Positions 1-47,728 of a stretch of DNA of 47,728 nucleotides are shown here, piece after piece (positions within the stretch are counted from its first letter, which is position 1; each line of letters opens with the position of its first letter). The notes under the pieces were generated by a model. The model saw nothing but the letters and a program-made list of their open reading frames with translations. It was not told the DNA's origin and did not search any database. Source of the stretch: Pelodictyon luteolum (lineage in GTDB: Bacteria > Bacteroidota > Chlorobiia > Chlorobiales > Chlorobiaceae); contig DYNE01000014.1 of NCBI GenBank assembly GCA_020721225.1, forward strand, positions 1 through 47,728, given 5' to 3'. A program made the translations under genes and the position numbers.

Positions 1-81
1 AATATAAGACTATATTTTATAATATTATAATGGCTTTTCTGTCAGACACTATTTAGAGTTTTTTATTGTTGTCTTAGCCTT
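1..81 (-). other. start of a possible second cassette, no gene visible
   Basis: This AT-rich stretch lies beyond the attC-like site in the minus-strand direction. If the neighbouring structure is an integron cassette, this is the first part of the next one. No start codon with a credible reading frame is visible before the window ends, so no gene is called. Confidence 0.3.
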
Positions 82-218
82 GCCCATAACGGTTTGTCGC
101 TTGGCGAAGAAGTGGATTGCGAAGCACAAAACTTTCTGCCAGCACTGAACTTGATACGAAGCACAAAGCTTCATTTAAGCACTGAACCCGCTTTTTTGCC
201 AAACGACTGTTACCAGCC
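82..218 (-). repeat. attC-like integron recombination site
   Basis: Read on the minus strand, the site opens with GGCTGGTAAC (218-209) and closes with GTTATGGGC (90-82). Inside these, GTCGTTTGGC (207-198) and GCCAAGCGAC (105-96) pair at 9 of 10 positions. This gives the two-step inverted arrangement (outer R, inner L boxes) of an attC site about 137 bp long. The outer GGCTGGTAAC is the exact complement of GTTACCAGCC, which sits at the other end of the cassette (1737-1728). That is what integrase-mediated cassette insertion leaves: the terminal core of a cassette comes from its own attC when circular. The closing GTTATGG differs from the classical GTTRRRY core, so the assignment rests on symmetry, not on a consensus match. 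Confidence 0.65.
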
Positions 219-224
219 GTAATT

Positions 225-1709
225 TTATATTTTGTCAATTAATTTCAATGTTCGATTAACATAAATAAGTAGCTCCTCGTCATTAATAACTTCTCCCCAA
301 GCACTTGTCGAGTCACTATGATGAAACCCTTTAGAATAGTCATTAATTTCTGAAATTTCATCAACAAGTGGTTTTAAACGGAACAGCCTTTCACCTTCTT
401 TACTTTCATTGACTTTTCGAATTACATCTCCTAGCCACTCATTAAATTTAATGTCACGGAAAAACTTAATTCTCAATATTCCTTCAAGAATTGGTCGTAT
501 ACATCTAATAACCTCTCTTTTTTCAAGGTCTGTATTTGAACCATAAATAATGTGATTATTTAAAACTTCAATGTCTTTAAAAACCCCACTCAAAGTTTCT
601 TTTTCAATATCGTGAGTTGCGATTACATTATTGGTTCCTTGTCTAACAATTTTTAAACTTTTTACTTTGCTATAACTAAATCTTTTACATAAATCCTTGG
701 CAAAATTAATGTCGTGAGTAAGTGTTATTAACTGGTTACATTCTTTGGATAATTTAAATAACTGATTAATTGTTGAATTCTTCCGAGCATAGTCAAAACT
801 TGAAATTGGGTCGTCAAATACAATGATTTTATCCGATATAGTTGTGAAGTGTAATTTTGCTAAGAAAAATGAAAACGCTAAAGCACTTTTGTCGCCTTCA
901 CTAAGAGTATATTTAAACGAAGCTCTTACAGCACTATTTTCTTCAAAACCAACCTGATGTCCACTAACTAATAAAAAATAAGAGACGTATTGATTACCAC
1001 TCCCCATGGTTTTAGAGAACTTTTTTATTTCAATATATGGTGTGAAGAATTTCAATTTTTCATTAAGGACCTCAACGTATTTATCGAATATATTTTTTGA
1101 GTATTCACCTAATTCTCGTTGAATGCCTTTTAAATGAATAACGATTTGCTTATAGTCTATATCTAATTTTTTAATTTGTTTAACTAGGAAATCTTTTTCA
1201 CTTTCAGAAATGCTGTTTTTTTGAAATTTAAGTTGGTTTGCAAATCTTTTCCTGTCTCTACGATTTTCTTCTCGAAGTTTGAAAATGTCATCACTCTTTC
1301 TTTTAAGTTTCAATCCTTCTTCTCCTACAATAATCTCAAATAGATTCGATTGACTATTTTTTTCATGAATTGAACCAGTATAGATATTGTCTTCTATAAA
1401 ATGAATGTCAAATACTTCTATATTAGATAGGAATTTGTCCCATTTATTTCCTTTGAATTCGTATGGATTATTTGAATCGTCCAAAAGATTTATTTCCTGA
1501 TCTCCAGCAAAACCAAAAGTCTTTTTCTTTTGAATAAGGTTATTCTTTCCAGATAGAGACCTGAAAATAAGAGTTAACGTTGTTTTACCCGTTCCATTTT
1601 CACCGTAAATCACATTCTCCTTACTTAATTCTCCATCCCATAATTCTCGATTAATTTTATAGTCGAGATATTTTCCAACACCTTTAATTTTAATAATCTT
1701 CTTTATCAT
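225..1709 (-). CDS. AAA/ABC-type ATPase of the AAA_13 (RloC-like) class, cassette cargo
   Basis: The product is a 494-aa soluble ATPase. Walker A GENGTGKTTL lies at residues 36-45. The centre is coiled and rich in lysine and glutamate. An ABC-type signature LSEGDKSALAF is followed by Walker B IIVFDDPISSFD and the switch histidine in ITLTHD. This order is that of the SMC/ABC-like AAA_13 family, which includes the anticodon nuclease RloC and many defence-associated ATPases. The C-terminal 150 residues end with a helical segment containing GFHHSD, and I cannot assign a nuclease to it. I chose the ATG at 1709 because the longer frame to 1793 runs through the cassette boundary at 1737. The DNA is far more AT-rich than the recBCD block, a sign of transfer. 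A defence role is inferred from family and context only. Confidence 0.8.
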   Translation of the reverse strand: MIKKIIKIKGVGKYLDYKINRELWDGELSKENVIYGENGTGKTTLTLIFRSLSGKNNLIQKKKTFGFAGDQEINLLDDSNNPYEFKGNKWDKFLSNIEVFDIHFIEDNIYTGSIHEKNSQSNLFEIIVGEEGLKLKRKSDDIFKLREENRRDRKRFANQLKFQKNSISESEKDFLVKQIKKLDIDYKQIVIHLKGIQRELGEYSKNIFDKYVEVLNEKLKFFTPYIEIKKFSKTMGSGNQYVSYFLLVSGHQVGFEENSAVRASFKYTLSEGDKSALAFSFFLAKLHFTTISDKIIVFDDPISSFDYARKNSTINQLFKLSKECNQLITLTHDINFAKDLCKRFSYSKVKSLKIVRQGTNNVIATHDIEKETLSGVFKDIEVLNNHIIYGSNTDLEKREVIRCIRPILEGILRIKFFRDIKFNEWLGDVIRKVNESKEGERLFRLKPLVDEISEINDYSKGFHHSDSTSAWGEVINDEELLIYVNRTLKLIDKI

Positions 1710-1727
1710 CTTGTGTCTTTTTATTAT

Positions 1728-1737
1728 GGCTGGTAAC
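1728..1737 (-). repeat. cassette left boundary (core-site partner of attC)
   Basis: GTTACCAGCC on the minus strand, 18 nt upstream of the ATPase start codon. It is the perfect complement of the outer arm of the attC-like site at 209-218. In an integron this is where the cassette joins attI or the preceding attC. The segment from here to the recombinase relic (1738-1944) has no gene and could contain attI, but no second attC is visible in it. Confidence 0.55.
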
Positions 1738-1877
1738 TTGTTTATATGCGCTACTCTATTGCGACTTACATCCCATATTAGACGAATAAGCACGACAATG
1801 TAGCGTATTATTGTCCGGCGCGTTCTTCTTGCAGTTACAAATCATCGAATGGGTTTTTAATCTCTAAGGGTAAATTC

Positions 1878-1939
1878 CCCGAAGCTTGCTTCGTAACAGA
1901 TAAAATGGGCTTCCAAATACCTCGCAGCTTGCTGCGAGG
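1878..1939. terminator. two hairpins downstream of the recombinase relic
   Basis: CCTCGCAG (1920-1927) and CTGCGAGG (1932-1939) form a perfect 8-bp stem with a 4-nt loop just after the recombinase stop codon. A second small palindrome, GAAGC-TT-GCTTC, lies near 1880-1892. There is no long T run on either strand, so a termination role is plausible but not shown. Confidence 0.35.
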
Positions 1940-1944
1940 ATGCT

Positions 1945-2036
1945 TTATTTGCTGACATGGGTATAGATTTCGTTGGTCATGTTGCTTTTGTGTCCGAGAA
2001 GTCCCTGAATATACCTGAGGTCAGTTCCCGAGTGCA
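1945..2036 (-). pseudogene. C-terminal relic of a tyrosine recombinase (integrase; IntI or XerD type)
   Basis: About 30 codons are open on the minus strand. They read HSGTDLRYIQGLLGHKSN followed by MTNEIYTHVSK and a TAA stop. This is the highly conserved end of tyrosine recombinases: the LLGH box with its catalytic histidine, then the nucleophile tyrosine in EIYTHV. Everything upstream (active-site Arg, N-terminal core-binding domain) is missing, and the frame hits a stop where sequence resembling DUF4160 begins (near 2040). The gene was therefore cut by the rearrangement that brought in the recD/DUF4160 fragment. Its position directly ahead of a cassette-like unit, in the same orientation, suggests an integron integrase. 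A generic XerD-like or island integrase cannot be excluded from so short a piece. Confidence 0.75.
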
Positions 2037-2049
2037 TTAGATTGCTACC

Positions 2050-2196
2050 TCAATTGCACATTTACAATTATACGCCAAATCTCGCTCAATTCAAACCGAA
2101 TCAAGCCCCCCCATCCTGATATCGGATCATTCTGAAGCAAATTTGCCGCCTCGCTCCGATGGATATGCACGTAGCTGGCTTTCAGCTATCCCGATT
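2050..2196 (-). pseudogene. DUF4160 relic, copy 1
   Basis: On the minus strand a short frame reads YVHIHRSEAANLLQN and, further on, GGLIRFELSEIWRII, before a stop. The intact-looking copy at 5095-5275 has DIHVERDDK and GGFGRFELKEIRGII at the same places, so the two are homologous. DUF4160 proteins are small and are usually paired with DUF2442, possibly in toxin-antitoxin-like modules. This copy lacks both the N-terminus and the C-terminus and lies directly downstream of the recD relic, as copy 2 lies downstream of recD. Confidence 0.65.
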
Positions 2197-2512
2197 TCAT
2201 GACTGTATATTAACCAGCCGCTCCCTCAACCCGCTTCTCAGCTCCGTCCTGCGCCTTACTGCAGCACTGAACACAGGTTCATCGCTCCAGAGCATAACTG
2301 CCTGCCTCGTTCTTGTAATCCCCGTATAGGTCTGTTCCCTTGTCAGCAGAATCGTATCCGCTGGCAGCTGAACCATGTGTACCCTGTCGAACTCCGAACC
2401 CTGGCTTTTTTTATGCATGGTCATGGCGAAAGCGGTTACGTGCGACGGGAGGAAATCCGGGGGGATGAAGCGGACGGTGCCGTCGAGGGCGGCGAAATAT
2501 GCTTTCCGAGAA
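2197..2512 (-). pseudogene. recD 3'-end relic (copy 1)
   Basis: The open frame matches the last 104 codons or so of the intact recD: KAYFAALDGTVRF, FAMTMHKKSQGSEFDR, TYTGITRTRQAV, RSGLRERLVN. DNA identity by eye is roughly 80%, with one 3-nt insertion that adds a lysine inside the helicase motif. Homology stops sharply near 2512, where unrelated sequence starts. Without the Walker A half it cannot encode a helicase. Together with the DUF4160 relic it forms a direct repeat of the segment at about 5157-5577, on the other side of the restriction-modification genes. Confidence 0.85.
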
Positions 2513-2618
2513 TAAAAGACGTAAGTGACTGAGGGAATACAAGTCCAAAACAAATCCTGCTACGTATAATATTTGTAAATCGTCTCGTTTATACTTTTGT
2601 CTTTCAAATAAAAGCGGA

Positions 2619-2657
2619 GCGTATGCTATGCCGAGAGTAGCGAGGCATAGCATACGC
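2619..2657. repeat. perfect 14-bp inverted repeat, 11-nt loop
   Basis: GCGTATGCTATGCC (2619-2632) is followed by an 11-nt loop and its exact complement (2644-2657). It lies between the recD relic and the 3' end of the methyltransferase gene, so it could end transcription of the restriction-modification genes (minus strand) or be a mobile palindrome. No T run follows. Confidence 0.6.
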
Positions 2658-2744
2658 CGGATGCTTTGCATCATATCATTCTCTACTCTTTGCTGGTTTT
2701 AATCGGCGCATTCTGTCCCCAAGTCTTCTTTACTCGACTGGAAG

Positions 2745-3731
2745 TTAACTTATACCGCGTGTTAGCGATTTTGCTTCTTCTAAACTCATGCTTAGCTGTA
2801 TAGGAGTCACATATATTTTTCTTTGTTTACTTGTTAATTGCGATTCATTTCTATCAATTCTATTTTTCATATTTGTATTTGAAATGCTGTCCTTAACATC
2901 AAAATTTGTCAATAATGCTTCGTAAACAGCATTTCTATTATCTTCTTTTGCTCCGACATGATAAAAGTGCTCCATCGTAGATATTTTGCAATTTTTCCAT
3001 ACGGAGAAAACATACTCATTCGTGCGATACTTATTACTAAGCCAGGTTGAAAGAATGTATTTTGCTTTTGATGCCTCTAATCCATTGTTCAATATGAGTT
3101 CTTCTTCCTCAGTCCATGAATCAAAATAGTCTACATGACGACCTAAATATGGAGGATCAGAATATACCAAATCTGTTGGATTAATTTCTTTTACTGTCTC
3201 TTTAAAGTCCTGATTAACAAATGTATAATTTCCCGACTCAATTATTTGAGAAATATAATATACTTGATTTGTTATTTTAGTAACCAATGCCTGCGCGAAC
3301 CTATTAGGCTTTCTACAAAAAGGAACATTAAAACCACCTTTTTTATTAAATCTCATCATTCCGTTAAAGCAAGAACGACTTAAAAACAAAAAATCAAGTG
3401 GATTACCATTTTTGTTAAACCTATCTCGCACGTCATAATAATATTCTCCTTCAGAGTCAAGTAATTTCAAACCCTCTTCAGTTAAATACTTATTAACCAA
3501 CCCGCTTGTAATTTCTTTATTTTGAAGAGCTTTATAGAAATTTATCAAATGAGGATTACTATCACACATTAATGCTCTTTTGGGTCTAATGTTGAATGCT
3601 ACAACTCCAGTACCCATAAAAGGCTCTACCCATCTTTCATATTTTACTCCATCTACATTAGAGCTAATCCAATCTACAAGCTTTGTTTTAATGCCTTGCG
3701 ATTTTATTGGAGGAACAAATATTCTTTTCAT
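2745..3731 (-). CDS. DNA adenine-N6 methyltransferase (predicted GATATC)
   Basis: This 328-aa Dam-type (alpha class) methyltransferase transfers a methyl group from S-adenosylmethionine to adenine N6. The SAM-binding motif appears as EPFMGTG near residues 37-43, and the catalytic motif IV as SDPPYLGR near residue 190. The N-terminal [15 protein letters not shown] fits the family's usual opening. The start overlaps the endonuclease stop codon as TAATG, so the two genes are translated together. M.EcoRV belongs to the same Dam-like family, and the partner enzyme is clearly EcoRV-like, so I predict that it protects GATATC. Low GC relative to the neighbours supports recent acquisition. Confidence 0.9.
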
Positions 3732-4633
3732 TATTTTTTCCTCCTTTTCGCCCCTTTAGAAACAACTTTATCAAACAAATCCGTTCTTCCCTTAAATTCA
3801 AGAAAATCCCAAATATTAGTAATTTTAACAGATTTACCTTCTTTAATCATGGTTGCACTTCCATAATTCATCCAGTATTCATCAAACAATTTTTCGCCAA
3901 GTTTACTAAACACTCCATTACCAGATTTTAAATCATCGATATCATTTATAGATCCAATATTAGCAGTGTTACCAGAACCTTGCCTATCGCTTGCTATTTT
4001 CCATTTTGGTGCCGCAAAAAAGTCAAAATCTTTAATTACGGAGGTTATTGATTTTAAATGTTCAAGTTTAGTTATTTTCCTGTCAAATATTGGGTCAGGC
4101 TTATCTCTGTATTGCTCTTGAAGCTCATTAACCTGACAAATCTCTGTTTCAGCCAAATCATTATCAAAATCTGCTCTTGTATAAATTATCCCTAAACAAT
4201 AATGACCAGCATATTGATTGTATGGAAATTGAATATTTTTGTCTTTATCTCGTTCTTTAAAATATGCACCATGACTACCAAGAGTAAAACCGGCTGTAGA
4301 ATTATTTCGTCTAAATGTTGTTTTTAAATCAAGTGCAAATTTGATTTTTTCATTTTGTTTATGAACAAAAGTCAAATCAGGATACCAGTTTTGGTGTTCT
4401 GCTAAAATTATCTTATATCCTATTTTTTCAGCAAATCGCAGAATTTCAGGGAATATATGTATCTCAAGAATTTTCGAAACAATCTTTGTGTCTGATGAAA
4501 TTGTGTAAATATTTTTATAAATATCAATAAATCCTTTTATTGTCCAATCGCCAGTATCTGTAGATACATATTTCTTCAATTCATCAACAAACTCATTTAA
4601 TCCTTTTTCAAAATCTGTTCTATATTTTTCCAT
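3731..4633 (-). CDS. type II restriction endonuclease, EcoRV family (predicted GATATC)
   Basis: The 300-aa protein matches EcoRV along most of its length. Asp86 (in WYPDLTF), Asp102 and Lys104 (in ALDLKTT) reproduce the EcoRV catalytic triad Asp74/Asp90/Lys92 with identical 16- and 2-residue spacing. The segment [11 protein letters not shown] (219-229) matches the EcoRV recognition loop that reads GATATC, and [10 protein letters not shown] matches the dimer-core region. The extra length lies mainly at the N-terminus and after residue 155. The gene precedes and overlaps its methyltransferase, and no separate controller-protein gene is visible. Catalytic and recognition residues are intact, so activity is likely. 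AT-rich composition suggests horizontal transfer. Confidence 0.92.
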
Positions 4634-4817
4634 TTCTATATTTTCTTTTTTATAAAGATAATCAATTATTCACTATATCCGTGCTATGTTTTTTCTGAAA
4701 TTGCGGTTAACGTCTAATGAATAATGAAATTATGTATATTGATCCGTTCTCATAAATTGAGTTTAAATTCACAATTTACTCAATAATTATTGATACACTA
4801 CAATAATGAATTAACGG
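4634..4817. promoter_or_regulatory. AT-rich leader upstream of the restriction-modification genes
   Basis: This 184-bp AT-rich gap lies upstream of the endonuclease (minus strand) and downstream of DUF2442. It must hold the promoter of the restriction-modification operon if that operon has its own. AT-rich hexamers resembling -10 boxes are too frequent to choose one. No C-box-like paired operator was recognised. Confidence 0.3.
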
Positions 4818-5114
4818 TTATGCCCGGCTCTCAAGCCACATTTTAAATGATGCCTGACTTTCACCGGAAGGCTTTCCGGCAAGAAGTCCTTCCACGCTGA
4901 TATCTTCATCAATGTCGGGCCAATGGATTCCATAACCTTTGCCAATCAAACGCCAATTTAGCCGCTCCTCTGCGTTGGCATGTTCAAGTCGCGGAAACCA
5001 GCCCAATGGAACAGATATTGTGCGACCATCACTCAGATCGACGGTAAGTGCATCTTCGGTAACGTGAACGTCCTGAGCGTATGGAAATTCGATTTCAACC
5101 GTTAAAATATTCAT
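4818..5114 (-). CDS. DUF2442 domain protein
   Basis: This is a 98-aa protein starting MNILTVEIEFPYAQDV. It has the DUF2442 pattern: an N-terminal strand, then LTVDLSDGRTISVPLGWFPRL, then WRLIGKGYGIHWPDIDEDISVEGLL. DUF2442 proteins are commonly encoded next to DUF4160 proteins and are thought to act as a pair, possibly toxin-antitoxin-like, though the biochemistry is not established. The start at 5114 was preferred to 5150 because it fits the family length, and the gene then overlaps the DUF4160 stop by 20 nt, showing coupling. The C-terminal KMWLESRA is a short extension. Confidence 0.8.
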   Translation of the reverse strand: MNILTVEIEFPYAQDVHVTEDALTVDLSDGRTISVPLGWFPRLEHANAEERLNWRLIGKGYGIHWPDIDEDISVEGLLAGKPSGESQASFKMWLESRA

Positions 5115-5275
5115 CCCATGCCTCCATACAGAATTCCTGTTGCTTTTCAATGATACCGCGAATCTCTTTCAATTCAAACCGACCGAAGCCTCCGCTATTC
5201 TGGAGACGAATCAGGTAGCGCCAAAACTTCGCAATCTTGTCGTCTCGCTCCACGTGGATGTCTATTGACGGTTCA
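5095..5275 (-). pseudogene. DUF4160 domain protein, N-terminally truncated (copy 2)
   Basis: The recognisable part reads DIHVERDDKIAKFWRYLI, GGFGRFELKEIRGIIEK, CMEAWDEYFNG. Family members normally begin with about 20 more residues ahead of a PPHIHV-like segment. Here that part is replaced by sequence read out of frame from the recD 3' end, and no good start codon or ribosome site exists. The recD stop (5262) falls inside the expected N-terminal region, so a recombination joined the two genes. The same junction occurs in copy 1, so it predates the duplication. It may still be translated by coupling to recD, so truncated-but-expressed is an alternative to pseudogene. Confidence 0.6.
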
Positions 5276-6998
5276 CCAGCATCTCCCTCAACCCGCTCCT
5301 CCGCTCCGTCCTGCGCTTCACCGCTGACGAAAAAACAGCTTCGTCGCTCCACACCGTAACGGCCTGCCGTGCTCTCGTAATGCCTGTATAGATCAGTTCC
5401 CTCGTCAGGAGAAGCGTATCCTCCGGCGGCAGCACCATGAGAACCCTGTCGAACTCCGAGCCCTGGCTTTTGTGCACGGTCATGGCAAAGGCGGTTACGT
5501 GCGCCGGGAGGAACTCCGGGGGGATGGAGCGGACGGTGCCGTCGGGGGCGGCGAAATATGCTTTCTGGTTGCCGGTTTCCGGGTCGGGGAGGATGATGCC
5601 GGTGTCACCGTTGAAGAGTTTGTGGATGTAGTCGTTTTCGGTGACGAGGACCGGTCTGCCCCGGTAGAACGGGGCGTCGGCTTTGAGAAGTCCCGCTTCG
5701 TGGAGCAGGGTTTCGACGGCGTGGTTCATGCCTGCGGCTCCCCAGGGGCCTTCGCGGAGGGCGGTGAGGATGCGGAAGCGCTCGAAGAGGCGCAGGGCTT
5801 CTTCAGGCGTTTCGGCTTCGAGGTATGGGCGGAATCCTTCGAGTACCGGGCTTGCGAGACGCTTCCTGACGGTTTCGCGCGTCGGCGTGGCTTCGAGGGC
5901 GATGGTGCCATCGGCAGGGTCGCCAAGAAGACGAATGGCTTCGCCGGCGTCGCCGCTGTTGATGGCGCGGCTGAGGGCGGCTATGCCGGAACCGTCGCCG
6001 AAACGGTAGTTGCGCTCAAGCACGGTGACGCACCCCTCCACGGCAGAGCCGGACGATTCCGCTGCCCGGCAGATGTCGCCGAGTACTGCTCCGGCTTCGA
6101 CGGAGGCGAGCTGGTCGCGGTCGCCGATGAGGATAAGACGGGCCTGCGGCATGAGCGCCGTGACGAGAGCGGTCATGAGCGGCAGATCGACCATCGAGGC
6201 TTCATCGACGATAACGGCGTCGTACGGCAGCGGATTACGGGCGTTATGGCGAAATCCGGTCGAATTGGGGATGGTGCCGAGCAGCCGGTGAATGGTGGTG
6301 ACCTGGTCGGGCAGGTGGCGTTTCACCTCTTCGGTACACGGCAACGACTCCCGGAGCGAAGCGATCGACGAGGCGAGACGTGCGGCGGCCTTTCCCGTTG
6401 GTGCGGCCATGGCGATGCGCATCCGCTCTCCGCCTGTCTGTTCCAGCAGAAGTCCGAGAATGCGCACCACGGTGGTGGTCTTTCCCGTGCCGGGGCCGCC
6501 GGAGATGACCGAAAAGCCTCTCCGGAGCGCCGTGAGGGCGGCCTGCCGCTGGCGGTCCACCCCCGATTCATCGGGGCCGAAGTAGCGGTCGAGACTTGCG
6601 GCAAGCGCGGCTTCGTCGGGGCTGCCGGGTTCCGATGCTGCGCGGGCGCGAATGGCTTCGGCAAGCTGGAGTTCGTAGCGGAAGTAACGGTAAAGGTAGA
6701 GCCGTCCGGCTTCGTCGAGGATCAGCGGGCGATGCTCCCCCGGCCTGCCGACTGTTGGCAGCGAACGGAGCGCTGCGAGCAGGTTTGCGATACCCGGCAG
6801 GCGCAGCGGTTCCTCCCGGCCCGGAATCCGCACTGGTTGCCCGGCAATCTCTTCGAGGTCGAGGCAGACATGCCCCTGCCCCACCGCCTGGCTGAGCAGC
6901 GAGACCACCGTGCGGAGCACACCGGTTTCCTCCTTTATTCCACGACAGAGGAAAGTTGAGGCTTGACGATCAATGGGTCGTTCGATGAAGTCGATCAT
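5262..6998 (-). CDS. recD: RecD, exodeoxyribonuclease V alpha subunit (5'-3' helicase)
   Basis: The 578-aa protein is the 5'-3' helicase motor of RecBCD, which processes double-strand ends for homologous recombination. Walker A GGPGTGKTTT lies near residue 167. It is followed by VIVDEASMVDL (Walker B), LIGDRDQL (motif III), FAMTVHKSQGSEF (motif V) and YTGITRARQAV (motif VI). Length is close to the 608 aa of the E. coli protein. ATG at 6998 was chosen because GAGGTG precedes it at good spacing; the frame extends to 7139 but that part overlaps recB and a palindrome. It is the last full gene of the recC-recB-recD operon. Its final codons run into the truncated DUF4160 gene, so the very C-terminus may not be ancestral. 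Confidence 0.95.
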   Translation of the reverse strand: MIDFIERPIDRQASTFLCRGIKEETGVLRTVVSLLSQAVGQGHVCLDLEEIAGQPVRIPGREEPLRLPGIANLLAALRSLPTVGRPGEHRPLILDEAGRLYLYRYFRYELQLAEAIRARAASEPGSPDEAALAASLDRYFGPDESGVDRQRQAALTALRRGFSVISGGPGTGKTTTVVRILGLLLEQTGGERMRIAMAAPTGKAAARLASSIASLRESLPCTEEVKRHLPDQVTTIHRLLGTIPNSTGFRHNARNPLPYDAVIVDEASMVDLPLMTALVTALMPQARLILIGDRDQLASVEAGAVLGDICRAAESSGSAVEGCVTVLERNYRFGDGSGIAALSRAINSGDAGEAIRLLGDPADGTIALEATPTRETVRKRLASPVLEGFRPYLEAETPEEALRLFERFRILTALREGPWGAAGMNHAVETLLHEAGLLKADAPFYRGRPVLVTENDYIHKLFNGDTGIILPDPETGNQKAYFAAPDGTVRSIPPEFLPAHVTAFAMTVHKSQGSEFDRVLMVLPPEDTLLLTRELIYTGITRARQAVTVWSDEAVFSSAVKRRTERRSGLREMLVNRQ

Positions 6999-7096
6999 GA
7001 GCACCTCGATGATGTTGTTCCGCGAACCGAGAGGTATCGGTGCTGCTTTCCAACCTGCACTGTGTAATCCGGACAGGACGGTGTTTCGGAATGAAT

Positions 7097-7116
7097 GGCG
7101 GACAGGAATGTCCGCC
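7097..7116. repeat. short perfect palindrome between recB and recD
   Basis: GGCGGACA-GGAA-TGTCCGCC is an 8-bp stem with a 4-nt loop in the 130-bp recB-recD gap. It resembles the repeat units scattered elsewhere in the window (GC-rich stems in spacers). It could attenuate or stabilise the operon mRNA. Confidence 0.45.
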
Positions 7117-7128
7117 CTCCTGTAACCA

Positions 7129-10100
7129 TCATATCTCATCCTCCCCTGTTTCCGTTTCGATCAGCAGCTCCTGCAGTTCGCGGATCAGCGCTTCTGACGG
7201 CAGGTCGCGGTAGAAGCCGTACTCCTCGCCCCGTTCGGCGCTGACGCCGCGCAGGAAAACGTAGATCGCCCCGCCGAAGTGCGTGTCGTAGCGGTAGCCC
7301 GGCACGCGCAGCGAGAGAAAACGGTCGAGCGCCACCGTGTAGAGCAGGTACTGCAGCCGGTAGAGGTTCTCCTGCATCGCCTTGCCGAGATGGTCCCGAT
7401 GGTAGGCTTCGACGGCGTTGCCGAGGTGGTTCGATTTCCAGTCGAGCAGGTAGTAGCGCCCTTTCGCCTCGAACACCATGTCCATGAATCCCATCAGCAT
7501 TCCCTTGACCGGCATAAAGTCGAGTGCCTGCAGTGCGGCGGACGTATCGGCACCGTTCGGAATGACGCCGTGCCTCATGAGCAGTTCCGAAAGCCGGGGC
7601 GAGGTGACGCGCCGAAGCGGGAAGAAAAACTCCAGCTCGGTGCTCCAGCTCCCCTGCCGGAGCCCGCCGAGAGTGAAGCTCCCCTCCGGCGAGGAGAGCG
7701 GCGTCGAGAGCACCTGCCGCACCATCTCCGTCAGGCAGGGCTGCCAGTGGCGGTCGTATCCGTAGCGGTCGAGCGCTTTGGCGGCTGCCTCTTCAATGTG
7801 GCTCTCAGAGGTATCGTCGATAGCATTGTCGAAATCGAGCATTTCGAAGATCGAGTGGATGAGAATGCCCGCTCCGGCCCCTTTCGGGAAGGCGAAGATG
7901 GAGCGATCCGTCTCCGGCAGCACAACAGGAACGACGGCCGCCTGCTGCTCCGGAGCGCTTTCGTCGCGGTCGGGCAGCTCGAAGGCCATGTGACGGTGGC
8001 GGCTGAGGGTGGTGAAACTCGCAATCCGCCAGTCGGTTTCGACGCTCGCTGTGAACTCCCGAAGCACGAACGAAGGCGGTGAGGCCACTGCGGTTCGAAT
8101 GAGAGGCACCGTGAGATCGTCGTCGAGGGAGAGACGCCTGAGCCGGATCGCCCCGCCCGATTCGTCCGAGATATTCTGAAGCCTTTCCGCCATCGCCCCG
8201 GCATCGAGCGCGGCAAGCTCATGCTGCGCATCTCCGACCAGCCGGGGACTCTGCCTGGCCTCGTCCGAAACGTAAAGCAGATAGGAAGAGGGCGAGAGCA
8301 TCGGGGTACGGCCGGACTGGCGTCCATCGACGATCCGTGCGGTGAAAAAAATGCAGCGCCGTTCGGCCCTCGTCAGGGCGACGTAGAAGAGGCGCAGATT
8401 CTCGGCGAGGGATTCGCGCGAGGCCAGCGCCCGGTGGTGCTCTATCGCCCGCGACCCGAAATCCCTTTTCATCCGTCCGTCGTCGTCATGAAACAGCACA
8501 ACATCCCCTCCGCTGCCAGCTCCTCCGAACTGGAAGGGACAGAATACAATCGGGTACTGCAGCCCCTTGCTCACATGGGCGGTGACGATCCTGACGGCAG
8601 GCTCGTCGCTTTCGAGCCTTATCTGGTACTCCTCGCCGGGCTCCCTGGCCGCCACCCGTTCGCCGAACCAGGTGACCAGCCCCTCCATGCCGAGCGCCCG
8701 GCTGTGCGCCTCACGGTGCAGCAGCTCGAAGCAGTGCAGCACGTTGGTCAGGGCGCGCTCGCCGGACGATCCGGAAAGGGCCAGCAGGCGCTCGCGCACG
8801 GCTTCGCGGCGCATCAGTTCGCGCACCATGACCATGAAGCCGCGCTCCTGCCAGAGACGGTGGTACTCGCGGAACTGCTGCAACCGCTCCACCCAGGCGT
8901 TTTCGTCGTCGTTGAGGCGGGCGATGTCGCTGCCGTTCAGTCCGAAAAGCGGCGTGACGAGGGCGGCACGCACGAGCGACTCGCGGCCCGGTTCGGCGAG
9001 CGCCGTAACGAGAATGCGCACCTCCTCGGCTTCGACGGAGGCGAAAACGCTTTCGTCGCTGCGCATGACGGAGACGATGCCGCACTCCCGGAGTGCGGCC
9101 TGCATCATGCGGGCCTGCCGGTGGGTGCGCACGATCACGGCAATGTCGCCCGCATCGGAGCCTCCGTTGATGGTTTCCGTAACCATGGACGCGCAGGCAC
9201 CTGCCGCAAACCGTTCGGACTCTCCGCTCTTCAGGCTGCCGCTGCCGTCGCCGTCGCCGGATCGGAGAAGGCAGATTTCAAGCGGCGGCACCGGAGATTC
9301 GGCATCCCGGAGCACCGCGTTTCCCGCCACGAGCGGCGGCGAGGGAATGTTGTCGAACACGAAGGGGTGACGCGCGCTGTCGAACAGCAGGTTGAAACCG
9401 TCAAGCAGTTTCGGCACCGAACGCCAGTTGGTGTTGAGCGTGAAGCTGCGCTCCCGGCCGACGTCGCTGGCGGCCTGCATATAGGCGAAAATGTCGGCCC
9501 CCCGAAAACTGTAGATCGCCTGCTTGGGATCACCGATGAGGAAGAGCGGCGCCTCGGAACCAGCGTAGATGCGCCGGAAAATGTCGTACTGCACCGGATC
9601 GGTGTCCTGGAATTCGTCGATCAGGGCCGCGCGGTAACGGTTCCGAAGCGCTTCGGCAAGTGCGGCGGATTCAAGGCCACCTGGGGTGGCCGCGATCTCA
9701 TATCCGCCTTGTATAATCGCGGCGGATTCATATCCGCCTTGGAGTGCCTGATAAAGGTCGGCGAGCAGGTCGTCGAAAAAACGGATGTTGCTTTCACGCT
9801 TGCGCTCCGGCAGCCGCTTGCGGTAAAACGCTATTACCTCCGATTTCAGGGCTTGCAACCGCTCGTCAGCGGCCGCCTGCAGACGTTCGCAGGTGTCGAA
9901 GAGCGGATGCGAGGGAGCGGTGCCGGAGGATTTGGTACCGCTTGCGATGCCTGAAGCGGTGAGCTTGTCGAAGCCGTCGAAAAGGCCGAAGGGGTTTCCG
10001 GCGGCCACGAAAACCTCCATGTCGGAGAGCAGCTGCTCCACCCTGTCCGCCCGGTAGGCTTTTTCGGAACGGCTGAGCCCCTTGCCTGTGCGGAGGAGCG

Positions 10101-10809
10101 CCGAAACCGGCGCCTTTTCTTCGCTCCAGATGCGGCGCACCTCGTCGAAAGCCGCCTCGGCTTCATGCCCGATCCGGGCGATTTCCGCCTCGCCATAGAC
10201 CGGGATCACCTCGTCACGACCCGAAAGCTGCAGGGATTTCAGGAAGGCCATGAAGGCGTCCGGAGACCACCCCTTGAGCAGCGCGTAGCCGAGCAACCGG
10301 TCGGCACTGCCGAAAAAGCGTTCACGCCAGAAATCGTCGATCACCTCCCGCGCAAGCGCCGACTGGTCGGTGACAAGCTCGGTGTCGTAGAGCGCTCCGC
10401 TCTCGAAGGCGTGATCCTGCAGGGCGCGATTGCAGAAACCGTGAATGGTAAAGATTGCGGCCGTGTCGAACTCGGCAAGTGCGGCGTCAAGCAGCAGGGC
10501 GGCCCGCTCCTCCATCCCTGCCTGTGCGGCGCGATCGCAGAGATCGATAAGGAATGGATCGTCCGTCGGATCTCCGCGCATGGCGTCGAGCGCCTGGCGA
10601 ATGCGGCGGCGAATGCGCGCATGCAGCTCCCTGGTGGCGGCTTCGGTATAGGTAACCACAAGAATCTGTTCGGGCCGCAGCTCCTTTTCAAGCAGCAGGC
10701 GAAGATAGAGCGAAGTGATCGCCCAGGTTTTGCCGGTTCCGGCGCTCGCCTCGATGAGGTTCATGCCCGAAAGCGGCACCGTGGAGTGATCGAGAATGCG
10801 TATCGTCAT
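7129..10809 (-). CDS. recB: RecB, exodeoxyribonuclease V beta subunit (3'-5' helicase/nuclease)
   Basis: This 1226-aa UvrD-like helicase with a C-terminal nuclease is the main catalytic subunit of RecBCD. Walker A ASAGTGKT is at residues 21-28, LIDEFQDTDPVQYDIF (Walker B) near 395, LIGDPKQAIYSFRGAD near 415, VTAHVSKGLQYPIVF (motif V) near 740 and YVALTRAERR (motif VI) near 820. The nuclease core LLDWKSNHLG is near 1137. The start overlaps the recC stop as ATGA. One oddity is a run of about 28 residues near 355-383 with the 10-residue unit QGGYESAAII repeated, encoded by 30-bp tandem repeats; it lies just before Walker B in a region expected to be a loop. Helicase and nuclease residues look intact. 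Confidence 0.96.
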   Translation of the reverse strand: MTIRILDHSTVPLSGMNLIEASAGTGKTWAITSLYLRLLLEKELRPEQILVVTYTEAATRELHARIRRRIRQALDAMRGDPTDDPFLIDLCDRAAQAGMEERAALLLDAALAEFDTAAIFTIHGFCNRALQDHAFESGALYDTELVTDQSALAREVIDDFWRERFFGSADRLLGYALLKGWSPDAFMAFLKSLQLSGRDEVIPVYGEAEIARIGHEAEAAFDEVRRIWSEEKAPVSALLRTGKGLSRSEKAYRADRVEQLLSDMEVFVAAGNPFGLFDGFDKLTASGIASGTKSSGTAPSHPLFDTCERLQAAADERLQALKSEVIAFYRKRLPERKRESNIRFFDDLLADLYQALQGGYESAAIIQGGYEIAATPGGLESAALAEALRNRYRAALIDEFQDTDPVQYDIFRRIYAGSEAPLFLIGDPKQAIYSFRGADIFAYMQAASDVGRERSFTLNTNWRSVPKLLDGFNLLFDSARHPFVFDNIPSPPLVAGNAVLRDAESPVPPLEICLLRSGDGDGSGSLKSGESERFAAGACASMVTETINGGSDAGDIAVIVRTHRQARMMQAALRECGIVSVMRSDESVFASVEAEEVRILVTALAEPGRESLVRAALVTPLFGLNGSDIARLNDDENAWVERLQQFREYHRLWQERGFMVMVRELMRREAVRERLLALSGSSGERALTNVLHCFELLHREAHSRALGMEGLVTWFGERVAAREPGEEYQIRLESDEPAVRIVTAHVSKGLQYPIVFCPFQFGGAGSGGDVVLFHDDDGRMKRDFGSRAIEHHRALASRESLAENLRLFYVALTRAERRCIFFTARIVDGRQSGRTPMLSPSSYLLYVSDEARQSPRLVGDAQHELAALDAGAMAERLQNISDESGGAIRLRRLSLDDDLTVPLIRTAVASPPSFVLREFTASVETDWRIASFTTLSRHRHMAFELPDRDESAPEQQAAVVPVVLPETDRSIFAFPKGAGAGILIHSIFEMLDFDNAIDDTSESHIEEAAAKALDRYGYDRHWQPCLTEMVRQVLSTPLSSPEGSFTLGGLRQGSWSTELEFFFPLRRVTSPRLSELLMRHGVIPNGADTSAALQALDFMPVKGMLMGFMDMVFEAKGRYYLLDWKSNHLGNAVEAYHRDHLGKAMQENLYRLQYLLYTVALDRFLSLRVPGYRYDTHFGGAIYVFLRGVSAERGEEYGFYRDLPSEALIRELQELLIETETGEDEI
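9661..9750 (-). repeat. 30-bp tandem repeat inside recB
   Basis: Two 30-nt units, each beginning CAAGGCGGATATGA on the minus strand, are followed by a degenerate third. Each unit contains a palindrome (such as GGCGGAT-ATGA-ATCCGCC), and the third copy forms GGCCACC-CCA-GGTGGCC. The unit length keeps recB in frame and encodes QGGYESAAII, QGGYEIAATP and GGLESAAL. It looks like a palindromic repeat that inserted into and duplicated within the coding sequence. Confidence 0.8.
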
Positions 10810-13800
10810 CCCTTCCCTCCGTGTTCAAGCATCGGTAATAACACCTCTTCGGCAATGGCTGCAAAGCGCTCGCCGAGGGGCGGCTCCGTGCCGAAACAGC
10901 GGCGGAAGGCCGGATCGGCACCCTCGCCTTCGCGTCCGCCGTACCCTTCACGCCATGCGGCCAGGGCGGCTTCGGTACGCTCGCGCTCCGTTTTTTCCGC
11001 CTTGCCTGCCCAGGCCGTCGAGGCGCGGGGGAAAAAGGGCAACGGCTCCATGAGCCCCTGCCGGTAAAGCGAGAGCATGGTTTCGAGCCTGCCTGAGGCG
11101 TCGGCTACGGGAGTGTACCTGACGGCACGGTCGAGCATGACGAGACGGGTCTCCTGCATATGACCCGGACTGCACGCACCGAGCACGAGGTGCAGAATCC
11201 ATGAACCGATGCGATCCTTCTCCCGCATCTTCGCGCAGCGGTAGAGCAGCTGCCCGGAGGGCAGAAGATGGTCGAGCCTGCCGGTCAGCCGGAATCCCCC
11301 GATGTCGAGATCGGCTTCAAGCACGGCTGGCGTCGCGCTCCCCTTAAGCTCCGGAAGCCTGTCGGCGAACTCCCTCACCTCGGCAAGCAGCTCTCCGAAG
11401 AGCAATTCGCCGTGTCGGGCCGGCGGCAAGAGACCTCTCGACCGGAACAGAGGCAGGAGAGCCTCTTCTTTTCCCCCTTCGAGCACCGCTGCAAGCAGTT
11501 CCTGGCGCATCAGGTATGCGTCGAGGCCCTCGGCGCCGAAGGGCTCGCGCTCTTCGAGCGGACGAAGCGCTGCAGAGGGTTTGAGTCCGAGCTGCCGGTC
11601 GAGAAAGAATGCCGAGGGGTTGGCGAAAAACTTCACCAGATCGTCGATCGTCACCCGGCGATCCCCGTCGTCAGCCTCAGGAAGCGGTTCGTCCATAAAG
11701 GGACGGGCTTCGACCGGATTTCGCCCCCTGCTCCCATTACCTGCATTGCGCCCATTACGTAGATTACGCCCATTGCGACGTTCAAGCGCCCGGAAATTAT
11801 CGACCGAGTAGCTGAAAAGTGGCGACCCTTCGGTGAAGTATGCGGGACTGAACCCCTGGAGCCTGTGCCGGACAACCATGCGCGATATCGCGTCCTCCCC
11901 TTCCGGAAATGCGAAACCCCGCGCTATGGCATCGAGCAGTTCGCTCACCAGCACGGAGGGCGGCTGTGGCGTGTTGTCCCTGATGCTCTGGCCGACATAG
12001 CTCAGGTAGAGGACATCGCGTGCAGAGAGGATCGATTCGAGAAAGAGGTAACGGTCGTCGCCGCGGACGGAGCGGTCACCCCTGCGCGGTTCCCTCGACA
12101 TCATGTCGAAACCCGGCAAACGCTGCTGGCGGGGGAAAGCCCCGTCGTTCATGCCGATCATGGCAACCACGCGGAACGGGATGCTGCGCATCGGCAGCAT
12201 GGCGCAGAAGGTGATGCCGCCGGTCATGAAGCCGAGCCCCATCTCGAACTTTTCGAGACGGCCGCGCAGCCAGGCGATCATCACCGGGGCCGCCGTCTCG
12301 CCCCCGAAACCGGCCTCTGCGGCGAGTTCCGTCAGTCTGTCGATTTCGGCGGCGATGTGCGAAAGCTCCCTTTCGACCACCTCATCGGCGTCGATAAAGG
12401 TGTCGAGCATCCAGATGAAATGATCCCGCCATCCGTCGAGCGTGCGTGGCCGATCGAACCTTGCCGAGAGCGCATCGAGGGCATCGATGAAATCGGCGAG
12501 CTTGCCGAGGGTTTCCGCGTCGCCCTCGACGTCAAAAGGCAGCACCCCGTCCGAGAGCACCCCCTCGTCCGGCATGGCATAGCCGAGCAGCAGCCGCTCG
12601 AGCCCCGCCCTCCACGAGTTTTCGCGGAAAGGGGGCAGGCCGAGGCCGCTCCGCGAACGCTCGTCCATACCCCAGCAGATTCGCGTATCGGCCACCCAGA
12701 CTCGAATCGTATCGAGTTCCTCTTCGTCGAGCCTGAAGCGTCGGCTCACCGGCGGCGAAGAGAGCAGATCGAAAATCTCCGGAGCAGGGAGACGGCTGCC
12801 GTAGAGTTCGAGCAGCTTCAGCAGGGCCGGGGCTATGCCACCCTCGTCGAGCATGCGGCGGTCGGCTATCGAATGCGGCAGGCGCGGTACGCCCTCGCCG
12901 GAAACTCCGAAGACCGTGGCGATATAGGGGGCATAGGTCTCGATATCCGGCGACATCACGACGATATCACGAGGTTCCAGTCCGGGAAGATGTTCGAGAA
13001 GATCGAGCAGGTTGTCGTGCAGCACCTCGACTTCGCGCAGCGGATTGTGGCAGGAGTGAACCTGAACCGAACGGTCGGCAGGATCCGGCGAGGAACGGCG
13101 CTCCCCCTCCTCCCCCGTACCGCTGAGGTTGAGCATGTCGGACTGCAGGGCGTGCAGGAGGGTGTCGTCGGCGGGTTCGATGTAGAGGTCGTGCTCGTTT
13201 TCGATTCCGCCGGCTTCGAGCAGGAGATCGGCGAACTCACGGCCGCTTCTGCCGAGCGAGGCAAGCAGCGGATTGCCCTCGGTGCTCAGTTCCCGTTCGC
13301 CCTCGCTCATCCGGAAGAGCTTTCTGCGGGAAACGATATCCGACCAGTACTCCTGCGTCGGGCTCAGCAGGAAGATGTTGACCGGTATCCTCGTCGCCAG
13401 GGCTTCGATCATCCCGATATGGTAGGGCGGCATGCAGGAGATGCCGAAGAGAGAAATCCGCTTCGGAAAGGCGGCAGGAAGCGGCGCGTGCCGAACCTTG
13501 AGGCAGAACTCGGTTTTCAGACGGCCACGATGCTTGCCGGAACTCTCTGCAACCAGCGCCCGCCATAATTCCGGCTGCCAGTCGAGGGCCCCGTCGTTTC
13601 GCCCCTCTTCCCATGCGGCGAGAAGGTCGGTACGGAAAAGGGTGTACTGGTCGAAGGTATCGGCGATGCGGCCGGAGAGCTGAAAGAGCTTGAGCCCCTC
13701 CCGGTCGTTCCGCAGGTAGGAGCGAAGGGGCGAAAATAACTCACGATCGAGCATCTCAGGCAGGAGGCGCATGAGTGTCCAGCACATCGTCTCTTTTGAA

Positions 13801-14057
13801 AACTTCTCCGAATCGGGCTGCGTCAGTTCCATCTCCTCGAAAAGTTGCTGCAGCAGCCTGTTCGGAAAGGGATACTCCGCACCGGCCCAGACGCCGAACC
13901 GCCGGGCAAGTTCCATGGAAATCCACCGCTGCATGCCGCGACTCTGCACCACTATTTTCTCGGGTTCGAAAACGGATGGCGGATTGCGACGCAGAACTTC
14001 CGCCAGCGCATCGACAAGCGTTTCCATCCGGTTTCCGGTATAGAGATGCAGGGTCAT
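10806..14057 (-). CDS. recC: RecC, exodeoxyribonuclease V gamma subunit
   Basis: This 1083-aa protein scaffolds the RecBCD complex, splits the duplex and, in well-studied relatives, reads the Chi site. The opening LHLYTGNRMETLVDALAEVL and IVVQSRGMQRWISMELA are typical of RecC, as is the inactive-helicase core with VVMSPDIETYAPYI and RVVAMIGMNDGAFPR. Length is near the E. coli value (1122). The start overlaps the stop of the PH-domain gene by 4 nt (ATGA), and the stop overlaps recB the same way. A low-complexity stretch RRNGRNLRNGRNAGNGSRGR near residues 760-780 is encoded by short tandem repeats and is probably a flexible insertion. Confidence 0.95.
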   Translation of the reverse strand: MTLHLYTGNRMETLVDALAEVLRRNPPSVFEPEKIVVQSRGMQRWISMELARRFGVWAGAEYPFPNRLLQQLFEEMELTQPDSEKFSKETMCWTLMRLLPEMLDRELFSPLRSYLRNDREGLKLFQLSGRIADTFDQYTLFRTDLLAAWEEGRNDGALDWQPELWRALVAESSGKHRGRLKTEFCLKVRHAPLPAAFPKRISLFGISCMPPYHIGMIEALATRIPVNIFLLSPTQEYWSDIVSRRKLFRMSEGERELSTEGNPLLASLGRSGREFADLLLEAGGIENEHDLYIEPADDTLLHALQSDMLNLSGTGEEGERRSSPDPADRSVQVHSCHNPLREVEVLHDNLLDLLEHLPGLEPRDIVVMSPDIETYAPYIATVFGVSGEGVPRLPHSIADRRMLDEGGIAPALLKLLELYGSRLPAPEIFDLLSSPPVSRRFRLDEEELDTIRVWVADTRICWGMDERSRSGLGLPPFRENSWRAGLERLLLGYAMPDEGVLSDGVLPFDVEGDAETLGKLADFIDALDALSARFDRPRTLDGWRDHFIWMLDTFIDADEVVERELSHIAAEIDRLTELAAEAGFGGETAAPVMIAWLRGRLEKFEMGLGFMTGGITFCAMLPMRSIPFRVVAMIGMNDGAFPRQQRLPGFDMMSREPRRGDRSVRGDDRYLFLESILSARDVLYLSYVGQSIRDNTPQPPSVLVSELLDAIARGFAFPEGEDAISRMVVRHRLQGFSPAYFTEGSPLFSYSVDNFRALERRNGRNLRNGRNAGNGSRGRNPVEARPFMDEPLPEADDGDRRVTIDDLVKFFANPSAFFLDRQLGLKPSAALRPLEEREPFGAEGLDAYLMRQELLAAVLEGGKEEALLPLFRSRGLLPPARHGELLFGELLAEVREFADRLPELKGSATPAVLEADLDIGGFRLTGRLDHLLPSGQLLYRCAKMREKDRIGSWILHLVLGACSPGHMQETRLVMLDRAVRYTPVADASGRLETMLSLYRQGLMEPLPFFPRASTAWAGKAEKTERERTEAALAAWREGYGGREGEGADPAFRRCFGTEPPLGERFAAIAEEVLLPMLEHGGKG
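11728..11778 (-). repeat. tandem repeat inside recC
   Basis: About 18-bp units built on GCCCATTACG and GCCCATTGCG (plus-strand reading) repeat two to three times. They encode the Arg/Asn/Gly-rich stretch of RecC. The frame is kept. The units differ from the recB repeat in sequence but have the same effect, a polar loop insertion. Confidence 0.65.
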
Positions 14058-14572
14058 GTACGCCGGAGGGATGATTCGGGAGTTTCCTGGAAGGCGTCTA
14101 TAGCTTCCATGGCCTTGCGGCGGAATCCGAGCGGATCGCCGATACCCGGTATGGGGGTTATCCCTCCGCCGGTGCCGTTGATGCTGAGCGTTCCGAAGCC
14201 GAGAATTCGTCCAAGCACCCCCTGTTCCACATGGAAGCTCTCGACCTTGCTGTGGTTCAGTTCGATGGTGCTGCGACGGATGAAGCCGAATTTCGCTATG
14301 ATCCGCTTCGACGTCACGGCAAGCTCGGTGGACCGGCGCTTGACGAACGCCTCACCCGTAAACCATAATCCGGCCACCAGAATGACGACTCCGGTATACC
14401 AGGCAGCCGAAGAAAGTTCCGGATTGCCATCGAGCGTGGCCCAATAGGAAAAAACCATCAGCACGAGAGAGAGTGCCATGAAAAGTATCGCCTTGACAAA
14501 CACCGTCCAGTGCAGCCTGGCTTTGGCATACAGTTTTTCACCCTGCATCAGGTTATTTTCGACGTATCCCAT
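14054..14572 (-). CDS. PH-domain membrane protein (bPH2/DUF304 family)
   Basis: This 172-aa membrane protein has two hydrophobic segments, about residues 25-48 (AILFMALSLVLMVFSYW) and 60-75 (YTGVVILVAGLWFTG). These are followed by a bacterial PH domain: LAVTSKRIIAKFGFIRRSTIELN, VESFHVEQGVLGRILGFGTLSING. Proteins of this kind are widespread and their ligand is mostly unknown. The stop codon overlaps the recC start as ATGA, so it is translationally coupled to the RecBCD operon. No functional link between PH proteins and RecBCD is known to me, and the coupling may simply reflect operon packing. The C-terminal 25 residues are variable. Confidence 0.85.
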   Translation of the reverse strand: MGYVENNLMQGEKLYAKARLHWTVFVKAILFMALSLVLMVFSYWATLDGNPELSSAAWYTGVVILVAGLWFTGEAFVKRRSTELAVTSKRIIAKFGFIRRSTIELNHSKVESFHVEQGVLGRILGFGTLSINGTGGGITPIPGIGDPLGFRRKAMEAIDAFQETPESSLRRT

Positions 14573-14602
14573 CGCCCTGTACTCCGTTTATAGCTTTACT
14601 GT

Positions 14603-15931
14603 TTACCTGAACAATTCTCCTTCCTGTTCGAACACTACCCGCAGCGTATCGTTCTGAAGCCTTGCCTTGAGCCATGCCTTGACTTTTTCCCGCTCGACAT
14701 CGGCAAGCCCCGAAGAGGAAGAAATGACCACATAGGCGAGCTTTCGGGGTTTCTCCTCATCCCCGGCGCTGAAGCTGTAGGGTTCGGCGAACAGACAGGC
14801 GGTAACGGACGGAAATACCGTGCGCAACTCCCTCAGCAGCGGTTTTCCCGTATATGCGCGCTGCTCCAGGCTGTCACGGATTCGCCGGCTCTCCTCGAGG
14901 GTGAGCGTGAGATTCCGCAATTGCGCCAGAGCCTTGTCTTTTTCGCCGAGATCCCCGGTAATATCGGCAAACGAAATCCCCTGTTCAAACGAAAGCGTCG
15001 CATCGCCGAGACCGAACTCCTCCGCTCGCTTGCGAAGAACAGCCTTGCTCTCATCCGTTAGCGAACGACCTGCATAGCTGAGTGAAATCTGCCGTTTGTC
15101 CGCGTCGATATCGTTGCGAAGCAGGTAGTCGCCCCTGAAAACCTGTGCCGATCGAACGAACCTGCCCGCATTCTCGATGAAACGCTCCTTCTTGACGAGA
15201 ACAAAACCAAAATAGATGCTGGGAACGAGCGTAACGAGCATAACAACGGTTATCCACCTGTTGATACGGGCTTTCTGGGCTTCGGCGATATCGCTTCTTA
15301 TGGGAAACTTCATGAACTGCGAAAAAATCACCGTCGAAAGGCCGATAAAAACGGTATTGATGGTGAAGAGGTAAAAGGCGCCGAAAAAGAAAGAAAACTG
15401 GCCGGTTGCAAGGCCGTACCCGGCTGTACAGAGGGGCGGCATGAGCGCCGTAGCGATGGCGACGCCTGGCACGACGTTGCCTTTCAGTCTCGTCGTGAGC
15501 GACATCGTGCCGGCAAGACCGCCGAAGAGAGCGATCAGAACGTCGTATATGGTGGGACTGGTTCGGGCCAGCAACTCGGAGTAGGCGCTCGAAACCGGGC
15601 TCACGGCAAAATAGAGGGTTGAGGTGACAAGGCTTGCCGCTATGGCAAACGAAAGATGTTTCAGGGATCGGCGCAGAAGCGCAAAATCGTAGGTGGCGAT
15701 ACTGTACCCTATGCCGTTTATGGGGCCCATGATCGGAGATATGAGCATGGCGCCGATGATGACGGCCGTCGAGTTGGTGTTGAGTCCGACCGAGGCGAGC
15801 ACGATGGCGAAGATAAGAATCCAGAGACGTGCCCCCTTGAACTCGATGTCGCTTTCGACGGCGCTGTGAATATCCCTGAACGACTCCGCATCGCGACTGA
15901 TACTGAAGTATTGAAAGAGTTTACTGGTCAT
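14603..15931 (-). CDS. DUF389 family integral membrane protein
   Basis: The 442-aa protein has an N-terminal membrane domain (about residues 35-255) with six or seven hydrophobic segments and the family hallmarks TNSTAVIIGAMLISPIMGPI and KGNVVPGVAIATALMPPLC. A soluble C-terminal domain of about 190 residues follows. DUF389 (TIGR00341-like) proteins are common in bacteria, and their function is not established. It lies 30 nt upstream of the PH-domain gene on the same strand and may be the first gene of the recBCD transcript. Upstream (15932-16087) is a divergent promoter region shared with the serpin gene. Confidence 0.85.
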   Translation of the reverse strand: MTSKLFQYFSISRDAESFRDIHSAVESDIEFKGARLWILIFAIVLASVGLNTNSTAVIIGAMLISPIMGPINGIGYSIATYDFALLRRSLKHLSFAIAASLVTSTLYFAVSPVSSAYSELLARTSPTIYDVLIALFGGLAGTMSLTTRLKGNVVPGVAIATALMPPLCTAGYGLATGQFSFFFGAFYLFTINTVFIGLSTVIFSQFMKFPIRSDIAEAQKARINRWITVVMLVTLVPSIYFGFVLVKKERFIENAGRFVRSAQVFRGDYLLRNDIDADKRQISLSYAGRSLTDESKAVLRKRAEEFGLGDATLSFEQGISFADITGDLGEKDKALAQLRNLTLTLEESRRIRDSLEQRAYTGKPLLRELRTVFPSVTACLFAEPYSFSAGDEEKPRKLAYVVISSSSGLADVEREKVKAWLKARLQNDTLRVVFEQEGELFR

Positions 15932-16087
15932 GCGTGATTATGGTCAACTGCCCGAAAACGAAATTTTCCTTCCCGATAAAATACAGCAATTTCTTCAGTT
16001 TCCTTTCACTTACGAAGAGCGGGAGAAAATGTTTATTTTCAAATGTCGATGCCCACAACGGATACTCATGAAAAACATAACTTTCCC

Positions 16088-17326
16088 ATGAACAACACGA
16101 TTGTATTGCTCTCCCTGCTCGGCGTCATGCTCACCACACCGCTCTCCGGCGCATCCGGAGCGACCGGTCTGCCTGAAAACCATGCCGCATCTCCGGAAGC
16201 ACAAAACGAACTGGCCGTCGATCTGTACCGCAATCTTGCAGTTACCGGAAAAAACCTCTTTTTCTCCCCCTCCAGCATCGAAACCGCGCTTTCCATGACC
16301 ATGTCCGGAGCGCGAAACCGGACGGAACGGCAGATGGCCGATGTAATGCATGTCGGCCCTGACGCCATGGAACGCCACCATGCCGGACTCGCATCGTTCG
16401 AAAAACAGCTTGAGGCCATCCAGAAAAAAGGTAGGGTAACGATAGCCTCCTCGAACTCGATCTGGCCGCAGAAGAACTATCCGCTTGCGCCTTCATGGCT
16501 TGCGCAGCTCAAACGGTACTACGGAACATCGGTAACGCCGGTCGATTACATCCATGAGACGGAAAAAGCGCGGATCGCTATCAACCGGCGAGTGGAAAAG
16601 GATACGAAAAACCGGATCCGGGAGCTTCTCAAACCCGGTATTCCCGATCCCCTGACAAGACTCGCGCTGGTCAATGCAGTCTATTTCAAAGGCGATTGGG
16701 AGCACCCGTTCAATGAAAACAACACGGTTGCATCCCCGTTTTACATCCGCCAGGGAACGGCGGGAAAAGCCCCGCTGATGCGGCAGAGCGCATCGTTCGG
16801 CTACGCCGATCATGACGGGGTGCAGGTGCTCGAACTTCCCTATGCCGGAAAAGAGCTCTCCATGATCGTGGTACTGCCGAAAGAACGGTTCGGCCTCGAA
16901 GCTCTTGAAAAAACCCTGACTCCGAAGCAGTTTGCCCTCTGGACGGCTAATCTCGGCGAAAGAAAAATCGAAGTGCTTCTTCCCAAATTCCGCACCACCT
17001 CAGCGTTCCGCCTCGACGAGACTCTCAGGCATATGGGAATGACCGACGCATTCGACGGGAATCTCGCCGATTTCAGCGGCATGGTATCCAATAACGACAA
17101 ACTGTACATCGGTGCGGTCGTCCACAAGGCTTTCGTGGATGTCGGCGAGAAAGGCACCGAAGCTGCGGCAGCGACAGCGGTAGTCATGCAGCTCCGGAGC
17201 GCGATGCCGATGCCGGTACCGGTATTCAAGGCCGACCACCCGTTCCTCTTTGCCATCCGGGAGAACAGCACGGGACGCATCCTTTTCATGGGACGCATCT
17301 GCGATCCGACGCTCGGAGGCGAATAG
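16088..17326 (+). CDS. exported serpin (serine protease inhibitor), predicted P1 Arg
   Basis: This is a 412-aa serpin with an N-terminal signal peptide (NNTIVLLSLLGVMLTTPLSG), so it should act in the periplasm or outside. Serpin landmarks are FFSPSSIETALSMTMSGAR, NAVYFKGDWEHPF, and HKAFVDVGEKGTEAAAAT just before the reactive loop. The hinge follows the inhibitory consensus exactly (Glu-Lys-Gly-Thr-x-Ala4-Thr). Counting 17 residues from the hinge Glu places Arg at P1 and Ser at P1' (MQLR|S), predicting inhibition of trypsin-like proteases. ATG 16088 is chosen because it puts the signal peptide at the N-terminus; 16043 is the alternative. The next gene begins within 3 nt of its stop, so the two form an operon. 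Confidence 0.93.
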   Translation: MNNTIVLLSLLGVMLTTPLSGASGATGLPENHAASPEAQNELAVDLYRNLAVTGKNLFFSPSSIETALSMTMSGARNRTERQMADVMHVGPDAMERHHAGLASFEKQLEAIQKKGRVTIASSNSIWPQKNYPLAPSWLAQLKRYYGTSVTPVDYIHETEKARIAINRRVEKDTKNRIRELLKPGIPDPLTRLALVNAVYFKGDWEHPFNENNTVASPFYIRQGTAGKAPLMRQSASFGYADHDGVQVLELPYAGKELSMIVVLPKERFGLEALEKTLTPKQFALWTANLGERKIEVLLPKFRTTSAFRLDETLRHMGMTDAFDGNLADFSGMVSNNDKLYIGAVVHKAFVDVGEKGTEAAAATAVVMQLRSAMPMPVPVFKADHPFLFAIRENSTGRILFMGRICDPTLGGE

Positions 17327-17328
17327 AG

Positions 17329-20300
17329 GTGCACAATGCACAGATGAAACCGGTGAACGGAGCAGATCGCTGGAAATTCGCGGTTGACCGGGGAGGCACC
17401 TTTACGGATATTGTCGGCATAGACCCGCAGGGATCGGTACATATGGTGAAACTGCTCTCGGTATCGGAACGGTATGACGACGCAGGTATTGCTGGCATCA
17501 GGCAACTGCTGGGACTCGACTCGTACTCAGCGAGCTCTCTCGAATCCGGGCATATCGACTCGATTCGCATCGGGACGACGGTTGCAACAAACGCGCTGCT
17601 GGAACGGAAAGGGGTGCCTGTTGCCCTCTGCACTACCGCCGGGTTCGAAGATCTTCCGACAATAGGCAACGGCACAAGAAAAGATCTCTTCAAACTGGAC
17701 ACAAGGAATCGCATTCCGCTCTGCAGCCTCTCGACAGGCATCGACGAAGAAACCGGAGCGGACGGGCGGATCATCCGGCCGCTCGATGCAGATCACGCCC
17801 TTTATGTCCTTCTCGGAATCCGCGGGAAAGGGTTCGAACATCTTGCCATTGCGCTGAAAAATTCCTGGATTAATCCGCAGCATGAAACGATTCTTGCCCG
17901 GATCGCCAGAGAAAAGGCAGGGTTTCGCAGCGTTATCGCCTCGCATGAGGTGATGCCGCTTATCGGTCTTTTCAGAAGAACCGGAACAACGTTGCTCGAA
18001 ACCTTTCTCTCGCCTGTTCTCTTCATGTGGGCTGAGAGCGTCGCCCGTCTTGCAGGAAATACGCCGCTTGAGTTCATGCAGAGTTCCGGCGGTCTCTGCG
18101 GAATACGGAGCCTCAAGGCAAAAGACACCATCCTTTCCGGGCCGGCCGGAGGCGTTGCCGGAGTTGCGGCTATCGCCGGAACGCTCGGAATCCGTCAGGC
18201 AATCGGTTTCGACATGGGCGGCACATCGACCGACGTGTCGCGTTTCGACGGACAATCCGGCCATGTATTCGAAGCGACTGTTGACGATGTCTCCTTTCAT
18301 GCCGATATGCTCGACATCGAAACCGTAGCTGCCGGCGGCGGCTCGCTCCTCTCTTTCGACGGCGAACGCCTGCGCGTCGGTCCCGGTTCCGCAGGGTCCA
18401 GCCCCGGCCCTGCCTGTTACGGTCTCGGCGGTCCTCTGGCCGTCACGGATGCCAACCTGCTGCTTGGACGTATCGTACCTGAATTCATGCCCCGCACGTT
18501 CGGAAAAAACAGCGACGACCTTCCCGACCGCGAAGCCGCCCGGGCCTCTTTCGAAGAGCTTCTTTACGAGGTGAACCGGTCATCCGGCAATGCTTTTTCG
18601 ATGGAATCGCTTGCTGCCGGGTTCCTGCGGATAGCCAACGAAATCATGTGCCGCGCGATGAAGAAAATATCGGTATCGCGGGGCTACGACATTCGTAACC
18701 ATGCCCTGATCTGTTTTGGCGGCGCGGCGGCACAGCACGCATGCGATATCGCGGAGATACTCGGCATTGAAACCGTGGTGGTTCCGAAACACGCCGGCGT
18801 GCTCTCAGCGTGGGGCATAGCATTTGCGGACAGGCTGGAACGCCGGACGGGAGCGATCATGAAGTTGCTTTCGGACGAACTGCTTTCGACAGGCTTGTCC
18901 GCAACTGCGGTTCGCCTTGCGCGCGAGTTGACAGGCAACCCAGGGGAGAGTCCTGGAGGAAATAACGTCAGAACGACGGTATTTCTCGACCTGCGACCGC
19001 TCGGAACCGATTCATGGCTATCCCTCAGGGCTTCAGAGCATCCGGGCGATATGGTCCGGTTCGATTCGGCCGCTGCAATCTCGGAACGGTTCGAAACGGA
19101 ATTCGGCTTGCGCTTCGGTTTCAAACCCGAGGCTGTTCCGATTGAAGTGGTGAACGTTCGCGTCGAAGTACGCCACCGGTCTGAAGAATTCCGGACTTCG
19201 CCTCTGCCGCTCAACCGACGAATGCTTGAACCCCGGGAGGCTCCGATGCAGCGCGAGGTCTGGACCGGAAGTGCCATGGAGCCTGTTCCGGTTTTCGACC
19301 GCTCCCGTCTGCTCGCCGGAGAGACCCTTTCGGGTCCGGCCATGGTTGCCGGAGAACAGCTTACGCTCTATGTGGCTAAGGGATTCGAGGCAATGGTCGA
19401 TGGATACGGTAATATTCTTGTGAAAAACCTTCACGCCGGAGAACGCCGGATGACGACAACCGAAAGCTGGAAGAGAGGGCCTGACCCCATGCTGCTCGAG
19501 GTTTTCAACAACATCTTCATGAACGTGGCGGAGCAGATGGGCCAGACGCTCTGCAATACCGCGTACTCGGTGAACATGAAGGAACGCCTTGATTTCTCCT
19601 GCGCGATATTCGACCGCGACGGGAGACTTGTATCGAACGCGCCGCACATCCCGGTGCATCTCGGTGCCATGGAAGCCACAGTGCAGCAGCTTATCGAAAG
19701 TCAGCGGCAAGCCATGCTGCCCGGGGAGATGTACCTGGCCAACAACCCGCATCGAGGAGGCTCCCACCTGCCGGACATGACCGTCGTGATGCCGCTTTTC
19801 GTTGATGGAAAACGCCCCTCGTTCTATGTCGCAAACCGGGGACATCATGCCGATATCGGCGGCACGACCCCTGGTTCCATGCCGCCATCGAGCCGAACGA
19901 TTTTCGAGGAAGGTGTGGTGATCGACGGATTCAGGCTGGTGAAGGATGGCCTTTTCATGAGAGAGGATCTTCTTGAGCTGCTCTCTTCTGTACCCTGGCC
20001 GGCCCGAAACCTGCCGGAACGCATCTCCGATCTGCAGGCGCAGATCGCCGCAAACAGAAAGGGTTGTACGGAACTCCGGCAGATCGTTGAAGAGTACGGA
20101 CTGCCGGTTGTTGAACGATACATGCAGTACATACGCGACAATGCCCGGCATGCCATGAGCCGTGTGCTGAAAACGCTTGCAGGAAGCGATGGCCATGCCT
20201 CTTATCGCTTCGGCGACAGGATGGACAACGGAACGCCCGTTTGCGTTGCGATACGCATAAACGCTCCGCAGAACGAGGAACCTTCGGCCGTAATCGATTT

Positions 20301-21057
20301 CACCGGTACCGGATCTGCGGATCCCGGCAACAGCAATACCCCGGCAGCAGTGGCAAGGGCTGCGGTACTCTATGTCTTTCGAAGCCTGATCGAGCAGGAG
20401 ATTCCGCTGAATTCCGGCTGCCTCGACCGCATCCGGATCGTTATCCCGGAAGGGTGCCTGCTTAATCCTCCGCCGAACAGCGCAGTCGCGGTAGGCAATG
20501 TGGAAACATCGCAGCGGATCGTGGACGTCCTGCTGGGAGCTCTCGGAAAAGCGGCAGCATCCCAGGGAACCATGAACAACCTGCTCTTCGGCAGGCCTGA
20601 CAACAGCGGGATGCAGTACTACGAAACCATTCCAGGCGGATGCGGCGCCATTGAAGGACATGACGGCGCTTCCGGCATGCAGGTGCACATGACCAATACC
20701 AGGGTCACCGACCCGGAAATTCTCGAACACCGTTTTCCCGACGTGAGAGTTACCCGATTCTCGCTACGCAGGGGTTCGGGAGGCGCAGGCAAGTGGAATG
20801 GCGGCGACGGCGTCGAGCGGGCACTCACGTTCAGCGAACCGATGCGCCTGACAATGATTTCAGAGCGGCGTGAAACCGCACCGTTCGGCATCGATGGAGG
20901 CGGAAGCGGAGCGTCCGGAGAAAACATCCTCATCGCTGCCGATGGTACGCATCAGGTTTTGGAAGGCAGAATCGATCGCATCGTCAACCCGGGCGAAACC
21001 ATTCTTGTGAAAACGCCCGGAGGAGGAGGATTCGGGTATCTTCCGCAGCAGCAGTAA
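17329..21057 (+). CDS. fused hydantoinase/oxoprolinase (HyuA-HyuB), 5-oxoprolinase-like
   Basis: The 1242-aa protein joins two modules. The first is an ATP-binding HyuA-type half (residues about 15-700: [48 protein letters not shown]-like phosphate and hinge motifs). The second is a HyuB half (about 715-1235: [50 protein letters not shown], ending in GGGGFGY). The fusion and length match ATP-dependent 5-oxoprolinase (EC 3.5.2.9), which opens 5-oxoproline to glutamate; acetone or hydantoin relatives cannot be excluded. GTG at 17329 has GGAGG about 10 nt ahead; ATG at 17344 is the alternative start. It probably recycles pyroglutamate in the cytoplasm. A link to the serpin beyond co-transcription is not evident. 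Confidence 0.9.
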
Positions 21058-21077
21058 TGTTGTCAGAAAGCAACAGG

Positions 21078-21392
21078 TTATACGCCTTCTTCTTCTCCAA
21101 CCGGTTCAAAGTCGGCGGACGATATGACCCCGCTTTTCAGTTCGTCGTTAATTGATATTTTTAACGGCTTTTCTGTCTGCAGGACGTCAAGAACATCTCT
21201 GAACCTGTCAAGCGTAAAAATAATTGCCGGGTATGGATCGATCTGATTTTGAGGAAGAGCGGCATCGTTATCATAAAAGAACAATCTTGCCACATTGTCT
21301 TTCTCTTTGAACAGATAGATTATTGCTTCATATGAAATGCCGGAACAGTACCTGATCTGATAGCTATCAAAAGTGCTGTTGAATGTAGACAT
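21078..21392 (-). CDS. hypothetical protein, 104 aa
   Basis: I do not recognise this protein. The start is set by a strong ribosome site (AAAGGAGG, 5 nt before ATG at 21392), so it is very likely translated. It opens MSTFNSTFDSYQIRYCSG, has no signal peptide or membrane segment, and ends in an acidic tail EPVGEEEGV. Predicted strands alternate with one helix (FTLDRFRDVLDVLQ), suggesting a small alpha/beta domain. It is convergent with the oxoprolinase gene and divergent from the photolyase gene. No function is proposed. Confidence 0.75.
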   Translation of the reverse strand: MSTFNSTFDSYQIRYCSGISYEAIIYLFKEKDNVARLFFYDNDAALPQNQIDPYPAIIFTLDRFRDVLDVLQTEKPLKISINDELKSGVISSADFEPVGEEEGV

Positions 21393-21583
21393 ACAACCTC
21401 CTTTTTTGTTTAGAAAAAATGGACACCATAACAGTTCTCTACACTCCGGATTCAAGAGACAATCAACGTGTTATATCTTTTTTTTACAGGAACCGTATCT
21501 GCCAAAAGATAACAGCAGGAGAAAACATATTGTTCTATGCGCATGTATTTTTCTGAAAAATCAGTACCCGATTCTGAAAACCA

Positions 21584-23005
21584 ATGCAGAAACCTCTGAT
21601 CATACACTGGTTCCGTCAGGACCTGCGCCTCACAGATAATCCGTCACTCTATGACGCCTGCCTGAATGGCCGGGTGCTGCCGGTCTACATTCTCGATGAC
21701 CACAATGCCGGAAAATACCGGATGGGCGGCGCAAGCCGCTGGTGGCTGCACCATAGCCTTGCGGCACTTAACCATGCTCTCAAGGGACGGCTTGCTCTGT
21801 TCAGCGGCGATCCGCTGGAGATACTCCCTGCGCTTGCCGCATCGACTGGAGCGACGAAAGTTTACTGGAATCGCTGCTACGAGCCCTGGAGAATCAGCAG
21901 GGACACAAGGCTTAAACATAAACTCAGGGAACAGGGTATTACTGCTGAAAGCTACAACGGCTCGATGCTCTGGGAACCATGGGAAGTTCATAAATCCGAC
22001 GGCACTCCATACAAGGTGTTCACTCCCTTCTACAGGAAAGGATGCCTCTCTGCCGCATCGCCACGCATGCCTCTGCCTCTCCCGGTCAAACTTGACTGCC
22101 CGAGCCCACCTGAAGAAAGCCTTCCGCTTGAGGCGCTCGGACTGCTTCCCCGCATACGCTGGTACCGACAACTTGAACCCCACTGGACAATTGGCGAGAA
22201 TGGGGCTCTCGAAAGACTTGCTATCTTTCTGAAACATGGACTCCCTGGATACAGGGAGGGACGTGACTTCCCTGCCCGACCGAATGTTTCAAGGCTTTCA
22301 CCCTCACTTCATTTCGGGGAGATCTCTCCAAATCAGGCATGGCACGGGGCAATTGCCGCAGGAAGCGGCATAGACCTCGACCATTTTCAGAGTGAGCTTG
22401 CATGGAGGGAGTTTTCATACAGTCTGCTCTACCACAATCCCGGACTTCCCGAAAAAAATCTGCAGAAATCGTTCGACCGCTTTCCATGGAAGGAAAACCC
22501 TGCAGCACTCATGCGCTGGCAGCAAGGATTGACAGGCTACCCCATCGTGGACGCCGGCATGCGTGAACTTTGGCAAACAGGATACATGCATAACCGGATA
22601 CGCATGGTTGCGGGATCGTTTCTCGTCAAGAACCTGCTGCTGCACTGGCACGAAGGCGAATCATGGTTCCGGGACTGTCTGGCCGATGCCGACCTTGCCA
22701 TCAACAGCGCGAGCTGGCAGTGGATAGCCGGATGCGGTGCCGATGCGGCGCCCTACTTCCGCATCTTCAATCCGGTAACGCAAGGACAAAAATTCGATGC
22801 TGACGGCAGCTATACGCGCAGGTATCTCCCCGAACTGGCACGTCTTCCTGACCGGTATCTGTTCTCTCCCTGGGAAGCGCCCGTCAGCGTTCTCGCTGAC
22901 GCGGGAATCGCGACAGGAAAAACCTATCCGGAGCCGATAGTCGATCTCAAGAGCTCGCGTCGGCAGGCACTCGAAGCATATGCACTCACACGGAATCATT
23001 CATAA
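21584..23005 (+). CDS. phr: deoxyribodipyrimidine photolyase (class I cryptochrome/photolyase family)
   Basis: The 473-aa flavoenzyme repairs UV-induced pyrimidine dimers using light. The N-terminal antenna domain begins LIIHWFRQDLRLTDNPSL. The FAD domain shows WREFSYSLLYHNPGLPE, GYPIVDAGMRELWQTGYMHN, MVAGSFLVKNLLLHW and NSASWQWIAGCGADAAPYFR. These are the signature stretches of microbial class I CPD photolyases, including the asparagine next to the flavin. Length is typical. The upstream spacer is short and the ribosome site weak. The identity of the antenna cofactor cannot be read from the sequence. Confidence 0.95.
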   Translation: MQKPLIIHWFRQDLRLTDNPSLYDACLNGRVLPVYILDDHNAGKYRMGGASRWWLHHSLAALNHALKGRLALFSGDPLEILPALAASTGATKVYWNRCYEPWRISRDTRLKHKLREQGITAESYNGSMLWEPWEVHKSDGTPYKVFTPFYRKGCLSAASPRMPLPLPVKLDCPSPPEESLPLEALGLLPRIRWYRQLEPHWTIGENGALERLAIFLKHGLPGYREGRDFPARPNVSRLSPSLHFGEISPNQAWHGAIAAGSGIDLDHFQSELAWREFSYSLLYHNPGLPEKNLQKSFDRFPWKENPAALMRWQQGLTGYPIVDAGMRELWQTGYMHNRIRMVAGSFLVKNLLLHWHEGESWFRDCLADADLAINSASWQWIAGCGADAAPYFRIFNPVTQGQKFDADGSYTRRYLPELARLPDRYLFSPWEAPVSVLADAGIATGKTYPEPIVDLKSSRRQALEAYALTRNHS

Positions 23006-23154
23006 TGGCTTCGCACACGATGTTTTCATAAATTTTTCAGGCGCAAGTCAGGATGCATCGGATGATTTGCCGTATATATTCGGAATTACCTATATTTACC
23101 CTGACAGACTTTTTATATCCGATATTCCTGCAACCATCATACACGATCAACCCT

Positions 23155-23334
23155 ATGGACCCGAAAGAAACCATTCTCGAAGTACTGAAAAAAGAGGGCA
23201 AAGCCATGAGTGCCGGCCAGATCGCGGATAAAAGCGGCATAGACAGGAAAGAAGTGGATAAAGCCATGAAAACGCTGAAGGACGAAGAGCGCATCGTCTC
23301 ACCGAAACGGTGTTACTGGGAACCCAAACAGTAA
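23155..23334 (+). CDS. small winged-helix DNA-binding protein, 59 aa
   Basis: From ATG 23155 the protein reads [20 protein letters not shown] and [20 protein letters not shown], ending CYWEPKQ. The pattern is helix, helix-turn-helix ([20 protein letters not shown]) and short wing ([13 protein letters not shown]), a minimal MarR/ArsR-like winged helix with nothing else attached. Upstream in-frame codons (to 23053) are hydrophobic and do not fit, so they were excluded. It might be a small regulator or nucleoid protein; no partner is evident. Confidence 0.75.
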
Positions 23335-23418
23335 CGCCTGGTTACTCCTGCAACAGTTCCGTCTTTTTTCACAGCCGTTCGAGAGCACTGTTGCAGGTTG
23401 ATTCCGGCCCCCCATCAG

Positions 23419-24864
23419 ATGAAAAATAAACTCATTATTGCAGGAATTGCCATAGCGGCACTGCTTTCCGGTCTGCTGTTTTTTCTGAACATCCGCCACT
23501 ATGGTATTGGCCATGAACCTGAACCGCTCACCAACAGCATTATCGTATCGGTGCCGCCCTCGACGTTCAACCTTCCGGTACGTATCGAAACCGGAACGCT
23601 TGAAGGGTTTCTGAATGGAAAAATCAGAGGATCCTTTCTGCGGAAAAACCTGCTGCTCCAGAAAGGCAAAAAAGAAGAGATCACACTGGATCTCTCAAAA
23701 AGAAGTGCTATCAGCATAGAGTCCAACGGCCGCGAACTCATCTGTACCTTCCCGCTAACCGTCAAGGCTCGGCTCATCAACAGCAGATTTGGCGAAACAC
23801 TTGCAAGACAGGTGAAGCCTGTGCGAACCGACCTCATCATTACGCTTTCGACGCCTATAACCATTGACCATAACTGGAGTCTTGGCACCCGGTTTCGTAT
23901 AAGAAACATCAGATGGGTCAATGAACCTGTCGTTCGGTTCGGTCCGTTCAAAAAAAATATCAGGGAGGAGATCACCGGAATACTGAAAAGCAAGGAGGGA
24001 AAACTGACGCACATGCTTGACCGGGAAATCTATAAGGCTGCCAACCTGCAATCGACCATATCGGACGTCTGGATCGATCTTCAGGATCCGATTCTTATCA
24101 GCAGGAAACCTGCGCCGGTCTGGATCCGCTTCAAGTGCAACGACATTCATGGAAATATAGCATTGAATCGCGACGCCATCACCTGCTTTACCCGCATCAA
24201 TGCGAAGATGGTCATGCTGACCGATACCACGGCAATTGCGAAACCGAATCCGCTGCCCAGCTTTAAAAAGCTCAACTCCACGGAAACAGAGACCCTGTCC
24301 GACATCAATCTCTATGCGTTCACGACATTCAGGGAAATCAACGACCAGATGAACGGATTGCTCCGCGGGAAAACCCTCTCGAAAGAGGGATATACGGTTA
24401 CAATTACCGATATACACGCTTATGCTTCGAGTAAAGGGCTTTCTATAGGAGTCAGTACCGATAAAGATCTCAAGGGGCATGTGGTGACAAGCGGCAAGGT
24501 GCTGTTCGACGTGCCGACCCAGTCTCTTAACGTGCAGAATTTCGATTATTTCCTCAATACCGAAAACAGACTGGTAAGCACCGGAGATAACCTTCTGCAT
24601 GAATTCGTTCGCGATACCGTCGCGACAAAACTGAACGTCAGGCTCGATACGCTTATCGGAAAAGTGCCCGGCATCGTCAACAACGCAATAGCCAAAGGCA
24701 AGGTCGGCAAGGTTATCTATCTGAAAGTGGACAGCCTCCGGGTGAAAAAGTGCGATATCATGCTCGACAGGGAGAAAATGCACCTGCTGCTCAATGTACA
24801 TGCACGTGCGGATTTACGCCTGAAAAGAATAAAATCCGGAAAAGCGATAAAAATAAGAGGCTGA
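23419..24864 (+). CDS. DUF4403-like membrane-anchored protein
   Basis: The 481-aa protein has an N-terminal hydrophobic anchor (KLIIAGIAIAALLSGLLFFLNI) with no lipobox, then a long beta-rich extracytoplasmic region. Two similar halves are suggested by repeated passages about strands and ITD or SRK turns, as in BPI/lipid-binding-like DUF4403 proteins of Bacteroidetes and Chlorobi. Examples are LPVRIETGTLEGFLNGKIRG early and GKVLFDVPTQSLNVQNFDYF late. The assignment to DUF4403 is from overall architecture and is moderate. It is probably in the periplasm attached to the inner membrane. ATG 23419 is preferred, directly ahead of the anchor. Confidence 0.65.
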   Translation: MKNKLIIAGIAIAALLSGLLFFLNIRHYGIGHEPEPLTNSIIVSVPPSTFNLPVRIETGTLEGFLNGKIRGSFLRKNLLLQKGKKEEITLDLSKRSAISIESNGRELICTFPLTVKARLINSRFGETLARQVKPVRTDLIITLSTPITIDHNWSLGTRFRIRNIRWVNEPVVRFGPFKKNIREEITGILKSKEGKLTHMLDREIYKAANLQSTISDVWIDLQDPILISRKPAPVWIRFKCNDIHGNIALNRDAITCFTRINAKMVMLTDTTAIAKPNPLPSFKKLNSTETETLSDINLYAFTTFREINDQMNGLLRGKTLSKEGYTVTITDIHAYASSKGLSIGVSTDKDLKGHVVTSGKVLFDVPTQSLNVQNFDYFLNTENRLVSTGDNLLHEFVRDTVATKLNVRLDTLIGKVPGIVNNAIAKGKVGKVIYLKVDSLRVKKCDIMLDREKMHLLLNVHARADLRLKRIKSGKAIKIRG

Positions 24865-24884
24865 CAGTAACACTGCGCCTTTGG

Positions 24885-25382
24885 CTACCCCTCATTTTCC
24901 GTTAGACCGGACTGATCGGTTTTTCTTTCAATATCCTTTCGGACATCTTCGTAACGGGCTTCATTGACGGCAACATCTTCGATTTCATCGGCATTTCGCT
25001 CATACATACTTACCGCTGCATGGAGCATGTTGTAGATCAGGGCTATATCCGTACCGGTATCGTCGAGATCGACGATCTGTTTGTAACAGATTATCCCGTC
25101 GTCGGCAACGCTGATATTGCCCGAATAGCTGTAGGAGTTGTTAATGAAGTTGAACAGCATGCACGCATCGACGAATTTACTTGCCCTGACCGTAAAGGGG
25201 GCGTAAAGGCAGAGTACCAGCCAGTGCTGCTTTTCATAACCTTCAAGCAAGAGGCGGAATGAGCGGTTCCCGACGCTCAACCTGACGGCAAGGCGGCTTA
25301 TCCCTTCATCTTCGATTATTTCAAGCTGATCTTTCCAGCCGATGTCCGCAATAAAGTCTTCGATAAGCTGAGCTAAACGCAT
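24885..25382 (-). CDS. YbjN-like domain protein
   Basis: The 165-aa soluble protein starts MRLAQLIEDFIADIGWKDQL, with CAGGGAA ahead of the ATG. The fold pattern resembles the YbjN / type III secretion chaperone-like family: an amphipathic N-terminal helix, strands GNRSFRLLLEGYEKQHWLVLCLY, then FVDACMLFNFINNSYSYSG and a helix ALIYNMLHAAVSMY. The C-terminus is long and acidic. YbjN proteins are poorly understood, so no function is claimed. The frame extends upstream to 25460, but that part lacks a ribosome site. Confidence 0.65.
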   Translation of the reverse strand: MRLAQLIEDFIADIGWKDQLEIIEDEGISRLAVRLSVGNRSFRLLLEGYEKQHWLVLCLYAPFTVRASKFVDACMLFNFINNSYSYSGNISVADDGIICYKQIVDLDDTGTDIALIYNMLHAAVSMYERNADEIEDVAVNEARYEDVRKDIERKTDQSGLTENEG

Positions 25383-25561
25383 AGTGATATTCCCTGAAAT
25401 TAAACTGTTCAAAATTTTTTTATCCGTCCATCTCAATCCGGAGGCGACGAACCGGGCCAATCAGTGCTCCATTGCGTAAGGAGTAAAACCGTACTCCGAA
25501 AAAGGTATTTGAAAGAATCCAAACGCAGCAAGGAAGCAATAAACCCTGAAACCGCTCTATA

Positions 25562-25802
25562 ATACAATCTTTTAGATCATGATTCTAAAGGGCGGCTCTA
25601 TTTATCGTCAAAAGGGTTGCGCCGCAAACTATACGTTCAGAAGTATTTTAGCTTGCCTGCCCGATGTCGTCAACGCGTCGTTTCGCTGAAAAATTATCAG
25701 TAACCGGCATTTTATTAAGCTTGAAATCCGGAAAAAAATGGTAATCTGCTTGTACGTATCCCTCGATTTATCTATTCGTTTTACCACAAGGAAACCGTCC
25801 TC
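25562..25802 (+). pseudogene. decayed higB-type toxin gene
   Basis: Pieces of a HigB (RelE-superfamily mRNA interferase) can be read in shifting frames: IQSFRS at the start, RSILACLPDVVNAS in the middle, AEKLSVTGILLSLKSGKKW later, and YHKE immediately before the higA start. In intact HigB proteins these correspond to the opening IxSFR, the RxLxxLxAA helix, the FHxLKGDRKGxW core and the terminal YH. Stops and at least two frameshifts separate them, so no toxin is made. The order and position directly ahead of higA support the call; a protein-level search with frameshift tolerance would settle it. Confidence 0.65.
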
Positions 25803-26111
25803 ATGTATGCCAGGAAAAACATTCCGCTTCATCCGGGAACTGTTCTTCTCGAAGATTTTCTGACTCCTCTCCAGTTAACCGAAAAACAGGTTGCCGAAGA
25901 TACTCACATCCCTGTCTGGAGAATCAACGATATCATAACCGGAAAACGCAGTATTACAGCAGATACGGCTCTCCGTTTCGCCCGTTATTTCAGCACTCCG
26001 GCACAATTCTGGTTCGGACTGCAGATGGACTACGACCTGAAAGTTGCCATGAACAATGCCGGAGACTCCATCGACAAGGAAATCCGTGTATTCGAAAACA
26101 CTGAACTATAA
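25803..26111 (+). CDS. higA: HigA-family antitoxin (XRE helix-turn-helix)
   Basis: The 102-aa protein has the family opening HPGTVLLEDFLTPLQLTEKQVAED, then a helix-turn-helix (VAEDTHIPVWRINDIITGKRSITADTAL), and the conserved FARYFSTPAQFWFGLQMDYDL. Such antitoxins bind and neutralise HigB and repress their own promoter. Here the toxin gene just upstream is broken, leaving an orphan antitoxin that may act in trans on another HigB or as a plain repressor. The reading frame is intact and close to normal length. Confidence 0.9.
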   Translation: MYARKNIPLHPGTVLLEDFLTPLQLTEKQVAEDTHIPVWRINDIITGKRSITADTALRFARYFSTPAQFWFGLQMDYDLKVAMNNAGDSIDKEIRVFENTEL

Positions 26112-26804
26112 TAGCCTCTTCAGGGTCTCTTTCAGATCCGGCAGCTTCAGCTCCATCCATGCCATACGACGGCTGACCGTTTAAGGTGGATATGCAATCT
26201 CCGCCCCCCTCCGGCCGAAGGCAGGCGGACTGAACCCCTGACTGTTCTATAATGCCATAAACACGCTCAAGAACGGATCACGTTATCGCAACAGTCGCGT
26301 TCCGCTCCATTGGCTTTGTGTTCGAGCCCAACGGCAAAAACTGTACATCCCTTGATCTTCAAGCTCTCGGACTGATCATTGCAACCGATCTTTGAGCGTA
26401 CATATCTCCCGAAACCGGGTAAAAGAGATCAGCATATTCCACTGGACTGACCGATCTCCGTTCACACCTCACTTCAGCTCGCACGTCAGTTGCCCGGAAA
26501 AGGTGCATGCCTTCCCATCCTCCACACTCCCATCGAACCGCCGACAGCTCCCGGAGAACCGGTCTGAAATCAAAAGCGGGAACTATTTATACATTTGAAT
26601 GACTGAGCGTTGTACATATTTATATAATTATTAAATTATATAATCACTCAGGAATACATATAAGAAGAGGTATCGTTCCGCCCGGCGTCCTTTACAATAC
26701 CGGCAGAGACGCTTTCTGCCACCCACAGCACTCGACAGCGCCCCTCAAACAGACTGGCGCAGACAATTTTTCAATAAATCATAAACAGATTGGAGGCTGG
26801 AACC
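26112..26804. other. long spacer upstream of the SQR gene, no intact gene
   Basis: This 690-bp spacer has no convincing gene. A short open tail near 26330-26395 (plus strand, reading FVFEPNGKNCTSLDLQALG then a stop) may be the end of a lost gene. GC falls near 26580-26660, where an AT palindrome lies. The last 140 bp should carry the SQR promoter. Confidence 0.5.
26620..26643. promoter_or_regulatory. perfect 10-bp AT inverted repeat upstream of the SQR gene
   Basis: TTATATAATT-ATTA-AATTATATAA is a perfect inverted repeat about 160 bp ahead of the SQR start codon, in a spacer otherwise richer in GC. The size and symmetry would suit a dimeric repressor or activator. No regulator gene lies next to it. 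Confidence 0.4.
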
Positions 26805-28031
26805 ATGTCAAAAAAAATCGTTGTCCTTGGAGCAGGCACGGGAGGAACCATCATTTCGAACAACCTGAGAAGACATCTGCCCGAAGACTGGGAGATAACG
26901 GTCATCGACCGTGACGACCAGCACATCTACCAGCCAGGCATGCTGTTCGTTGCTTTCGACATTCAGAAACCGGGCCGGCTCGTCAAATCGAGAAGAAAAT
27001 ATATCATGCCCGGTATAAATTTCGTCATCGACGAAATCGTCCGCGTCGATCCCGACAAAAAAGAGGTGACGACCCTCAACCATAAGTTCTCCTACGATTT
27101 TCTCGTTATCAGCACGGGATGCCGGATAGCCCCCGAGGAAAACGACGGGCTGCTCGATGCCTGGGGCAAGAACGCCTTTACCTTCTACACCATTCCGGAT
27201 GCCGAACTGCTCCGGAACAAACTCAAGGAGTTCGACGGCGGAAAGGTTGTGCTGAACATTGCCGAACTCCCCTTCAAATGCCCGGTGGCACCGATCGAGT
27301 TCATCTTCATGGCCGACTGGTATTTCAAGCAGAAAGGCATCAGGAACAAGGTGGAGATCGAACTTGTCACGCCGTTACAGGGAGCCTTTACCAAGCCCAA
27401 AGCTTCGGCGGTATTTACCGCATCGGCAAAGGAAAAGAATATCAGAATAACTCCGGCCTTCGAGCTGAGCTCTGTCAACGGCAAGGGAAAGTACATCGAG
27501 TCCGTAAAGGGCGACAAGGTGAAATACGATCTGCTGGTGTCGATACCGACAACACTCGGCGACAAGATGATCAGCGATTCAGGTATCGATGACGGCATCG
27601 GTTACGTGCCGACACACCAGAACACCCTGAAAGCGCTCAAGCACGAAGGGGTCTACGTGATCGGCGACGCCACCAACGTACCAACCTCGAAAGCCGGATC
27701 GGTTGCCCACTACGAAGCCGATGTGGTGGTGTTCAACATCATGGCCGAAATTCATGGAGTCAAGCCGGAGGAAATTTTCGACGGCCACTCAACCTGTTTC
27801 ATCGTTTACTCCAAAGGCACCTCTTCGGTCATCGATTTCAATTACAAGATCGAACCGCTTCCGGGACAATTCCCCATGCCGAAGCTGGGACCGTTCTCCC
27901 TCCTGAAAGAGACCAAAATGAACTGGTACGGAAAACTCGGGTTCGAATGGCTTTACTGGAACGTCCTGCTCGCCGGAAGGCATCTGGGCGCACCCCCGAC
28001 TCTGGTCATGGCCGGCAAGGAGGTCGGATAG
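26805..28031 (+). CDS. sulfide:quinone oxidoreductase-type flavoprotein
   Basis: The 408-aa protein has an FAD-binding opening KKIVVLGAGTGGTIISNNLRR and the SQR-type HIYQPGMLFVAF. Conserved cysteines include one in VISTGCRIAPEE and one in AELPFKCPVAPIEF, with a third in GHSTCFIVY. The second FAD motif is VYVIGDATNVPTSKAGS, and the C-terminus (LGFEWLYWNVLLAGRHLG) is amphipathic, as expected for membrane attachment. SQRs oxidise sulfide to sulfur and reduce the quinone pool. Several divergent classes exist in green sulfur bacteria, and not all copies are proven active on sulfide. I cannot assign the class securely, so no symbol is given. ATG 26805 follows GGAGGC; the extension to 26790 would put a TTG on that site. 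Confidence 0.85.
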   Translation: MSKKIVVLGAGTGGTIISNNLRRHLPEDWEITVIDRDDQHIYQPGMLFVAFDIQKPGRLVKSRRKYIMPGINFVIDEIVRVDPDKKEVTTLNHKFSYDFLVISTGCRIAPEENDGLLDAWGKNAFTFYTIPDAELLRNKLKEFDGGKVVLNIAELPFKCPVAPIEFIFMADWYFKQKGIRNKVEIELVTPLQGAFTKPKASAVFTASAKEKNIRITPAFELSSVNGKGKYIESVKGDKVKYDLLVSIPTTLGDKMISDSGIDDGIGYVPTHQNTLKALKHEGVYVIGDATNVPTSKAGSVAHYEADVVVFNIMAEIHGVKPEEIFDGHSTCFIVYSKGTSSVIDFNYKIEPLPGQFPMPKLGPFSLLKETKMNWYGKLGFEWLYWNVLLAGRHLGAPPTLVMAGKEVG

Positions 28032-28057
28032 CGTTTGCACGGTGAGCACAACGCTCA

Positions 28058-29350
28058 TTATTCTGTCCCCGGTGCCGGATCATCTCCGGCACTTTGGGCA
28101 ATCCTCCGGCTCACCTTGGCGCCGAGCCTGCGAATCTCCTCCACCCGACCGACAAGGTTTCCGCGCCCATCCCTCAGACGACGCACGGCAAGATCGAACG
28201 AATCCGAAACGCCGGAAAGCTTCTTTCGGGCATCCTCCATGCTCTCGACTATGAGGGCTACCTGATCGTAGATACGGCCCGCACGATCGGCAATGAGCTC
28301 GGCATTGCGGTTTTCGTTTTCGCGACGCCATAACTGGGCGATAAGCTTGAGGGTGATCATCAGGGTTGCCGGTCCGCAGAGTACGATGTTCTTTCCGGAA
28401 AGATCGTACATAAGATCCGGATCGGCCTGCATGACGGCCTGCCATGCAGGTTCGAGCGGAATGCACATAATCACGAAATCGAGCGTGCGGTTGCCCCCGA
28501 TATCGTGATAGTCCTTTTCGAGCATGGCAGCAATATGGCGGCGCACCGACTGCACATGCTCCCTGAGAGCCTGATCCCTGCCGGATCCGTCTTCAAGGCT
28601 GCAGAACCGTTCATAGGCGGTCAGCGACACCTTGGAATCGACGATGACCGCCTTCCCTTCAGGCAGCAACACCATGAAATCGGGGCGCTTCAGAGTGCCG
28701 TCCTCGCCACGGAAACTCTCCTGCGCAACATATTCTCGCCCCTTTTCAAGTCCGGAAGCTTCGAAAATCCGTCCGATGATCATCTCGCCCCAGTCACCCT
28801 GTACCTTGGAATCGCCCTTGATGGCACGGGCAAGCGTGTTGGCCTCGTCGCTCACCCTGCCGCTCAGTTCCATAAGCTGCCGGACCTGTTCCCGCAGGCT
28901 TGCAGAACCGGCGATATTCGATTCATGCAGTTCATCAACCCTGCGTCGGAAGCCGTCGAGCTGTTCGCGAAATGGCTGCAGCAGGGTGTCCATCCGTTGC
29001 CGGTTCTCTTCGCCGAGCACCCTTCCCCGCTCTTCGACGATCCTGCCGGCAAGGCTTTCGAACTCCTTCTGAAGTCGGGCTTCTGAATCCTGAAGCAGTA
29101 CGATCTTCTCGGCTGCACTCCTGCGTTCATGCTGCAGGTCGGCCTCGAGACGGGCATACTCGACCCTGAGCTTCTCCAGCTCACCTCCTGCAGCTTCAAG
29201 TCGCAAGAGCGCACGATCCCGCTCCGCTTCGGCGCCCTGCAGACGCATCAGCTCGGCTTTGCGCGGCGCATCGCCGAACTGGCGAAAAAGGATGAAAACA
29301 AGCAGCAGCAGCACAAGGAGCAGCAATAAGAGAATCAGCGGATCGTTCAT
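28058..29350 (-). CDS. rmuC: RmuC-family DNA recombination protein
   Basis: The 430-aa protein has an N-terminal membrane anchor (PLILLLLLLVLLLLVFILF), a coiled coil from about 30 to 175, and the RmuC nuclease-like domain (about 185-390). That domain shows VQGDWGEMIIGRIFEASGL, RPDFMVLLPEGKAVIVDSKVS (with the PD...D-K restriction-fold residues), MCIPLEPAWQAV and NIVLCGPATLMITLK. RmuC limits inversions between short inverted repeats in E. coli; the mechanism is unclear. That may be relevant here, since the DNA beside it is full of inverted repeats. It is convergent with the SQR gene, 26 nt apart. Confidence 0.95.
   Translation of the reverse strand: MNDPLILLLLLLVLLLLVFILFRQFGDAPRKAELMRLQGAEAERDRALLRLEAAGGELEKLRVEYARLEADLQHERRSAAEKIVLLQDSEARLQKEFESLAGRIVEERGRVLGEENRQRMDTLLQPFREQLDGFRRRVDELHESNIAGSASLREQVRQLMELSGRVSDEANTLARAIKGDSKVQGDWGEMIIGRIFEASGLEKGREYVAQESFRGEDGTLKRPDFMVLLPEGKAVIVDSKVSLTAYERFCSLEDGSGRDQALREHVQSVRRHIAAMLEKDYHDIGGNRTLDFVIMCIPLEPAWQAVMQADPDLMYDLSGKNIVLCGPATLMITLKLIAQLWRRENENRNAELIADRAGRIYDQVALIVESMEDARKKLSGVSDSFDLAVRRLRDGRGNLVGRVEEIRRLGAKVSRRIAQSAGDDPAPGTE
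28072..28092 (+). terminator. hairpin at the SQR/rmuC convergent end
   Basis: GTGCCGGA-TCATC-TCCGGCAC is a perfect 8-bp stem followed by TTT on the plus strand, 40 nt after the SQR stop and inside the last codons of rmuC. It could end SQR transcription. Confidence 0.45.
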
Positions 29351-29533
29351 ATCGGTTTCTTATGGGGTAACGTCGGACTTTTCTGCAAGATACACAGAAA
29401 GCGGCTAAAAACGCACCCTGTCCGGATCGCATCAGTCTCCCCGTATATTCTCCCTTTTCCCTCTTTTCCCTGCTCGCATATACTTTAATTATTAAAGTTC
29501 TTTGTGCAAAAAAAAACAGTAGGGCGAAGATCA

Positions 29534-29885
29534 GGAGTATCGGAGTATCGCTTCGCGGTAGAAGATGGGAGTGGGCTGAGTGGAGATCGGTTGAACGTGC
29601 TGAGTGTTACGGGTCAGGTTGAAGAGGCTGGATGGCTTGTCAGCTGATTAGCAGGAAAAGATTTTGGCTGTTTTGTTGTCTCGCCATTTCGCCATCCAGC
29701 TATCCAGCCAGGAGTAGAAGAAAGAAAATAATCTGATGCCGCGCGGCGCGCGATACCCCCATTCGCTGAGCGAATGATACTCCCGGGCGTACCCGACCGA
29801 TACTCCTTTTCCTCTGGTTAATGGGAAGGAATTTCAGGATTGTCGCGGGCTGTATAACTGCATAGTTGTATTGAAAATGAGATAA
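29534..29885 (+). mobile_element. MITE-like repeat element, left end missing (copy A1)
   Basis: This copy shares with copy C (45527-45996) the ATACTC-hairpin modules, a core containing GAACGTGCTGAGTGTTACGG, and the right end GGTTAATGGGAAGGAATTTC through the terminal repeat at 29855-29885. The outer left terminus seen in copy C is absent. It encodes no transposase, so it is non-autonomous if mobile. It meets copy A2 head to head. Confidence 0.6.
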
Positions 29886-29962
29886 CGCCTTGCCCGGAAT
29901 ACAAATGGCGGGTTGGAAAACCCGCCCCCCCTTATTCCATTTCCAATACAACTATGCAGTTA
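29855..29962. repeat. 31-bp inverted repeat joining two element copies
   Basis: 29855-29885 and 29932-29962 are inverted copies matching at 29 of 31 positions (ending TATTGAAAATGAGATAA and beginning TTATTCCATTTCCAATA). The 46 nt between them hold a strong hairpin GGCGGGTT-GGAA-AACCCGCC (29907-29926). The arrangement is two elements meeting by their same ends. Confidence 0.75.
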
Positions 29963-30548
29963 CCCGAAAATCCTCCCCACCAACAAACAGGCACCTGTTT
30001 CGAACCGAGAAACCCGCCATCAAGCCCACCTGCCCACTCTCCCCCTTTCTCACCTATTCCCCCCTCATCGCTAAACGCTCATCTGGCTTGATAGCTTGAT
30101 AGTTTTTTAGCAAGAAAAGTGACATACAATCCAGCCCACGGATCACCGCCCACCGCTCACGCTTTTCCTTCTGTGAAAATCCGATTTCAATAAGCGGGAA
30201 CCGCACTCTTTAAAACGTGAATAGGGAAGAAGTGAGTAAGGGGGTAAGCGTCTCCAGCTTTTCAATCCGTGAAAATCAATCCCCTCTTCAATCAGCGGGA
30301 ACGCGTTCTTACTCTTACAGCTCGATAGCTGAAGAGCTTAACACAATCCCCCGGTCAACCTTCATCCATCAATCTGTGCTAATCTGTGAAAATCCGTGGG
30401 CAAAAATCTTCCTCTCCCATCTTCCCTCGTCACCTCTTCACTTCTTCTCCGGGTTTTCCGGCTACTGGCTACTGAATACTGGCCCATTGCCCCCCCTCAT
30501 CGCTTGGCCCTGGATTATAAATGTATTATTGAAATAGAATTGGAATTA
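29932..30548 (-). mobile_element. MITE-like repeat element, complete ends (copy A2, inverted)
   Basis: The outer ends match those of copy C in opposite orientation: TTATTCCATTTCCAATACAA at 29932 and TTGAAATAGAATTGGAATTA ending at 30548. The two ends are imperfect inverted repeats of each other. The 617-bp interior has no gene. It contains repeated phrases around GTGAAAATCC (30170-30410) and no ATACTC hairpins, so it is a diverged or composite copy. Confidence 0.55.
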
Positions 30549-30714
30549 CACCTTTACACGCCACCGCGCTAGCGTCAAGTGCCAACACCATTCCGGATCA
30601 GATCGTGGCGTGTGAATGGAGTGTCGTAAACTGAAGGGAAATAACCTGGCGCGAGCGCCAAACCCCCGGGAAATCCGGGGCCTGGGTGTCAAGCGACGTA
30701 CAGGAGCGCGAGTG
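30549..30714. repeat. tandem hairpins downstream of the msr gene
   Basis: TGGCGC-GA-GCGCCA (30647-30660) and CCCCGG-GAAAT-CCGGGG (30664-30680) sit side by side. They are downstream of the msrB-msrA stop on the minus strand and could end its transcription. They also resemble the hairpin modules elsewhere in the window. Confidence 0.45.
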
Positions 30715-31719
30715 TCAAAATCGTTTCGTGTATACATGACAATACGGCTGATGACCGGTTTTTTTGTAGTAATCCTGATGGTAATCCTCTGCAGTCCAGA
30801 AGGTACCGGCTTTTTCCACCGTGGTCGCCACCAGATACCCTTTTGCTTTCAGCTCGGCAATGAGCCTTGCTGCCACCTGTCGCTGCTCCTCGTCGGCGTA
30901 GAAAACCGCCGAACGGTACTGCGTCCCTGCGTCCGGGCCCTGCCGGTTCACCTGTGTCGGATCGTGGATTTCGAAAAACAGCTTCGCAAGGGTTTCGTAA
31001 CTCACAAGAGCTGGGTCGTACTCGACCTCCACAGCCTCGGCATGACCTGTCCTTCCGCTGCAGACCTGCTTGTAGGAAGGATTTGAGGTCTCTCCCCCGG
31101 TATAGCCGGACTTGACCGCAAGCACGCCCTTCGCGTTGCTGAAATGGTATTCAACTCCCCAGAAGCACCCGCCCGCAAAAACCGCAGTACGGGTTTCCGG
31201 CGGTTTTTGGGCTTCCGGCTGAAAGTTCAGTGAAACCGAGTTCACGCAATGGCGAACGTTCTTGCCGGTCATGCCTTCGTTGAAAAAAACGTGGCCAAGA
31301 TGAGCCCCGCAGTTCGCACATACGATCTCGGTACGCCTGCCGTCCGCATCGCGAACCTCTTTCACCGCATCGGGCAGAGCGTCGTCGAAGCTGGGCCATC
31401 CCGTGCCCGATTCGAATTTATCGGCAGAACGGAACAGAGGCGCGTCACACTGCCTGCAGTGATAGGTTCCCTTCTCCCTGTTCAGATAATATTTTCCGGA
31501 AAAAGGTGGTTCCGTGCCTTTATGCACGATAACGCGCTCTTCTTCGGGGGTGAGTTGCTTGTACGGCATATCTTTCTCCTTTTGCTCTTTATGATGAACT
31601 TCCGGCACCGGCACGGCATTGCCGGAACAGGATGCAAGCAGAAGCAGCACAAGAAATAAGAAGTAAAAAGAGGGCTTTCTGTGCCTGTTGCGCAAACCGT
31701 TGACGATGCTGATGCTCAT
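30715..31719 (-). CDS. msrAB: MsrB-MsrA fusion, exported lipoprotein
   Basis: The 334-aa protein has a lipoprotein signal peptide (FLFLVLLLLASC, lipobox LASC), then MsrB (about 50-165), then MsrA (about 175-330). MsrB shows paired zinc cysteines CRQC and CANC, GTGWPSFDD and the catalytic cysteine in RHCVNSVSL. MsrA shows GGCFWGVEYHF, GYTGGETSNPSYKQVC and a C-terminal resolving cysteine in HQPYCHVY. It reduces both methionine sulfoxide stereoisomers in envelope proteins. The B-then-A order and lipid anchor suggest repair of oxidised proteins in the periplasm. How it receives electrons is not shown: no DsbD/CcdA-like gene is next to it. Confidence 0.95.
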   Translation of the reverse strand: MSISIVNGLRNRHRKPSFYFLFLVLLLLASCSGNAVPVPEVHHKEQKEKDMPYKQLTPEEERVIVHKGTEPPFSGKYYLNREKGTYHCRQCDAPLFRSADKFESGTGWPSFDDALPDAVKEVRDADGRRTEIVCANCGAHLGHVFFNEGMTGKNVRHCVNSVSLNFQPEAQKPPETRTAVFAGGCFWGVEYHFSNAKGVLAVKSGYTGGETSNPSYKQVCSGRTGHAEAVEVEYDPALVSYETLAKLFFEIHDPTQVNRQGPDAGTQYRSAVFYADEEQRQVAARLIAELKAKGYLVATTVEKAGTFWTAEDYHQDYYKKTGHQPYCHVYTKRF

Positions 31720-31884
31720 TCAGGTTACCGATGTGTTTGATGCAAGTGAAACGACTTTAATAACTCCATATCGATATAACCGCAAGGATTTCCAGTTGGT
31801 TTCTCCGGTTCACGAGAACTTTCGCTCTCTTTCCCATGGTTAAAGAGAGATATTCCCTTGAAACAGTATCGAATTCATGCCGTT

Positions 31885-34002
31885 ATGATCCATGAATCAC
31901 GCCAGCCAAACCTTTTGGCGAAGGAAAAAAGCCCTTATCTTCTGCAGCACGCCTTCAATCCGGTGAATTGGCACCCGTGGGGCCCGGAGGCTCTCAGGAA
32001 ATCGAGGGAGCGGAACATGCCGATATTTCTCTCCGTCGGATACGCAACCTGCCACTGGTGCCATGTGATGGAACGGGAATCCTTCGAAAACGAAGAAACC
32101 GCAAGGCTGCTCAACGACAGCTTTGTTCCGGTGAAGGTTGACCGCGAAGAACTTCCGGATCTTGACCGGCTCTATATGACCTATGTGCAGGCTTCAACGG
32201 GAAGGGGCGGATGGCCGATGTCGGTATGGCTCACGCCGGACCTCAAACCTTTTTACGGGGGCAGCTACTTCCCGCCCGAAGATCGATACGGCATGCCGGG
32301 GTTCAGAACCGTGCTCACCTCCATTGCGCAGTTGTGGAATACCGATCCCGCACGCATAACGGAAGCTTCACGCATCTTTTTCGAGCAGCTTCAGCCCTCC
32401 ACCCTTATGGGAAAAAGCGGGCTTCCGGAAAAGGGAGAGGCGCAGGAGGCCTGTTTCCGGTGGCTTGCATCCGCTTACGATCCCCTCCGGGGCGGGTTCG
32501 GCGGCGCGCCGAAATTTCCAAGGCCGGCAGTGCTCACCTTTCTCTTCAGCCACGCCTTTCATACGGGTAACCGGGAAGCCGCGTCAATTGCCCTCCACAC
32601 GCTGAAAAAAATGGCCGAAGGGGGCATACACGATCACGTGCATAGCATGGGCAAAGGTGGAGGAGGATTCGCCCGTTACTCCACTGATGAACGCTGGCAT
32701 CTCCCCCATTTCGAAAAAATGCTCTACGACAATGCGCAGCTTGCCGCAAGCTATCTGGAGGCATTCCAGATCAGCGGCGAAACGCTGTTCGCCCGTATCG
32801 CCGAGGACATCTTCAACTACATACTGCACGATATGCAGTCGCCTGAGGGCGGCTTCTATTCGGCTGAGGATGCCGACAGCTTCCCTGACGGAGAAACTCA
32901 GGAAAAGCGTGAAGGCGCTTTCTATGTGTGGAGCTGGAAGGAGGTCATGTCGCTTCCTGCGGAACCCGATAAGCTGGAACTGTTTGCACGAACCTACGGC
33001 ATGAAACCCGAAGGCAACGTGTCTGAAGATCCGCACGGAGAGTTCGGAGGCAAAAACGTGCTCATGGAGCAGTCGGCACCTGAAAAGCATGAGAAAGATA
33101 CCGTCGCCGCGCTTGACGAGGTTCGGCAGCTTCTCTACGAAAAGCGCCTGCAAAGATCGCGGCCGCTGCTCGACGACAAGATCATCACCTCATGGAACGG
33201 CCTCATGATATCGGCTCTCGCAAAAGGGTACCGGGTTCTCGGTCACAAGGAGTATCTCCGGGCAGCGCGCAATGCCGCGGATTTCATACTCGTGCATCTC
33301 TATGAGGAAAACGAAGGACGTCTGCTCCGCCGCTATCGCGACGGTGATGCGGCAATAACCGGAAAAGCCGAGGATTATGCTTTTTTTGTACGGGGGCTGA
33401 TCGACCTCTATCAGGCCTGCTTCGACAACCGGTACCTCGATGCCGCCGACAGGCTCTGTGAAACCTGCAACCGCCTGTTCTACGATCATGCCGGCGGCGG
33501 GTATTTCAGCACGGCAACGGACGACGACACGGTTCCGGTGCGTCTGAAGGAGGAGTATGACGGCGCCGAACCTGCCGCGTCGTCTGTCGGAATTCTGAAC
33601 CTGCTTGACCTTGCCGTAATGAACGGGAACGAAGCGTATGAGGGCATGGCTGAAGCCTGCTTCAGGGGTTTCGGCACCCTGCTTTCGCATAACAGCCATG
33701 CCCTGCCGCTTATGCTCGCAGCGCTGAACAACGCCCGTAAAGGGGGTATTCTCGCCGTTCTTGCCGGAAATATGCAGTCGCCCCGAATGCAGAAACTGCT
33801 GAAAACGCTGAACTCGCGCTATCTTCCGGGCCTTACCCTTATGCATGCATCGGCCATAAGCCCGAAAAGCGCCGAAATATCGGCAGGCATCGACCCGGAA
33901 TCGGCGATCCCGGAAGTGTATCTATGCATCGGTCATACTTGCCGACTTCCGGCAAGCACCCCCGAAGCGCTCGACGAGCTGCTTGACGGGGCTATCCGTT
34001 GA
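31885..34002 (+). CDS. thioredoxin-domain protein, DUF255/YyaL family
   Basis: The 705-aa protein opens [18 protein letters not shown] and carries the family's thioredoxin-like domain with the redox motif [13 protein letters not shown] and [10 protein letters not shown]. An alpha-barrel-like region resembling glycosyl hydrolases follows ([61 protein letters not shown]). The family is found in all domains (mammalian SPATA20) and its biochemical role is uncertain. ATG 31885 is preferred, since it fits the conserved opening. The last 11 nt overlap the convergent small gene at 33992-34219. Confidence 0.9.
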
Positions 34003-34219
34003 AAGGCAGACGGTCCTCGATATCATCCTTCGGTTCCTTGCGCATGACGCTGTCGGCAACCTGGCCGATAACCGAACCTGCTGCAAAGATACCGAGTCCG
34101 GCTACCGCAATACCTGCAAGAACCGGCATCAAAGGAGCTGCAAGCGGCCCTATCACCGCTGCGCCGGCTACACCTGCCGCGACTTTCAGAACACCATCAG
34201 GAGGTTTCATCGATTCCAT
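33992..34219 (-). CDS. small Gly/Ala-rich hydrophobic protein (paralog 1)
   Basis: The 75-aa protein is almost entirely one hydrophobic Gly/Ala segment: [20 protein letters not shown], then [18 protein letters not shown], then [17 protein letters not shown]. It resembles the protein at 34454-34693 across this core with a two-residue gap, so the two are paralogs separated by a tRNA gene. The glycine-zipper-like spacing suggests membrane insertion or assembly. I do not recognise a family. It overlaps the YyaL-type gene by 11 nt at the 3' ends. Confidence 0.65.
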
Positions 34220-34320
34220 TTGTTTCTATCCGTTTTTAGAAGATTATTTTGACAAATCGAAGTCAATCCTTACTTTACCGCATGCCGGAACAGCCGGTAC
34301 CGCAGTAAACCCGAAAGAAT

Positions 34321-34394
34321 GGACAATTAGCTCAGTTGGTTAGAGCGTTCGCTTCACACGCGAGAGGTCATAGGTTCGAGTCCTATATTGTCCA
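34321..34394 (+). tRNA. tRNA-Val (anticodon CAC)
   Basis: The cloverleaf is complete. The acceptor stem is GGACAAT with ATTGTCC and the D arm is GCTCAGTTGGTTAGAGC. The anticodon arm is TTCGC-TTCACAC-GCGAG, giving anticodon CAC (valine, GTG codons). The T arm is ATAGG-TTCGAGT-CCTAT and the discriminator is A. CCA is not encoded. It lies between two paralogous small genes on the opposite strand. Confidence 0.96.
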
Positions 34395-34453
34395 CCCGCT
34401 TCGTATCAATTGCTTTTTACCGATCCAGCTATCTGTTCACAACGTTTTTCATT

Positions 34454-34693
34454 CTATTGTCCGCCATCCGAACTGGTCACATCCAGGTGAACCACTCCGC
34501 TTCCTTCATCCGGCATTTCGGGGGTTCCCGACTGGTTGTTCATGGCTTCGACAACCTGCTTCATGAGCGAATCGGCAATAAAAAGCCCGGCTCCTCCTAT
34601 CAGCATCCCGGCAACTCCGTGCATGACGAAAGGCATTCCCAGCGGTGTCAGGAGTATAGCACCTCCAGCCGCAGCAGCAGCGTCTTTCAGCAT
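34454..34693 (-). CDS. small Gly/Ala-rich hydrophobic protein (paralog 2)
   Basis: The 79-aa protein starts MLKDAAAAAGGAILLTPLGM, with CAGGGAG 8 nt before the ATG, which fixes the start at 34693. The core PFVMHGVAGMLIGGAGLFIA and DSLMKQVVEAM parallels paralog 1. A hydrophilic tail (GTPEMPDEGSGVVHLDVTSS) is specific to this copy. It probably associates with the membrane. No family was recognised, and no neighbour gives a functional clue apart from the paralog and the tRNA. Confidence 0.7.
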   Translation of the reverse strand: MLKDAAAAAGGAILLTPLGMPFVMHGVAGMLIGGAGLFIADSLMKQVVEAMNNQSGTPEMPDEGSGVVHLDVTSSDGGQ

Positions 34694-34957
34694 AGTTACA
34701 ACTCCCTGTTGTAGTTTTGGTTGCAGGCCAAAAGGGCGCACCGTCCCCTCTGGCTTTAAAACTTCATGTTTAAAATATACGCAGGATTTTCCGGAAAAAG
34801 GAATGGAAGGTTTCGGGTATCATTCCTTTATTGTGGCGGATGCGTGAAGCGTTATTTGAAAAAGGATATTTCCTGACCATGAAATCTCTTGCAAGCGTCT
34901 TTACAAATGGGTAAAATCCACATGCATGCATATCTCCAAGTTTTAAAACCAAAAGTT

Positions 34958-34974
34958 CCGAATTATTAATTCGG
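34958..34974. promoter_or_regulatory. palindrome just ahead of pycA
   Basis: CCGAATT-ATT-AATTCGG ends 9 nt before the pycA start codon. It could form a leader hairpin affecting ribosome access or be an operator. The pycA ribosome site is otherwise weak. Confidence 0.35.
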
Positions 34975-34983
34975 CAAAGAATA

Positions 34984-36441
34984 ATGGACAAAAAAATCAG
35001 AAAGGTTCTTGTAGCCAATCGCAGCGTACCGGCGGTACGGGTTATTCAAACATGCAAAGACAGAAAAATCCCGACAACGGCGGTTTACAGCACTCCGGAC
35101 CGGCTTGCAGCCCATGTGTTCATGGCGAATGATGCGGTTCATATCGGCGAGGCTCCGCCGATAGAGTCGTACCTGAACATGGAAAAGATTATCGCCGCCG
35201 CCATCAAGACCGGCGCAAACGGCGTGCATCCGGGCTGGGGCTTCCTTTCCGAAAATGCGAAGTTCGCCCGAATGGTGCAGGATTCGGGCCTGATATGGAT
35301 CGGGCCGAGCCCTGAAGTGATCCAGAAGATGGGCGACAAGATCGAGTCGAAAATAATTGCCAAAGAAGCCAGGGTACCCACCATCCCGGGCATCAATTCG
35401 CCGAACACCACCGAGGAAATCCGCAGGTGGATGCTGGAAGAGGACGTTGTGTTTCCGATTATCATCAAAGCCTCTTCGGGCGGCGGCGGCAAAGGGATGG
35501 TGAGAGTCGGCAACGACACGGAACTTGAGACCGCGCTGGCACAGGCCCGGTCGGAAGCGAAAAAATCATTCGGCAACGACGAAATACTCGTTGAAAAGTT
35601 TATCGAAAAGGGCAAGCACATCGAGGTGCAGATCATTGCCGACCAGCACGGCAACGTGCTTCATCTCTACGATCGCGAGTGCACGCTGCAGCGCCGCAAT
35701 CAGAAGGTGATCGAAGAGGCCCCCTCTCCCAGCCTCGACGAAGAGACCCGCAACTCGATCTGCGAAACGGCCGTCCGGCTCATGCGCACGATCGGCTACT
35801 CCTCTGCAGGCACGGTCGAGTTTCTGCTCGATTCTGCAACCGGCAAGTTCTACTTCCTCGAAGTGAACACCCGCCTTCAGGTTGAGCACGGCATTACCGA
35901 GCTGGTGACCGGCGTGGATATCGTCAGCCTGATGCTCGACATAGCCCAGGGCGAACCGCTCAGCTTCCGGCAGGAAAACATCCGTCCGAACCGCTGGGCA
36001 CTGGAAGTCCGCCTCAACGCTGAAGATCCTGCAACGTTCAACCCTTCATTCGGCAACATCAGCCGCCTGCACCTGAATCTCTATCCAGGAACCAGAGTTT
36101 CGCAGGGGGTCTATGAGGGCTCTGAAATTCCTCCCTACTACGACTCGCTGATCATGCTCCTGATGACAACCGGCCCCGACAGGGAAACCGCTATCATGAA
36201 GATGGACAGCATTCTCTGCCGGAACCTGAGGGTCGAAGGGGTCAAAACACTTTCGCCACTGCTTTTGAGCATCATCCGGCACCCGAATTTCATCAAAGGC
36301 GATTTTTCGACGCGTTTTATCGAAGAGCATATGGACGAGCTCGTCTCCATGTTCCCCGAGAACGACAGCGAAGAGGATGCGCTGAAAATCGCCAGATATG
36401 TAGCTGAAATTTCTGCACTTGGAACACCGAACTGGATTTAA
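34984..36441 (+). CDS. pycA: pyruvate carboxylase subunit A (biotin carboxylase)
   Basis: The 485-aa enzyme uses ATP and bicarbonate to carboxylate biotin on its partner. Family marks are VLVANRSVPAVRVIQTC, GVHPGWGFLSENAKFA, the glycine-rich ATP loop IIIKASSGGGGKGMVRV, DRECTLQRRNQKVIEEAPSP and the biotin-site FLEVNTRLQVEHGITELVTG. It ends 5 nt before the carboxyltransferase/biotin gene, so the two form a two-subunit carboxylase. The same fold serves acetyl- or propionyl-CoA carboxylases; the pyruvate assignment comes from the partner's carboxyltransferase domain. In the expected reductive TCA cycle organism it would refill oxaloacetate. Confidence 0.92.
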   Translation: MDKKIRKVLVANRSVPAVRVIQTCKDRKIPTTAVYSTPDRLAAHVFMANDAVHIGEAPPIESYLNMEKIIAAAIKTGANGVHPGWGFLSENAKFARMVQDSGLIWIGPSPEVIQKMGDKIESKIIAKEARVPTIPGINSPNTTEEIRRWMLEEDVVFPIIIKASSGGGGKGMVRVGNDTELETALAQARSEAKKSFGNDEILVEKFIEKGKHIEVQIIADQHGNVLHLYDRECTLQRRNQKVIEEAPSPSLDEETRNSICETAVRLMRTIGYSSAGTVEFLLDSATGKFYFLEVNTRLQVEHGITELVTGVDIVSLMLDIAQGEPLSFRQENIRPNRWALEVRLNAEDPATFNPSFGNISRLHLNLYPGTRVSQGVYEGSEIPPYYDSLIMLLMTTGPDRETAIMKMDSILCRNLRVEGVKTLSPLLLSIIRHPNFIKGDFSTRFIEEHMDELVSMFPENDSEEDALKIARYVAEISALGTPNWI

Positions 36442-36446
36442 CCAAC

Positions 36447-38477
36447 ATGACAAATTCCGTTTTCGTAAAACCGGGGATGAGCCCCAAAGAGATCGTTCAT
36501 AACGTTCGCAATCTGGGTGCGATTGCCCTGACCTCTACCGGCATGAGAGACGCCGGTCAATCGGATTATAAAAACCGGCTGAGGATTCGCGATCTCTCCA
36601 CCCTTTCTCCTCACTACAATGAGATGGGGCTCTTCAGTTCAGAGTGCCATGGCGGAGCGCGCTGGCATGTAGGAATCATGAACCGCCGCGAAAGCCCGTT
36701 CGACGAGATTGCGCTGCTCAGGGAAAAAATGCCGAACGTGCTGCTGCAGACGCTCGTGCGCGAAACCAATCTCTGGGGTTATCGTCCTTATCCGAAGAAC
36801 ATCATCGAGCATGTGATTTCCAGGGTAGATATCGACGTATGGCGCTGTTTCTCCTTCCTCAACGACGTACGCAACATGCGCACGGTCGCAGAAGTGGTCA
36901 TGAAGCGCGGTCGCCTTTTCCAGCCTGCCATTGCCTTTACCCAGGCCGACTGGACAACGAATGACTATTACCTGAAACTCGTCAGGGAGATCGTCGATCT
37001 TTGCGGCGGCACGGACGAAATCATTCTCTGCGTCAAGGATATGGCTGGAGTCGGCAGCCCGCGGCGCATGCATTCGCTCTTTGACGCCATCAAGCAGGCT
37101 TTTCCCGATCTGGTTCTGCAATATCACCGCCATGCAACCGACGGTCTTGCCCTTCCTGCGCTCCTTGCTGCCGCTCAGGCCGGCGCAGGCATCATCGATG
37201 TCGAAGAGGACTCGCTCACCCGCTTCTACGGCCAGGCGCCCCTCCTGAGCGTCGCCTCGTTCCTCGAAGAATCGGGCATGAACGTCCATCTCAACGTCAA
37301 AGCGGCGGATGGAGCGGTTCAGAAAGTGCGCGAATGGATCCGCCACTACGAATGGGCCGAATCGCCCTTCAAAGGCTTCGATCACGGCGTCCTTATGCAC
37401 CGCATGCCCGGCGGCGCCTTTCCAAGCTCCTTCGAGCAGGCGCAGAAAGGCGGCTTCCTGCACCTGATGCCCGCGATTCTTAAAATGATGTCGCTCTACA
37501 ACCAGATCGTAAAATATTTCGATGTAACTCCCGGTTCGCAGATCACGTGGGTCACCTGCAGCGGCATCGTGAACCACTACGACAAGGAGAGGGGCATGGC
37601 CGGAGTCAATCATGTCATCGATCTTCTGACACGGTTTGTCGAGGAAAAAAAGCAGGATTTCGATGCCATGCAGCAAGAAGATCAGAACGAACTGCTCCAT
37701 CTTTTCAGGGGCGCTCCGGGAGATTTCAAAAACCTCATCATCGGCAACTACGGAAAACTGCCAATGGGATGGCCGGCAGACTGGGTTTATACAAGCTGTT
37801 TCGGAGAGGAAGGTCGCGAGAAAATCGCTCAGCGCCATGAAGAATCTCCGCTGGACGCGCTTCCGGACGAAGATCTGAAACGCCTGCGCCACGAGCTTGC
37901 GGAACAGCTCGACCGCACTCCGAACGAAGAGGAGTTCATTCTTTATCTCATGCACCCGAAAGATGCCCTCGACCTCATAAGGTTCCGCGAAAAATACGGC
38001 GATGCACCGCTTGTGCTGCCCACCGATGTCTGGAAATCCGGTTTGCAGAAATCGGGCGACAAGGTCGAATTCGAATATAGGGGAGTTCCCTATTCCATCG
38101 AGCGAGTTTCGATCGGTTCGGAACATGACGGTGTCATTCACGCCGTCATGAAGGTCAACAACCAGATCCGGGTATTCAAGATCGAAACGCCTCGCGCCCG
38201 TAAAACCGAGATAAGAATGGCTAAAGGCATAACCGATATCGGCGCCCCGATCAACGGAACCGTCTGGCGTATCGGAAATCCGGATCGCGGTCAGGTCAGG
38301 GCCGGAGACATTGTCCACAAGGGCGAAGAGATAGCAAATCTCGAAGCCATGAAAATGGAGAATGCGATCTTCGCACCATATGACGCGCAGATCACCGAAA
38401 TCACGGTACGGCTCAACCAGATGGTAAAACAGGAACAGCTGCTTTTCGTTCTGGAAGAGGTGAAGGAACAGGATTGA
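36447..38477 (+). CDS. pycB: pyruvate carboxylase subunit B (carboxyltransferase + biotin carrier)
   Basis: The 676-aa protein has an HMGL-like carboxyltransferase TIM barrel (about 20-320), a conserved helical region, and a C-terminal biotinyl domain with the biotin lysine in EAMKMENAIFAP. Metal and substrate elements are recognisable but unusual. The N-terminal aspartate is in MRDAGQSDYKNRLR, where relatives have RDAHQS. CVKDMAGV is normal. The HxH segment reads YHRHATDG in place of the usual HTHDTSG. Together with PycA it makes oxaloacetate from pyruvate. An oxaloacetate decarboxylase alpha subunit is the main alternative, but no beta/gamma sodium-pump genes are present. Confidence 0.88.
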   Translation: MTNSVFVKPGMSPKEIVHNVRNLGAIALTSTGMRDAGQSDYKNRLRIRDLSTLSPHYNEMGLFSSECHGGARWHVGIMNRRESPFDEIALLREKMPNVLLQTLVRETNLWGYRPYPKNIIEHVISRVDIDVWRCFSFLNDVRNMRTVAEVVMKRGRLFQPAIAFTQADWTTNDYYLKLVREIVDLCGGTDEIILCVKDMAGVGSPRRMHSLFDAIKQAFPDLVLQYHRHATDGLALPALLAAAQAGAGIIDVEEDSLTRFYGQAPLLSVASFLEESGMNVHLNVKAADGAVQKVREWIRHYEWAESPFKGFDHGVLMHRMPGGAFPSSFEQAQKGGFLHLMPAILKMMSLYNQIVKYFDVTPGSQITWVTCSGIVNHYDKERGMAGVNHVIDLLTRFVEEKKQDFDAMQQEDQNELLHLFRGAPGDFKNLIIGNYGKLPMGWPADWVYTSCFGEEGREKIAQRHEESPLDALPDEDLKRLRHELAEQLDRTPNEEEFILYLMHPKDALDLIRFREKYGDAPLVLPTDVWKSGLQKSGDKVEFEYRGVPYSIERVSIGSEHDGVIHAVMKVNNQIRVFKIETPRARKTEIRMAKGITDIGAPINGTVWRIGNPDRGQVRAGDIVHKGEEIANLEAMKMENAIFAPYDAQITEITVRLNQMVKQEQLLFVLEEVKEQD

Positions 38478-38489
38478 TCGTTAAACGAG

Positions 38490-38511
38490 GGGGCGACCGG
38501 AAATTCGCCCC
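38490..38511 (+). terminator. hairpin after pycB
   Basis: GGGGCGA and TCGCCCC pair around an 8-nt loop, 13 nt after the pycB stop. Only a short pyrimidine stretch follows, so it is a weak candidate terminator. Confidence 0.5.
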
Positions 38512-38610
38512 TTCGTCAGGAAAACATACCTGATCACGTTCTGACCGTGATTGTCAGATCGCAAGGCAATCCCGCGGAATGAACATAAAAAAATAATGCA
38601 GTATTTTTCT

Positions 38611-38622
38611 TAACAATTGTTA
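38611..38622. promoter_or_regulatory. 12-bp palindrome upstream of sucA
   Basis: TAACAATTGTTA, a perfect palindrome, lies about 140 bp ahead of sucA in the 287-bp spacer, downstream of an A-rich stretch. It would suit a dimeric regulator of the 2-oxoglutarate dehydrogenase operon. The regulator is not in the window. Confidence 0.35.
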
Positions 38623-38764
38623 CCTTACCTGAAGAAACAGCACCGTCAGTGCGTGAAAACCAATATACTGCGTTGCATGACAGGCAGACCCCCCACATAT
38701 CCGCTGCTCTCAGCAGCATCTCTCACTACTCAGGGATTTCATTCCCGTGTAAATCGAAACAGCA

Positions 38765-41596
38765 ATGATCAAGCAGGAAAACAGCTCTTCCTATCTTTTC
38801 GGGGGAAACGCCCCGTATATCGAAGACCTTTATGAAGCCTATCTTGAAAATCCGGGTTCGGTTCCCGAAAACTGGCGCATGTACTTCGATGCCATGCAGC
38901 ATCTCCCTGCGTCAGACGGAAGCGACAGCCGGGACATAGCGCACTCGCCCGTTCAGGCATCCTTTGCCGAACGGGCCCGGCTGGGACCTATCTGCCGCGT
39001 TGTGGCGAGCCCCGATGCCGAACTTGGACGCAAACGCGTTTCGGTTCAGAAGCTGATCGCAGCATACCGCAACATCGGTTCACGCCGGGCTGACCTCGAT
39101 CCCCTCAAACGCCAGGAAAGACCTGCACTGCCTGATCTGGAGCCATCCTTCTACGGTTTTTCCGATACCGATATGGATATTGTTTTTAACACGAGCAATA
39201 CCTATTTCGGAAGCGAAACCATGCCGCTCCGGGAGCTGATCGGAAATCTCCGGGAAACCTACTGCGGGACCCTCGGCATCGAGTTCATGTACATCACCGA
39301 TCAGACCGGGAAACGATGGTGGCAGGCAAAGTTCGAAACAATACGCGCGAAACCCGATTTCAGCCCCGAGAGAAAAAAACACATCCTCGAACGCCTCACA
39401 GCCGCCGAGGGGTTCGAACGTTACCTCCATACCCACTTTATCGGCCAGAAACGGTTCTCCCTTGAAGGCGGCGACAGCTTTATTCCGGCAATGGACGAAA
39501 TCATCCAGCGCGCCGGGAAAGCCGGTGTGCTGGAGATTGTCATCGGCATGGCACACCGCGGTCGGCTGAATGTTCTGGTGAACATCATGGGCAAAAATCC
39601 GCTCGACCTGTTTGCCGAATTTGAAGGCAAACATGCCGGCGACCTTCCATCCGGCGACGTAAAGTATCATCAGGGGTTCACAAGCGATATCGTAACGCCC
39701 GGAGGCCCGGTGAACCTCTCCCTCGCCTTCAATCCATCGCACCTTGAAATCGTCAACCCTGTTGTCGAAGGCGCCGTCAAGGCCAGGCAGGTCAGACGAA
39801 GCGACCGGGACGGCTCGCAGGTACTGCCGATTCTGGTACACGGCGATGCGGCCTTCGCCGGTCAGGGCGTGATCATGGAAACACTCAACCTGGCTCTGAC
39901 CAGAGGATACGGCACCGGAGGTACCGTGCATATAGTCATCAACAACCAGATCGGATTCACGACATCCGATCCGAGAGACAGCCGTTCTACGACATACTGT
40001 ACCGATGTCGTCAAAATGATCGAGGCTCCGGTGCTGCACGTCAACGGCGACGATCCCGAAGCCGTCGTGCTGGCTGCGCAGATGGCTCTCGATTATCGGC
40101 AGGCATTCAAACGGGATGTCGTAATCGATATCATCTGTTTCAGGAAACTTGGCCATAACGAACAGGATACCCCGGCCATGACCCAGCCGCTGATGTACAA
40201 AAATATCGACAAGCACCCCGGAACCCGTAAACTTTATGCCGACAGGCTTCTCTCTCAGGGCATCATCAAGGCGAACGATGCCGAGGCGATAAGCAAACAG
40301 TTCCGCAAGGATCTCGACGAAGGACGCTACAGCGCCAATCCCGTACTCGTCAACAAAACCATTTTCACTGCCGAACCTGGCCCGGGCCGAACCGAAACAT
40401 CGGAAACCGGCGTACCTCTGACAGAGCTGCAGAGAATTTCAGAAAAGATTACGCGTATTCCCGAAAACTTCAGGATCCATCCGCTTGTTGAAAAGGTAGT
40501 GAACGACAGGAGACGGATGGGCCGGGGAGAACATCCGCTCGACTGGGGAATGGGAGAGCACCTTGCGTTTGCCTCGCTCGTGGCTGGAGGATATCCGGTA
40601 CGTATTACCGGTCAGGACAGCGGCAGGGGAACCTTTTCGCACCGCCATGCCGTCCTGCACGACCAGAACCGGGAAAAATGGGATTCCGGCATCTATATAC
40701 CGCTGCAGAACGTTACGGATAACCAGGCGCCATTCACCGTCATTGATTCGGTTCTCTCGGAAGAGGCCGTGCTTGGTTTCGAATACGGATACTCCATTTC
40801 GGCACCCGATACGCTGGTGATCTGGGAAGCCCAGTTCGGCGACTTCGCCAATGGAGCCCAGGTACTGATCGACCAGTTCATCACATCGGGAGAGGTCAAA
40901 TGGGGTCTTGCCTCCGGCCTCACCCTCATGCTCCCCCACGGCTATGAAGGCCAGGGGCCGGAACACTCTTCGGCACGGCCGGAGCGATTCCTGCAACTGT
41001 GCGCCGAAAACAACATACAGGTCTGTCAGCCGACTACGCCAGCCCAGATATTCCATCTGCTGCGCCGCCAGATGACGGCAATGGCTCTCAAGCCCCTGGT
41101 GATCCTTACGCCGAAATCGCTGCTCAGAAACAAGGAGGCGGTTTCAAGACTCGACGAACTGTCGGAGGGACATTTCAGGAACATCATCGGCGATCCGGCT
41201 GCCGATCCGAAAAAAATCACGAGATTGCTGGCCTGCTCCGGCAAAATATACTATGACCTCCTGAACCGCCGACGGGAAAACACCATGGAAAACGCAGCGG
41301 TCATCCGCGTCGAACAGCTCTACCCTTTCCCTTTCGAAGAGTTCTCCGCAGAGATCCGGCGCTACCCTGGGCTGAAGGAAATCGTCTGGTGCCAGGATGA
41401 GCCGAAAAATCAGGGCTACTGGCGTTTTCTCCAGCATTATATCATGAATGCCATGATCCCGGGGCAGCAGTTCGGTTACGCCGGCCGTCCTGCATCGGCA
41501 TCTACAGCATGCGGTTACGCCGCCATGCATGCACTGCAGCAGCAGGCACTGCTCGATCAGGCCTACGGCGAGTTCAGCGTTTTTTACAACAAATAA
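38765..41596 (+). CDS. sucA: 2-oxoglutarate dehydrogenase E1 component
   Basis: The 943-aa thiamine-diphosphate enzyme decarboxylates 2-oxoglutarate and passes the succinyl group to E2. The opening SSYLFGGNAPYIEDLYEAYL is the typical E1o N-terminus. Active-site regions follow: IGMAHRGRLNVLVNIMGK, HGDAAFAGQGVIMETLNLA with NNQIGFTTSDPR (ThDP/Mg site), GQDSGRGTFSHRHAVLHDQ, LPHGYEGQGPEHSSARPERFLQ (quoted in part) and WCQDEPKNQGYW. Length matches the family (about 930). It is the first gene of sucA-sucB-lpdA with 9- and 13-nt gaps. A full oxidative 2-oxoglutarate dehydrogenase would be unexpected in an obligate reductive-TCA autotroph. Confidence 0.95.
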   Translation: MIKQENSSSYLFGGNAPYIEDLYEAYLENPGSVPENWRMYFDAMQHLPASDGSDSRDIAHSPVQASFAERARLGPICRVVASPDAELGRKRVSVQKLIAAYRNIGSRRADLDPLKRQERPALPDLEPSFYGFSDTDMDIVFNTSNTYFGSETMPLRELIGNLRETYCGTLGIEFMYITDQTGKRWWQAKFETIRAKPDFSPERKKHILERLTAAEGFERYLHTHFIGQKRFSLEGGDSFIPAMDEIIQRAGKAGVLEIVIGMAHRGRLNVLVNIMGKNPLDLFAEFEGKHAGDLPSGDVKYHQGFTSDIVTPGGPVNLSLAFNPSHLEIVNPVVEGAVKARQVRRSDRDGSQVLPILVHGDAAFAGQGVIMETLNLALTRGYGTGGTVHIVINNQIGFTTSDPRDSRSTTYCTDVVKMIEAPVLHVNGDDPEAVVLAAQMALDYRQAFKRDVVIDIICFRKLGHNEQDTPAMTQPLMYKNIDKHPGTRKLYADRLLSQGIIKANDAEAISKQFRKDLDEGRYSANPVLVNKTIFTAEPGPGRTETSETGVPLTELQRISEKITRIPENFRIHPLVEKVVNDRRRMGRGEHPLDWGMGEHLAFASLVAGGYPVRITGQDSGRGTFSHRHAVLHDQNREKWDSGIYIPLQNVTDNQAPFTVIDSVLSEEAVLGFEYGYSISAPDTLVIWEAQFGDFANGAQVLIDQFITSGEVKWGLASGLTLMLPHGYEGQGPEHSSARPERFLQLCAENNIQVCQPTTPAQIFHLLRRQMTAMALKPLVILTPKSLLRNKEAVSRLDELSEGHFRNIIGDPAADPKKITRLLACSGKIYYDLLNRRRENTMENAAVIRVEQLYPFPFEEFSAEIRRYPGLKEIVWCQDEPKNQGYWRFLQHYIMNAMIPGQQFGYAGRPASASTACGYAAMHALQQQALLDQAYGEFSVFYNK

Positions 41597-41605
41597 CATC
41601 CACAA

Positions 41606-42853
41606 ATGGCAATAATCGATGTCACCATATCCCAGTTGTCGGAATCGGTTTCCGAAGCGACTCTGCTGAACTGGAAAAAACAGCCAGGAGATGCCGTTGC
41701 CGAAGATGAAATTCTGTTCGAAGTCGAAACAGACAAAGTGGTATTCGATGTCCCGTCACCATCATCCGGAATTCTCTTTGAAATTCTTGTCGGAGACGGA
41801 GGAACAATCGTTCCCGGACAGGTACTTGCGAGAATCGACAGCGAAGGTACCCCGGCGGCAGCTCCATCGGCGCCCGTTGAAGAACCGGAAACCGAAGCAG
41901 GAGCAACGTCGCATCCTTCGGAACAGCAATCTCAGGCGGCAACCCCCTTCGCCATGCCATCGGCCGCCAGAATCATGGCGGAAAGCGGCTTGAATGCCCG
42001 TGAGGTGCCAGGCACAGGAAAACAGGGCAGAATCACCAAGGGCGACGTTCTGGCCGCAATTGCAGCCGGAGCGGAACCAGCCGCGCCGGTACCGGCTTCG
42101 ACACAGAAGATCCTGCCTGTCGAGGCATATCGGGAAACTCCCCTGACAACCGACCGCCCCGAACAGCGCGTACCGATGACCCGGCTCAGGGCACGCATTG
42201 CCGAAAGGCTCCTGCAATCCCAGTCCACGAACGCCATTCTCACGACCTTCAACGAAGTCAACATGCAGCCGGTCATCGATCTGCGGAACCGTTACAGGGA
42301 AGCGTTCGAAAAAGAACACGGCGTCAAACTCGGATTCATGTCATTCTTCGTAAAGGCTGTGGTGCATGCCCTGAGGAAGTATCCGGTACTGAACGCATCG
42401 GTTGACGGCAAGGATATCATCTATCACGGCTATTTCGACATCGGGGTCGCAGTCAGCTCTCCAAGAGGCCTTGTCGTTCCTGTCCTGCGCAACGCCGACC
42501 AGATGAGCATAGCTGAAATCGAACGGAAAATCGCAGACTTCTCCACGAAAGCCAGGCTCGGAACGCTTTCGCTCGAAGAACTGAGCGGAGGCACCTTCTC
42601 TGTTTCAAACGGCGGCGTGTTCGGATCGATGCTCTCGACACCCATCATCAACCCGCCCCAATCGGCGATTCTCGGCATCCATGCAACCAAAGAAAGGCCT
42701 GTTGTTGAAAACGGAGAAATCGTGATCCGTCCGATGAACTACCTTGCCATGTCCTACGACCACCGTATTATCGACGGCAAGGAAGCCGTCCTCGGCCTTG
42801 TTGCAATCAAGGATGCGCTGGAAGACCCTGCGCGTCTCCTCCTCGATCTTTAA
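41606..42853 (+). CDS. sucB: dihydrolipoamide succinyltransferase (E2)
   Basis: The 415-aa protein has a lipoyl domain at 1-80 with the lipoylated lysine in [13 protein letters not shown]. An Ala/Pro/Glu-rich linker follows, then a peripheral-subunit-binding domain ([20 protein letters not shown]) near 115-150 and a catalytic domain from about 190. The active-site histidine and aspartate are in [13 protein letters not shown] near the end. It transfers succinyl groups from lipoamide to CoA and forms the core of the complex. It starts 9 nt after sucA. The VP(M)[12 protein letters not shown] segment fits E2o; E2p is less likely because sucA is an E1o. Confidence 0.95.
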
Positions 42854-42866
42854 GCGAAAACATATC

Positions 42867-44303
42867 ATGACCAGGAAATTCGACATTCTCGTTATCGGCG
42901 CAGGACCAGGCGGCTATATAGCGGCAATCCGCGCGGCACAGCTTGGGTTTTCCGTTGCCTGCTGTGAATTCAACGCATACGACAGCCAGGAGCATGAACC
43001 CAGGCTCGGCGGCACCTGCCTAAACGCCGGCTGCATTCCCCTGAAAGCGCTTGTCGCCTCCTCCGAGGCCTATGAAAAAACAGCGCACAGCCTCTCAAGC
43101 CATGGCATCACCGTCAACGGTGTCACTATCGACGTGGCCAGGATGCAGCAGCGCAAAGAGGAAATCGTCACAAGAATGACCGGCGGCATCCAGTTCCTCT
43201 TCAGGAAGAACAAGATCACCCTGCTCAAAGGGCAGGCATCCTTTGCTGGCAAAACCGAAACAGGCTTCCGGATAACCATAGGCGGCAACGATGGCAAGGA
43301 AGATGTCGTTGCACAGAAAGTCATTATAGCTACAGGCTCGAAAGCCCGGCACATTCCCAACGTAAAGGTCGATAACGTCACGATCTGCGATAACGAAGGC
43401 GCACTGAAATTCACCGAAGCCCCGAAAAAACTCGGGGTGATCGGCGCAGGGGTGATCGGGCTCGAACTGGGTTCTGTCTGGCGACGACTTGGCGCCGAAG
43501 TCACCGTGCTTGAAGTCATGCCGTCATTTCTCGGAAGCGCCGACGAAAGCGTATCGAGGGAAGCTGCAAAACTCTTTCTCAAGCAGGGACTCCGCATCAA
43601 ACTCGGCGTCCGGATAGGTCAGGCAAAGCTTACAGAGCAAGGCATCAGCATCGCCTTTACGGACGATCAGGGAGCCGAACATCTGCTCGAGTGCGACAAG
43701 CTCATCGTCTCCGTAGGACGTGTACCGAATACCGATCACCTCAACCTGGAAGCTGTCGGACTGCAGACCGACGAACGGGGATTCATTCCGGTCAACGACC
43801 ACTGCGCAACGGCGGCGCCAGGCATCTTTGCGATCGGAGATGTCGTCAGGGGGCCCATGCTTGCGCACAAGGCCGAAGATGAAGGAGTCATGGTAGCCGA
43901 ACTGCTTGCCGGCCAGAAGCCGCACATCGATTACAACACCATACCATGGGTCATCTACACGACTCCTGAAATCGCCTGGGTAGGAAAAACCGAGCAGCAG
44001 CTCCGAAGCGAAGGACATGACTACAAAACCGGTATGTTCCCCTTTGCCGCCAACGGAAGGGCTCTCGGGCTGGGCGACGTCGAAGGGTTCGTCAAAATGC
44101 TTGCCGACGGGAAAACCGACGAAATTCTCGGTGTGCACATCATCGGAGTCAATGCTTCCGACCTTATTGCCGAAGCCGCTCTGGCCATGGAGTTCAGGGC
44201 GTCATCCGAAGACATAGCACGGACCTGCCATCCCCATCCGAGCCTTTCGGAAGCCATACGGGAAGCCGCTCTGGCCATCGATAAAAGGGCTTTGAACATG
44301 TAA
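42867..44303 (+). CDS. lpdA: dihydrolipoamide dehydrogenase (E3)
   Basis: The 478-aa flavoprotein reoxidises dihydrolipoamide with NAD+. The FAD site is FDILVIGAGPGGYIAAIRAA and the redox disulfide is in GGTCLNAGCIPLK. The NAD site is KLGVIGAGVIGLELGSVWRR, the second FAD motif is GIFAIGDVVRGPMLAHKAED, and the C-terminal dimer-interface His-Glu pair is in CHPHPSLSEAIREA. ATG 42867 puts the FAD motif 8 residues from the start; the longer frame overlaps sucB. It is the third gene of the operon. Its stop codon TAA coincides with the first bases of a repeat element. Confidence 0.97.
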   Translation: MTRKFDILVIGAGPGGYIAAIRAAQLGFSVACCEFNAYDSQEHEPRLGGTCLNAGCIPLKALVASSEAYEKTAHSLSSHGITVNGVTIDVARMQQRKEEIVTRMTGGIQFLFRKNKITLLKGQASFAGKTETGFRITIGGNDGKEDVVAQKVIIATGSKARHIPNVKVDNVTICDNEGALKFTEAPKKLGVIGAGVIGLELGSVWRRLGAEVTVLEVMPSFLGSADESVSREAAKLFLKQGLRIKLGVRIGQAKLTEQGISIAFTDDQGAEHLLECDKLIVSVGRVPNTDHLNLEAVGLQTDERGFIPVNDHCATAAPGIFAIGDVVRGPMLAHKAEDEGVMVAELLAGQKPHIDYNTIPWVIYTTPEIAWVGKTEQQLRSEGHDYKTGMFPFAANGRALGLGDVEGFVKMLADGKTDEILGVHIIGVNASDLIAEAALAMEFRASSEDIARTCHPHPSLSEAIREAALAIDKRALNM

Positions 44304-44667
44304 TTCCGATACAAATATGCAGTTATATTAACCGCGACAATCCTGAAATTCCTTCCCATTAACAAACAGACGCCTGTTTTACCCGGTTTTACTGTTCAAA
44401 ACAGGCGTCAATTCGTGTAAATCCGTGTAAATTCGTGGGCAGAAAAAGGAGTATCGCTTCGCGTGAGTATCAGTCGGGTACGCCCGGGCGTATCATTCGC
44501 CCCGCGAATGGGAGTATCATGCGCCGCGCGGCTTCAGATTATTTTCTTTCTCCACCTCCCAGCTTCTTCCGCGAAGCGATACTCCAGCAATGCGAAGCAA
44601 GCTATACTCCGCGATGTAACAGCGAGCATACTCCCGAGCACGAAGTGCTCGATACTCCCCTGACCCC
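44301..44667 (-). mobile_element. MITE-like repeat element, one end only (copy B)
   Basis: The element starts TAATTCCGATACAAATATGC exactly at the lpdA stop codon. It continues with the inverted GCGACAATCCTGAAATTCC segment seen in copies A1 and C, then two ATACTC-hairpin arrays (44448-44532 and 44571-44659). The opposite terminus is not found, so it is truncated or diverged. No gene is inside. Confidence 0.6.
44448..44659. repeat. arrays of short hairpins separated by GAGTAT/ATACTC
   Basis: A constant word (GGAGTAT, or ATACTCC on the other strand) alternates with short palindromes of different sequence. One is perfect: CGAGCAC-GAA-GTGCTCG (44635-44651). Others are GCGCCGCGCGGC-like, CATTCGCCCCGCGAATG-like and CGCTTCGCG. 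The orientation of the constant word flips in the middle. Similar arrays are at 29534-29563, 29738-29806, 45654-45745 and 45853-45916. Confidence 0.7.
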
Positions 44668-44812
44668 GTTACGCGATCTTCCCATTCATCGTCGTATGGC
44701 CTTGGACCATGAGTGCCTGAACGAACTGAAATTTCACGGACTTTCCGGTTGAATAAAACCGGAAAAAGTGTTGCTTGTATCAGCACAACCCTGAACCTAA
44801 CCTCGCAGTACC
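44668..44812 (+). promoter_or_regulatory. spacer ahead of the nuclease gene, with a hairpin
   Basis: TTTCCGGTT-GAATAA-AACCGGAAA (44742-44765) is a perfect 9-bp stem between the repeat element and the nuclease gene. No T run follows, so it is more likely a repeat or leader structure than a terminator. The nuclease has no clear ribosome site. Confidence 0.4.
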
Positions 44813-45529
44813 ATGTCCACGCTTTTCTCCCGTAACAGGCTCTGTCTTTTCATCCTGCCCTTTCTTTTTCTTTTTGCCGCCTGCAATGATGCTTCGGAAT
44901 CGGCCAAAGTCGTCAGGATTGCCGATGGAGATACCATTACCATTCTGCATGCCGACAACACACAGGAAAGAATACGACTGTATGGAATCGATTGCCCCGA
45001 AAAATCGCAGCCGTTCGGCAAGTCGGCGCGGAAGTTCACCGGTTCCCTGGTTTTCGGTAAACAGGCAAGCATCCGCAGTATGGATCGGGATAAATATGGC
45101 CGGACTGTGGCCTGGGTATATGTCGGGAAAAAGAACGTCAACGAAGAACTCGTCAGGGCAGGCTATGCGTGGCATTACCGGCAGCACTCGAATGATGCCG
45201 GCCTCAGGAGGCTGGAACATGAAGCCCGTAAGGCAAAACGGGGGTTATGGTCAGATTCGAACCCGGTACCACCATGGGAATATCGACAAGGGGTTCGTTA
45301 TCGTGCATCCGAATCAAATGCCGAGGTTCAGCAATCAAAACCTTCTTTGGCCAGAGCAGAAAACAAAGCGTTACATTCCGACACCCTTTACCATGGAAAT
45401 GTGAAAAACCGGAAATTTCATCTGCCGGGATGCAGCGCCTACAATTGCAAAAACTGTACGGCGGAATTCAGAAACAGGGAGAAGGCAATCGAAGAGGGAT
45501 ATGAGCCATGCCGTATGTGCAACCCATAA
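44813..45529 (+). CDS. staphylococcal-nuclease-type lipoprotein with C-terminal Cys module
   Basis: The 238-aa protein has a lipoprotein signal (LCLFILPFLFLFAAC) and a thermonuclease domain (about 30-150). The catalytic pattern is visible: RIADGDTITI, RLYGIDCPEK (Arg and Asp), QPFGKSARKF, then DKYGRTVAWVYV. After a linker, a C-terminal domain (about 190-238) has cysteines and histidines in FHLPGCSAYNCKNCTAEF and YEPCRMCNP, resembling the metal-binding Ada-like tail found on some bacterial nucleases. It probably degrades nucleic acid at the cell surface or in the periplasm. The stop TAA is also the first three bases of repeat copy C. Confidence 0.9.
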   Translation: MSTLFSRNRLCLFILPFLFLFAACNDASESAKVVRIADGDTITILHADNTQERIRLYGIDCPEKSQPFGKSARKFTGSLVFGKQASIRSMDRDKYGRTVAWVYVGKKNVNEELVRAGYAWHYRQHSNDAGLRRLEHEARKAKRGLWSDSNPVPPWEYRQGVRYRASESNAEVQQSKPSLARAENKALHSDTLYHGNVKNRKFHLPGCSAYNCKNCTAEFRNREKAIEEGYEPCRMCNP

Positions 45530-45996
45530 TTCCAATTCTATTTCAATAATGCACGTATAGTCCGGTACCAGGCGATGAGGGAATGGGAAGATGGGGATTG
45601 TGAGCTGTGAGAAGTTTGCGGTGGGCGGGAAGTCTGTATTCAGTAGCCGGGAAGAGTAGTATCGTTCGCGGGGCGAACGGGAGTATGCTCGCTGTCGCAT
45701 CGCGGAGTATAGCTCGCTTCGCTTTGCTGGAGTATCGCTTCGCGGTAGAAGATTGGGGAATTAGTTCTGAGTTCTGAGTGGAGATCGGAAGAACGTGCTG
45801 AGTGTTACGGGTGTGGTTGAAGAGGCTGGAGTTGAAAAAAGAACATAATTTTATACCGCGCGGCGCGCTATACTCCCATTCGCGGAGCGAATGATACTCC
45901 CGCGAAGCGATACTCCTTTTTTCACTGGTTAATGGGAAGGAATTTCAGGATTGTCGCGGGCAATATAATAGCATATTTGTATTGGAAATGGAATAA
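45527..45996 (+). mobile_element. MITE-like repeat element, both ends (copy C)
   Basis: This is a 470-bp element. The left end is TAATTCCAATTCTATTTCAA, overlapping the nuclease stop codon. The right end is TTGTATTGGAAATGGAATAA. The ends are imperfect inverted repeats over about 26 bp. Inside are two hairpin arrays (45654-45745, 45853-45916) and the core GAACGTGCTGAGTGTTACGG shared with A1. No open frame looks real. It is the best reference copy of the family in this window. Confidence 0.65.
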
Positions 45997-46162
45997 CACT
46001 CTTTCAGGCAAATCAGGATCCCGTCTGTGACCGGTTGCCGAACCATGTGCCCCTTACGGAGTTCGTAACCGAGGACATGGCCTCCATGCGCCAGAAAGAC
46101 AGCCGGCATTGCAGGAGAGGTGAGCTGCAATCGATTGATACTGTGCAGCTCACCTGAAAACA
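45997..46162 (-). terminator. 12-bp hairpin downstream of the vWA gene
   Basis: AGGTGAGCTGCA (46118-46129) and TGCAGCTCACCT (46144-46155) pair perfectly around a 14-nt loop, 7 nt after the vWA stop on the minus strand. This is where a terminator or mRNA-stabilising structure would be. No T run follows. The remaining 120 bp to the repeat element hold no convincing gene. Confidence 0.5.
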
Positions 46163-47401
46163 TTACCTGAATGTAAAATTCCTTGCTTTTGCCTGGGTAT
46201 GCAGGTTTTTCAGGATAACCGTTCCGAGACTCTGCGATCCGGCGGCTTCCGACTCCTTCTGACGAACATAAGCGTCACGTTGCCTGCCGAGATCCGCGAT
46301 CTGCTTCTTCAGCTCTTCGCGTTCCTGCCTCTTTTTCTGAACATGCAGGTCGAGTTCCTTGCGAGACATCCCCTTCAGCTCTTCGGGCAAACTGCTCCTG
46401 TCAATCCGCTCAATTGTCGTATGCTTCTTTTCAATGGCATCCACAAGATCCCAATCGGAAGCCTGGTAAAGCCTTGAGCCTTTCGAAGCCGCCCTCTCCG
46501 CCGCAACGGGCGCAGCAAGAGCAGCCGCATTCATATCCTGCTTCTCCTGCCGGGCCTGACGCTCCCTGCCAAGCCTGCCGTACGGCACATACGTTCCGTT
46601 GATCCTGTTGTTCAGCACCATGAGATCATCATCGTAAGGGGTTATAATGCCCATCGTCTCCCGATCGCTGTCAATCGCGAAATAACCGCCCCGTCCAATG
46701 GCGGCTCCCCGCTGCCAGAAGGTATCGACCCCCGTCCGGTAATCTCCGCAATAGATCGTGTTGACAGTGATATCCCGTTCAGCTGCCCAACGACAGGCAG
46801 CCTCGTAATTGACTTCACCCTGGTTGAACGGTTCGTTGCCGGCGATATAGATCATTTTCAGGCCTTGGCGGGAACTGTTCCATCTGAGTCGGTTAAGGCT
46901 GCTGCCGATTACATGTCCGCAATACTCGGAGCCGCCGTTGGTTGTGAGCGAAAAGAGCGCTTCGGAAAGCAGATCAAGATCTTCGGTGAAAGGCGTAACC
47001 TGTCGAATATATCCGGAAGCAGGCGAAAGCGAATTGTTGCCGTATTCATACAACGCCACCTGGAGCCGGATCTGCTCGCCCCTCTTGTGCATCCTCGACG
47101 TTTCGTTCACGATGCGCCAGAGCTGGCTTTTGGCCTGATTGATCAGCCCGTCCATGCTGTTGCTCGTATCAAGAAGAAGGGCAAGCTGAACAAGTTTGTA
47201 ATCCGACGGACACCGGCCCTCGACCGGTCTCAGATTATCGTACTGCAGAGCGTACTTCTGCATCACACTCCTGCCGGACACATCACCCGGTTGCGTTCGT
47301 TCGGCAGATTCTGTCTTCCAGGCAATCGGTACGGCTTCGAGGACAGTGCTTGCGGGCAGAGCACAAGCGGCGACAAGGAACGGTAACAGGCGTTTCTTCA
47401 T
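46163..47401 (-). CDS. exported von Willebrand factor A-domain protein
   Basis: The 412-aa protein has a signal peptide (KKRLLPFLVAACALPASTVL), then a vWA domain (about 70-280) with the metal-site motif LLLDTSNSMDG (DxSxS), and a threonine and aspartate further on (TTNGGSEYCG, IYCGDY). A long charged coiled coil follows from about 330 to 400 (EELKGMSRKELDLHVQKKRQ). It is probably periplasmic and binds a protein partner. The start at 47401 is chosen for the signal peptide; the open frame upstream runs into insertion-sequence DNA and is not real coding. No ribosome site is strong. The function is unknown; moxR-type partners are not next to it. Confidence 0.85.
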   Translation of the reverse strand: MKKRLLPFLVAACALPASTVLEAVPIAWKTESAERTQPGDVSGRSVMQKYALQYDNLRPVEGRCPSDYKLVQLALLLDTSNSMDGLINQAKSQLWRIVNETSRMHKRGEQIRLQVALYEYGNNSLSPASGYIRQVTPFTEDLDLLSEALFSLTTNGGSEYCGHVIGSSLNRLRWNSSRQGLKMIYIAGNEPFNQGEVNYEAACRWAAERDITVNTIYCGDYRTGVDTFWQRGAAIGRGGYFAIDSDRETMGIITPYDDDLMVLNNRINGTYVPYGRLGRERQARQEKQDMNAAALAAPVAAERAASKGSRLYQASDWDLVDAIEKKHTTIERIDRSSLPEELKGMSRKELDLHVQKKRQEREELKKQIADLGRQRDAYVRQKESEAAGSQSLGTVILKNLHTQAKARNFTFR

Positions 47402-47509
47402 GATCTTTTCTGAAAAATGAGGTTGATAATACACCGATGTTTTTTTGACGTTCAAAGCGCCCGCGGCTTGTGCTCCGGATCGACAAAACATACCGAACTC
47501 AAAAAAATC

Positions 47510-47728
47510 GGCTCCTCGCTGTTTCAAGTGGGTGATGATATCAGAAGCGTATATTGTGGTGTAACCAACTAAGCCAGTAACCAGTACGCTCATGAACGAC
47601 CTTACCCTTTTTCAGATGGCCTTGGGACTTGAGTCCCCATGGTATGTATCGTCCTCATCATTTGATGTCAACAAAAAGCGCTTGGACATACGAATAGATT
47701 TTAAACCGGGCAGCACCTTCTGTTGTCC
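47510..47728 (+). mobile_element. ISL3-family insertion sequence, left end (cut by window edge)
   Basis: The transposase start is at 47592. Upstream, GGCTCCTCGCTGTTTC (47510-47525) followed by GTGGGTGATG resembles the terminal repeat of ISL3 elements, so I place the left end at 47510. The right end and target duplication are outside the window. The insertion is about 108 bp upstream of the vWA start codon, in that gene's promoter region. Confidence 0.6.
47592..47728 (+). CDS. ISL3-family transposase, N-terminal part
   Basis: 45 codons are visible before the window ends. They read MNDLTLFQMALGLESPWYVS, then SFDVNKKRLDIRIDFKPGST. ISL3 transposases begin LFxxALGLxxPWxVxxVxFD...KRLDIxIDFxxGSxFxCPxC, so the match is close and the zinc-finger cysteine is just reached (FCC). 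The catalytic DDE domain lies beyond the window, so intactness cannot be judged. Confidence 0.88.
   Translation, partial: MNDLTLFQMALGLESPWYVSSSSFDVNKKRLDIRIDFKPGSTFCC

Follow-up and report, generated by a model that had tools for sequence, protein, structure and literature searches.

The window, i.e. the whole stretch of 47,728 nucleotides analysed here (contig 34 of a 2.62-Mb draft assembly in 144 contigs), contains four members of a family of short elements that we interpret as miniature inverted-repeat transposable elements (MITEs), moved in trans, most likely by a transposase of the IS5/IS1031 type; we would give this reading a probability of roughly 0.85. It starts from direct observations: the copies are dispersed over the source genome, they have common ends and a 3-bp TNA duplication, and one of their sites is unoccupied in relatives. 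The properties by which a MITE is recognised, i.e. common terminal inverted repeats, a target duplication, an interior without a transposase gene (in the window copies) and an unoccupied site, were all found in this family. A MITE-like family had already been proposed in a first-pass annotation of the window, and the many dispersed copies with common ends, together with the empty site at position 44301, bear this proposal out.

Inspection of the sequence and genome-wide DNA searches placed all four copies where the first-pass annotation had put them (Table 1). Two of them are complete, copy A lacks its left (L) end, the far side ending at a GGAGTAT unit, and copy D has a decayed left end. For copy D the start of the previously proposed interval 44301-44667 is correct, but its end is not, as the decayed left end lies further on. 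The earlier statement that none of the copies has a gene agrees with Pfam, which gave no match for 3 out of 3 ORFs within or across the window copies. No matching transposase had been seen in the window either, and the Pfam scan of 25 other window proteins likewise detected no transposase family among them.

Table 1. Positions of the four copies and their parts in the window.
Feature	Position	Strand	Remarks
Copy A	29534..29885	-	no L end; R end 29855-29885, outer triplet TAA 29883-29885
Host spacer, 46 bp, with GC-rich hairpin	29886..29931	.	between two R ends
Copy B, complete	29932..30548	-	target duplication TTA 29932-29934 and 30546-30548
Copy D	44301..44735	-	R end on stop TAA 44301-44303; decayed L end at about 44735
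Copy D array, four GGAGTAT units	44575..44658	-	
Copy C, complete	45527..45996	+	duplication TAA 45527-45529 and 45994-45996
Copy C L terminal inverted repeat TTCCAATTCTATTTCAATAATGCA	45530..45553	+	
Copy C forward GGAGTAT array	45680..45754	+	
Copy C opposed array, GGAGTAT-hairpin units	45854..45916	-	
Copy C R terminal inverted repeat	45966..45993	-	

Copies A and B had been described as joined head to head with a 31-bp inverted repeat around a strong hairpin. The repeat is present (29855-29885/29932-29962, 90% complementary) and so is the strong structure: the single-strand fold of the junction has -29.1 kcal/mol versus -8.6 in shuffles (z -8.75) and contains an 8-bp GGCGGGTT/AACCCGCC hairpin. 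The repeat consists of the right (R) ends of the two copies, which point towards one another with 46 bp between them. The two are not joined, however; they are neighbouring, separate insertions, A being truncated, and two separate insertions explain the strong fold of the junction.

The family extends far beyond the window. Genome-wide DNA searches returned 118 matching pieces with 29534-30548 as query and 77 with the copy at 45527-45996. When the source genome was searched with the end patterns, permitting up to 3 mismatches, 38 L and 39 R matches were obtained, as against none for either end with the reversed-pattern control, and chance is thereby excluded as the origin of the shared ends. 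The genome-wide end search suggested by the first-pass annotation has thus yielded many further copies. In total, 57 elements were resolved across the source genome, a count from which nine ends with a non-TNA outer triplet had been left out beforehand, among them that of window copy D (mis-registered end) and one on contig C61 (outer triplet CTA). The L consensus TTCCAATTCTATTTCAATAATGCA and the R consensus TTCCATTTCCAATACAAATATGCAG are imperfect terminal inverted repeats that agree at 18 out of 24 positions, which upholds the imperfect inverted ends noted earlier. The inverted repeat proper begins with TTCC at both sides. The interior between the duplications is 312-955 bp long and has no genes; the elements measure about 320-960 bp.

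The outer TAA or TTA, previously counted as part of the inverted repeat, turned out to be a target duplication. The outer triplets vary between copies and are alike at the two ends of one copy: the same triplet (TAA, TTA, TGA or TCA) stands at both ends in 22 out of 28 facing end pairs, and in 22 out of 25 in a stricter set of L+R pairs with no more than 5 mismatches per end; the match expected by chance for independent triplets is 0.42 per pair. Two of the six non-matching pairs have an R end with 8 mismatches (C27:48766, C117:12435), one is an artefact linking two window copies (44295/45996), and three have damaged triplets (C90, C117:16842, C141). The identical triplets lead us to conclude that these elements duplicate a 3-bp TNA target on insertion. 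The 22 complete elements are not a test of this, since matching triplets were their definition; the test is the unfiltered list of 28 facing pairs. Around the target there is a weak palindromic preference, with T at -2 in 15 and A at +2 in 11 of the same 22 elements, a set picked for matching triplets.

As to the mechanism, we suggest that the elements were mobilised through their ends by a DDE transposase whose gene lies elsewhere, and that insertion took place at TNA through 3-bp staggered cuts. The enzyme would most likely be of the IS5/IS1031 type, since, according to PMC12016507, members of the IS1031 group (IS5 family) duplicate a 3-bp TNA target, and this very duplication is found here. 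The source copy of the transposase may now be lost, decayed or unassembled. The first-pass annotation had recommended looking for an autonomous element with the same ends; none was found in the source genome among the end matches or the IS5-type matches, and a draft of 144 contigs could hide one. A profile search of the source genome with PF01609 and PF13340 yielded two DDE fragments as well as a single DUF4096 gene; the element ends were found at none of the three. The only IS5-type/DUF4096-type copy seen in the genome lies on contig C107 and is broken, and its ends (TTCGTAAATAA) are unlike those of the elements. As no IS5-type transposase with matching ends was found, we do not claim membership of the IS5/IS1031 group. 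There are many MITE families without a known autonomous partner, and for this reason we do not take such a partner as strictly defining a MITE.

It is quite possible, if somewhat short of an even chance, that the elements were moved by another transposase family that makes 3-bp duplications. The failure to find matching IS5 ends would fit such an enzyme, as would the TTCC termini, which do not match the 17-bp repeat GAACCTGTCTAGTATCT of ISLrh, the one IS1031-group repeat that we compared, printed in PMC12016507. On the other hand, TNA in every matching pair corresponds to the preference of the IS1031 group given in the same paper, and an IS5/IS1031-type enzyme remains the one we favour.

Two of the four window copies, C and D, begin exactly on the stop codon of a gene. 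TAA 45527-45529 is the stop codon of an SNase-domain gene (44813-45529), and the TAA of copy D is that of a dihydrolipoamide dehydrogenase-like gene (Pfam). Since the insertion duplicates a triplet already present in the target, the stop codon predates it. TAA and TGA are stop codons as well as TNA sites; an insertion there would recreate the stop where gene and element meet, leaving the gene whole, and since the TNA duplication restores the stop there is no cost; we consider this a clear example of how a TNA-duplicating element can enter a stop codon without harm to the gene. In the whole genome, 14 out of the 57 resolved elements occupy the exact stop of a called gene, copy D at 44301 being additional, whereas stops make up 6.3-6.4% of the TNA sites (intergenic DNA plus stop codons, genome-wide). 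At first this looked like a strong case for an element that actively seeks stop codons, be it through target sequence, terminator structure or translation-coupled access, and a part of the excess survives when each gap is taken into account: 6 out of 21 complete elements are at stops versus 2.4 expected (P 0.006), and in the wider set 11 out of 40 versus 7.0 expected (P 0.019), with 17 of the 57 elements, 3 of them at stops, outside this evaluation. However, the elements are frequently located within very short gene gaps, and these explain most of the excess; moreover, 43 of the 57 elements are away from any called stop, and the counts are based on home-made gene calls to which a length rule had been added before the stop codons were counted. 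We read the stop-codon sites as tolerance, with a mild preference at most, and consider active targeting improbable. Insertions into stop codons would be tolerated above all where the gap between the genes is short.

The empty-site check proposed in the first-pass annotation was made at one site, 44301, which is unoccupied in 29 out of 29 relatives examined, i.e. those with loci returned out of 42 other genomes matching, both strands being read. In all 29 the dihydrolipoamide dehydrogenase-like protein ends at the same final residue (with the stop codon TAA in 16 of them, TGA in 8, TAG in 5), and no element end was found 3' of the gene within the downstream stretch covered, 900 nt in 25 relatives and 152-562 nt in 4. 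The stop of the SNase gene is at the homologous residue in genomes G044 and G068, while G035, G047, G048, G051 and G058 gave no reading. The idea that the repeats are not mobile and represent a conserved feature of gene ends, be it regulatory or a structured RNA, would account for their position near gene ends and their strong hairpins, but it is hardly credible, as Rfam has no match in these copies, the feature is absent at 44301 in all 29 relatives, and both orientations are found with a 3-bp duplication flanking. In the window as a whole, Rfam recognised a single tRNA (34321-34394) and nothing else.

The distribution of the MITE family is narrow. A 77-bp R end has matches in 3 out of 86 family genomes, namely the source genome, G047 and G048. 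The copy in G047 has the TAA duplication, and the element and its flanks are about 96-97% identical to contig C43 of the source genome; judging from these two features it is the same insertion, common by descent or by transfer. Over about 1.5 kb around the element, contig C12 of G047 and source contig C43 are about 96% identical, while the SNase proteins are only 65% identical, and a transfer of this segment is possible. In the genome-contig collection, where the source genome may be missing, the exact R-end pattern had 0 matches and the L-end pattern matched one record, VGGK01000012.1, a Chlorobiota MAG. No insertion event was seen between near-identical strains.

The interiors of the elements present a separate puzzle, the one that we consider most worth following, namely a palindrome that is kept while its sequence changes. 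The interior of copy C and of similar elements consists of opposed arrays in which GGAGTAT is followed by a hairpin, mostly of 17 nt (7-bp stem, 3-nt loop). Among 186 spacers seen after GGAGTAT 71 are distinct. The 30 distinct 17-mers, which are related in groups and do not represent 30 independent cases, form on average 4.83 out of 7 pairs versus 1.93 (maximum 2.6) in 1000 shuffles. Distinct perfect hairpins can occupy the same slot, e.g. CGTTCGCGGGGCGAACG and CGAGCACTTCGTGCTCG; the commonest unit, GCTCGCTGTCGCATCGC (29 times), has no hairpin or palindrome in this register. A triple-heptamer pattern was found 100 times in the source genome, 7 times in G047, 6 times in G048 and not at all in the other 62 genus genomes or in the control. 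GGAGTAT arrays also stand alone, with no element ends in view, on contigs C37, C59 and C98 of the source genome, and the cassettes, inside the MITE and standing alone, occur in 3 out of 65 genus genomes searched. The interior of copy B is different in that it consists of AATCCGTG-like modules, which have a match in 6 out of 65 genus genomes. Because arrays and modules are found beyond the elements, the interior repeats are older than the ends, or independent of them.

It is interesting to compare these arrays with REP/BIME sequences, in which, according to PMC2817692, each unit joins a constant 5' foot to a hairpin and the units form opposed arrays, much as in the element interiors. In contrast to that description, the interior foot here is GGAGTAT, the hairpin is interchangeable between units, and a Y1 transposase gene was not found beside the arrays. 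The source genome has five Y1_Tnp loci, and the stretches around them contain no GGAGTAT arrays, which speaks against a RAYT origin of the arrays. We would speculate, without counting on it, that the elements spread a second, independent repeat in which an invariant GGAGTAT is combined with an exchangeable palindromic hairpin, i.e. a new BIME-like unit. A few other points may be mentioned. The lone arrays near C98 6155, C37 18387 and C59 6120 contain further perfect hairpins, e.g. CGGATGCGAAGCATCCG. At C97:27314-27825 a near-identical block with four GGAGTAT forms three tandem repeats with GC-rich, phrase-like filler. Clusters of AATCCGTG-like modules extend over several kb in G023, G026, G047 and G048 (e.g. 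G047:C31:179-8298), and the relatives with such clusters are mostly without element ends.

The general features of the MITE family resemble those of the Correia/NEMIS and RUP elements. According to PMC2229807, these are likewise short and gene-less, have terminal inverted repeats, a target duplication and many intergenic copies, and are presumed to be mobilised in trans, as we suggest here. The differences from the elements described there are threefold. Firstly, the duplication is a 3-bp TNA here and a terminal TA motif there. Secondly, our elements are about 320-960 bp long, those less than 200 bp. Thirdly, opposed hairpin arrays are found inside the elements here. The IS1031 group, as described in PMC12016507, shares the TNA target and the 3-bp duplication with our elements, which differ from it in having no transposase and in their TTCC ends. 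Text searches of the literature (Chlorobium, green sulfur, Chlorobiaceae), partly judged by title, returned no description of such a MITE family. The kind is well known and the family is new; it appears to be undescribed, and its documentation adds a sizeable MITE family to a genus of green sulfur bacteria for which the text searches found none.

Some other genes of the window deserve a brief mention. An EcoRV-like restriction enzyme gene adjoins that of a D12-class adenine methyltransferase, a type II restriction-modification pair (2745-4633), and RecD-, UvrD/RecB-like and RecC-like genes lie in succession (5262-14057). A bacterial serpin gene (16043-17326, Pfam E 1.2e-113) lies directly 5' of a hydantoinase/oxoprolinase gene. 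Biotin carboxylase and carboxylase-domain genes are followed by genes for the E1 component of 2-oxoglutarate dehydrogenase and for E2-like and E3-like proteins, one of each (34984-44303). If green sulfur bacteria depend at the 2-oxoglutarate dehydrogenase step on an enzyme that uses ferredoxin, the presence of 2-oxoglutarate dehydrogenase genes is unexpected.
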